Shown here: piece by piece, positions 1-64,000 of the stretch
Position numbering within the stretch: the first letter of the stretch is position 1
Layout of the letters: each line of letters opens with the position of its first letter
Origin: a virus
Reading direction: 5' to 3' (one strand)
Virus record (IMG/VR): IMGVR_UViG_3300029910_000005
Location: 61,318-125,317 of that record
DNA length: 64,000 nucleotides
The notes under the pieces: model-generated
What the model was told of the DNA's origin: nothing
Database searches by the model: none
Seen by the model: only the letters and a program-made list of their open reading frames with translations
Translations under genes and position numbers: made by a program

Positions 1-375
1 ATATGGGATGCAGAGAATGTGCTCTTCAGTAAGGCTCCAGATTACGTCGATGCTTCACGCTACTGGAAATTCAGCCTGTCGATCATCATCAAGCAAACTT
101 ATATGTTCAACGAGGTTCTGGATGCAGTTGCATTGCTCAAACATCTGAAGAGGACGACAGTGATCAATTTGACGGCAATAGCACGTATGAAGGACATCTT
201 ACCGACAACGACTCGTGAGTATGCTAAAAATCAAGCAGAGAGAGTGATTACATGGTTGTATATGTCGGGAAATCCACTCAACGACCCTTCATTGTATTGG
301 CTTCTGAAGGCTATGTTGTATGACGGACGATCTATATTATGGCCAATACCACGTTTGTTTACGTTTTATCTATGA
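1..375 (+). CDS. Hypothetical protein, 3' end only (open at left edge)
   Basis: The reading frame is open from base 1 and ends at TAG-type stop 373-375, so this is the C-terminal part (about 124 residues) of a gene that begins outside the window. An in-frame GTG at 19 is not a convincing start. The fragment is helical in composition, with hydrophobic pairs spaced as in solenoid repeats, and its style resembles the divergent ankyrin-like protein at 2712-3710. The end (WPIPRLFTFYL) faintly recalls the C-terminal box of the 17-21 kb cluster but lacks LP-x-DL. It overlaps the convergent gene at 370-912 by six bases. Function unknown. Confidence 0.55.
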   Translation: MWDAENVLFSKAPDYVDASRYWKFSLSIIIKQTYMFNEVLDAVALLKHLKRTTVINLTAIARMKDILPTTTREYAKNQAERVITWLYMSGNPLNDPSLYWLLKAMLYDGRSILWPIPRLFTFYL

Positions 376-912
376 ACGCTTAAATAACGAACACAACCAA
401 TGACAATAAATCTCTGTTGCAGACGGTTCCTTAAGCTTCTCCTGAAGACGAAAACGGTACACATTCGCGCGTAAGTTACGAATGGCCCCCTCGATTTGGA
501 GATACCGAAATTCCCGACGATAGAGCCACGGATCATGATCCAGAATAACCACCAGAATAGCACAGATCATTCGTTCGTGGAGCGGAAAGGGACAACTCTT
601 GAGCTTCTCGATCGCATATTCCATGAATCCAGCTGTCATTACTCTCTCTGGGAAGTAACGAGCCACCGTTTTGATGATATGGAACACGAATTCTTCTAGT
701 TGAATAGATAAATTACAGGTCAGGAGCTTCATCATGATCGGTATAACACCGAGCGTAACATAGCATCGTCGACCTTCAATCGACGAAGACATATTACTGG
801 AGATATCTCGCAAGACGATGTATCGTTCGGCTTCAGTGCTCTTGCCATAATCTCGAAGTTTATCCAGCTGCGCCTTGATCACATCCACCGGGGGTACTAC
901 TTCGGTGGTCAT
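370..912 (-). CDS. ARM/HEAT-like helical repeat protein (180 aa)
   Basis: ATG at 912 lies eight bases downstream of a CACATATAT promoter-like element at 921-929. Residues about 40-130 read as armadillo-type helices: a GVIPIMMKLL helix, followed by paired helices ending in a conserved-looking acidic/aromatic turn (DHDPW). Armadillo and HEAT solenoids bind other proteins. The last 45 residues are basic and end in KRS. Convergent with the partial gene on its left and divergent from the DUF952 gene. The solenoid assignment rests on the helix pattern only; no catalytic motif is present. Confidence 0.6.
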   Translation of the reverse strand: MTTEVVPPVDVIKAQLDKLRDYGKSTEAERYIVLRDISSNMSSSIEGRRCYVTLGVIPIMMKLLTCNLSIQLEEFVFHIIKTVARYFPERVMTAGFMEYAIEKLKSCPFPLHERMICAILVVILDHDPWLYRREFRYLQIEGAIRNLRANVYRFRLQEKLKEPSATEIYCHWLCSLFKRS

Positions 913-920
913 CTTTGAGA

Positions 921-929
921 ATATATGTG
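921..929 (-). promoter_or_regulatory. Promoter-like CACATATAT element
   Basis: On the minus strand this reads ACACACATATAT, eight bases upstream of the ATG at 912. It belongs to the recurrent CACATATA(TAC) family found just before many starts in this window. Confidence 0.45.
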
Positions 930-987
930 TGTGTCTCTGTCACCCCCCCTCTCTCTCGAGAGAGAGAGAACCACAAACACACGGAGG

Positions 988-1365
988 ATGTCCATCTTTA
1001 AGGTCTTACACAAGGGAGCGTACTGGCGACAGATGACGACTGGGATCTATGGAACCGCAGCTGAGCTCACAGAGGGGAGAATTCATCTGTCTACCGAACA
1101 GCAATTGCCAAATACCATCCAAAAGATCTACGAGCGAGACTATGGTCATTCGAAGAAGGTTGTCGATGATTCTTACTGCTTGATCCGCGTGAAGAAGGAC
1201 CTTATCAAGGAGGGAGGTACGCTGGAATGGCAAGGCAAGGAGGGACAAATTTACCCCCATATTGTTGGTCCGGTGGGTAAAGTGTTTATCGACGAGAAAG
1301 CGATTAGGTGGGTGAAAAAGCTGATCATTGTAGATGGTGGTTTCTTTCTCTTTACGTCTAAGTAA
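988..1365 (+). CDS. DUF952-family protein (125 aa)
   Basis: The start chosen is ATG 988 (MSIFKVLHKG); the upstream in-frame ATG at 925 lies in CT-rich leader. The protein matches the whole length of the bacterial/eukaryotic DUF952 family (PF06108) as I know it: an N-terminal K-V-L-H/W strand-helix, G-x-Y, then the signature G-R-I-H-L-S-T-x-x-Q at about residues 29-38, a central L-I-R-V strand, L-E-W, and I-Y-P-H-I-V-G-P near residue 90. The histidine of HLS and the YPH motif are the family's conserved polar residues. DUF952 has been linked to the ADP-ribosyltransferase fold (from memory of the family literature); activity is not established. It overlaps the ankyrin gene 1358-2359 tail to tail by eight bases. 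Confidence 0.85.
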   Translation: MSIFKVLHKGAYWRQMTTGIYGTAAELTEGRIHLSTEQQLPNTIQKIYERDYGHSKKVVDDSYCLIRVKKDLIKEGGTLEWQGKEGQIYPHIVGPVGKVFIDEKAIRWVKKLIIVDGGFFLFTSK

Positions 1366-2359
1366 TCGTCATCGCAACAACACCAGTCACCAACACTTCT
1401 CTCTCTTCCATAGCAACACGAAGCACCTCAGCTGCACCGCACATCTTCAACACACTGTCAGGACCAGATTCAGGGATCGTTTCCTTGGAGTATTTATCCT
1501 CACGGATAGCCGCACCATGCTTGAGAAAGAGACGCATCATTGCCATTCCATTGACAGACGGAGTAGGATCAACAACGGTCAGAATGTGTCCGTTCGTTTG
1601 GCTTTCGTCTGGTACCCAACGTTTAGCACGGAGACAGAGGAACTCGTACACGATATCGTCAATCAGAGCCTCGAGGGGGGTCTGTCCGTCCTCATTCTCG
1701 AACTCGAGATCGATCGGTGTAGCATGCTCCAACAGAAGTGCGAGCATCTGGAGATGTTCTTCGGTGTACTGACCCTTATCCCATGACAAGATACAATGCA
1801 GAGCGTTACGTTTTTCCGCTTTTTCGTCTAATCCTTCTGGTACAGGGATGGTCAATTTCGCACCATATTGCAACGCTCGTTCGGTCGACTCAACATCCTT
1901 GCGGTCGACACAGCGAAAGAGAGGAGTGTGCATCTTCGGCCCTCCGAAGTTGATGTCCCCCCCGTGGGCAAGTACCCAATTGAGCAGGGCGGTGTCCTTT
2001 TCGCGAATCACATGATGGAGTAAGGTGTACTCTGGATCGCTAAAGGAGGTGTAGATTTGTTGTGGATTCCAGGCGTTGATGTTCGCTCCAGCCTCGATTA
2101 GCTTGAGGGCCCATTTCTCTCCTAATTCCGGATAAAAAGGGCCGGATCCGTTCGTCAAGTGATGAAACAGCGCATAATTCAACGTATCGATACCGGGTTG
2201 GCAACAATGAATGAGCCATTCTCCGAACTCGATGTAATCACCTGCTTCCGGCAACAATTGACGTTGGATTAACCGCACATGTTGCACGAAACGTTCCGAG
2301 ATGTTACCTCTCTCGAACATCAACAAGTTGATCATGAAGCGGTCAAAATTGGTCATCAT
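1358..2359 (-). CDS. Ankyrin-repeat protein (333 aa)
   Basis: Starts with a double ATG (2359/2356). Ankyrin signatures are visible at about residues 85-95 (ALKLIEAGANINAW), 112-135 (YTLLHHVIREKD, then VLAHGGDINFGG), 144-165 (TPLFRCV, ALQYGAKL) and again near 215-235 (LLLEHATPIDLE, GQTPLEALI). A last repeat-like piece (MMRLFLKHGAAI) lies near residue 280. The N-terminal 80 residues are helical and unassigned. Ankyrin proteins of large viruses usually bind host proteins; many recruit ubiquitin ligases through a C-terminal box, but no such box is evident here. Its promoter region holds repeat copy 1. Confidence 0.85.
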   Translation of the reverse strand: MMTNFDRFMINLLMFERGNISERFVQHVRLIQRQLLPEAGDYIEFGEWLIHCCQPGIDTLNYALFHHLTNGSGPFYPELGEKWALKLIEAGANINAWNPQQIYTSFSDPEYTLLHHVIREKDTALLNWVLAHGGDINFGGPKMHTPLFRCVDRKDVESTERALQYGAKLTIPVPEGLDEKAEKRNALHCILSWDKGQYTEEHLQMLALLLEHATPIDLEFENEDGQTPLEALIDDIVYEFLCLRAKRWVPDESQTNGHILTVVDPTPSVNGMAMMRLFLKHGAAIREDKYSKETIPESGPDSVLKMCGAAEVLRVAMEEREVLVTGVVAMTIT

Positions 2360-2399
2360 TCTTTGTTTGTGACTCTCTCTCTCGAGAGGGGGAGGAAAG

Positions 2400-2655
2400 T
2401 AGCTACCACAGCCGAGGCCCAGTGAATCTTGAGGGTAAATGTTGTTTTCAATTTTTCACGAAAAAATGAACTTTTCACTTTTAAAAATGAAGTTAGAAAT
2501 CCACAGGATTCACTGGGCCTCGGCTGTGGTAGGTGATGAGTTACTACCGCGGTAGATGAGGGGGTAGAAGAGGTGGGGAAGGAAATTCTGGAGACAGAGA
2601 AAAAAACAGTGAAAAAAGCGTATTTTTCGAAATCCACAGGATTTACTGGGCTTTT
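2400..2655 (-). mobile_element. MITE-like inverted-repeat element, copy 1 (class with one truncated end)
   Basis: A module at 2402-2532 is bounded by inverted repeats starting CTACCACAGCCGAGG (2402) and ending in the reverse complement (2512-2532). A second module follows with the palindrome ACCGCGGT at 2546-2553 and a purine-rich stretch, and stops in a shortened end (TTTACTGGGC, 2642-2651). It is nearly identical to copy 4 and is the reverse orientation of copies 2 and 3. It fills the only sizeable gap between the divergent genes 1358-2359 and 2712-3710. ORFs across it are not conserved between copies. No transposase is encoded in the window. Confidence 0.75.
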
Positions 2656-2711
2656 TTTTGGTATACCTTGAAAAACACACGGGTAGCAAAGATGGGAGAC
2701 AGGCACACACG

Positions 2712-3710
2712 ATGGAGAGTCTTATTGATGATATCAGTTCTCCCTATACCAATGATGAACAGCTATGGTTGGACCGATTGCAGCATCTCGTTACCTTCGA
2801 TGGTTACAACATTGACTATGAATCAGTGGAGTTCGGTATAACTTTCTTGCAGAAGGCATGTTCTCGAGAGTACTATGAGCTCGTGTATGGTGCGATCAAG
2901 CTTGGAGCGGATGTTAATCGCGGATGTCATTGGGACCATAATAGCAATGCACTAGATAGGGTGTTTCAAGCATCGAGTAAGGAGCAAAGTGAAAAGATGA
3001 CCGAAACACGACTGAAGATCATCACCTTACTGCTCGATTCTGGCGTGAGGGTCCGAGAAATCAATTTTTATGGGTATTGTCAATATTACCGTGACGCGAG
3101 GCTATTTGGACGTATGTATAACCGCGCTTTCGATACTATCAACCCTTATCATCGTCAACCCGACTGGGAACTCATGTGGAACAACGTTCTTGGTCTGACG
3201 AACAATCAACTGATCATTAAACGCTTAATTAGCGAGGTTGGGGTCCATAGGAACCTGTTTCGCAGCGATGTCATGTGCCGATGTGCTGAACCTATGTACT
3301 TTGGTATGCTGACAAAGGCTGGATTTCGTTTCGACGTGTATGTCTCAGGTGAAGCCTATTCATTGGGATACGTGGCATCATCGAAACATTGGAGTTTTGA
3401 TCGTGCGGTGCGAAATATATACGAAATGCTTCGTTATCATCCTGCTGCTAACAAGGATTTTATCATCTATCAACGGCAGGACATTTACACTTTCAAGCTC
3501 AACCCACGATGGATGCAGGTATTTTTGTACATCTACGATCGTATCCAGCTTGTGTTCATCTTCTCCTCTGTGGATATAATTCCACGTCTCGGAAGACGGT
3601 CTACCTTACCAAAGTCAAGTCTACATGGGTGGTTTACGCGTGCATTAGACAAGATATTGTACAATGAAAATGAATTAGATAGGGATGCTTATACTAGTAA
3701 GGGTCACTAG
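2712..3710 (+). CDS. Divergent ankyrin-like protein with degenerate C-terminal box (332 aa)
   Basis: ATG 2712 (MESLIDDISS) follows repeat copy 1; the longer frame from 2658 would start inside the repeat edge. Ankyrin-like segments are seen at about residues 48-85 (ITFLQKACSREYYELV, AIKLGADVNRG) and 104-120 (IITLLLDSGVRV). Near residues 280-315 the protein reads FIFSSVDIIPRLGRR, then STLPKSSLHGWF, which matches the PRL-spacer-LP pattern of the C-terminal box shared with the 17-21 kb cluster, followed here by about 20 extra residues. Convergent with 3707-4309, overlapping four bases. Likely a protein-binding adaptor; partner unknown. Confidence 0.65.
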   Translation: MESLIDDISSPYTNDEQLWLDRLQHLVTFDGYNIDYESVEFGITFLQKACSREYYELVYGAIKLGADVNRGCHWDHNSNALDRVFQASSKEQSEKMTETRLKIITLLLDSGVRVREINFYGYCQYYRDARLFGRMYNRAFDTINPYHRQPDWELMWNNVLGLTNNQLIIKRLISEVGVHRNLFRSDVMCRCAEPMYFGMLTKAGFRFDVYVSGEAYSLGYVASSKHWSFDRAVRNIYEMLRYHPAANKDFIIYQRQDIYTFKLNPRWMQVFLYIYDRIQLVFIFSSVDIIPRLGRRSTLPKSSLHGWFTRALDKILYNENELDRDAYTSKGH

Positions 3711-4309
3711 AGGGGACCGACAAATACGAGTCCAATCATAGGTTCTGGTCCGGCTTCTGGTACGACCTGTGTTCCTACTCGTACCAACCGATAGCTCAAG
3801 TGCCCTTCCAATTCCGCTACGATTCCCCTAGTGAGTGAGAAGTTTCGGAAGATATTCCACCAATGGCTCTCTGGATCCTGGACTTCATCGATCACCATAT
3901 CAGGAGGAAGCTGAAAATGTAATTCCTGTTGTTGTTGTTGTGCTGTTATCGGTAGGTAGATATTCAGACGCATTCCTGGAGTACTAAAGAAGGGATATCG
4001 GTCAACAGCCAACGCTAACAGACGACCTTCTATATGCCCAGTGGTCATTCGTGGATTTGCTTGTGATAGATATATATGGTATGCGTTTGGGTCTTCAGCT
4101 GGGTCCCATCGTCTTAACGCTAACCTTCCGAAACGCTCTCTGGTTGCTCCAGTAATCAACCATACATGGAAGGTAGCGGTTTCGAGTATTCGCGGATCCG
4201 GTTCAGGACCTAGATGTGGCACGAAATGCTCGATGACTTCGACTTCGGTGTGCGTTGCGACTCTTCTTGGTGGCGACGATGGCGCTGTTTGATGTCCTGC
4301 TCCCTGCAT
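3707..4309 (-). CDS. Hypothetical protein (200 aa)
   Basis: I chose ATG 4309 (MQGAGHQTAP) because the longer frame would overlap the stop of the nuclease gene at 4329. Residues 1-25 are Pro/Ser/Thr-rich and probably disordered. The middle part is a soluble alpha/beta mixture (TATFHVWLITGATRERFG, AYHIYLSQANPR). A QQQQQ run sits near residue 120. No transmembrane segment, cysteine cluster or known catalytic motif is visible. It follows the EEP nuclease gene with 19 bases between them and may be expressed with it. I do not recognise the family. Confidence 0.6.
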   Translation of the reverse strand: MQGAGHQTAPSSPPRRVATHTEVEVIEHFVPHLGPEPDPRILETATFHVWLITGATRERFGRLALRRWDPAEDPNAYHIYLSQANPRMTTGHIEGRLLALAVDRYPFFSTPGMRLNIYLPITAQQQQQELHFQLPPDMVIDEVQDPESHWWNIFRNFSLTRGIVAELEGHLSYRLVRVGTQVVPEAGPEPMIGLVFVGPL

Positions 4310-4328
4310 TTTATGTGTATGCTTATAC

Positions 4329-5498
4329 TTATAAGGCAACCAAAGAAAAATTTGCACCAATCATCACATGATCCGAGTGAAGACAAGGACCTGGCAAGGA
4401 CAGTGAATTTCCACCTAACTCCTTATCTGTCTCATGTCCATGATGCAAAACACTGACCACACTGATACTGGCTTGCTTTCCAGTCTGGAAAAATACATAA
4501 TCTACCGTATCTTGGAACAGTTTCTTATCGCGCTCCGTGAACGATTTCACCGTCCATTCCGGTTCTCGTCCACATAATTCCTTGTACGCACTTCTCATCA
4601 CACAAGGAACTTCCAACCTGAATGGATCGTCCCGATACGCTGGTTCAGGTGGCGCTGCCTCTTTACCATCGGTTTCCGGATCAGCTGGATCGACAATCTT
4701 ACCATGCGGGTAATCTCCTCTGGTGACCATAGCATATTGAGGACTGTTCGGTTTGAAGTTGAAATCCCCTGCAACAATCACCGGTACCTCTCCCTTGGAC
4801 AGCTCATGAATCGCCTGGAAATACATGGCAGTATGGATACTCATCACCGATGGGGCATGGAACATGCACGGAAGGTGATGAGTGCATATCAGAAATTCGA
4901 TATCGTCGAATGTTCGCAGACGCAAGATGATCGCTCGGTTAAAGTTGTATCGAGCCATCGTCCAGGGGGTTTCCACACGCTTCTCTGGCATCTCTATGGT
5001 AAATGCACGCTTGACACCGAACATACTGGCGAACCCTAACCAAAGCAATCCAAACCCTAACTTGAAGATCTCCGTGGTAGACTTCTTTGGTACAGGGACT
5101 AATGTAGTGGGAGGGGGGACAGTGGGTTTTGGAGGACCCCAGCCTCCTTTCTTTGTATCGGCAACATTGATGATTTGCACGTCCATGAGTATGAACGCTT
5201 TCATGGGATAAGCGATGGCTACTCCCATGTAGCCATTGAAACGAGTACCGTAATTGGTGACGATAAAGTGGTATTTTCGCTCATGAAAGAAAGTCGTCAA
5301 CTTCGCAGCCCAGGTGATAGAAACCTCCTGGAGACAGATGATCGACAGGCTTCGAATCTCGTACTTCAAATGCTCACAGATCGCCCTGAGTCGGAACTCA
5401 GGATCGAGAATTTCAGGATCACATTTTGGATAATGTTCCGGTGTAGACATCGCCGAGGACAGCACGTTGTACGTGATCACGCGAACCGTAGACGACAT
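4329..5498 (-). CDS. Endonuclease/exonuclease/phosphatase (EEP) family nuclease, CCR4/nocturnin-like (389 aa)
   Basis: ATG 5498 is preferred: it lies 15 bases after a CCTCACATATATAC element, whereas the longer frame runs into the opposite gene at 5559. The catalytic set of the EEP fold is complete: TYNVLS (N11), CLQEV (E58), CTHHL (H207/H208), AGDFNFKP (D245, N247), TVDYVFF (D332) and HSDH (S375-D376-H377). The N-terminal layout (YNVLS, FRLRAICEHL, ICLQEV) is typical of the CCR4/nocturnin/Angel deadenylase branch, which shortens poly(A) tails or cleaves related nucleotides. Unusual is an insert at about residues 112-170: a proline-rich stretch followed by a hydrophobic segment (LGFGLLWLGFASMFGV) that could insert in a membrane. 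A role in degrading host mRNA is inference. Confidence 0.88.
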   Translation of the reverse strand: MSSTVRVITYNVLSSAMSTPEHYPKCDPEILDPEFRLRAICEHLKYEIRSLSIICLQEVSITWAAKLTTFFHERKYHFIVTNYGTRFNGYMGVAIAYPMKAFILMDVQIINVADTKKGGWGPPKPTVPPPTTLVPVPKKSTTEIFKLGFGLLWLGFASMFGVKRAFTIEMPEKRVETPWTMARYNFNRAIILRLRTFDDIEFLICTHHLPCMFHAPSVMSIHTAMYFQAIHELSKGEVPVIVAGDFNFKPNSPQYAMVTRGDYPHGKIVDPADPETDGKEAAPPEPAYRDDPFRLEVPCVMRSAYKELCGREPEWTVKSFTERDKKLFQDTVDYVFFQTGKQASISVVSVLHHGHETDKELGGNSLSLPGPCLHSDHVMIGANFSLVAL

Positions 5499-5513
5499 GT
5501 TTGCAAACGTGGA

Positions 5514-5525
5514 GTATATATGTGA
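5514..5525 (-). promoter_or_regulatory. Promoter-like CTCACATATATAC element
   Basis: Reads CCTCACATATATAC on the minus strand, 15 bases before ATG 5498. One of the clearest copies of the motif, and it fixes the start of the EEP nuclease. Confidence 0.55.
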
Positions 5526-5529
5526 GGAA

Positions 5530-5550
5530 GGTGGACAGTCACATATACAT
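5530..5550 (+). promoter_or_regulatory. Divergent promoter region with GGTGGAC and TCACATATACAT
   Basis: GGTGGAC (5530-5536) is followed by TCACATATACAT (5539-5550), nine bases ahead of ATG 5559. Together with the minus-strand copy at 5514-5525 it packs two promoters into 60 bases. Confidence 0.5.
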
Positions 5551-5558
5551 ACCGGGGA

Positions 5559-6011
5559 ATGCCTCGAACCCAACGAGTATCTTGTAGGACGGAGTTTGAG
5601 TATAAACTGGACGATTACTGTGAGCAACTCGACATAAATACTCCTACCAAAAGGTTCAGGGACTTTGCTGATTGTGCGCGTGTACTCTTCAAGTTGCCGG
5701 TCATTGAGCCTGATCGAATCAAGGAGGTGAACCGGATCGTAACGATAGATCATAAACGATATCGTGAAGCTTGTGAGAAGCTTATGCGCGGTGAACGGTG
5801 GAATTGGTATCATTTCACATACAATTTACCTATTTTCTGTCCGACTGCGGCTGATTATAATAGGTTCGGCGCATCTGTTTTTTGGCCCATTGATGGTGAT
5901 CACAGTGTGATCCGACTCATGGTCATCTTCTGCTATCTCAACTATAAACCAAGCAGCGTGTGGAAACTCACCACTGATCTCTGTCGTCATCTCCGCACAT
6001 TTTTCGACTAA
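5559..6011 (+). CDS. Small FWP-motif protein with C-terminal box (150 aa)
   Basis: Starts at ATG 5559 right after a CACATATAC element. It aligns with the 10286-10762 protein and in part with 6013-6378: W-x-W-Y near residue 84, then G-A-S-V-F-W-P at about 108-114 and a helix ending in LRTFF. The C-terminus (IRLMVIFCYLNYKP, then LTTDLCRHLRTFF) fits the hydrophobic helix, spacer, DL-x-R-x-L-R-x-F pattern of the box found at the end of the 17-21 kb proteins. One base separates it from the next gene. Function unknown; a protein-binding adaptor is my inference. Confidence 0.65.
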   Translation: MPRTQRVSCRTEFEYKLDDYCEQLDINTPTKRFRDFADCARVLFKLPVIEPDRIKEVNRIVTIDHKRYREACEKLMRGERWNWYHFTYNLPIFCPTAADYNRFGASVFWPIDGDHSVIRLMVIFCYLNYKPSSVWKLTTDLCRHLRTFFD

Positions 6012-6012
6012 G

Positions 6013-6378
6013 ATGGGGGACTTAGAGAAGGAGAGACAAGAACTGATGAGTTCCCCTCCAAAGCGAGCATGGTATCGTTTGGTGATCGACATGCATCCGG
6101 AAAAACCAGGGTGTGTCGAATACAATGGATTTGAAGCGTCTTTGTTCTGGCCTCATCCGCACGATATGACCCTACAACGTGCGTGGGTTCTGCTGCGATA
6201 TAAGAACTTGTTGCCACCTGATGTATGCATCCTTCTGCGCCCGTTTCTGGTAGGAATTCGGCGTCAGTACTTATATGTGGAATCCAATTCTTCACTCACA
6301 CCCCACTCGCATATCGGGTTGATATGTAGACCAGGTGATCGATTAGCGGAACAAAAATATAAAGACGGCATTACTTAA
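6013..6378 (+). CDS. Small FWP-motif protein, paralogue (121 aa)
   Basis: ATG 6013 follows the stop of the previous gene by one base, so the pair may share a transcript. Residues about 18-80 repeat the core of its neighbour and of 10286-10762: W-Y-R-L-V, then E-A-S-L-F-W-P-H-P, then R-A-W-V-L-L-R-Y-K and LPPDVCILLRPFL. Unlike its relatives it carries a further 40 hydrophilic residues after the box. The N-terminal half of the neighbour is missing here. It overlaps the convergent gene at 6375 by four bases. Confidence 0.65.
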   Translation: MGDLEKERQELMSSPPKRAWYRLVIDMHPEKPGCVEYNGFEASLFWPHPHDMTLQRAWVLLRYKNLLPPDVCILLRPFLVGIRRQYLYVESNSSLTPHSHIGLICRPGDRLAEQKYKDGIT

Positions 6379-7379
6379 GAAGAAGAAGAAGACGTAAAGT
6401 AAAGATAATCACCATCATAACCAACAAACTTGTACCCTTTCGCAATACACAATTCGATGCGAATCATCTCTTTGGAGAGCAACCCAAACTTTCTCATTTT
6501 CCACATTCCATCGACATGGGTGAGGGTTTCATGTTCAGCTTGCATCAACTCCTCTAATGCCATCATGATCAGCATGTTATCTAACTCATTCGCAAAGGTC
6601 ATGATCACCATATCGACGGAATGAATCCATGTGCTTTTCAAGCGTCGATAGGAATGGAAGAGACTTTGGATGAGATTCACGACCATCTGATGCGCAATGA
6701 TTACATTATCTTTGGCTTTACGAATGGCATGAAAGGCTAGGATGTAGGATTGCCGTGGCTGCCAATTGTCCCGCACTGGGGGTTGAAGTTCATGGCTACT
6801 ATATAGGTGCCATTTGCGATACACGTTGGAGTTCATCATCGTGTGTTCAAAGCGAGTTCCACGAAAATGTTGTCCCAAGACTGCAGCAAAGGCATCCATT
6901 CGTTTCCCATCCCCTGGTGATGATAAATCGATCTCGATTTCCTGGTTTCGTTTCCCATCACCCACCGTACAATACTGCATAGACACCGTGCGTGGGGTGG
7001 GGGTGTAAGGCATAGGCTTATCAAAGAGCCCTGGAACAAGACTCCGGAGCTCTTCAGTTGGAGTAGCACCAGCAGCTAACAATGCTTGAATCAGGGTAGT
7101 ATCTTGGTAATTTCTCACCGCCACCGACAACGGTGTCCAAAGATTATCCGTCACCAAGTTGATGTTCTTCTTCGGGATCAGATGACCAACCATATGGCGT
7201 GGGAACCATCCTGAATCCAGGAACATATACATTGGTAATCCTCCACGTCGATTGAGTGCATCCGGATCAATCGTAGCAAGAAAATCCTCGTCGTAAAGAC
7301 GGTAATCTAGCCATTCATTCAAGAAAAAGAAGAATCCAGGCGTAATTGTCGGCAGACCCGACACAACGACAGCGTCCAT
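6375..7379 (-). CDS. Ankyrin-containing protein with Ser tail (334 aa)
   Basis: ATG 7379 (MDAVVVSGLP) is preferred; the longer frame reads through a CT-rich leader. One good ankyrin repeat is seen at about residues 75-108 (NLWTPLSVAVRNYQDTTL, LLAAGATP). The segment 130-165 contains two copies of a GDGKR motif separated by acidic residues. The C-terminal 150 residues are helical with several methionine-rich stretches and end in six serines coded by a CTT repeat. Probably another protein-interaction factor of the ankyrin group. Confidence 0.65.
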   Translation of the reverse strand: MDAVVVSGLPTITPGFFFFLNEWLDYRLYDEDFLATIDPDALNRRGGLPMYMFLDSGWFPRHMVGHLIPKKNINLVTDNLWTPLSVAVRNYQDTTLIQALLAAGATPTEELRSLVPGLFDKPMPYTPTPRTVSMQYCTVGDGKRNQEIEIDLSSPGDGKRMDAFAAVLGQHFRGTRFEHTMMNSNVYRKWHLYSSHELQPPVRDNWQPRQSYILAFHAIRKAKDNVIIAHQMVVNLIQSLFHSYRRLKSTWIHSVDMVIMTFANELDNMLIMMALEELMQAEHETLTHVDGMWKMRKFGLLSKEMIRIELCIAKGYKFVGYDGDYLYFTSSSSS

Positions 7380-7464
7380 GGTATTTGTGACCTGTCCCCC
7401 TCTCTCTCTCTGTGGTTCCCACACCTGTCTCCCTCTCTCACAAACCAAACCAAAACCTTAAAAA

Positions 7465-8052
7465 ATGTCTGCCGAAGATACTGTCATGCAAGTCGAGGTT
7501 CCAGGACCTATCGTGCAAGCCGAAGCCCCTGTCGCTGAGTACATCCAGACTGCCAACTTGCCAGGAGTCGATTGCGAAGGAGCTGGTGTCTTGTTGCAAA
7601 TTGGAACGAATGGAAACTTTCTCTTCTTGTATGGTAAGCATAAGAAGACGGGTGTCGTGGAGGCGGAATCGATCAACTACAAGATCGAAAAGACGGATCT
7701 CAACGCAGAGGGAAAGATCGATCCTCGTTTCACCGTGTTGCGTGCGCTCAAGGTGAAGGCTGGAATCACCTCCATCAAGGCGGAAGATCTGACCACCTAC
7801 ATCGAGACTAAAGGTGAGACAGCATCTGGAAAGCCTTCTCGTCAGTACATTTTGAAGGTGGACGATCTCCCGGATATCAAGGTCAACCTTGACAAGTACG
7901 ATGGCTACTGTTTGGGCAAGGCGGTCAAGAACGCTGAAGGCGAATGGGCGGTCGGCGCGATTCCCTTCCGTTTGTTCGACACCTTCTACATCAACTACAA
8001 AGAAAACAACGAGACTCTCCTCTCCATCGGTTTTGTCGAGAAGTACGACTAG
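7465..8052 (+). CDS. Codon-biased hypothetical protein, likely abundant (195 aa)
   Basis: ATG 7465 sits in an A-rich leader (CTTAAAAAATG). The protein is a soluble, beta-rich chain with no cysteine cluster, transmembrane helix or catalytic motif, and many Lys/Glu/Asp residues on the strands (YILKVDDLPDIKVNLDKYDG). Codon choice differs from its neighbours, with a strong preference for C or G in the third position (AAG, ATC, GTC), as in 60566-61111. Such bias usually marks highly expressed genes, so a structural or other abundant virion protein is a reasonable inference. I do not recognise the family. Confidence 0.65.
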   Translation: MSAEDTVMQVEVPGPIVQAEAPVAEYIQTANLPGVDCEGAGVLLQIGTNGNFLFLYGKHKKTGVVEAESINYKIEKTDLNAEGKIDPRFTVLRALKVKAGITSIKAEDLTTYIETKGETASGKPSRQYILKVDDLPDIKVNLDKYDGYCLGKAVKNAEGEWAVGAIPFRLFDTFYINYKENNETLLSIGFVEKYD

Positions 8053-8082
8053 ATGCGGTCTTTTGTGCCTAAGATAAACATT

Positions 8083-8158
8083 GTCCACCTACCATTGTGG
8101 TAGCCTATCCTTCCGAAACAGAGATGTTGTTTCACTGCTCACTCTCACATATATACTC
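8083..8158 (+). repeat. Conserved 5' flank, inverted copy of 11607-11682
   Basis: From GTCCACC through TGTGGTAGCCTATCCTTC and GAGATGTTGTTT to CTCACTCTCACATATA, this flank is nearly identical to the reverse complement of 11607-11682. Each copy ends just before a start codon (8172 and 11593), so the pair looks like a duplicated promoter flanking a 3.4 kb block. Confidence 0.7.
8146..8156 (+). promoter_or_regulatory. Promoter-like CTCACATATATAC element
   Basis: Perfect CACATATATAC preceded by CTCACT, 15 bases before ATG 8172. Reference copy of the motif. Confidence 0.55.
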
Positions 8159-8171
8159 TCACTCTACAAAC

Positions 8172-8582
8172 ATGACGTCAAAGACCTTTGCAAGCTTGAA
8201 AGCCGATGCTTACGCACGAGTGAATAACCTTCATCTTACTGGTCCACCTGGTCGTGAGCATCTTCATGTGACAAAGTGTGTTGAAATTGAGGAGGTGTAC
8301 GTGAAAGAATTCCATCAAGATCTGTGGCAGCAACTGGAGCTCGCTAAGCAGCAATATAAGACGCAACAGACCATCTGTGATAACCTAGAGGGCTGTCTGT
8401 GTCAATGGAGGGGTATGGTGAATCCGGCTTTGAAAGAGCCAATCATGGCAATGGAAAGACAATTGAAGGACTCGAAAGATTACTGTAACACATTGAATTT
8501 AACCTTTAATGATTTGCGTGACAAGTATTGGGCAACTAATGATGTGATGTGGACCACTTTTTTTACTGATTTACTTAAGTAA
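8172..8582 (+). CDS. Coiled-coil hypothetical protein (136 aa)
   Basis: ATG 8172 (MTSKTFASLK) follows the CACATATATAC element; the in-frame ATG at 8097 lies upstream of that element and is rejected. Residues 50-120 show heptad-like hydrophobics and many Gln/Lys/Glu (LWQQLELAKQQYKTQQ), consistent with a coiled coil, interrupted by a C-x-x-x-C near residue 76. No catalytic motif. It is flanked by the duplicated promoter segment and precedes the three-member paralogous cluster on the other strand by four bases. Function unknown. Confidence 0.65.
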   Translation: MTSKTFASLKADAYARVNNLHLTGPPGREHLHVTKCVEIEEVYVKEFHQDLWQQLELAKQQYKTQQTICDNLEGCLCQWRGMVNPALKEPIMAMERQLKDSKDYCNTLNLTFNDLRDKYWATNDVMWTTFFTDLLK

Positions 8583-8586
8583 GCAA

Positions 8587-9396
8587 TCATTCTTTCTTTG
8601 CCTCAACAAATGCCACCGTCCAACGACGTTTCATCAGATTCGCTGGTGCTTCTGCGTATTGCACGGTGACAATGACATGGTCTTGATATCGTCTCCACCA
8701 ATTATTTTTCTCTTTCTCGAACTCTGGGAACATCTGAAGGAGTTTCTCCATTTCAGCCCGAAGCAGAGGTTCCAGACGATTAGTGACACCATGAATATGC
8801 ACATCGAAGAGAGGAGTTTGCTGCACCTCGCGCGAACGATCCAGCAGTTGATGGAATGTCTCCTGATAGAATGCATCAACTGGAGCCGAATCATGCAACA
8901 TGAACGTCACCTCTACGGCATCGCCGGTATGATCAACCATACGTCTGATTTCATGGGTATCACCTAAGGCCGTACATAATGATGACAGTATTGATTTACG
9001 CACGTAACACGTCTGCTTCTTATCCGTTGCGTGTCGTTTGATGTAGCCATAGGGATCATCGGTAATGCGACAGAGCTTGATTTTACGCAAATCTGGGTGG
9101 TCCTTAAGATAATGTGGACCCTCAAGAATCCCAAAGAAATCCGGCGTCAAACTCAGGTCGGAAGCGTCCAGGCGTTTGGTGTCCAAGATAAAATCACGTT
9201 GGGATTCTTCACTCGCACGCATCTCTTCGAGCACTCTGGAGAAGCTAATCAGAATCGCTTGGTAATACACTTTAGTCCCCTCATTGGTCGTCATTACCGT
9301 GATTAGGATATCATTTTCAACAAAGACATAACTAACAGGTTCTTTCCCAACGATCACCAACTCGTGTGGTTTACCATCATGAATGTAGCCCGGCAT
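8587..9396 (-). CDS. Three-member paralogous family, member A (269 aa)
   Basis: Starts MPGYIHDGKPHELVIVGK at 9396, four bases after a CACATATA element. It aligns along its length with 9457-10305 and 10793-11593. Shared landmarks are an N-terminal strand pair with D-G-K-x-H-E, an early V-Y-Y followed by a long amphipathic helix, a P-x-x-Y-I-K/F-I segment before a TDKK-type charged stretch, a region ending in M-F-P-E-F-E, and a C-terminal K-R-R-W-T-V-A-F followed by an acidic/basic tail. All three are soluble and similar in length. I do not recognise the family; a tandem amplification specific to this virus is likely. Confidence 0.7.
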   Translation of the reverse strand: MPGYIHDGKPHELVIVGKEPVSYVFVENDILITVMTTNEGTKVYYQAILISFSRVLEEMRASEESQRDFILDTKRLDASDLSLTPDFFGILEGPHYLKDHPDLRKIKLCRITDDPYGYIKRHATDKKQTCYVRKSILSSLCTALGDTHEIRRMVDHTGDAVEVTFMLHDSAPVDAFYQETFHQLLDRSREVQQTPLFDVHIHGVTNRLEPLLRAEMEKLLQMFPEFEKEKNNWWRRYQDHVIVTVQYAEAPANLMKRRWTVAFVEAKKE

Positions 9397-9399
9397 TTT

Positions 9400-9407
9400 A
9401 TATGTGT
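9400..9407 (-). promoter_or_regulatory. Promoter-like CACATATA element close to ATG
   Basis: Reads ACACATATAAA four bases before ATG 9396. Its closeness to the start suggests the motif acts as an initiator or late-promoter type element rather than a TATA box at fixed distance. Confidence 0.4.
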
Positions 9408-9456
9408 TTGTGAGGTGTGAGAGAGAGGTCTATGTCTGGGAAAGAAAATGATTTAC

Positions 9457-10305
9457 TTAGACCGCCTTCTGTTTCTTGTCCCCCTCCTCCTCAGGGATGG
9501 GTTGCGGAACCCAGCGACGTTTCAGGTAGAGGGCAGGAGCGATGACCGTCTTGCATGCATGGAGCATGTAGAGTTCGCTGTTGCCGGGCGCTTGTGACCA
9601 GGACGTCATCTGAAATTGAGGAAACAGGTTGAAAAGTTGCTTGATTTCATCGTAAACGATCGTCTCCGCTTCCCCGACAGGAACTGAACATCCAAGCGAA
9701 GCATTTACGTCAGTCGACCACATTAACAGGTTGCTAAGCACACGATGATATGCAATGTCCACCTGGGACATATCACGCGCAGAGAACTTGATCATACACA
9801 AGCCAGGGTTTCCATTCAATACCTCCGTTGAAGGGGTTTCGATGACATGCGTGGCGTCCAATTCCTGGTGGATTTTCGGCAACAAATCGATTTTCGTGTA
9901 AACACGCCACGTCTCGTCTTCTTTAGCTTTCTTCTTGATATATGCGATAGGATTCTGCTCGATCTTACGCAAAACAACGATCCTCAGCTCCGGAAATCGA
10001 TCCCCTGGAAGAGGAGGAATAATTTCACTGGCAGAGTAGAAAAAATCCGTGCTATGCTCGATCTCTCTCAAGATAGAGCCATCCAGTGCACGGTAAGGAA
10101 CGTAACGGGTTTGAACGTCGGATGCTCGCAACGATTCCATGATCGGTTTGATGTCTCGCACGAAAGACATGTAGTAGACATTGGTACCAGCAGCTGTCAC
10201 GATTAGCTGTAACGCAAGGTCGTCTTTGATGAGCTCCTCGTAGGTTAACTGCTTTCCTGCGATGAAAAATTCATGTTGTTTTCCGTCAAGATTGAATTCC
10301 GGCAT
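9457..10305 (-). CDS. Three-member paralogous family, member B (282 aa)
   Basis: ATG 10305 (MPEFNLDGKQHEFFIAGK) is chosen over 10317 because it aligns with the start of member A. It shares T-N-V-Y-Y, NPIAYIKKKAKEDE, LFPQF and K-R-R-W-V-P with the other members. A longer central insertion (residues about 150-200) sets it apart, and the tail is EEEGDKKQKAV. Its start lies inside the 3' end of 10286-10762, a gene of the FWP type that interrupts the paralogous series. Function unknown. Confidence 0.7.
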   Translation of the reverse strand: MPEFNLDGKQHEFFIAGKQLTYEELIKDDLALQLIVTAAGTNVYYMSFVRDIKPIMESLRASDVQTRYVPYRALDGSILREIEHSTDFFYSASEIIPPLPGDRFPELRIVVLRKIEQNPIAYIKKKAKEDETWRVYTKIDLLPKIHQELDATHVIETPSTEVLNGNPGLCMIKFSARDMSQVDIAYHRVLSNLLMWSTDVNASLGCSVPVGEAETIVYDEIKQLFNLFPQFQMTSWSQAPGNSELYMLHACKTVIAPALYLKRRWVPQPIPEEEGDKKQKAV

Positions 10306-10762
10306 TTTTTGTGGCAACTGTCACCCTACATGCCCCTAAAAAAGGAAGAAGTTGGTGACAGATGTCATATGGATATCCCTTATAACGCAGAATGACCAGG
10401 GCACGAACGATCTCTATATCGTCATAAGGATGGGGCCAGAACACGGATGCTCCATCCTGGGTATAATGCGATGCTATTGGCAGTCGTTGTAGTTGTATGA
10501 CAACTAAATACCATTTCCATTGCGGCAACTGATAGAGATCGTTTACTTGATGGCGGTAGTTAGAATCGGTGTCCTGAAATATCTTAATGGCCATTTGCCA
10601 TTTGGTATCAGATTCATTGTCATCGAAGACTCGAGGTGGTGGGCTGCTTTCTGGAAACAAGGTTCGATATACGTGAGAAACGCATGAGAATTGTTTTTTT
10701 GGATGTTCAATCTTCATTTCTTTACAGAACTTAGAAACACACATTCTCTGGTAACCTGGCAT
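10286..10762 (-). CDS. Small FWP-motif protein with C-terminal box (158 aa)
   Basis: Starts at ATG 10762 (MPGYQRMCVS). It aligns with 5559-6011 over its whole length: an N-terminal helical domain, W-K-W-Y near residue 88, DGASVFWPHPYDD near 108, then VRALVILRYKGYPYDICH and LLPFL. The last elements match the hydrophobic helix plus P-x-D-x-x-x-x-L-x-x-F-L pattern of the C-terminal box group. About 15 residues follow the box. It sits between two members of the three-gene family and overlaps member B by 20 bases. Probably a protein-binding adaptor by analogy; not demonstrated. Confidence 0.65.
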   Translation of the reverse strand: MPGYQRMCVSKFCKEMKIEHPKKQFSCVSHVYRTLFPESSPPPRVFDDNESDTKWQMAIKIFQDTDSNYRHQVNDLYQLPQWKWYLVVIQLQRLPIASHYTQDGASVFWPHPYDDIEIVRALVILRYKGYPYDICHQLLPFLGACRVTVATKNAGIQS

Positions 10763-10792
10763 CTTACACCTTATTTGTGTGTGTGTGGCTAC

Positions 10793-11593
10793 TCACTCTT
10801 TGTCCACCTTTGGGAAAGCTGCAACCCAACGACGTTTCTTGTTGCTGGGTTGCAAACGCTTGATCTTCATCCCCTTATGATGGGTAGGACAGAGCAGAAA
10901 CTCAGGGAAGCTTTCCATGACTTTACGACACTCCTCCAAAAACATATCAAAGAGCGTACACTCGAGTTTATCGATCGCACCCTTTTCTTTGATTGCCAGG
11001 TTGTATTCATCATCGTTCATATCACGGGCTTTGAGCAGCAGTAAGAAGAACTCGTCCACAGCAGCATCCAATTCAGTGAGATCTCGAAGCTGGTACGAGA
11101 TAGTCCGGATAGTCTCAAAGTCACCTGTAATCGCGCTATTGTGCGTAGCCTGGTAATTGACGAAATAGATAGGACCCACTTTAGGCTTGGTGCTGGTGCG
11201 CACAACAAGCATCTTCTTCTCGTCCGTAGCGTTATCGATGATGAACTTCTCCGGGTTCTTTTCATAACGATAAACGGTCAATTGAATCAGTTCCTTGAAT
11301 CGAGGTCTATCGAGGTGACGATTGACAAGAAAGAAACCATCTGGACATTCGGTAGGGATCTTTATCACGTTTACGTGACGCGCCGATTCCTTCTTGTCAA
11401 TCATTTCTTGATAAATCGGGCCAAGATCCTGCACGAATGAGTTGTAGTACACCACGGTTGGTTGATTCACGTGACGAACCATCTGGAACAAAACATTGGG
11501 ATACGTCCTCACCAGATAATCGAACGTCGTGTTCGGATCCAAGATCTCTACTAGGTTCAACTCTCCATCGAAAATAATCTTAATTGCACTCAT
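10793..11593 (-). CDS. Three-member paralogous family, member C (266 aa)
   Basis: Starts MSAIKIIFDGELNLVEIL at 11593, thirteen bases after a CTCACATATAC element inside the duplicated promoter segment. It keeps the family landmarks: VVYYNSFVQDLGPIY, YEKNPEKFIIDNATDEKK, ESFPEFL and the ending KKRRWVAAFPKVDKE. This ending is closest to member A. The middle section is rich in Asp/Glu/Leu helices. No catalytic residues shared by all three members stand out beyond the C-terminal K-R-R-W. Confidence 0.7.
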   Translation of the reverse strand: MSAIKIIFDGELNLVEILDPNTTFDYLVRTYPNVLFQMVRHVNQPTVVYYNSFVQDLGPIYQEMIDKKESARHVNVIKIPTECPDGFFLVNRHLDRPRFKELIQLTVYRYEKNPEKFIIDNATDEKKMLVVRTSTKPKVGPIYFVNYQATHNSAITGDFETIRTISYQLRDLTELDAAVDEFFLLLLKARDMNDDEYNLAIKEKGAIDKLECTLFDMFLEECRKVMESFPEFLLCPTHHKGMKIKRLQPSNKKRRWVAAFPKVDKE

Positions 11594-11606
11594 CTTGCCT
11601 TGCGTT

Positions 11607-11682
11607 GTATATGTGAGAGTGAGAGGAAAACAACATCTCCGATTCGGAAGGATAGGCTACCACAGGGGGTAGTCCACCTACC
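11607..11682 (-). repeat. Conserved 5' flank, inverted copy of 8083-8158
   Basis: On the minus strand this segment repeats the 8083-8158 flank, including TGTGGTAGCCTATCCTTC and the CTCACTCTCACATATA promoter-like end, and lies just before ATG 11593. The CTGTGGTAGC stretch also matches the outer end of the MITE-like elements over ten bases, possibly by chance. Confidence 0.7.
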
Positions 11683-12310
11683 CTATGTATTGTACACCGT
11701 TCGCATCCATCCGGTAGCGGCCTGGGAGGGTGCCTATCGTTCTCGCAGGGACGGTCACTGACTCTGATTGTAGTAGTGAACGTGATGGCATACCGTTTGC
11801 GTCCATCCGGTAGCGACCTGAGAGGCGATTGCCCTGCATGATCAGAGGTATAGACACTGACTCCGCGTCAACGCTATCACTGGTCATCGATGTACCGACC
11901 CAAGAAGTTATATGGTGTAAGCCAGTGGTGCCAGGGAGTGCGATTCCCACTCTTGAGAACTCAGGAGTATGTCCGAGGGGAGGACTAACAACAGTTGCCA
12001 TAGGGCTATCGTCCACCTGCTCATGCTCGGGTACCAAAATTGCCAATGGAATAGGTGGAAGGATGATTTGGAGACGTTGATCGACGTACCTGACATCGCA
12101 AGGTCCATGCCGCCATTCTTTATAGTAGGGGTGTTCAAGAGAACCCCTCTCAAAGTGAAGAAGGATGCATAGAGATGTCAGTGGCCATAAATCCATGCGT
12201 TTGATCTTCACAGGATTGAAACCCTCTTGGTCAACCAGTGTTTTAACAGCCTTCAACTCCGTCACTGTGCACAGCGGCATGCTAAGCAGTCTCACGTGCA
12301 CTGTTTCCAT
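11678..12310 (-). CDS. Hypothetical protein with C-terminal GRYRMDANG repeat (210 aa)
   Basis: ATG 12310 (METVHVRLLS). The N-terminal 75 residues look folded (LWPLTSLCILLHFERGSL, a W-R-H-G-P-C stretch). The middle is Pro/Ser/Thr-rich. The C-terminus has two copies of a unit about 33 residues long: L-S-G-R-Y-R-M-D-A-N-G-M, then SVTVPAR and again L-P-G-R-Y-R-M-D-A-N-G-V, ending YIG. The repeat is also clear in the DNA (two GCATCCATCCGGTAGCG-like blocks near 11704 and 11797). Function unknown. Confidence 0.6.
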   Translation of the reverse strand: METVHVRLLSMPLCTVTELKAVKTLVDQEGFNPVKIKRMDLWPLTSLCILLHFERGSLEHPYYKEWRHGPCDVRYVDQRLQIILPPIPLAILVPEHEQVDDSPMATVVSPPLGHTPEFSRVGIALPGTTGLHHITSWVGTSMTSDSVDAESVSIPLIMQGNRLSGRYRMDANGMPSRSLLQSESVTVPARTIGTLPGRYRMDANGVQYIG

Positions 12311-12336
12311 TGCAATGTGTGAGAAGGTGGTCTTAC

Positions 12337-12807
12337 TTAGGCAATAGAAAAATATGCATTCTCTTCTTCTTCATCATCAGCTCGCGTACACTCAACACGA
12401 CACTGCTCTCGACAATGGTCCATCCACATACAGACAGCGTCGATTTTCTCCTTGATGTGCTCCATCCAAATATCGACCAGAAGGGGGCCAGCCACACAGA
12501 TACCCATCACCAGGATAGTTTGCCACGGCAAATCAGGACAGGTTTTGAGCGCCAAATACACGCCAATGTACCAGTTCATAAGGAAGATAGTGATCGCAAC
12601 CATGCTCCAGAACACTCTCCCATCGCAATAGACTGGTTCACAAAGCTTTCCCGAGACAATATTGTCTGTGATCAATGCTGCACCGAAAACACCGCACGCC
12701 AAGATCATCAGAAAGAGCCACAGCATGAATATTCCACATACGATATCGATGATAAACAACAATGCCCTCAATAGCTCACGCAAGAAACACACAAGCAAAG
12801 AAATCAT
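12337..12807 (-). CDS. Multi-pass membrane protein with Cys-rich acidic tail (156 aa)
   Basis: ATG 12807 (MISLLVCFLR) follows a CACACACAAAATG-type leader. Hydrophobic segments lie at about residues 14-46 (long enough for one or two passes), 65-86 and 95-114. The loop between the first and second carries a C-x(4)-C pair (LCEPVYC) that could form a disulphide. The tail after residue 115 has a C-x(5)-C-x(3)-C-x(3)-C series and an EEEE run. Likely a viral envelope or internal membrane component by location among other such genes. Confidence 0.65.
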   Translation of the reverse strand: MISLLVCFLRELLRALLFIIDIVCGIFMLWLFLMILACGVFGAALITDNIVSGKLCEPVYCDGRVFWSMVAITIFLMNWYIGVYLALKTCPDLPWQTILVMGICVAGPLLVDIWMEHIKEKIDAVCMWMDHCREQCRVECTRADDEEEENAYFSIA

Positions 12808-12840
12808 TTTGTGTGTGTGTGTAGACCACCTCTCACAAAG

Positions 12841-13251
12841 ATGGAGAAGAAGAAGTGGATGTACGTTACTATCTTCACGAAGAAGCATGATTGGTGGAGT
12901 CATCGAGCAATCAATGTGCTATTAAATAGACCAGAAGTGATGCTTTTCGTTGTCATTCTCGAGGAACAAAATGGTGGCTATAAAGGAGCCATCGATCGAC
13001 TCGGCGAGCAGATCAAACAACGTGCGGAATACATATTCCCCTCACCACCTTACGGTGCGTGGAAGGAATTTCTCCTCTCTCTACTCGTAGAAGACCTCGA
13101 ACAGAGAATCCCTATCGTTTATATCGGTAATAAGCGATACCATTATCGTATTTTAGATGATGATGATCTTGAAATCGATTTGGATGACCCAGAGGTGTGG
13201 AAATATCATCCAGAATTGATGCAAGGCTGGTCAGCAAATGTTTATGTGTAA
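12841..13251 (+). CDS. Hypothetical protein (136 aa)
   Basis: ATG 12841 (MEKKKWMYVT) follows CTCTCACAAAG; the in-frame ATG at 12811 lies upstream of that leader. A compact soluble alpha/beta chain: strands MYVTIFT, VMLFVVILEE and IPIVYIGNKRYHYRI alternate with helices, and the C-terminus is acidic (DDDDLEIDLDDPEVW). No motif that I recognise. It is divergent from the membrane gene 12337-12807 with only 33 bases between starts, so both promoters are compressed into that gap. Confidence 0.6.
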   Translation: MEKKKWMYVTIFTKKHDWWSHRAINVLLNRPEVMLFVVILEEQNGGYKGAIDRLGEQIKQRAEYIFPSPPYGAWKEFLLSLLVEDLEQRIPIVYIGNKRYHYRILDDDDLEIDLDDPEVWKYHPELMQGWSANVYV

Positions 13252-13283
13252 CATATATATATGCTTATTTACGTGTAAATAAG

Positions 13284-13988
13284 CTACATACAACTAGCAT
13301 GAGGTACTCCCATCAGACGCTGCACCACGTACGAATATCTTTCTCCCATGTTCATGGCATCCTCGACTGGATTGTGGGTGTGTTTGGTTTTTGCTGGAAG
13401 TTCGGTGATCTGTTCATCATTGGGGAACATCTCGTTGAGAGCTCGAACGGCCTCCGCTTTCGAACTACCATCAAAAAGAGCCTTGGTAAATGGACGTCGA
13501 CCCAATCCATAGTACAACATTCCGATATCGATGATATCGCGCGGTTCACCGAACAGGTACATGGTATCAATGTTCGAAAACGCCTTCAACATACCCGTAT
13601 CGTAGGTTGAGCAGTCGGTGGCCAACTGCACATTTTTGAGATTCAAGCCAGCTACGAGGAGATGCAACCAGATGATAAAGTTTTGCACTACTTGATGTGG
13701 AGAGGAGGTAGGCGCAGTTTCACAAATGGCGATGATTGCATCATAACGGGCCTTCATTTCATCGTTTTTCATCCAAAACTCTACTGAACAACGTTCATCT
13801 GGAACGTACCCATTCTGACTAGCGTAGCCATGGAAAGTAGAGATGTCTTGATTGGTACCTAGGACCTTGGCAACTGCTCCAAACTCCATGAACCCATTCT
13901 TAGATGGTACTCCACCATTACTCTCAAAATCAATGAAGATGACCACCTCTCGGAGGTCCGGCGCGACTGGGGGCAGATATCGTTCCAT
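13284..13988 (-). CDS. DEDDh-type 3'-5' exonuclease (234 aa)
   Basis: Starts at ATG 13988 behind a CTCACATATTTAC element. Motif ExoI is IFIDFES (D20, E22) followed by G-F-M-E-F-G-A-V, ExoII is LATDCSTYDTG (D125, with D130 close by), and ExoIII is H-N-P-V-E-D-A (H205, D210), the H-x(4)-D spacing of the DEDDh class. The FIDFES/EFGAV start and the overall length fit the RNase T / phage-type 3'-5' exoribonuclease branch rather than polymerase proofreading domains. All metal-binding residues are present, so it is probably active on RNA or DNA ends. Substrate not determinable here. Confidence 0.85.
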   Translation of the reverse strand: MERYLPPVAPDLREVVIFIDFESNGGVPSKNGFMEFGAVAKVLGTNQDISTFHGYASQNGYVPDERCSVEFWMKNDEMKARYDAIIAICETAPTSSPHQVVQNFIIWLHLLVAGLNLKNVQLATDCSTYDTGMLKAFSNIDTMYLFGEPRDIIDIGMLYYGLGRRPFTKALFDGSSKAEAVRALNEMFPNDEQITELPAKTKHTHNPVEDAMNMGERYSYVVQRLMGVPHASCM

Positions 13989-14015
13989 CCTTGTAAATAT
14001 GTGAGGCGGGCTCCC

Positions 14016-14336
14016 TCACCAGTAGTTGCCATGGGAGGCAACAGGTCCTCCAATAGCATAGCGTCGAGGAAGTGTAAGTCGACCGTCCACCAACACCAAA
14101 TGCTGCATATCAAACGGATGGAGCGTGGCGATCCGAGGCGTAGACGATGACGCTACTGGTGGTGAAAAGATAGTTTCCAACTCTCCAAAACCATATCGAC
14201 CCTCACGAACTCCATCCTTCACTGTTGCCTTCGGAGGTGAGGAAATCGCGGCGGATGATGCATAGTCAACGACACCAGGGCGGAGATCGAAGACGTTATA
14301 GCGATAACCTGGTGGTGTAGGAAAGATGCTATTCAT
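14016..14336 (-). CDS. Small proline-rich hypothetical protein (106 aa)
   Basis: ATG 14336 (MNSIFPTPPG) lies three bases after a CTCACATATA element, which decides the start over the longer frame to 14363. Rich in Pro, Ser and Gly with no hydrophobic helix; it ends HGNYW. Contains a short YNVFDLRPGVVDYASSA stretch that may fold. Unknown function; possibly a minor virion protein. Confidence 0.55.
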   Translation of the reverse strand: MNSIFPTPPGYRYNVFDLRPGVVDYASSAAISSPPKATVKDGVREGRYGFGELETIFSPPVASSSTPRIATLHPFDMQHLVLVDGRLTLPRRYAIGGPVASHGNYW

Positions 14337-14339
14337 GTT

Positions 14340-14349
14340 TATATGTGAG
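14340..14349 (-). promoter_or_regulatory. Promoter-like CTCACATATA element
   Basis: Three bases upstream of ATG 14336 on the minus strand; it overlaps the intergenic space before the stop at 14353. Confidence 0.45.
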
Positions 14350-14352
14350 GAA

Positions 14353-14826
14353 CTAGTCCTCACGTACAGCCTCTTTGATGTCCTCGATCGTCAACTGTCG
14401 AGAAGAAGCTTTGATTATCAGTTGTGCAGTATCAAGATACATGTTATACGGTATCGATAGGAGATACTCCACCCCATCTGCAGGTCGCAGCTTCTTATTG
14501 GCAGGGGCGGACAATGGACCAGGAAACAGCACATGTGCTGGTGTGTTCGCTAGGTCAGGACCAAAAAAACGTTGGAAGAACTCCATCATTCCTCCATCGT
14601 CACGCGGAGGTTCCGGCTCCACAAGACGATCGCATTCCATTTGCATAAAGGTGGTGGACATCCCAGGAGGTGCAGCATGAGGCCCTCTGAGATGCTCCAT
14701 TGGAGCAACGTCCTCTCCCAGGGGGCTGGTGTCGTACCGGTGTGGTGGTGGTCGTGCGCTCCAACATTTTGGCATCGTGGTCCGGGTCTTCCACATTTCT
14801 GCTTTGTCGTCCTCGTCTTTCTCCAT
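14353..14826 (-). CDS. Hypothetical protein (157 aa)
   Basis: ATG 14826 (MEKDEDDKAE). The first 55 residues are charged and proline-rich, probably disordered, with MEHLRGPH and MSTTFMQMECDR patches. The C-terminal half (residues 75-157) looks folded: EFFQRFFGPDLANTPAHVLF, a proline loop, then LLSIPYNMYLDTAQLIIK and a last helix QLTIEDIKEAV. No known motif. The stop is 17 bases from the next gene on the same strand. Divergent from 14872-15414. Confidence 0.6.
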   Translation of the reverse strand: MEKDEDDKAEMWKTRTTMPKCWSARPPPHRYDTSPLGEDVAPMEHLRGPHAAPPGMSTTFMQMECDRLVEPEPPRDDGGMMEFFQRFFGPDLANTPAHVLFPGPLSAPANKKLRPADGVEYLLSIPYNMYLDTAQLIIKASSRQLTIEDIKEAVRED

Positions 14827-14871
14827 TTTTGGTGTCTATGGCAGGCTCTCACACACACAGATACTGTGAGA

Positions 14872-15414
14872 ATGCCGGAAGAATTATTGATTATTTATGG
14901 TCCACGCCGAGTTGGGGTGAGCACTGTTGCTTGGCAATGGCAGCTAGACAATCCCCACGTTGATCGTCACCATTTACCGACTCCAGAGGAAGTGGCGGAG
15001 TTTGGATGGCATAAATTAGTGGTGGACTATTCCGGTACTCATATCGATGACATCTATGCTGACCCGAAGATTCAAGCGTTGATGGGCGTCTTCGACAACG
15101 TACGTACGCTTCGACCTGGAATTCTCAAGCACAAGGGGCTCCCTCAGGAGGTTAGCGTGTTGCGCCCTGAGAATCTGTCCCTGGAGGAGAAGGTTGTTCT
15201 GAGCGAGGACGAGACGCTCCACGCACATGTGAACCGCTGCGGTTTCGAACCATTTAAGAACACCGTAGATCTCAAGATGACGGAGGAGGAACGTGCCGAG
15301 ATGACATCGGTAGCTGAGAAGCTGAAGAGTATCGAAGATCTGTTGGCCGCTTTGGTAGTGCAAGTGAACAAACCGCTGAAGTTGATGGTAGTTCCACAAG
15401 ACAGTGGACAGTAA
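14872..15414 (+). CDS. P-loop-like protein with degenerate Walker A, single domain (180 aa)
   Basis: ATG 14872 (MPEELLIIYG) is preferred; the longer frame from 14572 overlaps the opposite gene. Residues 5-22 form a strand plus loop LLIIYGPRRVGVSTVA, a Walker A-like motif in which the lysine is replaced (G-x(4)-G-V-S-T). A Walker B-like strand with aspartate follows (LVVDYSG, about residues 47-53). The same pairing occurs three times in 61490-62527 and once, further decayed, in 61118-61462. The C-terminal 50 residues form a coiled-coil-like helix, also present in the large paralogue. Nucleotide binding is doubtful without the lysine. Confidence 0.65.
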   Translation: MPEELLIIYGPRRVGVSTVAWQWQLDNPHVDRHHLPTPEEVAEFGWHKLVVDYSGTHIDDIYADPKIQALMGVFDNVRTLRPGILKHKGLPQEVSVLRPENLSLEEKVVLSEDETLHAHVNRCGFEPFKNTVDLKMTEEERAEMTSVAEKLKSIEDLLAALVVQVNKPLKLMVVPQDSGQ

Positions 15415-15451
15415 ATAACGTTGTCCACCCTTTACTCTTGTCTCTCACAAA

Positions 15452-15460
15452 CACATATAC
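15452..15460 (+). promoter_or_regulatory. Promoter-like CACATATAC element
   Basis: CTCTCACAAA followed by CACATATAC immediately before ATG 15462, with GTCCACC 30 bases further upstream (15423-15429). This decides the start of the Cys-rich gene. Confidence 0.5.
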
Positions 15461-15461
15461 A

Positions 15462-16076
15462 ATGGATCGCGAATTACCAGTACGTGAACCAGTGGTTCTC
15501 GAAGCTGATCAACATGCTTGTCTGCGATGGTACTCGTATTGTACATGCCCTTATCCATTCGGTTGTCCGACTAAAACGATGTTCGAATGGTTCATGAATG
15601 TGGTGATCCGAAAGACCACCTGTGAGAAAGATGGATGTGAGCGATGCTTGGGAGACCGTGGAGCTGAACGTGTATGCTGTTGTGGATTTCTCATTGGGTG
15701 TATGTGTTGTCCATGCAATTGTATTCCCCAATTCGTCTGTGAGAATGCTGGATTGTACCTTCGCGACAAGAAATACAGTGATGAATTGTACTGGGAATGC
15801 AGCCGTGAACATTGGGAACAAGCTCTCGAGCTGGCTAAACAAGGCGTGGGAAAAGCGAACGAGGCCCACCCTCTTCTGCGTTGCATCGAATGTCCAGATG
15901 AATACCTCGAGTTGCTCCGCATTCTGGTTGATGAGTACCCTCCTTACCCATTGGATGGATCGGAGCGTGTGATGACAGCGACGAGAAATCGGTTCACGAT
16001 GGGTGAAATGAGTGAAGCAAAGCGTGCAATTTTATCCCGTGTTCGTTTTTGTAGAGATGTTGGTTTACATGCATAA
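15462..16076 (+). CDS. Cysteine-rich protein (204 aa)
   Basis: ATG 15462 (MDRELPVREP). Some 20 cysteines, most between residues 20 and 100, including C-T-C-P-Y-P-F-G-C, CEKDGCERC and the hydrophobic CCCGFLIGCMCCPCNC. This last segment recalls PLAC8-type or palmitoylated membrane-associated Cys clusters, while the CxxC pairs could bind zinc. Residues 130-165 look like a weak ankyrin-type helix pair (AHPLLRCIECPDEYLELLRI). Unknown function; membrane association is an inference from the Cys/hydrophobic block. Confidence 0.6.
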   Translation: MDRELPVREPVVLEADQHACLRWYSYCTCPYPFGCPTKTMFEWFMNVVIRKTTCEKDGCERCLGDRGAERVCCCGFLIGCMCCPCNCIPQFVCENAGLYLRDKKYSDELYWECSREHWEQALELAKQGVGKANEAHPLLRCIECPDEYLELLRILVDEYPPYPLDGSERVMTATRNRFTMGEMSEAKRAILSRVRFCRDVGLHA

Positions 16077-16077
16077 G

Positions 16078-17400
16078 TTAATCGCAATCATCAATTTCTT
16101 CTCGCACATCTCCCATCGAGGGGATATCGTCGTCTTCCTCGATCACCCATGGCTCGTCCGGAACAGGCAACTTGGCACTCACCTTCAGATCTCTCCTGTC
16201 GAACATGTTATGGTAAGAATAATGATAATGAGGAGAGTGAGACTGATGCTTCACCGGGACAGGGATCAGTGCTGGTAAGGACTCCTCGTCACTGCATACA
16301 TCCTCCAGGTCGTCGGACACCATTGGCAGAACGTACTCCTTGGTTTTACGGTTCCCCTCCTCGTCAATCTCGATCGTTGAGGTTGGAATCTTACCACTCA
16401 TGATCTCCATCATATCCAGCGTAATCGGATCGCCGTATCCTGGACCTTCACCCTGCCAGGAGAATTTTGGTGGCATTTTATCCTCCTCTTCCTCCTCTTC
16501 GTCCATCCGAATGAGCGGAGAAATAGGTGGTTTCCCATCTGGACGATAGACCACGTGCGTAGGGGCACCATCACGGTCCATGTTCATCATCCGAGATACT
16601 TTCTCCATAGTAGCATGTTCTGCCGCTATTTTAGCTAGCTCTTCTTTAGTCACGAAGCTCGCCCAATCGAATCTCCTACGTGCAGGGGGACCATCGACCA
16701 TGAACATATAGGCTTTCTCCACCTCTTCCTTGATTGTAGCGCTCTCCAATGCTTGACGTACATCTTCCTCGATAGGTTTTGGAGGTACACGGAAGAACCA
16801 AGGTTCACCTTTCTCTCTCGCCACCGGATCAACCATCACGAAAGGAGTACCAGGAGGTACGCCAAGTTCTTTCTCAATCTCGAGAACCATACCCTTGGTG
16901 AGGAGGGGATAACCTGCGGGAGGGGCTTTAGCTGGCATGTTGGAACACAATCTGAGGTGTTCCTGGTACTCCTTTCGTAATTGAGCAACAGAGGCAACCA
17001 TTCGATGTCTTTCTTCCATGATAAGTTTACGCGTGAGACGGTCTTGCTCTTCCTTTTCCTTCTCGGTAAGAGGGGCCTTAGCTGGCATCGTAGGCTCCTG
17101 TCCCTCCTCGATGCGTTGCAATGTACCACCAGAGATAACGAATTGACCTCCTTTTTCATGCATGAGTAACTGCATCAGATGGTCACGCTTTTGCTCCTCC
17201 GTTTCCTCTTCTACAGGAGTCTCTGTCTTGGTCCATACAAAGATATCCCCACGACGACGATCGACGTCCGGCGCATAGTGTCGGCTGAGCTTTGAGTAGT
17301 CAGGTTGCGTTCCAACGTGCAAACGCGCTAGCTTGTTTTGCATATGTTCGATCTTTTTTCGAAGGGTCTTCTCCAGTGACTCGGTGTTCTTCGAGGTCAT
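16078..17400 (-). CDS. Acidic/charged 440-residue protein, possibly structural
   Basis: ATG 17400 lies 11 bases after a CTCACATATAC element. The first 40 residues are a basic helix; then long charged helices rich in E, K and R (EKEKEEQDRLTRKLIMEERH), Pro-rich links with MPAKAP occurring twice (near residues 104 and 154), and an EEEEEED run near 304. The C-terminus is acidic and rich in His/Tyr (HSPHYHYSYHN) and ends DREEIDDCD-like. Low-complexity links between small folded segments resemble scaffold or tegument-type proteins. No enzymatic motif. Family not recognised. Confidence 0.6.
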   Translation of the reverse strand: MTSKNTESLEKTLRKKIEHMQNKLARLHVGTQPDYSKLSRHYAPDVDRRRGDIFVWTKTETPVEEETEEQKRDHLMQLLMHEKGGQFVISGGTLQRIEEGQEPTMPAKAPLTEKEKEEQDRLTRKLIMEERHRMVASVAQLRKEYQEHLRLCSNMPAKAPPAGYPLLTKGMVLEIEKELGVPPGTPFVMVDPVAREKGEPWFFRVPPKPIEEDVRQALESATIKEEVEKAYMFMVDGPPARRRFDWASFVTKEELAKIAAEHATMEKVSRMMNMDRDGAPTHVVYRPDGKPPISPLIRMDEEEEEEDKMPPKFSWQGEGPGYGDPITLDMMEIMSGKIPTSTIEIDEEGNRKTKEYVLPMVSDDLEDVCSDEESLPALIPVPVKHQSHSPHYHYSYHNMFDRRDLKVSAKLPVPDEPWVIEEDDDIPSMGDVREEIDDCD

Positions 17401-17411
17401 TTTGTTGTTGC

Positions 17412-17422
17412 GTATATGTGAG
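17412..17422 (-). promoter_or_regulatory. Promoter-like CTCACATATAC element
   Basis: Reads CTCTCACATATACG on the minus strand, 11 bases before ATG 17400. Confidence 0.5.
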
Positions 17423-17429
17423 AGGGAGG

Positions 17430-17654
17430 TCAGAGGAATTTTCGCAAACGCCGAAGGAGGTCTATCGGGAGGTACAATGTCTTCGGACGTAAACGAGGGA
17501 TAAAGAGAGGAGAGACTATGATGAGCAGATCTCTCGCATTAATCTCTGATTGGATTATGGTGGCAGTAATGTCGATCCATGGGACATATGAGTATAGTCG
17601 TTCACGTTCATAACGAGCCCCCTCTATCTCCCAATTAATCCATGGAAGGATCAT
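17430..17654 (-). CDS. C-terminal-box protein, cluster I, member 1 (74 aa)
   Basis: Starts MILPWINWEIEGARYERER, almost the same N-terminus as the next gene. The C-terminal 34 residues are the box: hydrophobic helix LLIIVSPLF, I-P-R-L-R-P, then YLPIDLLRRLRKFL as the very end. This layout resembles the SOCS box (L-P-L-P-x-x-L-x-x-Y-L at the C-terminus) and F-box/PRANC motifs (LP-x-E/D-L-x-x-x-L), which recruit Elongin B/C or Skp1-cullin ubiquitin ligases. With only 40 residues before the box, any target-binding part is tiny. Last gene of a five-gene run of the same strand. Confidence 0.65.
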   Translation of the reverse strand: MILPWINWEIEGARYERERLYSYVPWIDITATIIQSEINARDLLIIVSPLFIPRLRPKTLYLPIDLLRRLRKFL

Positions 17655-17655
17655 G

Positions 17656-17889
17656 TCAGAAGAATTTCTGCAAACGTCGCAGGAGGTCTATCGGGAGGTA
17701 CAATGTTTTCGGACGCAATCGAGGGACAAAGAGTGGGGAAATTAGGATGAGAATATGATATGTACGCCAATACTGTTTAACCACATCGAATATACTGCCC
17801 ATTTCCATACGTCGAGTGACCATCGAGTATTCTCGTTCACGCTCATAACGAGCCCCCTCTATCTCCCAATTAAGCCATGGAATGCTCAT
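17656..17889 (-). CDS. C-terminal-box protein, cluster I, member 2 (77 aa)
   Basis: Starts MSIPWLNWEIEGARYERER at 17889 and ends YLPIDLLRRLQKFF; closest relative is member 1. The stretch between (residues 20-42) differs strongly, so the pair shows conserved ends and a variable centre. Only one base separates its stop from the start of member 1, and one base separates it from member 3. No promoter motif fits in these gaps, which points to expression from a shared transcript or to promoters inside coding sequence. Confidence 0.65.
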   Translation of the reverse strand: MSIPWLNWEIEGARYEREREYSMVTRRMEMGSIFDVVKQYWRTYHILILISPLFVPRLRPKTLYLPIDLLRRLQKFF

Positions 17890-17890
17890 G

Positions 17891-18109
17891 CTAGAGGAAC
17901 TTTCGCAAACGTCGCAGGAGATCGATGGGGAGGTACAGTTTAGGAGGGCGTAAACGAGGGATAAAGAGTGGGGAAACTAGGATGAGTATATGCACGATAT
18001 AATCACGACGTGTAGTTAGGCGGCTTGAAACCCAGCGACTAGTAATGATGATACTTCGTTGTTCCCGTCGAGCATGTTCTACAGCCTCATAGAGCTCGGT
18101 GATGGTCAT
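17891..18109 (-). CDS. C-terminal-box protein, cluster I, member 3 (72 aa)
   Basis: Starts MTITELYEAVEHARREQ, resembling member 4 (MSLYEAVERARREHEQ) rather than members 1-2, and ends HILILVSPLFIPRLRP, KLYLPIDLLRRLRKFL. The start overlaps the stop of member 4 by four bases (ATGA type). The N-terminal helix with alternating Glu/Arg is likely the variable interaction part. Same box function inferred as for the rest of the cluster. Confidence 0.65.
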   Translation of the reverse strand: MTITELYEAVEHARREQRSIIITSRWVSSRLTTRRDYIVHILILVSPLFIPRLRPPKLYLPIDLLRRLRKFL

Positions 18110-18342
18110 ACTACGAGGAAACTCTGCAAACGTCGCCAGAGATCGATAGGGAGGTACAGTTTAGGAGGGCGTAAACGAGGGACAATGAGTGGGGAAACTA
18201 GGATGAGAAGATGATATGTGGGTCGATAGAACCAAATTAATCGGGTCATATAGCTTAAATTATTAGGATTAAGGCGATAGTCTGCCAATAGCTGTTGTTC
18301 ATGTTCCCGCCGAGCACGTTCTACAGCTTCATAGAGGCTCAT
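18106..18342 (-). CDS. C-terminal-box protein, cluster I, member 4 (78 aa)
   Basis: ATG 18342 (MSLYEAVERA) is chosen because it aligns with member 3 and overlaps the stop of the RING gene by four bases; the open frame extends to 18516 only as a shadow. Ends LLILVSPLIVPRLRP, LYLPIDLWRRLQSFLVV. The box is nearly unchanged at the DNA level from members 3 and 5 (blocks near 18112-18190 and 18345-18425), which indicates recent duplication or gene conversion. Confidence 0.62.
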   Translation of the reverse strand: MSLYEAVERARREHEQQLLADYRLNPNNLSYMTRLIWFYRPTYHLLILVSPLIVPRLRPPKLYLPIDLWRRLQSFLVV

Positions 18343-18764
18343 ACTGCGAGGAAACGCTGCAATCGACGCCAGAGATCGATGGGGAGGTACAACGTAGGAG
18401 GGCGCAGACGAAGAACAAAGAGGGGAGACACCAATAACATAAGAATTGTGAATGTACGGTAACGATAGGGAGATCGGATGCAACCATATCTCGTAGATTG
18501 TAAGACCGCTGCACATACATGAGGTGTTCCATCGATATGTGTGCGCATAAGACTATCAAAACAATCATCACAGTAACCATGCATTAAACAAAAAGAAAAC
18601 ATTTTCATAGACATCTTCCCCTCAGACCGTACAGGAAAGACTCGAGAACAGATCGTGCATGCAAATTTAGGTACATCTCCCAGCGCTCCGAACGACTCTC
18701 TCGTCACTTGAGGTTGAAATACAGGAATCTCCCTGTACGACTTTGAGAACCGTCGACTGCTCAT
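18339..18764 (-). CDS. RING-like zinc finger fused to the C-terminal box (141 aa)
   Basis: ATG 18764 (MSSRRFSKSY) has the typical CACAAAAAATG leader. Residues about 40-90 hold a Cys/His series FACTICSRVFP, FSFCLMHGYCDDCF, HVCAAV: C-x2-C, then C-x2-H-x2-C-x2-C and a last H-x-C, a RING/zinc-ribbon-like arrangement. The C-terminus is the cluster's box (SPLFVLRLRP, LYLPIDLWRRLQRFLAV). RING fingers bind E2 ubiquitin-conjugating enzymes, so this fusion supports a ubiquitin role for the box family. The canonical eight-ligand RING order cannot be confirmed by eye. The first 98 bases of the gene overlap the end of 18667-19140 in another frame. Confidence 0.62.
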   Translation of the reverse strand: MSSRRFSKSYREIPVFQPQVTRESFGALGDVPKFACTICSRVFPVRSEGKMSMKMFSFCLMHGYCDDCFDSLMRTHIDGTPHVCAAVLQSTRYGCIRSPYRYRTFTILMLLVSPLFVLRLRPPTLYLPIDLWRRLQRFLAV

Positions 18765-19140
18765 TTTTTGTGACCGCCTTCTGGCCTGCGAAGTATGTGT
18801 GAAAAAACCTCGCCATATCCGGTTCGACCTGAGGAGCGACCTGAGGAGGCGGTATGTCCTCTCTTCTCTGCTGTACGATAGCAGCTGGTCGTGGAAAATT
18901 GTCACCAATCCACGCATCGGAGAGGTTTTGTAGGTTGGTGACGACACTCTCGAGGTCTTTCCTGATTCGACGATGGGTACGCTTGGTCATCGTAAAACGC
19001 GTACCATTCGCACTGGGAATCAGTTCATCGTCATCTTCGTGGTCGCTCAACCCATCGTCGAAATTCTCCACGTTCCAGGTGTCCTCATCCTCCTCATAGT
19101 CGCTGCTACTGTCCTCGTGATCGTCACTGTCACTGCTCAT
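18667..19140 (-). CDS. Acidic hypothetical protein (157 aa)
   Basis: ATG 19140 follows a CACAAAC leader. The first 45 residues are highly acidic (SSDSDDHEDSSSDYEEDED), followed by a basic stretch KRTHRRIRKDL and a helix SVVTNLQNLSDAWIGDN. Residues 80-120 are Pro/Gln-rich. The last 33 codons overlap the start of the RING gene in another frame; this tail is unlikely to be functional and may reflect loss of an earlier stop. No known family. Acidic-then-basic composition is seen in nucleic-acid or histone-binding proteins, but that is only a guess. Confidence 0.5.
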   Translation of the reverse strand: MSSDSDDHEDSSSDYEEDEDTWNVENFDDGLSDHEDDDELIPSANGTRFTMTKRTHRRIRKDLESVVTNLQNLSDAWIGDNFPRPAAIVQQRREDIPPPQVAPQVEPDMARFFHTYFAGQKAVTKNEQSTVLKVVQGDSCISTSSDERVVRSAGRCT

Positions 19141-19399
19141 GTTTGTGACGTTTGTTCTCTGCGCGAATCTGTCTGTTCACTATTCGTTTCTTGTCGTTGT
19201 CGTCCCCTAGACAATCGATGTAAAGGCGGTCTAAACCGTACATGCAACGAACAGGGTGTTCCCGTTTGAGTTCTGGAAACGTCTTCTTGATCAACACCAC
19301 CTGGTCCTTGGTAAGGTATTCCATCTTAGGTTGCGGTTTTCGTGTATGTAGCGCTCGCTTCCAGGGCTTCTCTCCCTCGTCGATTCGAATCCGGAACAT
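19130..19399 (-). CDS. Small basic hypothetical protein (89 aa)
   Basis: ATG 19399 (MFRIRIDEGE). Basic, with KRALHTRKPQPK and a C-terminal KKRIVNRQIRAENKRHKHEQ tail. The central part (VVLIKKTFPELKREHPV) is helical. Overlaps the acidic gene downstream by 11 bases. It interrupts the box-protein run between clusters I and II and lacks a box itself. Unknown function. Confidence 0.5.
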   Translation of the reverse strand: MFRIRIDEGEKPWKRALHTRKPQPKMEYLTKDQVVLIKKTFPELKREHPVRCMYGLDRLYIDCLGDDNDKKRIVNRQIRAENKRHKHEQ

Positions 19400-19401
19400 T
19401 T

Positions 19402-19635
19402 TCAGCCGTGATAATTTATGAAGGTCCTCAGTTTCTTCCAGAGATCGGCAGGCAAATACACCCCGTTACGCAACCGTTTGACGTACAAGGGAGAGACTAA
19501 GGCCATCAAGATATCGATAAACCGTTCGGACGCATGTTTATGTTCTAAATATCTCGTCAATGCAGGAACATGCCAACCGTATGCCACCAGATAGGGACCG
19601 TATTCTTTGTACATTGGGAGGTTAGGTTGCGGCAT
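19402..19635 (-). CDS. C-terminal-box protein between clusters (77 aa)
   Basis: Starts MPQPNLPMYKEYGPYL and ends DILMALVSPLYVKRLRN, YLPADLWKKLRTFINYHG. The box is intermediate between cluster I (SPLF) and cluster II (LPADLFRKL). The N-terminal 40 residues are aromatic-rich and unique. The start overlaps the previous gene's stop by 14 bases. Same inferred adaptor role. Confidence 0.62.
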   Translation of the reverse strand: MPQPNLPMYKEYGPYLVAYGWHVPALTRYLEHKHASERFIDILMALVSPLYVKRLRNGVYLPADLWKKLRTFINYHG

Positions 19636-19969
19636 TTCCCCACGAACAGGTGAGAAAGAGCATCAGTTTACGGAAGAGATCGATCGGGAGATAGGTTCCA
19701 GTGTGTAAACGAGGAAAGTGAAGAGGGGCGACAAGGTATACCATGGACCACGTGAGCTTATAGGTGGCTATCTGTAGATCGCCCCAATAATGGTAGTGCT
19801 GCCATGCGGTGTTCCATACGATGTCTGTTATCCCATAATGTATCTTATACCATTCGATGAAATTATTAATTGCAGGCAACTCAACAGGCGGACAAGTGGA
19901 TGGCAGGCATCCATTGTCGCGTATATACCACCAATAGTGGCACCTTGCTGCCCAAGGCGTCTTAGTCAT
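19622..19969 (-). CDS. C-terminal-box protein, cluster II, member 1 (115 aa)
   Basis: Starts MTKTPWAARCHYWWYIRDN. Followed by CPPVELPAI, a variable aromatic centre (residues 38-65) and the box MVYLVAPLHFPRLHTGTYLP, IDLFRKLMLFLTCSW. Ends GNAAT, where the other three end GND. One of four head-to-tail paralogues with a repeat period of about 320-340 bases. Confidence 0.65.
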   Translation of the reverse strand: MTKTPWAARCHYWWYIRDNGCLPSTCPPVELPAINNFIEWYKIHYGITDIVWNTAWQHYHYWGDLQIATYKLTWSMVYLVAPLHFPRLHTGTYLPIDLFRKLMLFLTCSWGNAAT

Positions 19970-20288
19970 TTCCCCAGGAGCAGGTGAGAAAGAGCATCAA
20001 TTTACGGAAGAGATCGGCGGGGAGATAGGTTCCAGTGTGTAAACGAGGACAGTGAAGAGGGGCGACAAGGCATACCAGAGACCTCGTGAGCTTATAGGTG
20101 GCTGTATCCAACTCACGCCAATACTTGTACACATCCCAAATAAACATTCCGTTATAATACGTATACCACCATTCACTGAAATTAGCAATCACGGGTAATT
20201 CGACAGGTGGACGGGTAGATGGGACGCACTTATGTTCGTGTATGTAAGCCGCATAGTGACACCTTGCTGCCCAAGGAAGCTCAGTCAT
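19962..20288 (-). CDS. C-terminal-box protein, cluster II, member 2 (108 aa)
   Basis: Starts MTELPWAARCHYAAYIHEHK and ends PADLFRKLMLFLTCSWGND. Identical in the first 14 residues of the mature pattern (RCHYAAYIHEHKCVPS) to member 3, with differences concentrated at residues 38-60. The 3' 170 bases are nearly identical to those of members 3 and 4. Overlaps member 1 by eight bases. Confidence 0.65.
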   Translation of the reverse strand: MTELPWAARCHYAAYIHEHKCVPSTRPPVELPVIANFSEWWYTYYNGMFIWDVYKYWRELDTATYKLTRSLVCLVAPLHCPRLHTGTYLPADLFRKLMLFLTCSWGND

Positions 20289-20619
20289 TTCCCCATGAAC
20301 AGGTGAGAAAGAGCATCAGTTTGCGGAAGAGATCAGCGGGGAGATAGGTTCCAATGTGTAAACGAGGAGAGTAGAGAGGGGCGACAAGGCATACCATGGA
20401 CCTCGTGAGCTTATAGGTGACTGTATCCAACCTACACCAATAATGATACAGTCCTATAATAAACTTGCCGCTATAATACATGTCCCGCCATTCATTGAAA
20501 GTAGCGATCACGGGCAATTCGACAGGTGGACGGGCAGATGGGACGCACTTATGTTCGTGTATGTAAGCCGCATAGTGACACCTTGCCATCCAAGGCGTCA
20601 TCCAAGGAAGCTCAGTCAT
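20281..20619 (-). CDS. C-terminal-box protein, cluster II, member 3 (112 aa)
   Basis: Starts MTELPWMTPWMARCHYAAY; an internal short duplication (PWMTPWMA) lengthens its N-terminus relative to member 2, visible in the DNA as a repeated CATCCAAGG near 20586-20606. Box: SMVCLVAPLYSPRL, YLPADLFRKLMLFL. Overlaps member 2 by eight bases. Confidence 0.65.
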   Translation of the reverse strand: MTELPWMTPWMARCHYAAYIHEHKCVPSARPPVELPVIATFNEWRDMYYSGKFIIGLYHYWCRLDTVTYKLTRSMVCLVAPLYSPRLHIGTYLPADLFRKLMLFLTCSWGND

Positions 20620-20944
20620 TTCCCCAGGAGCAGGTGAGAAAGAGCATCAGTTTGCGGAAGAGATCGGCGGGGAGATAGGTTCCAGTGTGTAAACGAGGAG
20701 AGTAGAGAGGGGCGACAAGGCATACCAGGGATCCAGTCAGTTTGTCGGTAGCTATCTGTAGATCGCGCCAATAGACATAATACTCCCACCAATCGTAACC
20801 ATCAGCGTCTATAGTAGCTAACCATGGCGTGAATAAATGAAGTACCGGTAACTCGATAGGCGGACAGATGGATAGGGGTACACGTCGATGTACGCGTAAA
20901 TAATATGCATAGTTATGCTTTGCTGTCCAAGGTGTTAGAGACAT
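20612..20944 (-). CDS. C-terminal-box protein, cluster II, member 4, first gene of the run (110 aa)
   Basis: Starts MSLTPWTAKHNYAYYLRVHR at 20944; its N-terminus is the most divergent of the four, while the last 45 residues are nearly identical. It is the 5'-most gene of the twelve minus-strand genes and lies 21 bases from the divergent gene 20966. The gap contains a small hairpin (CTCTGT, five-base loop, ACAGAG; 20948-20964). If the run is polycistronic, this gap should hold its promoter. Confidence 0.65.
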   Translation of the reverse strand: MSLTPWTAKHNYAYYLRVHRRVPLSICPPIELPVLHLFTPWLATIDADGYDWWEYYVYWRDLQIATDKLTGSLVCLVAPLYSPRLHTGTYLPADLFRKLMLFLTCSWGND

Positions 20945-20947
20945 ATT

Positions 20948-20964
20948 CTCTGTGACAAACAGAG
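20948..20964. promoter_or_regulatory. Small inverted repeat between divergent genes
   Basis: CTCTGT and ACAGAG arms separated by GACAA fill the 21-base gap between ATG 20944 (-) and ATG 20966 (+). It may be a symmetrical promoter site or mRNA leader structure; no CACATATA motif is present here. Confidence 0.3.
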
Positions 20965-20965
20965 G

Positions 20966-21493
20966 ATGGCGGCTGTACCCTTACCCGTTGACGATGTCGT
21001 GACGACAATTACGAACGAAACCGATGCTCAAGGAAGAATATCACGGATACGTATTGTGAGTCGTATAATTGCTACAGAACTAGGTAGTCTTCTGATCATA
21101 GTCGGTATACCGGACACGGCTTGGCCAGTAACAGCATTTATGTTTAGTAGACATCCACATCTAGTACCAGGTAGTGTAGAGAATTATCTGCTCGAATATG
21201 CTATTGAGCATGAGCATGAGCTAGGAGTAGATATCTTTCATGGTATGATCTATTTCATGTTAGACGTACCAGTCGGTCATCAGATTCCTGCTGTTTTTAA
21301 TGGTGAAGACGGGGTAATCACAAATATCCAAAACCATCAGTATACAAAGGACATCATTCTGCGATTCATGGCGAGAGGAATGGATTTCACGCAGTTAAGG
21401 CTGGAGTCATTCCAGGGATTGGTTGGTCATATAGCAGTCACGATGACCTTTGTACAGCGATTAACATCTGTTCTGTTACCGGAGGCAGCGTAG
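20966..21493 (+). CDS. Hypothetical protein (175 aa)
   Basis: ATG 20966 (MAAVPLPVDD). A soluble-looking alpha/beta protein with hydrophobic strands (GSLLIIVGIP, FHGMIYFMLDVPVG) and a C-terminal helix that ends LTSVLLPEAA. Short acidic/His stretch YAIEHEHELG near residue 80. No recognised motif and no box. Stop is followed by a GTCCACC-CTCTCAC leader of the next gene. Confidence 0.6.
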   Translation: MAAVPLPVDDVVTTITNETDAQGRISRIRIVSRIIATELGSLLIIVGIPDTAWPVTAFMFSRHPHLVPGSVENYLLEYAIEHEHELGVDIFHGMIYFMLDVPVGHQIPAVFNGEDGVITNIQNHQYTKDIILRFMARGMDFTQLRLESFQGLVGHIAVTMTFVQRLTSVLLPEAA

Positions 21494-21519
21494 TTGTCCA
21501 CCCTCTCACAACCATTACC

Positions 21520-21969
21520 ATGATGCCAATGAATGTTATGGTGATCGGAGCTTTGTTGTTGATCGGGTGGTTCTTCTCCTTGCAATCCTCGGAGGAGAAG
21601 GCGAAGCAATTGTTGTGGGAATTGACGCAAGAATACGATGAATGGCAACTTATAGACAAAGAGTTCTATCAGGTCACTACAGCGTTCAACGTGATGCGTA
21701 AATTGACGAATGACTTTACGCAAGAGGCTAATCCAAAGGATCCAGACTATCGAAGGGTGGTGAGAGTACTAAAACAACGACCTTTCATCTATATGGAACA
21801 TGTGACTGCGTGGCATGGTTTGGAGGCTATCGTGGGTGATTTCGCTAATTGGATCAACCAGAACATCATCGATGCTGATTCACCATGGGAAATCGGGTCA
21901 TGGGAACGTGAACATATACCATCTTTTCCAACAGAGGGATGGTATCAATTTCGTCCTGTGCGTGTTTAG
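21520..21969 (+). CDS. Membrane-anchored hypothetical protein (149 aa)
   Basis: ATG 21520 (MMPMNVMVIG) with CTCTCACAACC upstream. A single N-terminal hydrophobic segment (residues 5-20, MVIGALLLIGWFFSL) is followed by a helical, Glu/Lys-rich domain (SSEEKAKQLLWELTQEYDEW) and a Trp-rich C-terminus (WHGLEAI, SPWEIGSWE). This is the layout of a type II or signal-anchored protein. It lies tail to tail with the giant surface-protein gene, 14 bases apart. Confidence 0.65.
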   Translation: MMPMNVMVIGALLLIGWFFSLQSSEEKAKQLLWELTQEYDEWQLIDKEFYQVTTAFNVMRKLTNDFTQEANPKDPDYRRVVRVLKQRPFIYMEHVTAWHGLEAIVGDFANWINQNIIDADSPWEIGSWEREHIPSFPTEGWYQFRPVRV

Positions 21970-21983
21970 GTAGTCGTCTTTAC

Positions 21984-24900
21984 TTACGTGTAATAAGCAA
22001 GAAAACGAGTCGGATCACTCAACGAATATACCAACACTTCACGTATAGAAATTCCACTCGGTAGTGCAAAAAGCGTGATCTGCGATACTCCAGCAGTAGT
22101 AGCACATTGATATTCTTCACCATTAGAGACACATGTAGTTGACGACCCTGGCGCAGTCACCACCACTCCTAAGGTCCCTGTGCCATTATATACCCTAACA
22201 CTGCATCCTGTCCCCCCTATGATCGGATTGCGTAGCGTGAGCACCTTTGATCCAGTAAGATTATACGCCGTCTCGGTCGCTCCATCGGTCATATTGGTCC
22301 CAGAGACATTATACACCAGATTGTTATACTGGATAGCGAAGCAGGTACCTAAATAGGAGCTGTTATGGATGAGGAGGCAAGGGTTGGTAGGTTGCGCTGT
22401 TCCACATGGAGATGATCCTGAACAGGGTACCACCACGGTATCTCGTTGAGTCCAACGGAAATCGCCAGTAGGAGTTCGTGCTAGATCGACGAATGAGGAG
22501 GCATTGGGTTGTGCTATCTGATAGTAGCTCAGAGCCTCCGTTCCAGTCAACCAGGAAGCCAGCGCCGTCGATTCTCCAGCACAGAGTTCGGTTGTCCCTG
22601 GGAGATCGAGGACAGTATCCTCCCCTGAGAGGTCATTCACCACGTTTGTTTCCGGTTTGATGTAGGTACTCTCTCCTAGCGTGCTCTCTGTCTCATAGAC
22701 GAACGGAAAGTCGAAACGGGTGATGGGGTTAGGTCTGGTTCGGAGAATGAGTCCTGCATTCTCTGTGGCACATCCCCACCGTTTGCCGTCAGAGGACAAC
22801 CAGCTACCATCGGCTTGTAGAGGCACGATATTACCGTTATAGTCAACGGCGTTATATCCAGGCTTCGGGAACCCACCACATACCTCTTTCTGGCCTTTTA
22901 AGTACGAAATAATTGCCAGTTCATCACATGCTGTACCTCCGTAAGAGGGGTCTTTACAGTAGCATTGTCCTGGAGCTAATGTCTGTCCATCAGGGGTGGT
23001 GAAGTAGTCGAAGAGTGGGACATTAGTAGGATCAGCTACGTCGATAGAGGAGGAAGGTTCGTGTATGGTCCATTGGTTAGGGGTCTGACAAGCCGTTATC
23101 GTGGCATTATCAGAAGCCAGCACAGTATACAGCTTGATCGTGTCACCACGTACCATACCGTACATATCAAACCCCAAACTCTGATAGTAAGCGGTAGTGT
23201 TTAGGTACATGGAGAGATCGATGAGGTAGGTAACAATCGTCGAACTGGTTCCAGAGAAGTTACCAGAGAAGTTACCTACCACTAACTTATCGTAAGGTAC
23301 CGTGGTATAGGTAGGAGAGAGAGAGGAAACCCATACGGCGACGTAACAAGCAGGATTGGAGCAGGAGAATGAGCCGTAGAGACGAGTGGTGTTGATCATA
23401 CTGTACTGGGCGTTGTTCTTGCCGGTGTTCTGCCAGGAGGAGAATGATCGGGTGATACGTAGCCAGACGTAATCATTAGGGACAATCTCAAGCATGACGA
23501 ACGCTTTCGTGGCAGTCGACGGAAACCCATACGAATCAGCTACCCCATAGGTGGAAGGATCGATGACAACTCCACACCTGGAGATTGTCCATGGTATGCT
23601 GGAGTTCACCGCTTGAAGATTGAGGGGGTACTGATCGGCGGGGATCTCGATGAGAGGGAGTTGAGGAGCATCTGGGTCACAATACTGAGCATCGAGGGCT
23701 CTTCTCTCGCGACAGATACCAGTTTTGCTCGAGCATTGGACACCGCAATCGACAGGCCAGATCCGAAAGGGGTCGAAACAGATCCATTGTCCTGGATTCG
23801 CGGTAGCTCCAGGAGAAAGATAACCAGGGCGATCACAATACCCACCTGCCTGGAATGCAGCTTGCACCTGTGGAAAGGGCCAGACGAGAGACTCTCCTGA
23901 ATAGGTCTGTAGATAGGTCAATTCGCGTTGATAATCGACCCTTCCTTGAACTAAAAAAGCATCAAGCTGGCCTGTATCGTAGGCTAGTTTGGCAGCGAAG
24001 AGTTCCTCATTGTTGGCTTGGACGGTATCAGGATAGCGTAAGAAGACAGTGGTTGGAGCATCAGGGGTACCGCCATTTCCACGCGCACTGTCTCCGCAGA
24101 TATCTCCCATACGCCCATTCTGACAGACATATTTGGTATAGTCCTGGAGACAGAGAGCGGTGTAGGCGGGATTCTGGCAAACCACGGTAGTTATTTGGTA
24201 GGGAACCCCACTGGTGAGAGGATTATTGGCTATCACGGCGGTACAATCATCAAGGAAGAAGCGGGTGGTGTATTGGGAAAGGATCAGGTTTGCGATGAGT
24301 CGAGCATATACACGAGTATAGTTAAATTGGAGACTGGCAAGGGCAACAAACTGCTGGCTCGTGGAGTTATTGGGAGCTGCCCAACTGACATACACCTGAG
24401 GAGCTACCTTGTTGATAGCGAGACTATCTTCGGTTTGCTCCATCTGGGAGACGACGTATTCGAAGACATTGGGACTGGCAGGGTTATACCATCGTGCGTC
24501 AAATTGCCAGATACCAGGAGGTTGCGCAACGATGCAAGAAGGACAGACAAGAACAGGACGCCCTAGAGATGCGCATGGAATAAACTGGTTGGGGAGAGCT
24601 GTGCCTGGACCGCCATTGAGCAAGGTTTGGACATCCGTCATCGAGAGCAGAGTCATGCTAGCGGCAGGAATCACTGGAACAGATGTATGGTAATTAACAG
24701 ATGAAGAAGTGGTGATACGACCAGAATAGGCATATGGGTTGGAGGGGTAATTCATAGGGTTCGATTGTGACGCTAGTCCACTGATTCCCTGCAAGATGCG
24801 AATATCCACACGCGAACACATGTAGGGATTGGAGGATAGCGTAAGCGTCTGCTCATCCCCTGAGTTGAGCGGAGGAGCAGTGAATTGCGCCCTAGCATTA

Positions 24901-27900
24901 ACCTCCATCTGGTATGCGGTGAACAGAGGATAGATATTCCACGATGTAAATTCTGCACCATAGACACCGTTTGCCCAATAGTTCAGATCGTATGTACTCT
25001 GAACAACCTGACCTGGAAAGAGATATTCTCCTCCCTGTCCAGGCGTGAGATTGGATACCGTACAGGTTCCATCTACTTGGGGAATACAGATACATCCTCC
25101 ATAATCATTGACAGCGATACATTGATTGGTACATCCATACACCCCTGCATATCCTCCCCACGCCTGGTTTACTGCCGATATTCCATAGGTGGTTTCTTCC
25201 TGGAAAGAGCGCACACTCTCACCGCCACCGCCACCGCGTACCATCGTGAGTATACATGGTCCCTCGACGGCAACAGAGAGGATATGGGATCCAAACTGTC
25301 CTAACATCTGGGTACCTAATCCGAAACAACTGGTAGCTCCAGGAGTCGCACATTCATCCCAAGTACCACCATACCCGAAGGTCGTGAATAGAGATGCATA
25401 GCCATCTGCCGGGGAGACGACATAGGTTTTCTTCGCACCATATGGACCGCCTGCTTGAAAGTTTCGGCCACAGAGGTAGGTATTAAAGAGGGAAATCCTA
25501 CAGGTCTGTGGGTTCACCCAGAAGGTATTGACAGCACCTTTCGTGATGACAGTAGTTTGATAGGCAGGATTACCGACATATTTGGTCTGACTGTAGATAA
25601 GTCCTGGCATTGTGGCTGCTCCGATGGTTATGGGAGGACTGTATTGATTAGAGGCTACGACCATCACACCGAATGCGTTTTCAATCATAGCTGCTGGAAA
25701 GGTGTTCGTGTTCCATACGGTTATCGGCGAAAACCCAGCTTGAGGACCAGCGGTTGCCCAGGTGTTTTGCAACTGAGAAGACGCGCTGCAACCGTAAGGA
25801 GAACCACCACATGGTGAATACGATAACCCCGTGAACACTTGACGTTGATCTTCGGTGAATAGAATGTTAAGGGCAGAAGACCAAGACATGGCTACTCCTG
25901 ATGTCCAATCCGTATTCCACAGTATTGAACCATCTACGTCAGGCGTGGAGACATAATCTGATCGATCCGAGGGAGATAGTAGGGAATATGGTTCGATACC
26001 ATTAGAGGAGATGACACAACCCCATTGCGAACACGAGGGGACAAAGAAATCAGACATTGCTGGATTCGGCATCTCATTCCTATTTCTTGCCCCTATAAGA
26101 CACGCCTGAGTACATCTTGTCTGTCCTCCAGGACAACATGCTTCACCAAAATACTGAGCATAACTGCCAGCAGGATCGAGTCCACGATCCAACGCTAACC
26201 ACGCCCCAACATTCTGACATGCAGCAGCTGCCTGTGCGTAGTTCAGATTGGTTACCGTAATGGGAGGTTGACCAGTGATATTAGGGTAGATTTGGTATGG
26301 AAAGTACCCACCATCCAGACCGAGCAGATTAGGGTTCTGTAGATAGAGCATATCGATACATTGTCCTGTCCCTCCTGCATGGGGATTCACCTTGTTGCCT
26401 TGTGCATACTGGATGCGTCTCAGTAGACCAGGAGGCATAGGGAGGATGAAGGGGAAGTACCCAAACACAACGAATTCCTGTATCAGAAACGGTCCATTGG
26501 ATGACAGTAGGACACTGGTAACTGGTCCACTTGCTTCAGAGATTGGCACACAACATGTAGAAGTCATTGGACATCCAGGATAAGTTATCGTAGAAGCAGG
26601 AGTTAGAATTTCAGCTCCTGGAATACCAGAACAGACCGATTCCATCCAGTCAATGCAAGTCTCTGATCCTAGACCTGCATAACATGCGTCCGTATAGGTA
26701 ACCCCGAGTTGCGTGAAATCATATGGACGCCATAGTTGCTGACAACCAACAAATAACCAGGTCCATTGTCCTGAATAGTCATCGAGATCCCCAAGCTGAG
26801 CAACCTCACCACAAAGAGATTCATTGGCATCGTTCAGGAAGAGGATATTTACCGTACTCTGCGTGTTAAGAGATCGGCCGAAGATATGGAAATGGGTCAC
26901 ATAGGTTGCATTCGGGAACGTGAAGTTGAGGGTAGAGTTGATCTGTATATAATCCAGACCTAGTTGAGGGGGTTGGGAAAAACCGGTCTGGAAGTATCTC
27001 CATTTGAAGTCAGTTAGTATTGGAGGTATACCGGTGGTATAGGCGGTTAAGTCAGCGGGACTAGAAAACGATTTCAGGTACGGTCCTACGATGGTTTCTC
27101 GGCCCACATAGGGGAGCATACAGACTGGACTAGCAGGGTTTTCGTGAGGATAGACACAGATATCCCCCTCGATGGTGATGAGATCGTTGGTCAGTTGCTG
27201 GATCATCTGCACCCACGCCGATTGCTGTAGAGCCAGGAACCGAGCAGGTTGAGAAACGAGTAACTTGATGATGTCAGCCGCATTCGGATTCAGGCCTAAG
27301 CCTAACATAAGCATTGGGAGTTGATCCTCCCAGGATGGTTCAATGGTAATTTGAATCCAATTGGCAGAGTTGGTAGTGGCCTTGTTGCATGGATTACCGT
27401 TGATTCCCATCGGGGTCTGAATGTACTGGAAACACCCAACTCCTGTAGCATCCGGACCATATCCTGCACCAGTTACGAGATCGACTTCACATAAACATGA
27501 ACCATCAGCGAGAGCTTGTCCGTGATTATTACAGGCGTAAACCATCGGTGTGCGTTCCGAACCAGTACAATCCTGGGGGAGAACGCCAGTAGGGACTTTG
27601 GCGATCAAGCAAAGTACCATCGGGCATCTTGAAAGGCGTGAATAGCCCTCACAGAAGTTATTCCAGAGTACCTGATTAACGGGATCAGGACCGATAGGAG
27701 CGCCACACGAACCACCAATCCAAAGACCAGGAAGAGTCACGAACTCGTTATCCTGATAGGGCAACTTGGTGACCGGATCCAGTTGCGAGTATTGCAATTG
27801 TCGAGGATCATCTTGACAATAATACTGCTGACAATACTCTCCACCCCATCCATTAGGGACTAATTCAGTGGACTGGAGATGGTTGGAGATATTTCCACCG

Positions 27901-30900
27901 TCTTGTAAGGATGCCAGATCGGTCGCCAAGTCCCCACATCGACAGTATACTTCATCACGATAATCTCTCTTAGCTGGATATCCATTACCAGCACAAGCAA
28001 GAGGGAGGGTTACATCTCCTCTCTGGCATGCCAGTAGATCTACACCGCACATACCGTAGTAATTCGACGTGGTTGGACAGGCAATATGGGCATCTCGAAA
28101 CAGATTTGCAACTGTTCCTGGGAAACAATTGTAAGGGATCGTCTCGCATGCTCCATCCGTGCAATTTTGTGCTGAACAATGCTCTAAATAGGGGGTGGAA
28201 GGTTCGCCCCATGCAAGAGGATTACCTGCAGTGTAGGGTACAGTCACAAGATTTGTCCATTCTTGAGTATACGCGAAGGTATCCTGGCCTGAGAAACAAT
28301 CGCAGGTGCCATCTACGCGACATTTGCCCCCTGCACCACACGGAGGGGAGATAAAAGCTACATTGTAGCAGTCTTTCTCGGACGCCTGACAATGACCATC
28401 AGGGCAGCGGAAGGGGAATTCGTTGTATTGGGTTACTTTGGTCCAGGGAATTGTGTAGGAGGTACCGTTAAAGTAGGTGAAGGTTTTCCAGGCGGTGACT
28501 TGGGGGAGATTGTTGGGGTTTCGCGTAAGTACACAATCTTCCAGTTCGAGTTTCTCACCGTAGGGACCCTGTACAGCATAGGGGCAATTGGAAGCCATCA
28601 TCTTACCTCCAAGATCGTAGTAGCAATGCAGAGCAGCCACTCCCCATGGAGCAAACTCGAACGAGACGCGATTCCATTGCACCTCACCAGCAACTGGTGG
28701 AGACCCATCTTCATTGATCACTTCGATCTCTGAATCCATATAACATCCTCTCACAGGTGCAACGTAGCTCCTCCCCGGAAGGATCTTCATCGGACGTGAA
28801 GTGCCACATGAACACCATAGATGAGGATCGATATTGAAAGTATAAGGATCACCTGCCATACAATAATCGAGACTACAATCGACCCCGCCATAACCTACTG
28901 CGCACGCACATTTGTACTTGTTACTCTGGGTAGAGATCTGTGTACATCCATCCCCTGGATTGTTGTAGGTCACTGGTGGACACTGAGAGGGATAGAGAAC
29001 ACATTCACCAGTTTGACAGCGCACTAGCCCATCACAATCAAGACATTCACCACGAACTACTTGTGTCACAGCTCGTGTGAACTGCAGACTTGGCACGAGA
29101 ACAGTCACCAGTCCACTTGCGAGGTATTCGTCGATAAGGGCAGAATTCTCAACGACATGGTCGGATTTGTTGGTATATTCTTCGAGGATGAACTGCTCAT
29201 AGGCTGTCAGATTACATGTGCTACCTGGGAGTAGAGGTATAGTACGTAAACTAAAACCACACTTCCCACATTGGGTCCCAGTTGTACAAGCAATACCAAG
29301 TTGTACCAACGATAAGTTCTGCGTGAGGGTGTAGTTAGGGTATCCCTGCACTCCTAATGAGAAATTGAATTGTTCATTGCTGGGATCTACCACACGATAA
29401 ATGTATGAAAGTGGCGCGGTTAAGTTGGCATTAGAGGGATAAATGGAAACTCTCCCTGTCCAGGTGAGATTGAACAAGGAAATAGGGGGAGAAGCGGTCC
29501 CAGTCACCCACCATACGAGAAGAGTGGGGGTATTCTCATATTGTATAGTGTTCGGAGGAGCAGGAGGATTTGGATCGTAAATAGTACAATTGAGGGAAGC
29601 TAATCGACAATATAATAAAGTTGTATCGATACCACCTGCTCCAGAAGGCAATATGCCCATCTTGAAAGGGTTCATCCCTAGTCCGTTCACGAGATACATC
29701 TCGTCAACACAAGCGTCTCCAGCAGCTGGCGTGAGACCATTGCCTACAGTGCAAGTTTCCGTACAGATACAAGGAACGGTGGAGTTCAGGTTACGGGAGA
29801 GGATCGATTGGAGAGCGTAGGACGTTATCGAGGTGAAAGAGGGACTGACGTTCAGTTCGATGGCCTCATTGTCACATTGTTGGTTGGTGAACACGAGAAA
29901 TTCACGTACTCCTAAGACATACAGTGACACAAGACGGACACCAATATGGCGGTTAAGACTGTATAGGGATAGATAATGGTCCTCACTACCAGAGTAGACG
30001 GCGGTTTTGATTTGGCCTAGTGTTGTCCAGTGGATACCATCGTCAGAAACTTGCACATCGACGAAAACTGGTATGCTGAAATTACCAGCCCAGACCCCTG
30101 CAGTTTCAAAGACGACGTACGCTCCAACGAGAATTTCTGGTTCGGTGAAGAGATAGGTGAGGGTCTTATGGGGGTCGAGGTCGCTGGAAATCCAGTAGGT
30201 GAGATCGTTCCAGAGGACGTTGTCTTTCTGTCCGGGGTTGGAGGAGACGAGGATCTGGGAGGGGATGATGGGGATACCGCCAGGAGCAAAGACGGGAGCG
30301 ATTGTCTGGTTCGGACCTAAGCCTTCGATCCACCATTGATCGAAGGTGACTGATTGGTTAAGGGCATAGATTGGTTTGAAGGTTTGGCGAGGGAGGACGC
30401 AATCAGAGTCGATCTCGAAGGTCTCTACGGCTTGTGAGAACTCGGAGGAGGAAGCCCTTATCGTGAGATTAGTATCACAGGAGGATAGATTATAGACCCT
30501 CACTTCCATGAGATACGCAGACCATGGCGGTCTCTCAAAGTAGGCGGTTCCATCCTCGTCAGGCTCGACGAACCAGGTGAGATTGGAAGGCGGAGCAGCA
30601 CCAGCTTGGATGAAAAAGCAGACAGATTCGAGACTGTAACGGTATGCATCGAGATAAGCTTCCACCTCTGCCATACCAGGGTAATGCCCGAAACAGTTAC
30701 ATCCTCCTCCAGCAGGACAGAGACATTGGTAGACTGGGATGAACTGGTCTCCACAGTTGCAGGTCATGTCACGTTGGGCATCGGTGATGGTGCAACTACA
30801 GGTGACAGAGACGTTCGGGAAAGATTGAGGGGAGAGGAGAGCAGGCTTGCCGTTAGGGCAGATTCCAGGGAAGACACGGAACGATTCATCGGTAAGCCCA

Positions 30901-33239
30901 CGTCCAAATTCGACTGAAGTGATCTGCTTCATGGCGGAAACCTGCACTGGATCGCTATAACCGAGGGTGGAGATGGTCATCGGATTGGAAGACGTTACGG
31001 TACCTCTGGAGAGAAATTCACGCCCGAAAACGGTAAAAGTTGCGATAGCCTTCATGCCAGGGATAAGCGCTGAGTTTGAACGACGGGTGATATCTTCCCA
31101 CCACTGAGCATCGAGGACAGAGGCGTTCACCGTACTGGGAGGACAAGCAGAACCCTGCACGAGATCCCCTAGTTCGATGGTAGAAATGGAACGCACACCC
31201 TGAAAATCAACCGTAGGTGTGTACAGTAACCACCCTGAATCCATGGAGAAGTCGGTTTCATTGACCTCCTGTACGGCTGACCCAACCGCCCATGGTCCCA
31301 ATCCTTCCCAATCGATGGAGGCTGCGGTAGAGCTAGTTAGGGTGAGGACGGTCTTCACGCGAGTATAGGGAGCGTAAGGTGCAGGGGTACAGAGGAGGTT
31401 GATGCTGGAGGTTTTTGTGTTGCATAATTTGCGAGTGCCATCGTAGGAAAGACGAGTGGCAACGTTCCAGATACAACCCTGGAAGTCAGCAAAGCATTGA
31501 GCATAGGTAACCAGAGTTCCTCCAGGAATAACCACCAGAGTGGAGCTGAGGTTGGCGATGAACCAGTCGCCATTTATCTGGTCGTATACCACGCGTGAAG
31601 CTGAACCATCGAGAACATAGACGTTACTGGTAGCGACGGTGGACTGGAGTCTTACGAGGGTATAATCGTTAGGTAGCATGTTGTTCGTGTCAAATACGAA
31701 AGGACTGGGATCGACGTCCACGAAGGTGGCATCTACGAGAGAGACACTGCGTGCGACGATCGTTGGTAGATAGAGTCTAGCTGCTTCTTGTTCGTAGGTC
31801 TCGGAGAACACGACGGTTTGAATACCAGGTCCAACTACGGTTTTGGAGACTCCTCGGTATGTTAGCTGGAGGGAACCGACAGAGGAAATGAGTTCCAATT
31901 GGACCACCAGGAGCGAAGATTCGAAGAATTGCTCGCCAGCAGGTATCAGATACCCTGTGGAGGTTAGATTGGCGAGATCCCCTGCACAATCTGAGAGCAG
32001 TTGTAGGTAATCGGTAGTACTAGCATACGCAGCTTGGGAGATGAACGAGGATGCGAAACAGAGATTATCAACCAGAACTTGCGTCATATTCTCCATCAAT
32101 CCGAACGCCCAAGTACCATAGATGAGATTATAGGGTTGTGGCATACATGAACCATCACGACAACGCACCGGACGATTCGCAGGACATACGGTGCGAGGCG
32201 TGCAGAGGGTCAGGTCTTGAACACATAGATCAGGCGAACCACCACAATTGGTAGTTCCAGGACCAGTACAGAGAGTGGTAGCAGCAGCTGAGCCTTTGAA
32301 AGGAGCTCCTATTTGCGCACCTACACCTAAGGTGGGTTCTCCATGTCCAGAGCAAACAAGACCGAATCGTTCAGGACACGCGCCTAATTCGCAGGCTACT
32401 CCGGTTCGTCCTGCTTGGCAGAAGCAGCGGTAGAAGTTACCAGTGGGAAACACGGTGGCGACCTGGGGATAGTAGACGAGTTTCATGTCGGGGTATTGGG
32501 AATGAGTGATGAGTTGACCACACATTGGCTGAGAGAGGATGTTGACGAGACCGATATCGTCACGCATCTGAACGAGAGCTTCAGGGGAGAAAGTCTCCAG
32601 ATGAGTTTGGGAGAGATAATTGATAATCGCCTGATTGCATTGACAGCCGAGACCATTTACGGTACCATTGTAGGTGTAGGTCACCGAAACATTCCCGAAC
32701 TCGTTACAGACGGTATAGCTATCACTGAGGGGACAAGGATTGGCATTACATGATGATCCCGATGTCCCCTGGGGGCATTGACACATTGGTAGGGAGAAGA
32801 TTTCATCTTGGGCTTCGGTGCCTAGTGAGACACGACGAGCGATATCCTGGATCGTTGGCATACAACCAGCAGCATCCCACCCTCCGGTTTTGGTGTTCCC
32901 GTAGTATGTTTCCTGACAAGCAGTAGGGACAACACTCATATTGGCAAATACCGCACCGACGTATCCGATGGCGGAACATCCAATACCGAGAGATTGAACG
33001 AACCCATCGGCGAGAGTAACAGAGCAAGCAGGACCACTATAGTATACATTGGTGCAGATACATAGTCCATTGGAGCAGGTTCCGAGGCCGTTGCATATTT
33101 TTCCGGCATAGGTGGGACATTGGGCGGTGAAGACGCCGAAGATGACGAGCAGTTCGTAAATGAGGGCGACGATCGCAATACTGGTGAGCATCGCTAGGGC
33201 GATCACCAGACGGTGTAGTATGGGGGTCCGTTTACTCAT
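21984..33239 (-). CDS. Giant membrane-anchored EGF/LDLa-like surface protein (3751 aa)
   Basis: One uninterrupted frame from ATG 33239. Residues 11-36 form a signal anchor (LVIALAMLTSIAIVALIYEL). Immediately after comes an EGF-like unit (C-N-G-L-G-T-C-S-N-G-L-C-I-C, about 49-62). Further Cys-rich units are scattered: CQCPQGTSGSSC (near 150), CFCQAGRTGVAC (near 280), RCRDGSCMP (about 360), RCQTGECV (about 1405), GYGGVDCSLDYC (about 1455), RCPDGHCQ (about 1613), KCRVDGTCDC (about 1640) and DGSCLC (about 1910). The C/DG/C pattern resembles fragments of LDL-receptor class A repeats. Between these lie long beta-rich stretches with many N-x-S/T sites. There is no second transmembrane segment. Topology suggests most of the chain is outside the membrane, as a fibre or receptor-binding protein. 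The related 37168-38022 gene shares the M-K-I-x-P-G-x-x-Y motif. Confidence 0.8.
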   Translation of the reverse strand: MSKRTPILHRLVIALAMLTSIAIVALIYELLVIFGVFTAQCPTYAGKICNGLGTCSNGLCICTNVYYSGPACSVTLADGFVQSLGIGCSAIGYVGAVFANMSVVPTACQETYYGNTKTGGWDAAGCMPTIQDIARRVSLGTEAQDEIFSLPMCQCPQGTSGSSCNANPCPLSDSYTVCNEFGNVSVTYTYNGTVNGLGCQCNQAIINYLSQTHLETFSPEALVQMRDDIGLVNILSQPMCGQLITHSQYPDMKLVYYPQVATVFPTGNFYRCFCQAGRTGVACELGACPERFGLVCSGHGEPTLGVGAQIGAPFKGSAAATTLCTGPGTTNCGGSPDLCVQDLTLCTPRTVCPANRPVRCRDGSCMPQPYNLIYGTWAFGLMENMTQVLVDNLCFASSFISQAAYASTTDYLQLLSDCAGDLANLTSTGYLIPAGEQFFESSLLVVQLELISSVGSLQLTYRGVSKTVVGPGIQTVVFSETYEQEAARLYLPTIVARSVSLVDATFVDVDPSPFVFDTNNMLPNDYTLVRLQSTVATSNVYVLDGSASRVVYDQINGDWFIANLSSTLVVIPGGTLVTYAQCFADFQGCIWNVATRLSYDGTRKLCNTKTSSINLLCTPAPYAPYTRVKTVLTLTSSTAASIDWEGLGPWAVGSAVQEVNETDFSMDSGWLLYTPTVDFQGVRSISTIELGDLVQGSACPPSTVNASVLDAQWWEDITRRSNSALIPGMKAIATFTVFGREFLSRGTVTSSNPMTISTLGYSDPVQVSAMKQITSVEFGRGLTDESFRVFPGICPNGKPALLSPQSFPNVSVTCSCTITDAQRDMTCNCGDQFIPVYQCLCPAGGGCNCFGHYPGMAEVEAYLDAYRYSLESVCFFIQAGAAPPSNLTWFVEPDEDGTAYFERPPWSAYLMEVRVYNLSSCDTNLTIRASSSEFSQAVETFEIDSDCVLPRQTFKPIYALNQSVTFDQWWIEGLGPNQTIAPVFAPGGIPIIPSQILVSSNPGQKDNVLWNDLTYWISSDLDPHKTLTYLFTEPEILVGAYVVFETAGVWAGNFSIPVFVDVQVSDDGIHWTTLGQIKTAVYSGSEDHYLSLYSLNRHIGVRLVSLYVLGVREFLVFTNQQCDNEAIELNVSPSFTSITSYALQSILSRNLNSTVPCICTETCTVGNGLTPAAGDACVDEMYLVNGLGMNPFKMGILPSGAGGIDTTLLYCRLASLNCTIYDPNPPAPPNTIQYENTPTLLVWWVTGTASPPISLFNLTWTGRVSIYPSNANLTAPLSYIYRVVDPSNEQFNFSLGVQGYPNYTLTQNLSLVQLGIACTTGTQCGKCGFSLRTIPLLPGSTCNLTAYEQFILEEYTNKSDHVVENSALIDEYLASGLVTVLVPSLQFTRAVTQVVRGECLDCDGLVRCQTGECVLYPSQCPPVTYNNPGDGCTQISTQSNKYKCACAVGYGGVDCSLDYCMAGDPYTFNIDPHLWCSCGTSRPMKILPGRSYVAPVRGCYMDSEIEVINEDGSPPVAGEVQWNRVSFEFAPWGVAALHCYYDLGGKMMASNCPYAVQGPYGEKLELEDCVLTRNPNNLPQVTAWKTFTYFNGTSYTIPWTKVTQYNEFPFRCPDGHCQASEKDCYNVAFISPPCGAGGKCRVDGTCDCFSGQDTFAYTQEWTNLVTVPYTAGNPLAWGEPSTPYLEHCSAQNCTDGACETIPYNCFPGTVANLFRDAHIACPTTSNYYGMCGVDLLACQRGDVTLPLACAGNGYPAKRDYRDEVYCRCGDLATDLASLQDGGNISNHLQSTELVPNGWGGEYCQQYYCQDDPRQLQYSQLDPVTKLPYQDNEFVTLPGLWIGGSCGAPIGPDPVNQVLWNNFCEGYSRLSRCPMVLCLIAKVPTGVLPQDCTGSERTPMVYACNNHGQALADGSCLCEVDLVTGAGYGPDATGVGCFQYIQTPMGINGNPCNKATTNSANWIQITIEPSWEDQLPMLMLGLGLNPNAADIIKLLVSQPARFLALQQSAWVQMIQQLTNDLITIEGDICVYPHENPASPVCMLPYVGRETIVGPYLKSFSSPADLTAYTTGIPPILTDFKWRYFQTGFSQPPQLGLDYIQINSTLNFTFPNATYVTHFHIFGRSLNTQSTVNILFLNDANESLCGEVAQLGDLDDYSGQWTWLFVGCQQLWRPYDFTQLGVTYTDACYAGLGSETCIDWMESVCSGIPGAEILTPASTITYPGCPMTSTCCVPISEASGPVTSVLLSSNGPFLIQEFVVFGYFPFILPMPPGLLRRIQYAQGNKVNPHAGGTGQCIDMLYLQNPNLLGLDGGYFPYQIYPNITGQPPITVTNLNYAQAAAACQNVGAWLALDRGLDPAGSYAQYFGEACCPGGQTRCTQACLIGARNRNEMPNPAMSDFFVPSCSQWGCVISSNGIEPYSLLSPSDRSDYVSTPDVDGSILWNTDWTSGVAMSWSSALNILFTEDQRQVFTGLSYSPCGGSPYGCSASSQLQNTWATAGPQAGFSPITVWNTNTFPAAMIENAFGVMVVASNQYSPPITIGAATMPGLIYSQTKYVGNPAYQTTVITKGAVNTFWVNPQTCRISLFNTYLCGRNFQAGGPYGAKKTYVVSPADGYASLFTTFGYGGTWDECATPGATSCFGLGTQMLGQFGSHILSVAVEGPCILTMVRGGGGGESVRSFQEETTYGISAVNQAWGGYAGVYGCTNQCIAVNDYGGCICIPQVDGTCTVSNLTPGQGGEYLFPGQVVQSTYDLNYWANGVYGAEFTSWNIYPLFTAYQMEVNARAQFTAPPLNSGDEQTLTLSSNPYMCSRVDIRILQGISGLASQSNPMNYPSNPYAYSGRITTSSSVNYHTSVPVIPAASMTLLSMTDVQTLLNGGPGTALPNQFIPCASLGRPVLVCPSCIVAQPPGIWQFDARWYNPASPNVFEYVVSQMEQTEDSLAINKVAPQVYVSWAAPNNSTSQQFVALASLQFNYTRVYARLIANLILSQYTTRFFLDDCTAVIANNPLTSGVPYQITTVVCQNPAYTALCLQDYTKYVCQNGRMGDICGDSARGNGGTPDAPTTVFLRYPDTVQANNEELFAAKLAYDTGQLDAFLVQGRVDYQRELTYLQTYSGESLVWPFPQVQAAFQAGGYCDRPGYLSPGATANPGQWICFDPFRIWPVDCGVQCSSKTGICRERRALDAQYCDPDAPQLPLIEIPADQYPLNLQAVNSSIPWTISRCGVVIDPSTYGVADSYGFPSTATKAFVMLEIVPNDYVWLRITRSFSSWQNTGKNNAQYSMINTTRLYGSFSCSNPACYVAVWVSSLSPTYTTVPYDKLVVGNFSGNFSGTSSTIVTYLIDLSMYLNTTAYYQSLGFDMYGMVRGDTIKLYTVLASDNATITACQTPNQWTIHEPSSSIDVADPTNVPLFDYFTTPDGQTLAPGQCYCKDPSYGGTACDELAIISYLKGQKEVCGGFPKPGYNAVDYNGNIVPLQADGSWLSSDGKRWGCATENAGLILRTRPNPITRFDFPFVYETESTLGESTYIKPETNVVNDLSGEDTVLDLPGTTELCAGESTALASWLTGTEALSYYQIAQPNASSFVDLARTPTGDFRWTQRDTVVVPCSGSSPCGTAQPTNPCLLIHNSSYLGTCFAIQYNNLVYNVSGTNMTDGATETAYNLTGSKVLTLRNPIIGGTGCSVRVYNGTGTLGVVVTAPGSSTTCVSNGEEYQCATTAGVSQITLFALPSGISIREVLVYSLSDPTRFLAYYT

Positions 33240-33297
33240 TTTTTATTTTTGTGTTCCCTCTCTTAGGAAGGTTTATATGTGCACTGTCCCCCTCTCC

Positions 33298-33308
33298 CAC
33301 ATATATAC
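33298..33308 (+). promoter_or_regulatory. Promoter-like CACATATATAC element
   Basis: Directly before ATG 33310 with CTCTCC upstream. A second, minus-strand-oriented GCACATATA copy at 33274-33282 may serve the giant gene, 34 bases from its ATG. Confidence 0.5.
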
Positions 33309-33309
33309 A

Positions 33310-33831
33310 ATGTTTCTGCAAACTGGAAAGGTGTCTTTCGTGCTCGAGCTCTGGTCGTCAATGATCATGGTGATCTTTCTCTATGAAGCGTTACCTATGG
33401 ATTACAACATGTGCGGAGAACTTTCGGACTTGGTGCATCGAACGATGTTGTTCGCTCCATTAGTGAACGCGATGCGTCATTGGAGTTACTATGGAAACCG
33501 CAGATGGCCTGCTCCGCAAGCGTACTTTGGATGGCATATACTGTACATTATATGCTCGCTATTGGAACAATTGATCATCATTCGGTCCACCTTTACCATC
33601 TTCGTAGCGGATGCGACTGCTTCATGTCTGCCTAAAGAATGGAACTCTTTTATTGCCGGAATCAGCCAACTTGCTATCGTGTCGATCATCAACAATTGGT
33701 ACTTCAAGGTGACGCATATCGTCGCGGAGATGACCAAACCAGTCGAAGCTCCTGTTCGTCCTGTACGTAATCTGCGATTTCTCTCTCCTCGAGGGGGACA
33801 ACATGATGTGGTAGTTGGAGTCCAAGTGTAA
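33310..33831 (+). CDS. Multi-pass membrane protein (173 aa)
   Basis: ATG 33310 (MFLQTGKVSF) directly follows the CACATATATAC element; the longer frame from 33160 lies inside the opposite giant gene. Hydrophobic segments lie at about residues 8-28, 72-91, 92-105 and 113-130. The loop at 55-70 is aromatic and basic (HWSYYGNRRWPAPQ). A soluble, Arg-rich tail of 35 residues follows (RPVRNLRFLSPRGG). General style resembles the other multi-pass proteins at 36291, 44211 and 47639, but I see no firm alignment. Likely a viral membrane protein. Confidence 0.65.
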   Translation: MFLQTGKVSFVLELWSSMIMVIFLYEALPMDYNMCGELSDLVHRTMLFAPLVNAMRHWSYYGNRRWPAPQAYFGWHILYIICSLLEQLIIIRSTFTIFVADATASCLPKEWNSFIAGISQLAIVSIINNWYFKVTHIVAEMTKPVEAPVRPVRNLRFLSPRGGQHDVVVGVQV

Positions 33832-33865
33832 GGCGCACATATATTTTACCTATACATAAGAAAAA

Positions 33866-34972
33866 ATGTCGGAACTAGAAATGAGATTTCACGCTGCTGT
33901 ACAGCGGTTAGATATATCGAGTCTAACTGCTCTCTTAGAGGCTGGCGTGGACATCAATTGTCTTAATTCACATGGCGATACTGCACTTCTTACCGGTCTT
34001 CGCTGGAAATCGAACATTGTCGCCTTCCTTATCGAGAAGGGCGCAAATCCCAACATCGTCTCCAGGGAAGGTCGCACATGCCTTGGGCTCGCAATGCAAG
34101 GTCAGCAATGGACTGCCGTGAAATTGCTTCTCCAAAAGGGCGCAAATCCTAATCTTGTCGACCAGAATCGTTTTTCCCCTCTCTTTTTCGCCGTGTACAC
34201 ACGGAACCTAGAGATCGTCACTGCCGTCGTAGAGGCTGGCGCCAATATCGAATGGGTAGGACCTGGTCAACAGACCCCCCTCATGCTTGCTCTGAAAATA
34301 GGAGAAACTATCGATATTATCAAGTATCTGATCGAGAAAGGAGCAAACGTCAATGTCACGAATGACGAGGGACATTCATCACTGATGCTCGCTGTGATGA
34401 AGAATGACATGGACTATTTTGAAGCCATTGCGCAAATACCAGGTATCGACCCTAACGTGAAGACCGTTATAGATGGCAACACTGCTCTCCATTATGCTGG
34501 TTGGGTCCCTGAATGTATCCCACATCTGCTCGAGTTAGGGGCGAATCCGAATCTCCAGAATGAACATGGGGATACCGCTCTGCACCTTGCTTTGCGGAAT
34601 AAGAAGATGGAACCATGTGATCATTACATGATCCCTCAATTCAATCCGTACCTCCAGAACAAGGATAAGTTTACACCGCTTATGTTATTCAATATGTATA
34701 CTAGCATAACGGTATTCGCTCCTCCTGATGCCGAATTAAAGGCGAAAGTACACCAGAAGAGGGGGTTAAATATGCTCAAGCACCGCGCTAAACATTGTTT
34801 AGTTGCTCTGCTAACACCACTGTCCCATCCTAAGAAACATCCTCGCTCGCCGCTGGGTAAAGCATGGGCATCGCGTGATGTGAATCACATCCTCGAACGG
34901 ATCATTGTCTTCTACGCTGAGCCTACCACTCTTCCAGCGACGTTGAAGTTTCGTCAGGACCTAGGGATATGA
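33866..34972 (+). CDS. Ankyrin-repeat protein, eight or so repeats (368 aa)
   Basis: ATG 33866 with AAGAAAAAATG leader and a CACATATATT element 20 bases upstream. Clear consensus repeats run from residue 15 to about 270: LLEAGVDINCLNSHGDTALL, VAFLIEKGANPNIVSREG, LLLQKGANPNLVDQNRFSPL, VVEAGANIEWVGPGQQTPLM, LIEKGANVNVTNDEGHSSLM and HLLELGANPNLQNEHGDTAL. This is the most regular ankyrin array in the window. The C-terminal 80 residues contain CLVALLTPLSHP, a weak match to the start of the C-terminal box, but the LP-x-DL part is missing. Probably a host-protein-binding factor. Confidence 0.9.
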   Translation: MSELEMRFHAAVQRLDISSLTALLEAGVDINCLNSHGDTALLTGLRWKSNIVAFLIEKGANPNIVSREGRTCLGLAMQGQQWTAVKLLLQKGANPNLVDQNRFSPLFFAVYTRNLEIVTAVVEAGANIEWVGPGQQTPLMLALKIGETIDIIKYLIEKGANVNVTNDEGHSSLMLAVMKNDMDYFEAIAQIPGIDPNVKTVIDGNTALHYAGWVPECIPHLLELGANPNLQNEHGDTALHLALRNKKMEPCDHYMIPQFNPYLQNKDKFTPLMLFNMYTSITVFAPPDAELKAKVHQKRGLNMLKHRAKHCLVALLTPLSHPKKHPRSPLGKAWASRDVNHILERIIVFYAEPTTLPATLKFRQDLGI

Positions 34973-34985
34973 GTCACTCCCTTGC

Positions 34986-36272
34986 TTATAACAAGATCTT
35001 AGCAACCAGTGGTAACGTCATCAGAAGGTCTCTCATTTCCGGTTTGAGCCTCTGTGTCTTTTCAATGTGCTGTGTCAACCAAGCATCGACTCTCGTAAAG
35101 GCTACTGGATCTCCTCGGACCTTATCGAAAAGCTTACCAACATTCTTTACATTACTTAGATAGATGGACCGGAGGGGGCTCCAATGTGTCGGTGAAGCCA
35201 TCCAGGTAATGGCATCGGCCCATTCGGAGGGAGATAATGGTAGGAAATTGAGGACGTTCTCGGCGAATTCTGGTGTCAGTTTCAGGGTAGCAGCGATGAT
35301 ATCTTGGAATACAGAGCTATCCCAAGGAGTGTTTAGCTTGGCGAGAAGGATCAACTCGTCTTCTGACATATTAAAACCCTGTGGTGCTCCTCCATGAATC
35401 ACCCAAATCAGTAGATGAATATCCTTCAAGATCTTCATACGAGCACCGTGAAACGCCGCCCTGAAGTCAGGGATGTATTTCGCATTATAATAGGTGATCG
35501 TATCGAGCCATTGTTTTGTCTCCGCGTCACAATTCGCATAATAATCATCAAACGCCTCCACATCAACCATATCCATAAACACAATGGCCTTCAGGTTAGT
35601 GAGATCATAACGATCCTGTGTGGTTATCACGTATGCCTGTGTGCTACCTCCTTGTCCAATATCTTCACTCTCGAAAATCGACTGTTTTTTTTTGTCAAAT
35701 ACGAAAACCGAGCGTACTGGGTTATCGGAATCACCGTAACTGCTAGATTCATCACCTGCATAGGGTTCAGAGTCCTGATAACGACGCCCGAAATAGATCC
35801 CATGACCATTCATAGAGTAAGATGCCTGGAGATATCCGCTTTTGAGTATCTCCAGCGTAGATCTCGTTCCATGAAACGCATAGGGTCCATCCTTATCGTC
35901 AAATAACTCGTTATGATGATGACGATGAATATGCACCGTAAGGTGGTGAGCAGTTTGATAGGGAGCGGTAACAGGTGCTATCAAATCGCGTCGATATTCT
36001 TGCCCCGGACGTTCGCGAGACAGTTCTCGGAGAAACGAGTTGAAAAACATAGGATGTTTAGAGAGATGATCGAGGTAGCGTGGAAAATAGGTACGCATAA
36101 AGTCTGATAACTGGTCAGTAGTTGCTCCGACCATCTCTTGCCATGATACGATTACGGGTTTATCAGCATGAGCTGGTGGACTAGTTATCTGTAGAGTATA
36201 TACGTCGTCCTTCTCTGCGATGACGCTCGCGTGATAGGGAATACCACCCTGAATGAACGAAACGACCGCCAT
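34986..36272 (-). CDS. PARP-type ADP-ribosyltransferase (428 aa)
   Basis: ATG 36272 (MAVVSFIQGG) is chosen; the longer frame crosses the divergent gene's start. The catalytic ART core spans about residues 105-235: AFHGTRSTLEILKSGY (H134), NGHGIYFGRRY (Y160/F161) and QAYVITTQDRYDL (about 212-224). The first two correspond to the H and Y of the H-Y-E triad that bind NAD+; the third position is not glutamate but Gln/Ala, as in mono-ADP-ribosyltransferase members such as PARP16-like enzymes. The N-terminal 100 residues resemble the UBC/RWD-like region that precedes PARP domains in some families (not certain). The C-terminal 190 residues are helical (LTPEFAENVLNFLPLSPSEW). Likely modifies host or viral proteins with single ADP-ribose. 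Confidence 0.85.
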   Translation of the reverse strand: MAVVSFIQGGIPYHASVIAEKDDVYTLQITSPPAHADKPVIVSWQEMVGATTDQLSDFMRTYFPRYLDHLSKHPMFFNSFLRELSRERPGQEYRRDLIAPVTAPYQTAHHLTVHIHRHHHNELFDDKDGPYAFHGTRSTLEILKSGYLQASYSMNGHGIYFGRRYQDSEPYAGDESSSYGDSDNPVRSVFVFDKKKQSIFESEDIGQGGSTQAYVITTQDRYDLTNLKAIVFMDMVDVEAFDDYYANCDAETKQWLDTITYYNAKYIPDFRAAFHGARMKILKDIHLLIWVIHGGAPQGFNMSEDELILLAKLNTPWDSSVFQDIIAATLKLTPEFAENVLNFLPLSPSEWADAITWMASPTHWSPLRSIYLSNVKNVGKLFDKVRGDPVAFTRVDAWLTQHIEKTQRLKPEMRDLLMTLPLVAKILL

Positions 36273-36290
36273 GATATCCACACACAAAAA

Positions 36291-36935
36291 ATGTTGGTAG
36301 AATTTTATGCCGCGACTTATCTGATCTCTCTCATTGCAGGTGCTGTACGACCTAAATGGAAGGGATGGAATGACGCACACTATGTCGATGGATGGCCGTG
36401 GGTGATCATCTGGTTATGTCATTTGACTCAACATTACACCCTCTTCAGTCTCCAATGGCTCGTAGTTGCACTTGCCACTGGTAATCCTCATGTTCGAAGC
36501 ATTGCTCTGGTGATGCAAACGACTATGTGTATCATGTATCACTCGGTAACGATGGTGGATGCCACACTCTTGACGTGGGAAGATCCCGAATTTACTCGCA
36601 AAGTGACCAGTCTAGTCCCTCCTCGGGATCCAAAGTTGTTCTTGGTCTATCTCTGTCTCCATGTCCAGCACACCCTATGTCCGTTGCATCTCGCGTATCT
36701 TGGCGTGGAGGAGTTTCATATCTTAGATGTGTTCGCAGCATTGGCCGCCTTCCATTTTTATCTCTTCTGGACAACTTTTTGTTGGTGGGTTCTAGGACGT
36801 CCTGCTTATCCTATTCAAGCGTGGATGCTGGAGCATGGATGGTACGAGAGAGCAGAAAGGTCATGCGTTATGCTCATGGCAGTTGTTGGTACTACCTACT
36901 ATTGTCTGACCACCCCACAAAACAACCTAGTCTAG
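36291..36935 (+). CDS. Multi-pass membrane protein (214 aa)
   Basis: ATG 36291 (MLVEFYAATY) with CACAAAAAATG leader. About six hydrophobic segments: residues 4-18, 36-62, 70-90, 117-135, 146-170 and 195-208. His/Trp residues are frequent between them (NDAHYVDGWPWVII, LTQHYTLF, HVQHTLCPLHLAY). A histidine-rich polytopic protein could bind a metal or act as a small integral enzyme, but I recognise no family. Divergent from the PARP gene by 18 bases and followed four bases later by 36940-37173. Confidence 0.65.
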   Translation: MLVEFYAATYLISLIAGAVRPKWKGWNDAHYVDGWPWVIIWLCHLTQHYTLFSLQWLVVALATGNPHVRSIALVMQTTMCIMYHSVTMVDATLLTWEDPEFTRKVTSLVPPRDPKLFLVYLCLHVQHTLCPLHLAYLGVEEFHILDVFAALAAFHFYLFWTTFCWWVLGRPAYPIQAWMLEHGWYERAERSCVMLMAVVGTTYYCLTTPQNNLV

Positions 36936-36939
36936 CAAG

Positions 36940-37173
36940 ATGGATGCGCGACCAGAGATTACAAATATCCAGTGGTGTATGTTGGTGTGTGTTGTTTGCT
37001 ATGGAGCGCTTTACTTAGGAGCGTGGATGCAAAAGGTGGAGATGGAGGAAGTAATGACGGCACGAGAGAAGCAATTGCAGAAGAAACATGGCGAGAAGGT
37101 CATCAAGGCAGCAGTTATGGGTAGTGTGGTGACAGTGTTTGCAATGATTGTTTTACGTTCTTTACGCTCATAA
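36940..37173 (+). CDS. Small two-pass membrane protein (77 aa)
   Basis: ATG 36940 (MDARPEITNI). Hydrophobic segments at residues 10-29 and 54-72 are separated by a charged helix (EEVMTAREKQLQKKHGEKV). Short basic C-terminus. Follows the previous membrane gene by four bases and overlaps the convergent EGF-like gene by six. Role unknown; small membrane proteins of this kind are common in viral envelopes. Confidence 0.6.
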   Translation: MDARPEITNIQWCMLVCVVCYGALYLGAWMQKVEMEEVMTAREKQLQKKHGEKVIKAAVMGSVVTVFAMIVLRSLRS

Positions 37174-38022
37174 GTTAACTTCTTCCTTTTCATCAACATA
37201 AGACATATGATTCGCATAAAACTTATAGTCTTCACCTTGTAGTATAGCAGTATAGTACCGATGATCGCGCATATATTCGTCCATCAGAGCTATAGCTTGC
37301 CGACCTTCGTACGAAATCAAATCTTCATCACTTAGGTCGATAACCTGTGGGTAGTAGGTGTGATCGTAGCAAAGACTAGCTCCTGGACCAAGTTCTTCTT
37401 CTTCCACAGTAAGTATATCCTCGAAATAGTCGTCCGGGATCTTACAAACGCCACAAGGCTGGAGTTCCTCCTGTGGAGGAAGAGGCAGCGGTTCATCACA
37501 TGCGATCCCACCCCATCCATTGGCGCATTTACATGCATGCATCTCTGGGTGATAGCCTTTGATAGGTGGAGTATAGGTCGCGCCAGGGAATATCTTCATC
37601 GGAGGGAGGGGGAAACATTCCTCTTCGATATCGTCCCACACCTCTCCTAATCCGCAGCTGGGACCTACAGGCCAGCTAGAAAAATCGAGACCGTAATGAT
37701 GGGGCCAACCACCGAGTGATTCGCCTTCTAGCTCCTCCTTCTGATCACAGAGAGGCCCTGTCCACCCTTTTATGCAACGACATTGACCGCCATCTGTCCA
37801 GGTGCGATTCTCCCAGAGAAAGTTGTACGTCAGAGGCATACGTCCTCTCAGGATCGTAGCGACAATCCTGTCCATCTCCGATTGCTTCCATATGGCCATA
37901 ATCTCATCAGATAGCTTCATAGGATCATCGAGGTTTCGCCAGTTGGAGTCATAGTCGTCGCAGCAGCTGCTGCTGCGACGTGCGGTGACGAGAAGAAAGA
38001 GAAAGAGATAGATAAACAACAT
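37168..38022 (-). CDS. Secreted or surface EGF-like protein (284 aa)
   Basis: ATG 38022 (MLFIYLFLFL) is chosen because a CACATATATGTG palindrome ends eight bases upstream. Residues 1-14 are a signal peptide. Two EGF-like carboxy-halves are clear: CRCIKGWTGPLCDQ (about 80-93) and CKCANGWGGIACDE (about 150-163). Between them lies MKIFPGATYTPPIKG, which matches MKILPGRSYVAPVRG in the giant 21984-33239 protein, so the two share a module. The C-terminal third is acidic and has no anchor. Probably a lumenal or virion-surface partner of the giant protein. Confidence 0.75.
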   Translation of the reverse strand: MLFIYLFLFLLVTARRSSSCCDDYDSNWRNLDDPMKLSDEIMAIWKQSEMDRIVATILRGRMPLTYNFLWENRTWTDGGQCRCIKGWTGPLCDQKEELEGESLGGWPHHYGLDFSSWPVGPSCGLGEVWDDIEEECFPLPPMKIFPGATYTPPIKGYHPEMHACKCANGWGGIACDEPLPLPPQEELQPCGVCKIPDDYFEDILTVEEEELGPGASLCYDHTYYPQVIDLSDEDLISYEGRQAIALMDEYMRDHRYYTAILQGEDYKFYANHMSYVDEKEEVNL

Positions 38023-38029
38023 TCTTTTA

Positions 38030-38041
38030 CACATATATGTG
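38030..38041 (-). promoter_or_regulatory. Palindromic promoter-like element CACATATATGTG
   Basis: A perfect 12-base palindrome eight bases before ATG 38022, followed by GGTGGAC (38047-38053). A symmetric version of the CACATATA motif. Confidence 0.5.
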
Positions 38042-38061
38042 ATAAAGGTGGACAACACGTC

Positions 38062-38736
38062 TCATTCATCATCACTAGAAAGAACACGTTCAGAGGTGAC
38101 GTGGATAAGAGGTTCCTTGATGGTACCTTTTGCTTCATCATCAGTCTCCACCATAGAGGGGACGGTATTCTTCTTATGCTTCGTCTGCCAATGTGGGTAA
38201 GATCTCCTCGTCCTGCCTACTGTTATCCCACGCATAAAATCTGATTTGTTCTCGTCATCGGAGTGCGGTAGATCATAGTCGGAATCAGGACGATTGCAAC
38301 CGCGACCGGATCGCTGCGTTTTACCGAACTCAACACCACGCTGGTAAGACAATGCTGAACCGAACTCAACACCACGCTGGTAAGACAATTCTGCCATGGC
38401 TTCCTTGGAGGAACGTGTGCGACCACAAATACGTTCGAAACACAGGTTTTCATAATCGCTTTGTAAGTCCCAGAGGTACCTAACCACCAGAGTGGTTGAT
38501 ACCGGAATGTTGGCGAGTGTGGTCCCAAAGTACAAGATCTTGAAAAAGTAGGAGAACCAATCGCCAACAGTCTTGACCTCTAAAGCGGCTTCATAACGGT
38601 CGAAGGGGAATAAGGCCCACAGAGCATGAGCGAACATGAAACAGGTAACCCAAATCGTGGCGGCAACGCAGCACAACTTGAGGTAGAGCTGGAAGTAGGG
38701 GCGCATGCCCTCCAATGTAGATTCAACTTTCTCCAT
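38062..38736 (-). CDS. Two-pass membrane protein with charged tail (224 aa)
   Basis: ATG 38736 with CACAAACAAACATG leader. Transmembrane segments at about residues 18-43 and 60-88. The cytoplasmic-type tail is Arg/Ser/Asp-rich and contains LSYQRGVEFG twice in a row (117-126 and 129-138), the result of a 36-base tandem duplication. A later RGITVGRT and an acidic end (SSDDE) follow. Possibly a virion membrane protein whose tail contacts the core. Confidence 0.65.
   Translation of the reverse strand: MEKVESTLEGMRPYFQLYLKLCCVAATIWVTCFMFAHALWALFPFDRYEAALEVKTVGDWFSYFFKILYFGTTLANIPVSTTLVVRYLWDLQSDYENLCFERICGRTRSSKEAMAELSYQRGVEFGSALSYQRGVEFGKTQRSGRGCNRPDSDYDLPHSDDENKSDFMRGITVGRTRRSYPHWQTKHKKNTVPSMVETDDEAKGTIKEPLIHVTSERVLSSDDE
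38324..38389. repeat. Two tandem 30-base repeats, period 36
   Basis: The blocks 38324-38353 and 38360-38389 are identical over 30 bases and duplicate ten codons in frame within 38062-38736. Confidence 0.85.
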
Positions 38737-38753
38737 GTTTGTTTGTGAGAAGG

Positions 38754-39707
38754 TCAGAACAAATCTTGCGCTGGAAGGGCTGGATGTGCATCGAACACCT
38801 CACCAGTAGGTACCGGACGTGGAGGTGGGAAGATTGCGGTGGTTTCTCCTTGAGCAAAATGAGGGACAACCTTGTACCGATAGGACATCAACGCACCAAG
38901 TAAGAAACCATTCACATAGGCGGCTATTAACTCTTGTCCCGCAGCATCCTGCTCTTTGGTGGTAGCACGCCAGGTTATTCCATGATTGGGAGTAACCGCC
39001 ATGAGCAGAAAAGCCTGTATAGGAACGACATACTGTGAGATGTATCTATCCGGTGTGTCACGGTCAAAATGGAGGTCGGCGATATACCAGCTACCTTGTA
39101 ACCGCATGAGAGGTACACCTTGATACATAATATGCATATTTGTTTCGTCTTTTTCGTACTCATACACGAACGAGTCGCGTGTGAATACGTGATCGTTTTC
39201 GTGAAAACCACGATTGAAGATATTTTCTACCATGTTAAGAGTAACGCCGTCGAATGGTACATTACCTTGATCAATCAAGTGCCATAGATAGGGGGATCCT
39301 TCAACGGAACGGAAATCATACATGCCATGTATTGCAAGGACACCGTTAATGAATTCCCGTAGAACACAATGATAGCTCGACCGACCAGGTCGAGTAGGAC
39401 TGAACATGATATAGGATTCATGATGGACTGACTCGGTAAGCAAGAAGTACAGAAAGGCACAATGCTCAGTAGCGAAATCGTGTAGTAGATCGTGGTTAGC
39501 AGGATGAGTGGCATGCAGCTGAAAAATGTAGGTTCTGTCATGCGGATCTATACCATCAAATCGTATATTGATCGGTCTCTCTTCTGTTCCATTGATCGAT
39601 CTGTAGTTATAATACACTTTATTTCCTATTAGACGAAAACTACCGCGAAGCAATGTCCGGCCACCGATGACGATCTCGTCAAGAATAGGAGCTGCAGTTG
39701 TCAACAT
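38754..39707 (-). CDS. Paralogous pair, member A (317 aa)
   Basis: ATG 39707 (MLTTAAPILD). Aligns with 39732-40760 over most of its length. Shared blocks: an N-terminal LDEIVIGG/LDKIVIYD strand, HCAFLYFLLT (near residue 83), a helix REFINGVLAIHG, Q-A-F-L-x-x-A-V-T-P-N-H-G-I-x-W near 228 and AAYVNGFLLGALMSYRY near 262. Both are soluble with no cysteine cluster. The conserved T-P-x-H-x-I-x-W and Y-x-N-G-F-L-x-G-A-L blocks may form a binding pocket. Family not recognised; the pair arose by tandem duplication. Confidence 0.68.
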   Translation of the reverse strand: MLTTAAPILDEIVIGGRTLLRGSFRLIGNKVYYNYRSINGTEERPINIRFDGIDPHDRTYIFQLHATHPANHDLLHDFATEHCAFLYFLLTESVHHESYIMFSPTRPGRSSYHCVLREFINGVLAIHGMYDFRSVEGSPYLWHLIDQGNVPFDGVTLNMVENIFNRGFHENDHVFTRDSFVYEYEKDETNMHIMYQGVPLMRLQGSWYIADLHFDRDTPDRYISQYVVPIQAFLLMAVTPNHGITWRATTKEQDAAGQELIAAYVNGFLLGALMSYRYKVVPHFAQGETTAIFPPPRPVPTGEVFDAHPALPAQDLF

Positions 39708-39731
39708 TTTTCCCTCTCACATGTGAGGAGC

Positions 39732-40760
39732 CTACTCTTCCTCTTCCTCTTCCTCTTCCTCTTCCTGTGGAGGAGTAGGAAGTCGAGATCGTTTCGATAG
39801 ACCTACAGATCGTGGCTCTGCCACCGATGCGGCGGTCAATAACCCTCCGTAAGGAGGCAAGATCCACGTGGAAGAATCCAAACGGCGGATATGGTAATCA
39901 TAGGCAACCAGAGCTCCGGTGAGGAAACCATTGATATAGGCAGTCAAACGCCCATGTTCGTGGACGTCTAACGTAGATTTCCATTCAATCGAATGAGCAG
40001 GTGTTACCGCGAAGAATAAGAAACCTTGCAACGTTTGAGCAGACAACCATGGTGCTTTCTCATGGTTTTCAGATTCAGCGTAAGTGGTACCCACCATCAC
40101 TATCCAGAGCGGTTTTTCATATGTTGCAATTGATCTTCCCTTATATGTCACGAGATTATCAGACGGTTTCTCAAAATCACCACTCTCCAATTTACGCTTC
40201 CCAACATACAATTGTCGACCATCGAATGGCTTCACGTTCGCATCACGTTGCAATTGCCAGTGTGTATACCAATCATACGTGATGGATTGATTGTACTCCC
40301 ATCCACCATGACAACTGATCACGCCTCTTACGAATTCGCATGCGAAATAGTAGAGTTCAAGGTGTTTATGCTCAGGATACGTCTCCTTACTATCAAACTT
40401 GAGGGTAATGATCGCATTGTTGGACAGTTCTCGTTCCCTTTCCTCCCATTCCTCCTCTTCCTCTTCCTCCTGTTCTTCCTCTTGGGGAGGGACGGTCAGG
40501 AAGAAGTAGAGAAAGGCACATTGAGCGTGAAGGTCTTTGCCACCGTTATGGAGTAGATCGATGTTGTAGTGTTGGTCGTCGCGGGTCCTATCGAAGAGAG
40601 TCCTATCTTGTTCGATGTTAATCCCAATTTGAATGCCATTGTGGAAAAACATTCCATCCTGCTTGGTAAAGTTACTACGATGGTACTCAACGTCTGCGCG
40701 AAGAATGTCGTCGTAGATGACGATTTTGTCAAGGGGAGCAGGAGCAGGAGTGGTCATCAT
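39732..40760 (-). CDS. Paralogous pair, member B, with poly-Glu tracts (342 aa)
   Basis: Starts with a double ATG at 40760/40757 (MMTTPAPAPL). Same core as member A: QCAFLYFFLT, FACEFVRGVISCHGG, GFLFFAVTPAHSIEWKST and TAYINGFLTGALVAYDY. It differs by an acidic insert near residues 92-112 (EEEQEEEEEEEW) and a C-terminal poly-Glu end of about ten residues, both coded by GAG/GAA repeats that probably grew by slippage. Its upstream region is repeat copy 2. Confidence 0.68.
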   Translation of the reverse strand: MMTTPAPAPLDKIVIYDDILRADVEYHRSNFTKQDGMFFHNGIQIGINIEQDRTLFDRTRDDQHYNIDLLHNGGKDLHAQCAFLYFFLTVPPQEEEQEEEEEEEWEERERELSNNAIITLKFDSKETYPEHKHLELYYFACEFVRGVISCHGGWEYNQSITYDWYTHWQLQRDANVKPFDGRQLYVGKRKLESGDFEKPSDNLVTYKGRSIATYEKPLWIVMVGTTYAESENHEKAPWLSAQTLQGFLFFAVTPAHSIEWKSTLDVHEHGRLTAYINGFLTGALVAYDYHIRRLDSSTWILPPYGGLLTAASVAEPRSVGLSKRSRLPTPPQEEEEEEEEEE

Positions 40761-40783
40761 TTTCGGTTATACTAGTATGTGCA

Positions 40784-41056
40784 TTTAGCTACCACAGCCG
40801 AGGCCCAGTAAATCCTGTGGATTTCGAAAAATACGCTTTTTTCACTGTTTTTTTCTCTGTCTCCAAAAAAACGTCGCCCACCACCTTGACCCTCTCATCT
40901 ACCGCGGTATCTCCCTGTTTGCTACCACAGCCGAGGCCCAGTAAATCCTGTGGATTTTGAAAGTGATTTTTAAAAGTGAAAAGTTCATTTTTTCGTGAAA
41001 AATTGAAAACAACATTTACCCTCAAGATTCACTGGGCCTCGGCTGTGGTAGCTAAA
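40784..41056 (+). mobile_element. MITE-like inverted-repeat element, copy 2 (complete ends)
   Basis: Bounded by TTTAGCTACCACAG... (40784) and its reverse complement ending ...GGTAGCTAAA (41056), with a third, internal copy of the inverted repeat at 40922-40942 and ACCGCGGT at 40901-40908. Same length (273 bases) as copy 3. Just outside the right end lies a small inverted repeat TACCA-GCG-TGGTA (41064-41076) shared in position with copies 3 and 4. It occupies the promoter region between the divergent genes 39732-40760 and 41118-41615. Confidence 0.78.
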
Positions 41057-41117
41057 AACAAGATACCAGCGTGGTAGAAGGAGAAGAGAGGAATGGGGCA
41101 CATACCAACTAGAAAGA

Positions 41118-41615
41118 ATGGTGACGATGGGTTGCGTGTTCGACAACTTGCTGGTGTTCGCGACTCTCTGTCATGTACTGGCCTTAATAGGTCTCGGTAT
41201 CGCAGGATCGCTCGCAGTTGATGATATACTGGATAGAGATTACTGTCCGGAGATCGTGATTACGCTTCACCGGGAGCTGTTTCAAGTGAACCCGAATAGC
41301 GGTATAGCGATGGACGCTTGGCTTCAAGTGCACGCCTCAATCTCATGTGTTCTCCTGATCGGCTACATGTTCGTGTACTTCAGAGGGGCGGACAACAAAG
41401 ACATGTTCGGCTACTGGGTGACTGTTTTCTTCCATGGATTGTACATCATGAGTCTCCTCACCGGGCTACAGATCGCATATGAACCGTACGCCTGTAAACC
41501 ACCTTATATGGAGCTCTTCGTACAACTCGTGCGCATACAATTTGGATTCATCATCCTCCACATGTGGTGTTCGTTGATGTTCGTATTAGCTTTACATAAT
41601 GATAAGAAGCGATAA
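41118..41615 (+). CDS. Four-pass membrane protein, DYCPE family member A (165 aa)
   Basis: ATG 41118 (MVTMGCVFDN). Four hydrophobic segments at about residues 10-34, 70-88, 98-120 and 138-159. The first external loop contains DRDYCPE (about 39-45) and the second CKPPYMELFVQLV (about 126-138). Both loops align with 42340-42819 (DVDYCPEE and CIPPEMKNLTFVV), as does W-x-x-V-H-x-x-I-S before the second helix. The paired cysteines probably form a disulphide between loops, a tetraspan-type arrangement. Likely an envelope or internal-membrane protein. Confidence 0.72.
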   Translation: MVTMGCVFDNLLVFATLCHVLALIGLGIAGSLAVDDILDRDYCPEIVITLHRELFQVNPNSGIAMDAWLQVHASISCVLLIGYMFVYFRGADNKDMFGYWVTVFFHGLYIMSLLTGLQIAYEPYACKPPYMELFVQLVRIQFGFIILHMWCSLMFVLALHNDKKR

Positions 41616-41650
41616 GTAATTGTTGTCCCTCTTTGTTACATATACACATC

Positions 41651-42343
41651 ATGATGAGCAAGAAAGAAGCTTCTGTGCAGTTGATTGCAGCATTAGGTGC
41701 CAAAAAATTCAACACTGCATTCGCTATACTTCGATCAGGAAGTCTGTCACCGAGAGAACAATTTGACCTTTGTGTTCGCTGTGCTCTTTTCGGTAATCCT
41801 GGTATAAGTACTTCTATCTTGGAATACGTCTTTATTCCTGCAACTGTTGATTGGTACAACCTAGCGGGGGATATCAATGTGTTGATACAGGCAGCAAGGT
41901 TGAGACGGTTGAGATTGGCCAAAATCCTCCTGGAAAACGGTGCCGATCCTAATGTTCGAAATCGGGTTGGAAAGACCGCATTGCATCTTACTCGATCTTT
42001 AGAAATGGTAAAACTATTCGTCGAAGCAGGTTACAGTATCCGCCATTCAGCCTCTCATAAAGCTCATCGGTTGCGTTCCCCAATGTACTATCATTTGACG
42101 AGAAATAACCGTCTACCCATCATTGCCTATCTCATGAGCCAAGGCGAATCAGGGTATATATATGTAAAACTACAATCTGATGATATATTACCATGTTACA
42201 TCAATTTTCTTGTGTATGCGTCTATTATCCCGATTCTATTATCGGCTCGTGAGATTCCAAGGGTTGGTCATCAAGCTCCCATCCAGCTCCTACCCACTGA
42301 TCTTGTCCGCCTTCTCCGCACATATTTAGTTGGCAAAAGATGA
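41651..42343 (+). CDS. Ankyrin protein ending in the C-terminal box (230 aa)
   Basis: ATG 41651 (MMSKKEASVQ) follows a TACATATACAC element. Ankyrin-like helices cover about residues 12-185, with the clear repeats AKILLENGADPNVRNRVGKT and MVKLFVEAGYSIR, then LPIIAYLMSQGES. The protein ends IIPILLSAREIPRVGHQAPI, QLLPTDLVRLLRTYLVGKR, i.e. hydrophobic helix, I-P-R, spacer, LP-x-DL-x-R-L-L-R-x-Y-L. Ankyrin repeats with a C-terminal box is the architecture of ASB (SOCS-box) proteins and of poxvirus ANK/PRANC proteins, which select targets for ubiquitination. It overlaps the next gene by four bases. Confidence 0.75.
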   Translation: MMSKKEASVQLIAALGAKKFNTAFAILRSGSLSPREQFDLCVRCALFGNPGISTSILEYVFIPATVDWYNLAGDINVLIQAARLRRLRLAKILLENGADPNVRNRVGKTALHLTRSLEMVKLFVEAGYSIRHSASHKAHRLRSPMYYHLTRNNRLPIIAYLMSQGESGYIYVKLQSDDILPCYINFLVYASIIPILLSAREIPRVGHQAPIQLLPTDLVRLLRTYLVGKR

Positions 42344-42819
42344 GCACTAAAATGATGAGTGCGTTACGCATGAACGTGATCGCATCGTCTTACACGCACG
42401 TTGCGATTGTCGTCTGTATGGGGTTCATTGAATCTATATACGTGGGGTCTGGTATTGATGTCGATTACTGTCCGGAGGAGTCGAAGAGGATCAAACAATG
42501 GTTCGAAGTCCATAGTTTCATCTCGCTTGGTATCATCGCGTTATGGATATTGTTGGCATTGGAATGGAATGGAAATATCAAACCCTCAAACCATACTTAT
42601 GCTATCTCAGTGTTCATCTTCTTCTACTGGGTGTACATGGCATGGTTGGGTGTTGGGTATACGTATCGCAACCCTCCGCAGCCAGTATGTATTCCTCCAG
42701 AGATGAAGAATCTCACTTTTGTCGTGAATGTGGAAATGACGGTATTTTGCTCTCAATTATGGGCTTCGCATATCTACTTAATAGCAACATGGTGGACATC
42801 TAAACAAACCACCACCTAG
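42340..42819 (+). CDS. Four-pass membrane protein, DYCPE family member B (159 aa)
   Basis: ATG 42340 overlaps the ankyrin gene's stop (ATGA). Hydrophobic segments at about 14-36, 58-75, 86-107 and 127-150. Conserved with member A: VDYCPEE in loop 1, WFEVHSFIS before helix 2, YWVYM in helix 3, and CIPPEMKNL in loop 2. It ends TSKQTTT. The ankyrin gene lies between the two members. Convergent with 42800-43507, overlapping 20 bases. Confidence 0.72.
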   Translation: MSTKMMSALRMNVIASSYTHVAIVVCMGFIESIYVGSGIDVDYCPEESKRIKQWFEVHSFISLGIIALWILLALEWNGNIKPSNHTYAISVFIFFYWVYMAWLGVGYTYRNPPQPVCIPPEMKNLTFVVNVEMTVFCSQLWASHIYLIATWWTSKQTTT

Positions 42820-43507
42820 TTGGTGGACCACCAACATCTATCTTTAAGCCACTTTTTCTCATCGTCTCTTGTATCTCTTTGTTGTCTCCTCTCGGAGACC
42901 CCCACAACAGCATTTTTGGCCAATTCTGACGCAAAACACGGTTCATCGAGAAACTCGCCATTACCTTCCTATCCTCAATGACCTTCAATCGTTCACCTTC
43001 CTTATGTAGCGTGCAACTAAACTGATCACCTAGAATAATACCAGAGATCGCTCCACGAGCAATTGCTGTACCCGCAATCTGAAACATAGCAGCCGATTTA
43101 CCCCATAAATAGATCGTCGTATGTGCCCCATAGTTTCGTTGCACATAAGCAATCACCGCATCGATCGTCAGTCTACGTACCTCTGCTCGAGGAGGTACGG
43201 TGACAGTACGAAACATATCAAGCCAACCATTTGGACGGACACATTGCGAGGGTGAAGGTACGATGAAGCTTAGGAAGGAAACTCCCCATTCTTCGGCCTT
43301 GGCACAGGAGATATCTATATCATCGAAAACGAGCACGATATGGTCCTTACAATGACCCATCCAGTTAAATTCTACGTTAACATTGGTATCTGTCGACTTG
43401 CAATAAAAATGAATGTGACGAGCCGCTTCGTCAGCTTCTTCGTTGAGCTCCCCCTCAAGATATAACATAGTCATCACAGGCAACATACTTGCTCCTCCTC
43501 CTGGCAT
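42800..43507 (-). CDS. Possible alpha/beta-hydrolase-like protein (235 aa)
   Basis: ATG 43507 (MPGGGASMLP). The order of elements recalls an alpha/beta hydrolase: strand HIVLVFDDID, later RRLTIDAVIAYVQRNYG as a helix, then TIYLWGKSAAMFQIAGTAIA, where G-K-S-A-A sits at the place of the nucleophile elbow (G-x-S-x-G), and the following strand GIILGDQFSC. The elbow's last glycine is replaced by alanine and a convincing catalytic His was not located, so activity is uncertain. No signal peptide. Alternatively a different Rossmann-like fold. Confidence 0.5.
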   Translation of the reverse strand: MPGGGASMLPVMTMLYLEGELNEEADEAARHIHFYCKSTDTNVNVEFNWMGHCKDHIVLVFDDIDISCAKAEEWGVSFLSFIVPSPSQCVRPNGWLDMFRTVTVPPRAEVRRLTIDAVIAYVQRNYGAHTTIYLWGKSAAMFQIAGTAIARGAISGIILGDQFSCTLHKEGERLKVIEDRKVMASFSMNRVLRQNWPKMLLWGSPRGDNKEIQETMRKSGLKIDVGGPPTRWWFV

Positions 43508-43525
43508 GATGACTCACAAACTAAA

Positions 43526-44209
43526 ATGTGGGAAGCATCAGCTAAACGAATAACATCATGGACGATCTTGGTGGTGGGAATCGTGATAGCTATCGTGATG
43601 TTTTCGATTGGAGCGGCAAACACCCCACCCAACTGTGTCACCGATGCAGATTGTGGCTCAGGAGGTACATGCGACACCTCCGAGAATCAATGTCTCTGTG
43701 ATCCTACCCAGTTTCCCTACTATAACCCCTATCATTGTGATCCGTCCCAAACCCCACCTCCACCATACTGGACGATATATGTCGGTATGATCGACATATT
43801 GCTGATGTTTTGTATTCTGTTTGTGGTGCGCTCACGTTTCGACGTCGCATGCGCATGCATCAAAACCTGTAGTTGTGAAACATGTGCTCTTAAGAAGAAA
43901 GGTAAACGTGATCGGGAACGTCATTCGCGGTGTTGGTGGATGGCAAACTGGCAGGGATTCTCTGGATGTGACTGTACGCATTTATGTGTGTGTCATTTGG
44001 AATCGTTCAAGCTGTTCATATGCGATTGTATCGAGTGTAAAAAGATTCGGGGACATACGGGCACAAAGAAATACCATCAACTCAGCCTGCTAGCGAGGTG
44101 TGGATGTCGTGGATGTGGGCTTGCTGTTGCGGACTGTAAATGTCACGCAGGGAAATGTGAACATGTAGGAACACTCATAACTGAAAAATCAGACAAACAC
44201 AGTAACTAG
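43526..44209 (+). CDS. Two-pass Cys-rich membrane protein with EGF-like ectodomain (227 aa)
   Basis: ATG 43526 (MWEASAKRIT) with ACTCACAAAC upstream. Transmembrane segments at about residues 12-30 and 82-102. The loop between them holds an EGF-like Cys unit (C-V-T-D-A-D-C-G-S-G-G-T-C, then C-L-C). After the second segment come about 120 residues with some 25 cysteines in C-x-C and C-x2-C pairs (CACIKTCSCETC, CDCTHLCVCH, CGCRGCG), likely a zinc-binding cytoplasmic domain. One base separates it from the next gene. Confidence 0.68.
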   Translation: MWEASAKRITSWTILVVGIVIAIVMFSIGAANTPPNCVTDADCGSGGTCDTSENQCLCDPTQFPYYNPYHCDPSQTPPPPYWTIYVGMIDILLMFCILFVVRSRFDVACACIKTCSCETCALKKKGKRDRERHSRCWWMANWQGFSGCDCTHLCVCHLESFKLFICDCIECKKIRGHTGTKKYHQLSLLARCGCRGCGLAVADCKCHAGKCEHVGTLITEKSDKHSN

Positions 44210-44210
44210 G

Positions 44211-45137
44211 ATGCTACTCCCCCCTGGTGTCGTCGGTATAGATGAATACGCGGTAGTCAAAAAGACCGACCTTCTCCAATGGAATCACCTCATTATCGAG
44301 AACGTGCGTGCGGATTGGTCACTGTTCGGCTACTCCCCAAAACGTGCAACGATGATGAGCTGTTTCTACTACGTATTTCTCCCTCTCGACCTCATCACCC
44401 ACCATATCCTTCCCTCTTGTGATGCTTCTTTGTACACTCTAGAACAGTTCATCTTCACCTACTGTATCAGCGAAATCCTCAACGAAAAGCTCCATCGTGG
44501 TGCCTACCTATGGGCCGTACCTCTCACGATGTGGATTTCAGGGGTATACGAGATCAAGATTACCTCCTATGGAAGTGCGAATGGGGTCATCTCGGTTATC
44601 AGTATGATGATGTTCTGTGCGTTTCTCGATGCTCGTAAGGACTATTTCGTGTTCATCATGATGTGTTGGTTAATGGCACATGGTTTCTGGTCTTATTTCA
44701 TCCAAACTACGATTATTGGGCGTATGGTTGTAGCAATTGTCACTCTCTCCTCGTTCGCGCAAAATCTAATATATACACTACAGAATGGTGCGAAGCAGCT
44801 GTTTGTCGGTCTGTATCTGTTTGTGGTGGCGTTGAATTTGGTGATCAGTATGATGGTATTCTTCTCGAATCTGTATGGGATGTACTCGTTCGCAGAGGAG
44901 TTCCGAGTTATCTTTGAAGATAGTACGCTACTTCAGATGGCCTCCTGTTACCTCATCGTATGGGGAGGACAGTTTGGAGAGGGGGCAAGGGAGACATCAG
45001 ATAATCGATTATTACGGTGGATTCGCAAACCAACCGCTGTGGTATCGATGGTGGTGTTTACGGCATCGGTGAACACTGTTTTGTATTTCACATTTGGTAT
45101 GCGAATATATTGGTGGGTGATCAGCACACTACGATAA
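44211..45137 (+). CDS. Polytopic membrane protein (308 aa)
   Basis: ATG 44211 (MLLPPGVVGI), one base after the previous stop. The first 45 residues are polar; from about 48 on there are eight or so hydrophobic segments (for example YYVFLPLDLITHHIL, VISVISMMMFCAFL, YFVFIMMCWLMAHGFW, LFVGLYLFVVALNLVIS and VVSMVVFTASVNTVLYF). Charged residues are confined to short loops. Size and number of passes suggest a transporter-like or channel-like protein, but no family signature is visible. Part of a four-gene plus-strand membrane run (43526-45956). Confidence 0.65.
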   Translation: MLLPPGVVGIDEYAVVKKTDLLQWNHLIIENVRADWSLFGYSPKRATMMSCFYYVFLPLDLITHHILPSCDASLYTLEQFIFTYCISEILNEKLHRGAYLWAVPLTMWISGVYEIKITSYGSANGVISVISMMMFCAFLDARKDYFVFIMMCWLMAHGFWSYFIQTTIIGRMVVAIVTLSSFAQNLIYTLQNGAKQLFVGLYLFVVALNLVISMMVFFSNLYGMYSFAEEFRVIFEDSTLLQMASCYLIVWGGQFGEGARETSDNRLLRWIRKPTAVVSMVVFTASVNTVLYFTFGMRIYWWVISTLR

Positions 45138-45139
45138 CA

Positions 45140-45310
45140 ATGGGCAGGGTATTCACCAACAGTCAGTATGGGTCGCACGCAACACTGTCGGCGGAAGAGG
45201 AGCAAGCGTACGAACTAGTAATGACCGTCATCTTTAGTATCGTGTTGACCATCTTCTCGTTTGTGGTTCTCCCTCGTTGGACGAGGAGAAGAATCACAAA
45301 CGCCAACTAA
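45140..45310 (+). CDS. Small single-pass membrane protein (56 aa)
   Basis: ATG 45140 (MGRVFTNSQY) lies two bases after the previous stop. One transmembrane segment at about residues 25-45 is followed by a basic tail (RWTRRRITNAN), giving an inside-positive orientation. Its tight placement between two membrane-protein genes of the same strand supports it as real. Confidence 0.55.
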   Translation: MGRVFTNSQYGSHATLSAEEEQAYELVMTVIFSIVLTIFSFVVLPRWTRRRITNAN

Positions 45311-45311
45311 T

Positions 45312-45956
45312 ATGACAGAAGAGAATGATACATCATCGATCACGGGAGGACCAAGCGCTGCTCCTACTATGTCTATTTCTGAGTCCCCTTCTACACGACC
45401 TTCTCAGCATCCTACTGCGTTGCCTTCTACGGCCCCAACCAGGGAGCTTTCTGGACGACCTTCTAACCACCCCAGTTCTTCAACTCCTTCACGAAATCCT
45501 ACGACAGAGAGACCCTCGCGAATGCCAGTGTATACTTACGCACCCTCGTCAGCTCCCTCTACCAGACCTTCTGCCCAGAAGGAAACCACCATTGCACCGA
45601 CAACGACGCCGACGTTGGGTTTAATCGATGTAATGATGACCAATCAAAGCTTTACGTCACTGATAACCGCCTTATTCGTGATGAATCTGATCATTGTGAT
45701 CATTATGTGTTTCTTTGCGGTCCGACGTTGTTTGCGATCGAGGACAAAGAATTCGGTGGTGGTGAAACAGAAGGTGGATGGAGATGAAGAGTCGGCGAGG
45801 TTAATGCCGACGGAAACCGATCGTGAACGTAGATGGAATCAGGTAACAGAGTATAGAATCAACAATGAGTTGGGATTGATTCATCCTCCGAGTGGAGCAA
45901 CAATAAGAGATGACAATTGGAGATTACAGTTAGAAGGGATGACATTTAATACTTAA
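45312..45956 (+). CDS. Mucin-like single-pass surface protein (214 aa)
   Basis: ATG 45312 (MTEENDTSSI), one base after the previous stop. Residues 8-102 are almost wholly Ser, Pro and Thr in an irregular P-S/P-T spaced pattern (ESPSTRPSQHPTALPST), a likely heavily O-glycosylated stalk. A transmembrane segment lies at about 115-136, then a soluble domain with an acidic stretch and RRWNQVTEYRINNELG. There is no N-terminal signal peptide, so this would be a type III protein with the stalk outside. Stalks of this style are frequent in stramenopile proteins; that host link is only suggestive. Confidence 0.68.
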   Translation: MTEENDTSSITGGPSAAPTMSISESPSTRPSQHPTALPSTAPTRELSGRPSNHPSSSTPSRNPTTERPSRMPVYTYAPSSAPSTRPSAQKETTIAPTTTPTLGLIDVMMTNQSFTSLITALFVMNLIIVIIMCFFAVRRCLRSRTKNSVVVKQKVDGDEESARLMPTETDRERRWNQVTEYRINNELGLIHPPSGATIRDDNWRLQLEGMTFNT

Positions 45957-46464
45957 GTACACTTGTTAATGCTTCTTTTATAGCTACATTTGTGCTCAAC
46001 AACTGCTTCATACCTTCCGTATCCCATTTTCCTCCTTTCTGCATTGACTCCGTGAGTGCTACCAACGCCTTAGCATTCGTATTGAGGGTAACTAGTAGAC
46101 CCATGATGATTATATGGTCCGACTCCGTAGGTTCGCCCATACCGTTTTTACCTATACTATGAGAAGGTTTCTTCTTGTCCCCCTTCTTGTCCTCCTTCTT
46201 TCTCACCACTGTCACCTTCACTTCCTCTTCCTCTGACTCTTCTGAAGAAGAAGAGGAGGAGTCAGAGGAAGGGGGAGGAGGTTTGCTAGTGTGCTTTCTG
46301 GTGTGCTTTCCGGTCTTCTTCGGTGGTGGTTCGTCGTCTTCTTCAGTAAACGAATCAGAATCCTCCTCCTCCTCTTCAGAAGATCCACTCGTTTCGGTGT
46401 GTATTTCCTCTACTACTTTCGCCGCGGTTCGTCGCTTCACGGTAATATTCTTCTTGTCTGGCAT
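45946..46464 (-). CDS. Acidic Ser-rich protein with C-terminal helical domain (172 aa)
   Basis: ATG 46464 (MPDKKNITVK). Residues 22-85 are acidic/Ser/Pro low complexity (SGSSEEEEEDSDSFTEE, SSDSSSSSSEESEEEE) with intervening Lys/His patches, likely phosphorylated by casein-kinase-like activity. The last 60 residues form a hydrophobic helical domain (IIIMGLLVTLNTNAKALVAL). Overlaps the previous gene's stop by 11 bases and its start overlaps the divergent gene 46463. Unknown role, possibly virion core or nuclear. Confidence 0.6.
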   Translation of the reverse strand: MPDKKNITVKRRTAAKVVEEIHTETSGSSEEEEEDSDSFTEEDDEPPPKKTGKHTRKHTSKPPPPSSDSSSSSSEESEEEEVKVTVVRKKEDKKGDKKKPSHSIGKNGMGEPTESDHIIIMGLLVTLNTNAKALVALTESMQKGGKWDTEGMKQLLSTNVAIKEALTSVLKY

Positions 46465-47035
46465 GATGGCTGCTCCGGTTCCTCCAGCTGCTCCTGATTG
46501 GAATACTCAACTTCTGACTCATCTCGAACAAACAGCTGGTCATGTTGCTCTACGTACTGTACCACCAGCTAACCGACCTCGACCAGAAGAAGATCCTCTC
46601 GCTCGCATTCCTGTGGATGTGAAACGTAGCCCCCTCTACATCTTCTGTGGCGTGGTGGCTGGCAATTTGTATAGTGGGAATATCACAAAGATGTTCAATA
46701 TGTATGAATTAGCTCAAGACACGGAAACAATGACGGTCGAATCGATGCATCACACTATCTCCTCTGCGTTGTTAAAAGCACAAGAGTTTGTCAGGACATG
46801 GGCCATTACGATGAATGTCCGATGTATGGATGTCATCGAGGAGATCATCTGTTCTGGTGGCCATCCACTCTACATGACATTGACGAACCTAGTGGCGAAT
46901 TACATGCGTGCAGCAGCTTGTATGAACATCGATAAACCACCCAACGACAGAGAAGTGAGAAACATGAGCTATCTCGCTGGTAAAGCGGAGATTGAGTTCA
47001 TGATCAAATGGAAGGCGTACATGGGACACACCTAG
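46463..47035 (+). CDS. Hypothetical helical protein (190 aa)
   Basis: Double ATG at 46463/46466 (MMAAPVPPAA). Its start shares bases with the start of the minus-strand gene (CATGATGG), so each promoter lies within the other's coding sequence. The N-terminus is Pro/Ala-rich; from residue 55 on it is helical (YIFCGVVAGNLYSGNITKMF, LVANYMRAAACMN). No motif. Overlaps the convergent 47032-47622 by four bases. Confidence 0.6.
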   Translation: MMAAPVPPAAPDWNTQLLTHLEQTAGHVALRTVPPANRPRPEEDPLARIPVDVKRSPLYIFCGVVAGNLYSGNITKMFNMYELAQDTETMTVESMHHTISSALLKAQEFVRTWAITMNVRCMDVIEEIICSGGHPLYMTLTNLVANYMRAAACMNIDKPPNDREVRNMSYLAGKAEIEFMIKWKAYMGHT

Positions 47036-47622
47036 AGTTTACCGTTCAACTCATCATTCCCTGCTTGTACCAGACAGCTGGTTTCGGTATCCAAGAAATG
47101 ATGGTCGTGCATCTTACTGAGATCTTTCTCATCGAGGGATGTAACCATGATCTGTTTCCATCTATTGTAGCGTTTGATGACAGTACCATTTGGTAACAGG
47201 TACTCACACCAATGGGTTTGCGTGTCGGTAGAGTACGGATAGATGATCGGGTTGATGAGAAAGATGTCTTGATTTTTGAGGTACATAATACGTCGACAGA
47301 TGCCGAAGTTGCAGGCGATCAGCACATGATGACCGCCTTTGTAGGCGACCAGACGGACATGATGGAAGAGTTTGTGGAGGAGGGGTAGTTGGTCGATTCT
47401 TTGGTCGCATAAATCGGTGCTAACTTGACCAGCGGTGATCGGTTTATATTCTTGCCAATAGGTGTTGGGGATCTCGCAATGGAGAGATGTCGTGGACACT
47501 GGTTGTTGATGGTTGTTGCTGAGGGGAGAGGAAGTGTAATTCAGGCGGTACCATGGTCCTGCGATCGAGCAAAGGTAAGCAAGCAGCAGGATGGTGGCGG
47601 AGGAGAGAACGGTGACCCACAT
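47032..47622 (-). CDS. Secreted or signal-anchored protein (196 aa)
   Basis: ATG 47622 (MWVTVLSSAT) is chosen because the longer frame crosses the divergent start at 47639. Residues 3-21 are hydrophobic (VTVLSSATILLLAYLCSIAG). The rest is soluble, with five or six cysteines that may pair (LHCEIP, DLCDQR, ACNFGICRR, HWCEYL, TSCLVQ) and N-x-T/S sites (NYTS, NGTV). Fits a small lumenal or virion-surface glycoprotein. Confidence 0.65.
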   Translation of the reverse strand: MWVTVLSSATILLLAYLCSIAGPWYRLNYTSSPLSNNHQQPVSTTSLHCEIPNTYWQEYKPITAGQVSTDLCDQRIDQLPLLHKLFHHVRLVAYKGGHHVLIACNFGICRRIMYLKNQDIFLINPIIYPYSTDTQTHWCEYLLPNGTVIKRYNRWKQIMVTSLDEKDLSKMHDHHFLDTETSCLVQAGNDELNGKL

Positions 47623-47638
47623 CTTCTCGCACACAAAA

Positions 47639-48445
47639 ATGTTCTGGATTCGAGAAACTTTGTGGTTGGTGCCCTGTCTGCTTCTGGGGTTGCGATTTGT
47701 GCTACCAATGTTAGTCCACCACACTGACTTCAGAGTGTACACCAACCTCACTCGAGACGCCATCATTTGCTTCACCGTCCTCCCCTTCCTTGTTGCCTAC
47801 GCGGGTACATACTACTTCACCGGTAACGTCTACGAGGATCTACTGGAAACCGCAATTAGGACCTATCTGTACATCTATGCATGGGTGCTGGCGATCGATT
47901 GTCGTAACTGTATCAATGATGTATGGTATGGTTTGTTTGCCATAGCAGCTGCGATGTGGATGTATCGCAGCAGTCTCTTTCTATCCCAACAACTCCTACC
48001 TGTAATCACTACCGTCGGTGTTTTTCGCTCGATCGTGCATCTTCTCTCGTTCACGTCACTCGTCATCCCGCATGTTCCTTGGCGGATGATGCAGCTGAAC
48101 ATGTATCGTCTTGAGATCGCGGTGTTTGTGCTAGCAACGTTGCATTGGGCGTGGGAGGACAGTAAACAGGTCTTCGATGTGGTCTATCTCGCCTCGGTGT
48201 GTTTCATGGTGCTACTGTATTCGGGAGATCTGCGAGAGACACCAGGAGGATACGTTATGGATCGAAGTGTTGTGAAGGTGCTTCCACAACCGGTGTTTAT
48301 ACGACCATTGGATGAGATACATTATCGCTACGCGTTACTTACAAGCAAAGAAAGACCGAAAATGCTCACTACACACGCCTACGCAACTGATGTGGGAGTA
48401 GCAGCAGGAGAGGAGCAAAAAGAAGAAGAAAAAACGACGGATTAG
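47639..48445 (+). CDS. Polytopic membrane protein (268 aa)
   Basis: ATG 47639 (MFWIRETLWL) with CACACAAAAATG leader. Seven or so hydrophobic segments between residues 5 and 198 (LWLVPCLLLGLRFVLPML, AIICFTVLPFLVAYAG, TYLYIYAWVLAI, GLFAIAAAMWMY, IVHLLSFTSLVI, EIAVFVLATLHWAW, VVYLASVCFMVLLY). A 70-residue soluble tail ends in a Glu/Lys stretch. Similar in size and pass number to 44211-45137 but not clearly alignable. Function unknown. Confidence 0.65.
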   Translation: MFWIRETLWLVPCLLLGLRFVLPMLVHHTDFRVYTNLTRDAIICFTVLPFLVAYAGTYYFTGNVYEDLLETAIRTYLYIYAWVLAIDCRNCINDVWYGLFAIAAAMWMYRSSLFLSQQLLPVITTVGVFRSIVHLLSFTSLVIPHVPWRMMQLNMYRLEIAVFVLATLHWAWEDSKQVFDVVYLASVCFMVLLYSGDLRETPGGYVMDRSVVKVLPQPVFIRPLDEIHYRYALLTSKERPKMLTTHAYATDVGVAAGEEQKEEEKTTD

Positions 48446-48882
48446 TCCATAATCCGATCACGCATACAACAAGCTACCGCCAAGAAGACGAAGAAGGCAG
48501 TTAGCATCACACAGATGAAGAGAGCGATGAACTGTATCTTGTTTGTGACTATTGTAACCTGCCCTACCCCGTTAGGGAAGAAGCCATCAGTAGTTAACAC
48601 TTGATTCAGAACCACCGGGAACGTGTACTGATCGAAACCCGTACGCATCACTCCCTTGATCACCAACCTCTCCAACGTGGTACATTCCACCTGTGCATCA
48701 CAATTTTCAGGGACCGAGCAAATATCAATTGCTACCCCTGTTGTCAGATTACCAACCACTGCCATACATAGGAGAGTGGTGTTCGCTGTATATAGCACAT
48801 CAGACATCTCTACCACGATGTCCGCTCGCGTCACCATCACGAAACACAGAGAGAGGAGGAGAAGGAGGAGGAAAGGCTTCAT
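48442..48882 (-). CDS. Type I membrane glycoprotein (146 aa)
   Basis: I prefer ATG 48882 (MKPFLLLLLL), which opens a textbook signal peptide with likely cleavage after TRA (residue 20) and avoids overlap with the next gene; ATG 48906 would add eight residues. The ectodomain (21-115) has four cysteines (ICSVPENC, VECTT) and N-x-T sites (NTT, NLT). A transmembrane helix at 116-139 ends in CCMRDR. Overlaps the convergent gene's end by four bases. Confidence 0.68.
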   Translation of the reverse strand: MKPFLLLLLLSLCFVMVTRADIVVEMSDVLYTANTTLLCMAVVGNLTTGVAIDICSVPENCDAQVECTTLERLVIKGVMRTGFDQYTFPVVLNQVLTTDGFFPNGVGQVTIVTNKIQFIALFICVMLTAFFVFLAVACCMRDRIMD

Positions 48883-48890
48883 TCTTCTGT

Positions 48891-51770
48891 TCAGGTTGTG
48901 TGCCATGCTGCCCTCTCATGAAGCGTGTTCATCAACTGTGGCATCTTAGTAGCATACATCCCTGTTTCGCCTGCTGGACTACCCACGTTCTCATCACTCG
49001 GACCACCATAATTAGGATAGGTGGTAGGAAATGAACCAGTTGGTGCTTGACTAACCACATGTGGGTTATCATACCCATACCATTGGTGAGGTATCTGTCC
49101 AGGTATGAGCATTGGATGAAGAAGCATCGCTTGTTGGATCTGATGTGGTGCAAGACTAGACTGGAAATGCATCGCATAATGACCTACAGGAGATGTCGTC
49201 TGGGGAAGTTGAGGAGAGATAGGTGGAAAGATCGGTCTACTGCCTGCTGAATAGGGAGTAATTAAACGTTTCGGAGTGAGGACAGGGGGGTATTTCACGG
49301 AGGGAGCGGTCGCAGCGGTCGCAGCTGCTAGGGTCAGGAGAGAAGGATTTGGGTTCCCAACCGTTACCTTAGGTTTAGGGTTAGGGTTAGGTTTCGGAAT
49401 TAGAATTCGAGGTATCGGATTAGCAGGGTCATCATGATTGAAGACAAGTATCTCCTTCTTAACAACACCACCACCATGTCGCGTAGAGGGGTCCAAGGAA
49501 GGGTCCGTAAATTTAAGCTCGGCTCCAATCATCGGTCCAGCTTTTGCTGGCATTTGCTGAGGGACTTGGGGATGGACGAGGAGAGGGGGAAGGTGTGGAT
49601 TGACAGCAAACGTACAAGTAGCACCAAAGGTGTGTCCACTTAGCTGCATTTGAGCTATTGGCACCTTATCGATAAGTTGGATCCGTTGCGTTGTGCGAGC
49701 TGGCGTTTCCTTAGCCTTAGGAGGTAACGTGGGTAGTCCACCATGGGTCGCGAAATCGTACATAACCTGTTTACCTGGTCCTCCATCGAGTCGTATATCA
49801 CCATGGGATGTCTTCATCATTTTAAGTGCACCTAGATCAAGATGAAGGGGTTGATGTTGAGGAGGTTCGAGCTTCGAAAGATCGAATTGGGCGGGCAATG
49901 GAGGTAGAATAACAGATACATGCGCGGGTGTTGTAGCATGAACCCAATGCAATTGTCCATCATCTCCAACATGAGCCTTCAATGTACCTTGTGCCGTCCC
50001 TGGCACTGGTTGGTTTCCTGGTCGAAGGTAGCCTTCTGAGTTAGGGGGGATGACAGCCATCTGATGAACAGGGGTATCGGCACGAAGCAATTGAGGTTCC
50101 TGTGGGGTGAGGTCAATGATAGGTATATTGCGCATGAGAATACCAGGAGGAAACCGAGCACCCTTCGCCATCTCATCATCTTGCTTCTCCTCTGTTTTTT
50201 CTTCTACATCGTCTGCTACTATCGCCTTTTGAGATCGGAACTGTTTTACGAACGGTTTCACAATACTACTCTTAGGTGGAGCTTTCTTCAACATATCCTC
50301 CATGGCGTTCACAACAAGCATGAATTCGACATAGCTTTGGTTCCCTCCCTGTCCACTGGCTGGACGTTGGAGTTTATCGAGAAGAGAGTCGACCGCTGGT
50401 AAACCGAAGATCTTACTGGTTGAGCGAAGATAACGCATAAATTGTTCTCCCTGCTCATCATACGGTGGTACATTGCCGATGTGATAAGATCTATCCAAGT
50501 AAACCATCATCGATAGTTCATGCGCAATGTACTTGAAGGTGGGTTCTGACTGGGCTCGGAAATACGCTGCTACCTCTTTCACCGTTTTCGTATCCTCCGG
50601 GATATCTCGGACACGATATTGACCGGGGGTTTTCAACATATTGATTTGCATGGAGATAACGGCCATCATTGGTCCTAGACGATACCGAGGGTTGGTATGT
50701 CGCACGATGAAATCGATAGCATCGAGAACCTCTGCAAAATTCTCATTTTGGCGTGAAATGCCATACATTAACCCGTACGCATGCTTATGTACCTCCGATT
50801 GGTACGATCCAGGACCCTCTAGATATTGTTGTGGACAGTCCATACTCAAGGTACAACCGGTCAATGCACCAGTAGTCGTATCCCCTGGTAGATCATCGTT
50901 CCCAGGTAAACGTCTCTCTCGCAGAGCATTCCAACCCATGATCAACAACAGTGCCCATGATGTCTCTAAATTCACATTACTGAAGGCTGCTCTACGGTAT
51001 TCATCAGCATTAATATGCTCCAATTGATCGTCATATGAGGGAAGCCAAGTAATACCCAGAGGTGTCGGTACTTTAACGTCATTCTTGGTAATAAGCTGCT
51101 CGTTCGGTACGTGTTCGCCATTACCCGCAAGTAATTGATCGATCACAGCTGGTTTCTCAACAATCTCGTCTTGAGAAACTCCCTGGAAGAAGATACACCA
51201 CTCTTTACGTAGACAACGATCGATGGGGGTATTTGCTCGAGGCTGTGTAAAATATTTTTTAAAATCCTCTATACAGACAAATCGACCACTCATCAAGCGA
51301 TCAATAGGCGTTGTTCGTTTACACAGATAGTCGAATATACGTACAAGATTATGTTTAAAGCTAGGTTGTAATTTTTCTGTGAAGAAACTATTGGAGGCTT
51401 CCAAAACAGATTGAAGGAAGGGGTATTGGAGACTTTCGACGGTAATTCCCATAAAGGCATGTGTCCGAACGTAGGAGCGAGGGATGAAAAACACGCCATG
51501 AAGAGCGAGTAGAAGATGATAAAGAGGCCCGGCTCGCTCTTTCTCTCCTGGGTACGTCTTCGGATCGAAAACCATGTTCAGGTATTTCTGTAACAGGTTG
51601 TATGTTTCCACAGGGACGGTAGAACGAGGGTCATAGATGACGAGAAAGCGGTAGAGAATGAAGAACTGGAGGGCTCTATAGTACTGATCTGCGGGATTCT
51701 CGCTGAGTGTAACGGAAGTCGCTATCTTGACGAGGTCTCCCCTCAGTTGCTTGAATACTGGGTCTTCCAT
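48891..51770 (-). CDS. Large hypothetical protein with proline-rich C-terminus (959 aa)
   Basis: ATG 51770 (MEDPVFKQLR) is preferred; it leaves one base to the next gene's stop, whereas the longer frame overlaps it. The first 500 residues are helical and look folded (YYRALQFFILYRFLVIYDP, NLVRIFDYLCKRTTPIDRLM). From about residue 560 on the protein is Pro/Gln/His-rich with basic spacers (LPPLPAQFDLSKLEPP) and contains an N-P-N-P-K-P-K stretch. No catalytic motif. With the three genes upstream it forms an 8 kb minus-strand block with gaps of one to five bases; I infer a structural module. Confidence 0.65.
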   Translation of the reverse strand: MEDPVFKQLRGDLVKIATSVTLSENPADQYYRALQFFILYRFLVIYDPRSTVPVETYNLLQKYLNMVFDPKTYPGEKERAGPLYHLLLALHGVFFIPRSYVRTHAFMGITVESLQYPFLQSVLEASNSFFTEKLQPSFKHNLVRIFDYLCKRTTPIDRLMSGRFVCIEDFKKYFTQPRANTPIDRCLRKEWCIFFQGVSQDEIVEKPAVIDQLLAGNGEHVPNEQLITKNDVKVPTPLGITWLPSYDDQLEHINADEYRRAAFSNVNLETSWALLLIMGWNALRERRLPGNDDLPGDTTTGALTGCTLSMDCPQQYLEGPGSYQSEVHKHAYGLMYGISRQNENFAEVLDAIDFIVRHTNPRYRLGPMMAVISMQINMLKTPGQYRVRDIPEDTKTVKEVAAYFRAQSEPTFKYIAHELSMMVYLDRSYHIGNVPPYDEQGEQFMRYLRSTSKIFGLPAVDSLLDKLQRPASGQGGNQSYVEFMLVVNAMEDMLKKAPPKSSIVKPFVKQFRSQKAIVADDVEEKTEEKQDDEMAKGARFPPGILMRNIPIIDLTPQEPQLLRADTPVHQMAVIPPNSEGYLRPGNQPVPGTAQGTLKAHVGDDGQLHWVHATTPAHVSVILPPLPAQFDLSKLEPPQHQPLHLDLGALKMMKTSHGDIRLDGGPGKQVMYDFATHGGLPTLPPKAKETPARTTQRIQLIDKVPIAQMQLSGHTFGATCTFAVNPHLPPLLVHPQVPQQMPAKAGPMIGAELKFTDPSLDPSTRHGGGVVKKEILVFNHDDPANPIPRILIPKPNPNPKPKVTVGNPNPSLLTLAAATAATAPSVKYPPVLTPKRLITPYSAGSRPIFPPISPQLPQTTSPVGHYAMHFQSSLAPHQIQQAMLLHPMLIPGQIPHQWYGYDNPHVVSQAPTGSFPTTYPNYGGPSDENVGSPAGETGMYATKMPQLMNTLHERAAWHTT

Positions 51771-51771
51771 T

Positions 51772-52815
51772 TCATTGATGTGGTATAGGAATACGTGGAT
51801 CAACTTCAGGAATCTCCGTATAATGAATACGAGGCTGTGGATATACCGGCTCAGGGGGTTGGTACCATGATGGTTCCACACCACCGTTAAGCGTATGCAT
51901 CACTGCATTGGCATAATCTGAATCATGTGGCGCATAATAGACGTATTGATAGAGTGGTGGTGCTGCAGCAACAACCGGAGCAGGCACTACGACAGCAGCG
52001 GGAGGAGGAGGAAGTGGTGCTGCAGCGGGAAGAGGAGGGAGTGGAGGTAGAGGAAGAGGAGGAATGGCTGGAAGAACGCCCATATTTGGTGGTAGAGCGA
52101 AAAAACTTGCTATCCAACCTGCAGCTACACCTCTTCCTGTTACAAGAGTCCCGTTGATACGTCGTTCGATTGCCATACGAACAAAGTTCATCAGTGGGTA
52201 GACAAGATTCAAGGGTCGTTGGTACGCCATATCGAGTAATCCATCGAGATATAGATCTCTGTTCCAATCGAGATGCGTTACATTGATTTTCTCAAAAGCA
52301 CATTCTACTGCACAGAGTAGTAGAGTAGCATTAAAATTAGCTGGATTTGTTTGATAATAGACCACGATATCAGCGAAGATAGCATCACCGGGATCTACGT
52401 TCATTATAGTATCATAGATCCTCACGAGGAGGTCAGCTTCTCTTGGTGTAAGAACAGGATTGGCACTTTGTAGAGCAAGAACGGGAGAGCGTGCTGCACT
52501 GATATCCCACATATGCATATTAGCAATACGCTCAAGTTGGATATGGTAGTCATTCACCCTCTGGTTAAACATGCTGACTGCATGGTTAGCAGGAAGCGGA
52601 TTAGGGAGTACGAACGTATTGAGATAGAGTTGAGCACGATAGAGTTCGTAGCAAGAAATAGGGTATTTGTTATCAGGTATTCCTATGAACCATTGATTTA
52701 ATTTATCTACACAGACCAATACTTGATCCATTTGCGGTTCAGTTATGACAACAACATGTGCCCAACGATGAAACATGTCGTCAATAGCGTCGAAGAAAGC
52801 GGCATCGGTCGTCAT
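51772..52815 (-). CDS. Hypothetical protein with Pro/Ala-rich linker (347 aa)
   Basis: ATG 52815 (MTTDAAFFDA). Residues 1-235 are helical (AQLYLNTFVLPNPLPANH, LLLCAVECAFEKINVTHLDW). Residues about 245-300 are an unusual Pro/Ala/Leu/Val linker (IPPLPLPPLPPLPAAAPLP). The C-terminus is Tyr/Pro-rich (YQYVYYAPHD, PPEPVYPQPR). Proline linkers of this kind are typical of virion proteins that bridge layers. Family not recognised. Confidence 0.65.
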   Translation of the reverse strand: MTTDAAFFDAIDDMFHRWAHVVVITEPQMDQVLVCVDKLNQWFIGIPDNKYPISCYELYRAQLYLNTFVLPNPLPANHAVSMFNQRVNDYHIQLERIANMHMWDISAARSPVLALQSANPVLTPREADLLVRIYDTIMNVDPGDAIFADIVVYYQTNPANFNATLLLCAVECAFEKINVTHLDWNRDLYLDGLLDMAYQRPLNLVYPLMNFVRMAIERRINGTLVTGRGVAAGWIASFFALPPNMGVLPAIPPLPLPPLPPLPAAAPLPPPPAAVVVPAPVVAAAPPLYQYVYYAPHDSDYANAVMHTLNGGVEPSWYQPPEPVYPQPRIHYTEIPEVDPRIPIPHQ

Positions 52816-52820
52816 TTTTC

Positions 52821-55800
52821 TTAGATAGGTAGTGTACCAAAAAAATAACGATTATATGTGGTACCAGCTTTATTTCTACTTGCTCCTGTCAATGGCAAGA
52901 CTGTTGGTCCTGCTTCTCTTGGTTCTCCTTCTGGTGCATAAGAATGCAAAACTGCCTGTTGCTCATGCTCCCAACGTTCTCTATCACTTGGTATCTTGAT
53001 CGTCCCAACCTCATAGCCGAACATCTGTCCTACCTGTGGCAACGGTTTCACGTGAATAGGACCGGTAGGTATGATGACTGGAAGAGGAGGAGGAATATGG
53101 TGGACAACATGGGCCGCATGCATGCCAAAGAACAGATTGGTACCTGCAACAGTGTGGGTAGAACGGAGGGTTGCAGTGAGATCCTTGAGAAGTTTATCGA
53201 TCAGAAACCGATGCGTAAGAGGATACCTTCCATAGGCTCCGGTACGTGTCCGAGCACGTGTTACATAAGTCGAACGGTCAGCCTGATTATCCGCTCGAAT
53301 GAGTTGAGATAGATCACCACCTAAGGAGTTGTCATTGATGGGGCGAAGAATAGCGTAATGATGATAGCATGCTCGTTCAAAACTGGAGAAGAAAACTCTT
53401 GAGTCAGGTCGAAAGAGATGAATGTATTGCAGTAATACTGTACCAAGAGTGTTTTTCAACGGTTCGTTAGGTATTCCCTGTATCTCAGTAAGAAGAGCTT
53501 GTAGTTCGGCGACTTCTTGTAAGACGTGTGGGGGAGCTCGGTCAAAGGCGATCCTGTTTTTGATGGCGAGAGCGAGATTAATCACCTCCTGAGGTACATT
53601 TGGAAGCACCAGCATTGGTGCTGGTGACAACAATGCAAATACCGTTGGGATTGCCTCTGGAAACGGTATATAAGTGTCGGGATCATTGAACATTTCATAC
53701 ATCGTTTGTAGTTCGATGAACAAATGATACGTCTGATACTCGGGGAGAATAGGATAGGTATGCATCCCAACGTATGTAGGTAGGTCCATCCATATAAGGC
53801 GTTTCACTGCATCAATGGAAATAGGTACCGGTTGTCCTCCAGCTCCACCTCCCATCGATTGGGCTGTATTGCCTTGATAAAGGATGGTGGCATAGATCAA
53901 TAATTCAGACCGAGCAGCTAATTGTTGAGCTATAGTACCAACTAGAAAGGCAGCTTGAGGAACAGCAGCTAGGAGCATCTTTCTATATTGTTGTTCGACG
54001 TTATTCAGGTAGATTCTGTTGACAAAATCATGGTTGAAATAGTACCATTCGAGGAGCAAAAATACCAACCGAGCTTTCCATTCGAAATTGGGCATGTCTG
54101 CCATGGATCGAATTAAAGCCCTTAGTTGATTGACACTCAGAGCTAGAGGACTGGTTGCTAGATAGTAAAAAGCCCTCAGAATGTAACAATTTGGCAATTC
54201 GGTAATCCAGCAGAACACAGCATGATGGTCGTCTAAAGTCTTTAGTATAACATCAGCAGCCTGTACAGCAGTAGGGTCTCGTTTCGCCACCAGAATGGAC
54301 ATCATATAAAAAACAGCTCGTAGGTTATTTTTGACCATGACATAGTTTGTCACCATTATATCGATCGAATTGGTAGCCTCGTTCCATAGTTGAACCACCT
54401 GTAGTCGCATATCAGTTATCGGTATATGGGTATTATGGAGATCTATCGCATCACAATTGACGATAAATCCTTCCTCCATACGATGAAAAAGGATGAAATA
54501 ATCCTCATGATCAACGACCACTTTCTCGTTGTCATACTGGTTCTCCACATTCTTCTGAATGAGCAACTTGAACTCTTTAAAGATCTCTCGTATTCCAAGA
54601 GTGATTAAACCACCATCAGTGATACTCACAATCCATCGTTGCATAAGGTCCACTGTACGTTTAAAAGCAGGATTACCACGACGTGTCGTTCGTATTGCAT
54701 ATAGATCAGACATTGCAGGGGGCATCGGTCTTATCGCTGGTCGCTCTTCGTAAATAAGAAAATCCACCACAAGATAATGTTGGTTGATCACTCGTGCTGG
54801 TAAAAGAAGTGCTAAATGCGATGATGCGGTAGAATAGACATATGAACAGATTAAATCGTACACCCGCCGGAGTTGTAGGCGATCAAAATTATTCCCACCG
54901 TAATGATTATCCAGATAGTGCTGAATCTGGCGTAAGTTACCATCGTCTGGTGCTATGACTGCTTGGGGTACTGCGTGTAGATAACCGATAAGATGGTTAA
55001 AAACATCAGGTACAGTCGCATAAAACACATACCGAGGATCACCACCAATTGGTGCAGGAACAGGGACAATAGGAGTATGGATATCGAATCCGTTTGCTAG
55101 ATCATCTGCAGTCAACTGATACTTGTCCGGTATACAGATGACACGCATGAAAGAGGGATAACGAAGATAGAATCGATACAGATTGCGAATTTCTACGGGT
55201 AACCCAGCGTCTTTTTCCCGCGATGCAAGGTAAGCAAGAGGAAGAGCGATAGTGGCCATGAGGTGATCGAGGATACCAGGAGCAATAACACCATCGATGC
55301 TTCCGAAGGTTGTCAAATCGAGCCAACATAAAATTTCAAGTGCACGGAGAGCCAGGTCTTCTCGGTCTTGGTCGGCAAGCGGCAACGTTCCTGGAGGAGG
55401 ATGAGGATATGCGGCTAGATTATCTTGAAGACTCTGTTCGATTACTCTGATTTCAGCATGAGGTCGTGGCAACCACGGTCGTGTCGCATGAGGCCAGACT
55501 TCTCGTAGGTTCCATATCAGTAATGTTTTCCCCCACCAGTCATTAGGGAGATATTGGAGAACGGCATTGATTTCATTCGTTTCTGCAACCTCCAAATGAA
55601 CGAAATCAGGACAATGTCTTAGTACAATATGCCAAACAGACACAAGATGATTATGTACGCCCCCCAAATGAGGCGTGATTAGTTTGCTGACTTCCGCTTT
55701 TTCATAGTTACGTAATAATAAAAGAATAGCAGCAAGTACTTGATCGTCTTCTGTTTGAGTGTTATCCTCCAACAATAACATCAATGCAGCGCTACTCGCT

Positions 55801-55826
55801 ACGAAACCAGGTACATCAAACGACAT
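52821..55826 (-). CDS. Large helical hypothetical protein (1001 aa)
   Basis: ATG 55826 (MSFDVPGFVA). Almost the whole chain is predicted helical with frequent L/V/I/Y, few charged runs and only scattered cysteines; segments such as DLALRALEILCWLDLTTFG and ALLLPARVINQHYLVVDFL have the spacing of stacked helical repeats. The last 100 residues turn Pro/His-rich (VVHHIPPPLPVIIPTGPIH) and end RYFFGTLPI. No nuclease, NTPase or capsid motif could be picked out. Its start overlaps the stop of 55816-56811. Probably an abundant virion or scaffold protein. Confidence 0.65.
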   Translation of the reverse strand: MSFDVPGFVASSAALMLLLEDNTQTEDDQVLAAILLLLRNYEKAEVSKLITPHLGGVHNHLVSVWHIVLRHCPDFVHLEVAETNEINAVLQYLPNDWWGKTLLIWNLREVWPHATRPWLPRPHAEIRVIEQSLQDNLAAYPHPPPGTLPLADQDREDLALRALEILCWLDLTTFGSIDGVIAPGILDHLMATIALPLAYLASREKDAGLPVEIRNLYRFYLRYPSFMRVICIPDKYQLTADDLANGFDIHTPIVPVPAPIGGDPRYVFYATVPDVFNHLIGYLHAVPQAVIAPDDGNLRQIQHYLDNHYGGNNFDRLQLRRVYDLICSYVYSTASSHLALLLPARVINQHYLVVDFLIYEERPAIRPMPPAMSDLYAIRTTRRGNPAFKRTVDLMQRWIVSITDGGLITLGIREIFKEFKLLIQKNVENQYDNEKVVVDHEDYFILFHRMEEGFIVNCDAIDLHNTHIPITDMRLQVVQLWNEATNSIDIMVTNYVMVKNNLRAVFYMMSILVAKRDPTAVQAADVILKTLDDHHAVFCWITELPNCYILRAFYYLATSPLALSVNQLRALIRSMADMPNFEWKARLVFLLLEWYYFNHDFVNRIYLNNVEQQYRKMLLAAVPQAAFLVGTIAQQLAARSELLIYATILYQGNTAQSMGGGAGGQPVPISIDAVKRLIWMDLPTYVGMHTYPILPEYQTYHLFIELQTMYEMFNDPDTYIPFPEAIPTVFALLSPAPMLVLPNVPQEVINLALAIKNRIAFDRAPPHVLQEVAELQALLTEIQGIPNEPLKNTLGTVLLQYIHLFRPDSRVFFSSFERACYHHYAILRPINDNSLGGDLSQLIRADNQADRSTYVTRARTRTGAYGRYPLTHRFLIDKLLKDLTATLRSTHTVAGTNLFFGMHAAHVVHHIPPPLPVIIPTGPIHVKPLPQVGQMFGYEVGTIKIPSDRERWEHEQQAVLHSYAPEGEPREAGPTVLPLTGASRNKAGTTYNRYFFGTLPI

Positions 55827-56811
55827 CTTCTTCTTCTTCTTCTTCCTCTTCCTCTTCTTTTAGATGTGTGGTTGGTCGAAGACCACCTCGTGTCGTCCTT
55901 ACTAGACTTCTCCAGTGTGGTGGGGTGGAAGGCAGAGGAGGTGGTACCACTTCTGCTTCCTCCTCTTCCTCTTCCTCCTCTTCCTCCTCTTCCTGTGCTT
56001 CTGCTTCCTCCTCTTCCTCTCCGCTCTCTGGATGTATAGCAGCATTCAGTCGTTTGCGAAGAAACGGTTGGAGAACCTGTAATATCGGATTAGAAACCCA
56101 CACTTCATGATGTTTGTCTAACATCTTCGGTAAACTCATGTTCGTTATAGCGGTCATTGGATCTTCGTAGATCGTTAGCAGAGCTACAATGAAGAATCCG
56201 TTCATTGTTTTCGTATCTTCATGCTTTAAAGCTGAAAGCGAGTCCTTGAACTTCTCTTGTTTCTGCAGTGCAATACCATGTGCCGCTCTTAACCGTTGCG
56301 AATATGATGTATCTTCATCGTAATAGGGCAGCATACAAAGACGAGCGAGGACCCAAAGCAATGGATAAAGAGGAAATCCCATCATCCGAATAAGTGCTTG
56401 AACAATGAGACGTTGGAGATGCGGATAAGCTTCCTGCACAGCTGGTGGTGAATCGAAACATACGTCTTTCGACAGACATATTCCCATTTGTTTGACCATC
56501 ATCTTATGGCCTTGCTCTGTTTTGATTCCTCCTAGATAGAGCAACAAATTCTTCAAGATCACGTACAAGTCAGAACTACGTTGATTATCCGGTAAGTTGA
56601 AATCAGTCGGATGTTGTTCCTTGTATGTGTTGATATCAACATTGGCCTCATTGAGATCCTTTTCACCATAAATGTCGAGACATCGACCTATCGTTATAAG
56701 CGCACTGTACAGAGGATACGGAGGAACAGGAGGTCTTCCACCAGACATGCTTCTCGCTGCTAGCGGCGCTAACGCCTTCTCGTATCGCTCCAAATATTCA
56801 CTGGCAGCCAT
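55816..56811 (-). CDS. Hypothetical protein with long poly-Glu tracts (331 aa)
   Basis: ATG 56811 (MAASEYLERY). Residues 1-255 are helical and similar in style to the two large genes downstream (QALIRMMGFPLYPLLWVLAR). Two acidic runs follow: about residues 265-290 (GEEEEEAEAQEEEEEE) and at the very end (KEEEEEEEEEEDVV), with a basic proline linker between them. The GAG/GAA repeats at 55826-56020 are slippage-prone. Overlaps the 1001-residue gene by 11 bases. Confidence 0.65.
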   Translation of the reverse strand: MAASEYLERYEKALAPLAARSMSGGRPPVPPYPLYSALITIGRCLDIYGEKDLNEANVDINTYKEQHPTDFNLPDNQRSSDLYVILKNLLLYLGGIKTEQGHKMMVKQMGICLSKDVCFDSPPAVQEAYPHLQRLIVQALIRMMGFPLYPLLWVLARLCMLPYYDEDTSYSQRLRAAHGIALQKQEKFKDSLSALKHEDTKTMNGFFIVALLTIYEDPMTAITNMSLPKMLDKHHEVWVSNPILQVLQPFLRKRLNAAIHPESGEEEEEAEAQEEEEEEEEEEEEAEVVPPPLPSTPPHWRSLVRTTRGGLRPTTHLKEEEEEEEEEEDVV

Positions 56812-56813
56812 CT

Positions 56814-57137
56814 TTAGGAAGAAGAGGACGTGTTGTTTGTGACTCGCAGATAGTTCACTCCAGCCTCAATTACTTGGTTTCCGAACTCCATCGCATGATC
56901 GGCAATACCAACCGGACCATGATATAATAGATGCACCAAACGTTGGGTCATGAAGTAAACGGTTACACCTAATCCTACCATGAGAACCGCTAAAATGAAC
57001 ATCATGAGGTTCCAAATCCATCCACCTACCTTCTTGATGCCCATCAAGCACTCATAGGGCACTTTCCACAGTTGCCAGCAGATCTCACCGAACGTCGATC
57101 GCCGACAACTACACAAACAACATTTCCATCGCCCCAT
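56814..57137 (-). CDS. Small single-pass membrane protein with CxCxxC-type N-terminus (107 aa)
   Basis: ATG 57137 (MGRWKCCLCS). The first 30 residues hold five cysteines (KCCLCSCRRS, GEICWQLW, YECL), and MG at the start could be N-myristoylated. One transmembrane segment at about 41-63. The rest is polar and ends in NNTSSSS. Only six bases separate its start from the divergent helicase gene. Confidence 0.62.
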   Translation of the reverse strand: MGRWKCCLCSCRRSTFGEICWQLWKVPYECLMGIKKVGGWIWNLMMFILAVLMVGLGVTVYFMTQRLVHLLYHGPVGIADHAMEFGNQVIEAGVNYLRVTNNTSSSS

Positions 57138-57143
57138 TGAAGA

Positions 57144-58787
57144 ATGCCAATTCCTAAACCAAAGCCTAAGACACCTACTACTGTGCGGAAGCTAGAAGCT
57201 TACGTCGAGTATGATGATAACGGGGCCCTGCGAGGGGTGATCGGCGGGGTAACGGAGACCTACGGACAGAAGAAGCTGGGGAGAAATAAAATCGCTTGTA
57301 GCTCAGTGGATGTTTTCATGAATTTGTGTCGCGAATTGAAGATCGCCAACCGACCTAACAAAGAGCTCCTCCGTCTCCTCTTCTATCCCCCCAAGAAACC
57401 CACACCTCCACCCTTCGATTGGTCGAAGATATCACCGGAAATACGAGACACCTTATTTCCGTACCAAAAAACGATAGTCGATCGTATCGTGACCGAATTC
57501 GATGGTAAACTGATCCTCATTGCCGAAGCAGGATGTGGAAAAACCGCCATGGCTACTATGGCTCTCAGTCATTACAAGGGTCAGATCCTCATCGTTGCTC
57601 CGAAAAGCGCTACACCCGGATGGACAAAAGAGGTCAGGCGCTGGATCGGCGTCGAACTCACCCAGATCGAAGGGTACACTTGGGAAGGTCCCATCCCCGA
57701 AGTAGTATTGATCACCTATGGCGCATTGCGATCAAATAAGCGTCTTCTGGAGCATAGGGGATGGAATTGTGTGGTGTTCGACGAGAGTTTCATGATCAAG
57801 AACCCCAAAAGCCTCCTAGCGCAACGTCTCCTCCCGCTTACCACAAACGCGCGATGTGTGCTCATGTTATCAGCGACGCCGCGAGGCAAATCGTCAGCGG
57901 AATTGTATACGCAGATGTTACCGTTTTTGGGGCGTACTGTGTTGGGGGATTACCGTACATTCTCGATCCGTTATGCATCAGCAGGATGGTCCGAAGGTCG
58001 TGGGTTCAAGAAATGGGGGCTTGGGGCTGATCGTTATAGTGGCGAAATATTCGCTCTTCTTGGTCACTGCTCGATCCAATACTTTACCACCGAACTTTCC
58101 TCCACTCTACCGCCACTGACACGTGTCAAGGAGTACATTGACCTCTCCGCTGCTGATCTAGCTGAGCAACGGGAGTTGCTCGATGAGCTTCAAAAGACCA
58201 ATTACCCAAATCCGGTGATCAGTCAGTTACATCGTTTGACAGCGAAACAGAAGTCACCGTACGTCTTGAAGTGGGTGGAAGACTGGTTGGAGAAGAAGAA
58301 GCCAGGTAAATTAGTGATCTTCTCTGAGTCACTGGAGATGTTCGATTACCTCGAGAAAAACCTCACTGTGGGTTTTGTACGTATCGATGGGTCAACGTCT
58401 CTAGATGACAGAGATATGATCATTTCCCAACTTGCTAGCCCCCATCCAACCATTCGGATCGCGTTACTTACCTATGCGACCTGTTGTCTCGGGGTGACAT
58501 TGTGTCCAGATTGCGCGGACGTACTAATGGCATCGTTGCCTTATGTGATCTCCTACCTTGAACAGGCAGAGAAGAAGCTCCATCGTGTCGGAGCTATTTG
58601 GAACGTCCAATCGACGTGGCTCCTCGCTCGTAATTCCCACGACGAATCCGTCTTAGGTACGCTTGGGAAGAAGACAGAGAACAACGCCCTCGCTCTCACC
58701 AATAAGAAACGCTTCCTTACCTTCGATGACGAGGAAGAGGTGCCCAGTAAGAAAGTGCATTTAGCTACCACAGCCGAGGCCCAGTAA
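57144..58787 (+). CDS. SNF2-family helicase, SMARCAL1/ZRANB3-like (547 aa)
   Basis: ATG 57144 (MPIPKPKPKT). Superfamily 2 motifs in order: Q-like YQKT (107-109), Walker A AEAGCGKTA (128-136), Ia-like IVAPKSATPGW (150-160), motif II FDESFMIKN (212-220), III LSATPRG (242-248), a C-terminal lobe with LVIFSESLEMFDYL, RIDGSTS, and motif VI-like QAEKKLHRVGA (near 470). DES in place of DEAH and the QAE-x-x-x-HRVG ending are typical of the SMARCAL1/ZRANB3 branch, which remodels forked DNA by annealing. A role in viral replication or repair is inferred. The last eight codons (LATTAEAQ) and the stop lie inside repeat copy 3, so the original C-terminus has been replaced. Confidence 0.9.
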   Translation: MPIPKPKPKTPTTVRKLEAYVEYDDNGALRGVIGGVTETYGQKKLGRNKIACSSVDVFMNLCRELKIANRPNKELLRLLFYPPKKPTPPPFDWSKISPEIRDTLFPYQKTIVDRIVTEFDGKLILIAEAGCGKTAMATMALSHYKGQILIVAPKSATPGWTKEVRRWIGVELTQIEGYTWEGPIPEVVLITYGALRSNKRLLEHRGWNCVVFDESFMIKNPKSLLAQRLLPLTTNARCVLMLSATPRGKSSAELYTQMLPFLGRTVLGDYRTFSIRYASAGWSEGRGFKKWGLGADRYSGEIFALLGHCSIQYFTTELSSTLPPLTRVKEYIDLSAADLAEQRELLDELQKTNYPNPVISQLHRLTAKQKSPYVLKWVEDWLEKKKPGKLVIFSESLEMFDYLEKNLTVGFVRIDGSTSLDDRDMIISQLASPHPTIRIALLTYATCCLGVTLCPDCADVLMASLPYVISYLEQAEKKLHRVGAIWNVQSTWLLARNSHDESVLGTLGKKTENNALALTNKKRFLTFDDEEEVPSKKVHLATTAEAQ

Positions 58788-59032
58788 ATCCTGTGGATTT
58801 CGAAAAATACGCTTTTTTCACTGTTTTTTTCTCTGTCTCCAAAATTTCCTTCCCCACCACCTCTACCCCCTATACTACCGCGGTAGTATACTGTTTGCTA
58901 CCACAGCCGAGGCCCAGTAAATCCTGTGGATTTTGAAAGTGATTTTTAAAAGTGAAAAGTTCATTTTTTGGTGAAAAATTGAAAACAACATTCGCCCTCA
59001 AGATTCACTGGGCCTCGGCTGTGGTAGCTAAA
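58760..59032 (+). mobile_element. MITE-like inverted-repeat element, copy 3 (complete ends)
   Basis: Same 273-base structure and orientation as copy 2, with the inverted repeat at 58766-58786, internally at 58898-58918, and inverted at 59007-59027. Its centre has a perfect 20-base palindrome (58871-58890, TATACTACCG and its complement) around ACCGCGGT. Its left end has invaded the 3' end of the SNF2 gene. Outside the right end a palindrome GATACCA-TGA-TGGTATC lies at 59038-59054. Confidence 0.8.
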
Positions 59033-59122
59033 AACAAGATACCATGATGGTATCATAGAAGGGAAGGGGGCCTAACTAGAGAGAGACATACCTCACATAC
59101 AACTACATTGCCTCCGGAAAGG

Positions 59123-59578
59123 ATGATTGACGTACCTACTCTAGCTATATGGACGCATCGATTGATCTGCGTAGGATGTATGGTAATCGCCATTGTGCTA
59201 TTCTCGCAGACCCCTCCTGTGCCACCTAGCAAGGGGACGTGGACATGGTTGGTTGGCTATTTCGTGGTCAATATGGTGGGAATCTTCGCGTTGGTGTCGT
59301 TGAATATCATGATCAGAGGCTGGGCTAAGCGTAATGGATACGTCACGACAGGAGAGACTGGTGAGGAAATCCTCGATTGCGGTGACAGTGTAGCTGCACG
59401 TGAGGATGTCAGCGTGATGGAACGGTATGTCAAGCGTATCTACTCGATCGCTATGATATTCGTAGGTATGATTGGTATCTATATTCATGATGAAATGGAA
59501 GGTGAAACGAACGTGGCAAGGATCGTAATAGCAGCGATGATGATGATTAATTCATGTGTTTATGCATGTTTATGCTAA
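59123..59578 (+). CDS. Four-pass membrane protein (151 aa)
   Basis: ATG 59123 (MIDVPTLAIW) is preferred to a TTG at 59108. Hydrophobic segments at about residues 10-28, 40-64, 105-121 and 131-150. The loop between 65 and 104 is charged and contains ETGEEILDCGD. Similar in length and topology to the DYCPE proteins at 41-43 kb but without their loop motifs. Repeat copy 3 lies directly upstream. Confidence 0.62.
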   Translation: MIDVPTLAIWTHRLICVGCMVIAIVLFSQTPPVPPSKGTWTWLVGYFVVNMVGIFALVSLNIMIRGWAKRNGYVTTGETGEEILDCGDSVAAREDVSVMERYVKRIYSIAMIFVGMIGIYIHDEMEGETNVARIVIAAMMMINSCVYACLC

Positions 59579-59629
59579 GTAAGTAAACAATCTTGCTCTC
59601 TTTCTCTCTCTCTCTCTCTCCACAGACCC

Positions 59630-60121
59630 TCACAGTCGGTCGGCGGTCTTTTTCATGCATCCTGGGCATTGACACGCTGGATCGTTCATCCCATTCTGTT
59701 GAACTGGAGCTCCGTGACCGCCAAAACCAGCATTCACAGGAAAAGGAATATCGTATTTCGTCATCCCTGCATTGTAAGGTACCCCTTGTTGCTGCAACCC
59801 TGAGTTGAAGGCCAACGTACTTGGTTGCATACCCGAATTAGCAGGTACCGGTACCAGCTCCCCCTTATGGTTAAATGTGAACATAACACCTGCAGGTGGT
59901 ACAATAGGTGTACGTGATACGGGAATCGGTTGATAGGTCCCCTGAGGTGCGACGATGGGTTGATACACCGCTGATCTCGATGTTGGGGGTGGAGCTTTAA
60001 AAACAGTAGCGGGTGTTATACCAGCATTAACCGGCAATTCTTTAGATGTCGCTCCAGCAATTGACTTCGCCATCCGCTGCGAAGGCAGTCCGGGAGGTTT
60101 AACACCAGCGCTAGTGTACAT
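59630..60121 (-). CDS. Proline-rich protein with N-A/S-G repeats (163 aa)
   Basis: ATG 60121 (MYTSAGVKPP). Low-complexity: P, V, A, Q, N and G dominate, with a recurring V/Y-N-A-G or N-S-G-x-Q motif (LPVNAGI, PANSGMQ, FNSGLQ, PYNAGM, FPVNAGF) spaced 12-25 residues apart. It ends with a possible metal site C-Q-C-P-G-C. No hydrophobic anchor. A flexible virion or scaffold protein is plausible; function unknown. Confidence 0.58.
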   Translation of the reverse strand: MYTSAGVKPPGLPSQRMAKSIAGATSKELPVNAGITPATVFKAPPPTSRSAVYQPIVAPQGTYQPIPVSRTPIVPPAGVMFTFNHKGELVPVPANSGMQPSTLAFNSGLQQQGVPYNAGMTKYDIPFPVNAGFGGHGAPVQQNGMNDPACQCPGCMKKTADRL

Positions 60122-60199
60122 TTTCCTGAATTGTTTTTTTGGCTTGTTTCGTTATGTACCTCTCCCTCTTCTCCTTCTACCACATTGGTAGGTTATTCA

Positions 60200-60450
60200 G
60201 CTACCACAGCCGAGGCCCAGTAAATCTTGAGGGCGAATGTTGTTTTCAATTTTTCGCGAAAAAATGAACTTTTCACTTTTAAAAATGAAGTTAGAAATCC
60301 ACAGGATTCACTGGGCCTCGGCTGTGGTAGCAAACAGGGAGATACCGCGGTAGATGAGGGGGTAGAGGTGGTGGGGAAGGAAATTCTGGAGACAGAGAAA
60401 AAAACAGTGAAAAAAGCGTATTTTTCGAAATCCACAGGATTTACTGGGCT
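60200..60450 (-). mobile_element. MITE-like inverted-repeat element, copy 4 (class with one truncated end)
   Basis: Near-identical to copy 1: inverted repeat at 60201-60221 and 60310-60330, ACCGCGGT at 60344-60351, and a shortened outer end TTACTGGGC at 60441-60449. Outside the complete end lies TACCA-CAT-TGGTA (60178-60190), equivalent to the small palindromes flanking copies 2 and 3. It occupies the promoter region between the divergent genes 59630-60121 and 60566-61111. Confidence 0.75.
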
Positions 60451-60565
60451 TTTTCTGGGTATATACCTAATGAGCAAAAACAGGTAGTAAGGTGATGATC
60501 CGTTTTGGCCTGGTCTTAATAGGTTGAAACTATGCTCACAAAATCAAACCTCTAACAAACAAAAA

Positions 60566-61111
60566 ATGGACGAACACTTCCTCGAAACCACCACCGAAAC
60601 CCTCCCCGTGCTCGAGGAGGAGCCCAAGTTCCCTACCAAGAAGTACTCCAACAACACCAATGCCTACACCAAGGGACTCGGCATGGTGGGCCCAGGGGTC
60701 CCCAAGTTCGACCCCAAGAACACCACCGACCCTAAGATGAACGAAGCACGTCTCCTGTTCAGTCACTGGGACAAAGTCTTCCGCGACGAAGTGGAAGCCT
60801 TCACCAAGAAGTACCCTCTCCTCGCCGAACAACACAAGAAGGACAACGAGAAGAAGCGCCTCGACAAGGCTCGTCGCCTGGCCGAAAGCGAAGCTGCCAA
60901 AGCCATCATCGAGAAGAAAACCAACCTCTCCTCATTCAACGACTTGCAACCACATGCGGTAGATACCATGCGATTGCGAAGTGCCTTTATTGACCTTGCC
61001 GCTACCATGGAAGAAGCTACCGCCAAGATCAGCCAAAAGAGAGCCAGGCTCGATGAAGCGTACGAACTGTATGGAAAACCGCAACCAGAAGAAGAAGTCG
61101 TAGCACCATGA
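60566..61111 (+). CDS. Codon-biased charged protein, likely abundant (181 aa)
   Basis: ATG 60566 (MDEHFLETTT) in CAAACAAAAAATG. Codon use is strongly biased to C/G-ending codons (CTC, ACC, AAG, GCC), like 7465-8052 and unlike neighbours, which suggests high expression. Helical and highly charged from residue 75 on (KKDNEKKRLDKARRLAESEAAK), with a glycine/proline segment near 40-55 (GLGMVGPGVPKFDP). Ends EEEVVAP. Plausibly a DNA-packing or structural protein; family not recognised. Confidence 0.65.
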   Translation: MDEHFLETTTETLPVLEEEPKFPTKKYSNNTNAYTKGLGMVGPGVPKFDPKNTTDPKMNEARLLFSHWDKVFRDEVEAFTKKYPLLAEQHKKDNEKKRLDKARRLAESEAAKAIIEKKTNLSSFNDLQPHAVDTMRLRSAFIDLAATMEEATAKISQKRARLDEAYELYGKPQPEEEVVAP

Positions 61112-61117
61112 GTGTAC

Positions 61118-61462
61118 CTAGTCATCGCTTTTCTTTAACATAACTCTTCCATACCTTGCAACTCCTTTCTCAACACACGCCTCCATTTTACACACGTCTC
61201 CTAGCTCCTGATGATTGATCATCCACAGCTCAATTCTTACAAACGACGACGACCATGTGCTCAGTTCATTATCCACGAACATATTCAGAGCAGACAGAGT
61301 GTTACACGCGAGCACAACCGTACTCGATTCTCCCAATGGTGGCAATTCATAATGCTCTCCGACGTCGCGCACATAATGTATTTGATGACTGTTCGGTATC
61401 GAACGTGCTAGTTTGGTGACCTTTACCGCTGATTTACCAATGATTACGATAAGTTGAGACAT
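61118..61462 (-). CDS. Degenerate P-loop-like protein, single domain (114 aa)
   Basis: ATG 61462 (MSQLIVIIGK) after a GTGTGAGACTC/CACATATATC element at 61474-61487. It aligns with one domain of its neighbour: LIVIIGKSAVKVTKLARSIP in place of Walker A, H-Y-V-R-D-V at about residue 33, and VVLACNT in place of the Walker B strand (aspartate lost). It is therefore the most decayed member of the family. The C-terminal part has lost the coiled coil. Confidence 0.58.
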   Translation of the reverse strand: MSQLIVIIGKSAVKVTKLARSIPNSHQIHYVRDVGEHYELPPLGESSTVVLACNTLSALNMFVDNELSTWSSSFVRIELWMINHQELGDVCKMEACVEKGVARYGRVMLKKSDD

Positions 61463-61473
61463 TTTTACGTATA

Positions 61474-61487
61474 GATATATGTGTGAG
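61474..61487 (-). promoter_or_regulatory. Promoter-like CTCACACATATATC element
   Basis: A variant of the CACATATA motif 11 bases before ATG 61462, close to GTCCACC at 61495-61501. Confidence 0.45.
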
Positions 61488-61489
61488 AC

Positions 61490-62527
61490 TCATTGTCCAC
61501 CTCTTGCCATCTGCTCGCTAATCATCTGTTCGCGCAGCATCGCTGCTTGTCGTTGGAGCACCACGACACCTGCCTCGAGCTCTTCAATGTACGACATTGA
61601 CTTGGCAAGAAGGACATCGGGCTCCTCCGTCTTAGGGGGAGCACCATCGACCTTGATGTATTGCAGTGTACAAAGACGTACGTACGGGAACTTCTCCATG
61701 ATGGCTTTCACGTCAACATCCTCTAAAATGATGGAGTTCGTATATCCGGAACTATCGAGAGCGACGTTCTTATTATCCTCCGGAAGCTTAAATCCTCCAG
61801 GACGTTTGACATCTCTCAAGTAGCTTACGTAATGCGCGTCAGGAATCGCTTTCGCAATCGTCGACAGTCCGATTCGACGTGGACCAGTCACAATCGTCAA
61901 TTCTCGCAGACTAGCGAATTCACGCAATGGTACCTCGTTGGGGGTATACTCTGGGAGCACACACTTCATCCATCCAATGTGGATGGTTCGGATGGTCATG
62001 AAGTCGCGTTGAATTCGTTGTCCTTGCTCGCTGGTTAGGAATTCCGTCGATCCACTACCAGTACCAGTACAATCGAGGATCACCATTGGTGTATCATAGG
62101 CAGGCCAGCCAGATGACACCAGGTTCATGTCGACGTAGGTAGAAGAAGGGATGTCTTTCAAGATAAGGGTGGTCTTATCGCTTCTCACTCCGGTAACGAT
62201 GAGGAGCTCTTGTTCTTTCCGCATATCACCATCGATGCGAGTAGGGATAGCGTCATCGACCCGAACATCGTGAATCTTCACTAGCTTGACCTGCATCGAG
62301 AATGCAATATTGAAGTTCTTCATCAGCTCCATGATCGATGGATGATTAGAGATAGAATGGAGGTCAATCCCTGCACAATCGATAATCATTCTCCCAAATT
62401 GCGGTACGTACGTTACACCCGAGCCGAGCTGATAGAAGCATAGCATGGCAGTATGGGAGATCGAACGAGCGAACGTACCTGCTCCTGCGAGAGGATGTCC
62501 ATAGACGATGACGAGACTTCGCGACAT
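61490..62527 (-). CDS. Triplicated P-loop-like protein (345 aa)
   Basis: ATG 62527 (MSRSLVIVYG). Three successive domains of about 105 residues each begin with a hydrophobic strand and a glycine loop: LVIVYGHPLAGAGTFA (5-20), LLIVTGVRSDKTTLIL (108-123) and LTIVTGPRRIGLSTIA (210-225). Each is followed by a Walker B-like strand ending in aspartate: MIIDCAG (47-53), MVILDCTG (148-155) and VALDSSG (255-261). Only the second keeps a K-T pair, so at most one site could bind nucleotide classically. A coiled-coil-like helix (305-340) ends the protein, as in 14872-15414. This suggests triplication followed by decay into a structural or allosteric protein. Confidence 0.68.
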   Translation of the reverse strand: MSRSLVIVYGHPLAGAGTFARSISHTAMLCFYQLGSGVTYVPQFGRMIIDCAGIDLHSISNHPSIMELMKNFNIAFSMQVKLVKIHDVRVDDAIPTRIDGDMRKEQELLIVTGVRSDKTTLILKDIPSSTYVDMNLVSSGWPAYDTPMVILDCTGTGSGSTEFLTSEQGQRIQRDFMTIRTIHIGWMKCVLPEYTPNEVPLREFASLRELTIVTGPRRIGLSTIAKAIPDAHYVSYLRDVKRPGGFKLPEDNKNVALDSSGYTNSIILEDVDVKAIMEKFPYVRLCTLQYIKVDGAPPKTEEPDVLLAKSMSYIEELEAGVVVLQRQAAMLREQMISEQMARGGQ

Positions 62528-62556
62528 GATTTAGTTTGGTGTGTGTGTTTCTTGCC

Positions 62557-62784
62557 ATGGCACAAACAATGACCCCCCGTACCCTTGCCTTCCGAACCCC
62601 TGAGGTAGAATCGCTACCGTTGCTGCAGACGCAGCAACAGGAGAGGAAACTGGTTGCTGTCGTTGTTACTCCTGTTCGTTTTGCACTAGGAGCGGTTCTT
62701 CGAGGTCAATGGGTGTACAAATGGGAGGTCAATGATAGAAAGTTGCCAGTGGAGCTCGCACGACGAGTATGTGCCTATCTATGA
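62557..62784 (+). CDS. Small protein ending in an LP-x-EL box (75 aa)
   Basis: ATG 62557 (MAQTMTPRTL) is preferred to 62536. The C-terminus reads VRFALGAVLRGQWVYKWEV, then RKLPVELARRVCAYL as the very end. The LP-x-E-L-x-R-R-V-x-x-Y-L ending fits the C-terminal box of the 17-21 kb cluster and looks close to an F-box core. Overlaps the convergent gene by six bases. Small, but the position of the box makes it a likely family member. Confidence 0.55.
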   Translation: MAQTMTPRTLAFRTPEVESLPLLQTQQQERKLVAVVVTPVRFALGAVLRGQWVYKWEVNDRKLPVELARRVCAYL

Positions 62785-63126
62785 GCGTATCTCCTGGTAA
62801 TCTTGCCAGCGGATGATATATTTATTATCGGTATTTAACGTAAAATAAACGGTTTTACACTGATCGTCTTTTGTCAATTGAAGACTCACATCGCACTCTC
62901 CACGTATACACCTCACCAATGACCAACCGATTATATCAATGTCGGTTGGTATGAAGCCCACGCCTGTCTCGGAAAGTAGGGAGATAACCTGATGAACGGT
63001 GGCAATTTGAACACCGTAGAGTGCTGCTTCTATGTGATTCTCACGTACTCCAACGATCAGTTCATCTGAGCGTGCAATGTAAGGGTTCCTCCCCTCAAGG
63101 GGAGGTGAGGGAGAAGGGGAATCCAT
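62779..63126 (-). CDS. Hypothetical protein (115 aa)
   Basis: ATG 63126 (MDSPSPSPPL) is preferred because the longer frame overlaps the divergent start at 63139. After a Ser/Pro-rich start, residues 20-115 look like a compact beta-rich domain (DELIVGVRENHIEAALYG, IIGWSLVRCIRGECDVSLQL, KTVYFTLNTDNKYIIRW). No recognised motif. Twelve bases separate it from the divergent membrane-protein gene. Confidence 0.55.
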   Translation of the reverse strand: MDSPSPSPPLEGRNPYIARSDELIVGVRENHIEAALYGVQIATVHQVISLLSETGVGFIPTDIDIIGWSLVRCIRGECDVSLQLTKDDQCKTVYFTLNTDNKYIIRWQDYQEIRS

Positions 63127-63138
63127 AAACAAAAAAAT

Positions 63139-64000
63139 ATGATTGGAGCAGGAATTAGTCTGCTGCACACGGCTGCTTCAGGAGCCACCGCGACGGTCGG
63201 TTCCGTCGCGGGGATGGCAAGAGGCATCTTGCCGTTCGGTATCCTTCGTGGTGCTACCGGTGCTGCTGGTAAACTGGCCTCGTTTGGCGGTTCAGCTGTT
63301 GTAGCGGTTGGTAAGAGTACCGTTAGTATCGGTGGGAAATTCATATCAGGTGGGGTTTCTGTCTCTGGTAACGCTCTTAAAGTTGCTGCATATGGTGTCA
63401 ACAAGGCAAACTATAGGGTCCAGTACATTGTGCGTGGTAGTTTGTGGGCCTATAACAGCTTGAAGACCATTATCTTCGCAATTCTTACCTTCATCTGTCT
63501 ACTATACCTCGATTATGTTGGTTGGTTTCTCGAAATCATCGCTGCACCCTTCGTATTTATCTTCCGTTTCATACAGGAGGAGCTGTTTCAAGGCTTAAAG
63601 TTTGCTCGTGATCTACGTGACGATGGTAAATCAGAGGCCTCCAAACCATGGACGTTCCAGTGGTTTATCTCCCATATCATGGAGTTTTTCGCAATACTGC
63701 TCCTGGAACTGTTCGAATTCTTCTCCGCCTTTGTAAAATCCACCGTCAACTTCATCGAGTACGTCTTCCGCCACCCCCAATACATCCTCGGTATCCTTCT
63801 CGCCGACATCGTCTTCAGCTTTATCGAACAGAACTACGTCCTCATCTTCGATGCTCTTCATTACATCGTCATTGGCTCCGAGAATGCCGTTCTCACCGCG
63901 TTTAACCTTGGTAATGTCGCACTCGACGTCCATGATCTCGTACAACCGATCACCAACGAATACATCTACAACTCCATCGATGTTGCCAGAGTTCTCTGCG
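63139..64000 (+). CDS. N-terminal part of a large membrane protein (open at right edge, 287 aa seen)
   Basis: ATG 63139 (MIGAGISLLH), with an ACAAAAAAATATG leader, opens a frame that has no stop before base 64000. Residues 1-85 are Gly/Ala/Ser/Val-rich without charges (VGSVAGMARGILPFGILRG), suggesting a membrane-associated or amphipathic segment. Hydrophobic segments follow at about 107-122 (KTIIFAILTFICLLYL), 128-147 (WFLEIIAAPFVFIFRFI) and 178-205 (FISHIMEFFAILLLELFEF), with later aromatic helices near 210-250. Codon use ends in C/T and looks authentic, unlike the antisense ORFs in the same stretch. Family unknown. Confidence 0.65.
   Translation, partial: MIGAGISLLHTAASGATATVGSVAGMARGILPFGILRGATGAAGKLASFGGSAVVAVGKSTVSIGGKFISGGVSVSGNALKVAAYGVNKANYRVQYIVRGSLWAYNSLKTIIFAILTFICLLYLDYVGWFLEIIAAPFVFIFRFIQEELFQGLKFARDLRDDGKSEASKPWTFQWFISHIMEFFAILLLELFEFFSAFVKSTVNFIEYVFRHPQYILGILLADIVFSFIEQNYVLIFDALHYIVIGSENAVLTAFNLGNVALDVHDLVQPITNEYIYNSIDVARVLC

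What the first reader, a model, noticed from the sequence alone, without database searches (positions are those of the whole stretch)
17430..20944. A large family of small proteins sharing a C-terminal box that resembles ubiquitin-ligase adaptor motifs
Ten genes here end in a hydrophobic helix, then P-R-L, a spacer and LP-x-DL-x-R-x-L-x-x-F-L at the last residues. The same or a weaker form closes or nearly closes proteins at 2712-3710, 5559-6011, 6013-6378, 10286-10762, 41651-42343 and 62557-62784, so about 15 copies in 64 kb. The N-termini differ (ankyrin, RING-like, FWP-type, unknown). A constant C-terminal box behind variable target-binding parts is the layout of SOCS-box (ASB), F-box and PRANC proteins. 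I infer a virus-specific set of ubiquitin-ligase adaptors; which ligase (Elongin-cullin or Skp1-cullin) is open.
Basis: partly seen in the sequence, partly recalled or inferred. Interest (0 to 1): 0.82.

Follow-up and report, generated by a model that had tools for sequence, protein, structure and literature searches.

The report
Viral one-helix F-box adaptor family
A giant-virus DNA fragment carries at least 28 genes whose proteins end in the same short tag, which looks like the first helix of the 'F-box' that plugs proteins into the cell's ubiquitin (protein-destruction) machinery, and the virus also encodes Skp1, the socket for that tag, right beside one cluster of them.

Summary
All ten genes at 17430-20944 end in one shared box. 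The 189-kb contig holds 29 copies in 28 genes, in four clusters plus one single gene; profile searching stops there. Of these genes, 14 are ankyrin proteins. Different N-termini carry the same box.

The evidence favours Skp1-Cul1 over Elongin. The box LPxDLxRxLxxFL has exactly the register of F-box helix 1: the strict pattern fits 25 of 29 boxes, against 0.22 in shuffles. A profile comparison beats all 200 column-shuffled controls for F-box, but not for SOCS. A virus-encoded SKP1 gene (yeast Skp1, E 1.7e-26) directly follows the ankyrin cluster. A probable 55-bp intron interrupts its 3' end.

No Pfam F-box, PRANC or SOCS model matches, because only one helix is present, so I do not file it as a canonical F-box or PRANC family. 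It works like poxvirus ANK/F-box and chlorovirus ANK-Skp1 proteins, which are known. New here: the one-helix box, its spread onto tiny non-ankyrin proteins, and the linked Skp1. Binding is inferred, not shown.

The parts
20612..20944 (-). box protein, 110 aa, N-terminus unknown; box 20636-20746
   Evidence: ORF; box alignment A2/A10
20281..20619 (-). box protein, 112 aa; box 20305-20415; starts inside the stop of the upstream gene (8-nt overlap)
19962..20288 (-). box protein, 108 aa; box 19986-20096; 8-nt overlap
19622..19969 (-). box protein, 115 aa; box 19652-19759; 8-nt overlap
19402..19635 (-). box protein, 77 aa; box 19417-19527; 14-nt overlap
18339..18917 (-). box protein, 192 aa, with a weak RING-like Cys/His region; box 18348-18464
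   Evidence: (zf-RING_2 E 0.51, below cut-off)
18106..18342 (-). box protein, 78 aa from the Met at 18342 (the ORF list gives the longer 18106-18516); box 18115-18231
17891..18109 (-). box protein, 72 aa; box 17894-18010
17656..17889 (-). box protein, 77 aa; box 17659-17775
17430..17654 (-). box protein, 74 aa; box 17433-17549
41651..42343 (+). ankyrin protein, 230 aa, with C-terminal box 42206-42328 (LPTDLVRLLRTYL)
   Evidence: Ank_2 E 6e-7; box E 2.2e-13 when left out of the model
62743..62781 (+). probable helix-only box LPVELARRVCAYL, the last 13 residues of ORF 62557-62784
   Evidence: HMM E 0.07; strict F-box helix pattern
10337..10375 (-). possible diverged box YPYDICHQLLPFL in FWP-type ORF 10286-10762
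   Evidence: pattern only
6211..6249 (+). possible diverged box LPPDVCILLRPFL in FWP-type ORF 6013-6378
   Evidence: pattern only, 42 residues from the C-terminus
5967..6005 (+). weak, proline-less form LTTDLCRHLRTFF in FWP-type ORF 5559-6011
   Evidence: relaxed pattern by eye; HMM E 5.6

Best explanation
The box is a minimal, C-terminal F-box-like motif: a short hydrophobic helix, a proline-rich turn (SPRxxPR) and one amphipathic helix LPx[DE]LxRxLxxFL equivalent to F-box helix 1. It is proposed to dock into Skp1, either the virus's own Skp1 or the host's, and so onto the host Cul1-Rbx1 ligase. The variable N-termini (ankyrin repeats in 14 of the 28 genes, short unknown domains in the rest) would pick targets for ubiquitination. 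The 72-78 aa members may instead occupy Skp1 as competitors. Shown by sequence: the shared box, its F-box-helix register, modular N-termini and a linked viral SKP1 gene. Inferred: Skp1 binding, ligase assembly and target degradation.
For: 29 boxes in 28 ORFs, search converged. The box is conserved while N-termini are unrelated. Strict F-box-helix-1 pattern 25/29, against a mean of 0.22 and a maximum of 3 in shuffles. The pattern sits in C-terminal stretches 26 times in 106 ORFs, against 4 times in 24,883 aa elsewhere. hhalign box vs cellular F-box aligns LP on LP and stops at the end of helix 1 (P 0.004); score 15.3, column-shuffle null mean 7.3, max 11.8, 0 of 200 reach it. The F-box reference profile recovers about 50 F-box chains from the PDB. 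Viral SKP1 at L057:6347 onward (G000:C1:39346 onward) directly follows the ankyrin-box cluster: Pfam Skp1 1.7e-12, Skp1_POZ 7.8e-11, yeast Skp1 E 1.7e-26 after splicing. Precedents: poxvirus F-boxes are C-terminal and truncated, and CP77 binds Skp1 with only the first helix (PMC4353913); chlorovirus ankyrin proteins bind a virus-encoded Skp1 through a C-terminal motif (PMC7019647).
Against: No Pfam F-box, F-box-like or PRANC model matches any box, and the box profile finds nothing in the PDB. hhalign probability is only 8%: one 13-residue helix holds little information. The AlphaFold model of the box is low-confidence (pLDDT about 55-60). F-box helices 2 and 3 are absent. No complex could be modelled. 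Only one of the four clusters lies next to SKP1.
Confidence: 0.72

Rival explanations
1. The box is an Elongin-BC box plus Cul2 box, as in poxvirus ANK/BC proteins: the hydrophobic helix is the BC box and LPxDLxRxL the Cul2 box.
For: Same ankyrin-plus-C-terminal layout and a viral precedent (PMC6232478). The Cul2-box consensus (phi-P-x2-phi-x3-phi, from my own knowledge) is identical to the loose F-box consensus, which 28 of 29 boxes fit.
Against: Strict BC-box in only 5 of 29 against 1.8 by chance; even a loose form 16 against 9.7. Prolines (SPRxxPR) fall where the BC helix should continue. The virus encodes Skp1; the PDB search with it lists only Skp1 chains, no Elongin C.
Confidence: 0.1
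2. The box is a SOCS box (BC box + Cul5 box LPxP).
For: Ankyrin plus C-terminal box resembles ASB proteins; both contain LP near the end.
Against: Cul5 box 0 of 29; SOCS profile score within the shuffled null (16 of 200 reach it); no SOCS_box hit in the contig.
Confidence: 0.03
3. The box binds Skp1 but the proteins act as decoys that block host SCF ligases rather than as substrate receptors.
For: Five members are only 72-78 aa with about 40 residues before the box, little room for a target-binding domain; many copies would favour titration.
Against: Fourteen box genes carry ankyrin repeats, a typical target-binding module; a virus that supplies its own Skp1 seems to want the complex to form.
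Confidence: 0.25
4. The box is an unrelated paralogous C-terminal helical module (dimerisation, packaging or localisation) that only resembles F-box helix 1.
For: Many boxes are recent tandem paralogues; no Pfam or PDB match; low-confidence structure.
Against: Exact register across diverged clusters, shuffled controls, ankyrin layout and adjacent SKP1.
Confidence: 0.15

Closest known systems
Chlorovirus ankyrin proteins A682L/A607R with virus-encoded Skp1 A039L (PBCV-1)
   Same: Ankyrin repeats, a C-terminal F-box-like Skp1-binding motif and a viral Skp1 in one genome (PMC7019647).
   Different: Two such ankyrin proteins are named in PBCV-1, against at least 28 box genes on this one contig; half of the genes here are not ankyrin proteins; SKP1 sits beside a cluster. 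The original chlorovirus paper was not held, so motif sequences were not compared.
Poxvirus ANK/F-box (PRANC, PF09372) proteins
   Same: Ankyrin N-terminus, truncated F-box at the C-terminus, large tandem families; CP77 keeps only helix 1 (PMC4353913).
   Different: No PRANC profile match; the usual poxvirus F-box keeps two helices; the poxvirus reviews read here describe use of the host's Skp1, not a viral one; the upstream SPRxxPR turn is specific to this family.
Poxvirus ANK/BC proteins (Cul2)
   Same: Ankyrin plus short C-terminal cullin box (PMC6232478).
   Different: BC-box consensus not met in most boxes.
Giant-virus N-terminal F-box/ankyrin proteins of Acanthamoeba viruses
   Same: Expanded F-box and ankyrin families in giant viruses (PMC5995976).
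   Different: There the F-box is N-terminal, with ankyrins after it (PMC4353913); here it is C-terminal and one helix long.

Membership tests
F-box (PF00646) | Matches the F-box profile | tested here: not met
   No match at E <= 10 in the contig, none in single-box scans
F-box (PF00646) | Helix 1 with LPxE-phi-x3-phi-x3-phi register | tested here: met
   25/29 strict, 29/29 with the proline relaxed; null 0.22 and 1.27; hhalign 0/200 shuffles
F-box (PF00646) | Helices 2 and 3 follow helix 1 | tested here: not met
   Most boxes end 0-12 residues after helix 1
F-box (PF00646) | Binds Skp1 | not testable with these tools
   No complex prediction available; viral SKP1 present
PRANC (PF09372) | Matches the PRANC profile | tested here: not met
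   No match at E <= 10
PRANC (PF09372) | Ankyrin repeats followed by a C-terminal truncated F-box | tested here: met
   14 ankyrin ORFs ending in the box
SOCS box (PF07525) | BC box plus Cul5 box LPxP | tested here: not met
   Cul5 box 0/29, BC box 5/29; no profile match; shuffled control not beaten
ANK/BC (Elongin BC-Cul2) | BC box [TSP]-L-x3-[CSA]-x3-phi | tested here: not met
   5/29 against 1.8 expected
Chlorovirus-type ANK + viral Skp1 system | Virus-encoded Skp1 in the same genome | tested here: met
   Pfam Skp1 1.7e-12 / Skp1_POZ 7.8e-11; PDB 1.7e-26
Chlorovirus-type ANK + viral Skp1 system | C-terminal motif homologous to that of A682L | not tested
   Noel et al. 2014 not held; no chlorovirus sequence compared

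The most novel reading that the evidence does not exclude
The virus carries a largely self-supplied SCF front end: its own Skp1 plus at least 28 adaptors whose whole Skp1-binding module is one turn and one helix. This would be the smallest F-box used as a portable tag across ankyrin and non-ankyrin proteins, with the tiny members acting as Skp1 plugs or modulators.
Probability: 0.45. Interest if true: 0.75.

Novelty: new variant of a known kind. Interest (0 to 1): 0.58.

Why it matters
If true, a virus of unknown host devotes a large part of a 189-kb region to redirecting protein destruction, and shows how little of an F-box is needed. A co-encoded Skp1 and 29 natural box variants give a ready set for testing minimal Skp1 recognition and for asking whether viral adaptors prefer viral over host Skp1, as reported for chloroviruses. 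The probable intron in SKP1 also suggests the virus (or its source) relies on the host spliceosome.

Tried and rejected

A viral SKP1 scan found one other viral contig (L059), whose 17 listed neighbouring ORFs (80 aa and longer) show no obvious ankyrin or box gene on reading the list.

First reading that viral Skp1 is truncated and matched to a truncated F-box: dropped, because splicing a 55-bp GTAAGT...CTAAC...CAG intron restores the conserved C-terminus.

Hidden introns as the reason for weak boxes in the window: strict intron pattern 0, shuffled mean 1.5.

The hydrophobic stretch as a membrane anchor: rejected by eye, only about 10-12 residues, followed by charged or proline residues.

Foldseek with the ankyrin-box model gives ankyrin-type matches only, none below E 0.001. 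AlphaFold of the short protein: pLDDT 59, not interpretable.

Full report
What is there. The window is part of a 189,317-bp IMG/VR virus record, G000:C1:61318-125317. Ten minus-strand ORFs at 17430-20944 all carry one C-terminal box. The consensus is a hydrophobic helix, S/A-P-L-x-x-P-R-L, a spacer of 4-6 residues, then Y-L-P-x-D-L-x-R-x-L-x-x-F-L. Eleven columns are invariant.

The family is larger than the window. A ten-box profile already pulled in C-termini at the left end of the contig. Reading that stretch (L024) showed six tandem ankyrin proteins and two unknown proteins of 329-343 aa, all with the box. A second-round profile (A6) found eight further boxes at C1:34335-39311 and one at C1:168969; a second at C1:169585 was seen on reading that stretch. 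The final profile (A10, 29 rows) recovers exactly 29 and nothing more at E <= 10. The tally is 28 ORFs: 14 with ankyrin repeats (6 + 7 + window 41651), ten short proteins (one weakly RING-like), and four with unknown N-termini. One ORF (L057:4155-5654) is a fused tandem with two ankyrin-box units.

It is more than paralogous noise. Leaving out each whole cluster from the model still recovers most members: ankyrin cluster 3 at E 2e-9 to 2e-5, the ten-gene cluster at 1e-4 to 0.07, window 41651 at 2e-13. The weakest is one of the two genes near C1:169 kb, at 0.17. Among 12 representatives, boxes are alike (z >= 4) in 39 of 66 pairs and N-termini in 2 of 66.

41651-42343 is firm. 62557-62784 is plausible (HMM E 0.07; the strict helix pattern is its last 13 residues). 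10286-10762 and 6013-6378 fit the helix pattern only, 5559-6011 only a relaxed form, and 2712-3710 has no statistical support.

Which box is it? The core L-P-x-[DE]-phi-x3-phi-x3-phi is in the exact register of F-box helix 1 (for example SKP2 LPDELLLGIFSCL). The strict form fits 25 of 29 boxes against 0.22 in composition-preserving shuffles. The BC box fits 5 (1.8 expected) and the Cul5 box 0. Note that the loose form phi-P-x2-phi-x3-phi, given for poxvirus F-boxes in PMC6232478, is also, from my own knowledge, the Cul2-box consensus, so it alone does not discriminate. Over 106 gene-like ORFs the strict pattern occurs 26 times in C-terminal stretches and 4 times in the other 24,883 residues. 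Profile-profile comparison with 11 cellular F-boxes aligns LP to LP and ends with helix 1 (P 0.004, probability 8%). With columns shuffled, 0 of 200 reach the observed score; against SOCS boxes 16 of 200 do. The SOCS set was not checked.

The partner gene. Immediately after ankyrin-box cluster 3 lies a SKP1 gene (L057:6347 onward). Pfam Skp1 E 1.7e-12, Skp1_POZ 7.8e-11; PDB Skp1s E 1e-23, no Elongin C. Its first reading frame stops just before the conserved last helix. A 55-bp segment, GTAAGT...AACTAAC...CAACAG (L057:6803-6857), removed in phase, restores ...TPEEEKLVRDANPWIFE. The match then runs to the terminal NxW of plant and yeast Skp1 and rises, for a plant Skp1, from 82.7 to 96.3 bits. 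I take this as a spliceosomal intron (inference from sequence). SKP1 is the only copy in the contig. Its upstream sequence (TCACAAACATA) is of the same kind as that before other genes of this contig.

How it most likely works. The box docks into Skp1, hence Cul1-Rbx1, and the N-terminus selects a target. A single helix can suffice: poxvirus CP77 binds Skp1 with an F-box reduced to its first helix, and most F-box contacts come from helix 1 and the loop before it (PMC4353913). A viral Skp1 partnered with ankyrin proteins through a C-terminal motif is known in chloroviruses (PMC7019647). Steps shown: box, register, modularity, linked SKP1. Steps inferred: binding, ligase assembly, degradation. 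The short 72-78 aa proteins may instead be Skp1 competitors.

Membership. No F-box, PRANC or SOCS profile matches, so I do not call it a member of those families. It works like ANK/F-box proteins. It differs by the one-helix box, by the upstream SPRxxPR turn, by its use on many non-ankyrin proteins, and by the number of genes with a linked viral SKP1. I rate it a new variant of a known kind.

Limits. The virus is unassigned: no major capsid, B-family polymerase or VLTF3 match in the fragment, so viral status rests on the IMG/VR record, dense coding and the shared upstream motif. The box is low-confidence in the AlphaFold model (pLDDT about 55-60, helix at 203-212). No complex could be modelled. 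No relative with the box was found elsewhere, so conservation across viruses is untested.

Noticed in passing
L057:6803-6857 (G000:C1:39802-39856), outside the window: Probable 55-bp spliceosomal intron in the viral SKP1 gene; removing it in phase restores the conserved Skp1 C-terminus.
   Followed up: yes
window 17430-20944 (-): The ten box genes are packed operon-like: 8-nt stop/start overlaps at 20612-20619, 20281-20288 and 19962-19969, 14 nt at 19622-19635, 4 nt at 18339-18342 and 18106-18109, 1-nt gaps at 17890 and 17655. This suggests polycistronic mRNA with reinitiation, unusual for a virus of eukaryotes.
   Followed up: partly
upstream of many ATGs in window, L024, L057: Promoter-like CACATAT(A) motif in the 64 nt before ATG in 16 of 86 gene-like ORFs, 0.95 expected.
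   Followed up: partly
L059 (IMGVR_UViG_3300036979_000424) 7866-8459: Another viral contig encoding a Skp1 homologue (34% identity in the match), no ankyrin or box neighbours seen.
   Followed up: partly
window 21984-33239 (-): Single 3751-aa Cys-rich, EGF-like protein with an N-terminal hydrophobic segment: candidate giant surface protein.
   Followed up: no
L024:9410-15700 (-) and 5826-8681 (-): 2096-aa and 951-aa proteins with PSTSKPSTSP-type linkers and repeated beta-propeller-like units (by eye).
   Followed up: no
window 33866-34972 (+): Strong ankyrin protein (Ank_2 7e-55) whose C-terminal region holds only a faint upstream half of the box (HCLVALLTPLSHPKK, E 0.63): possible decayed box.
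   Followed up: no
window 34986-36272 (-): Weak PARP catalytic-domain similarity (E 0.0097, below cut-off).
   Followed up: no
window 5559-6011, 6013-6378, 10286-10762: Diverged family sharing an FWP motif, with helix-like C-terminal segments resembling the box.
   Followed up: partly
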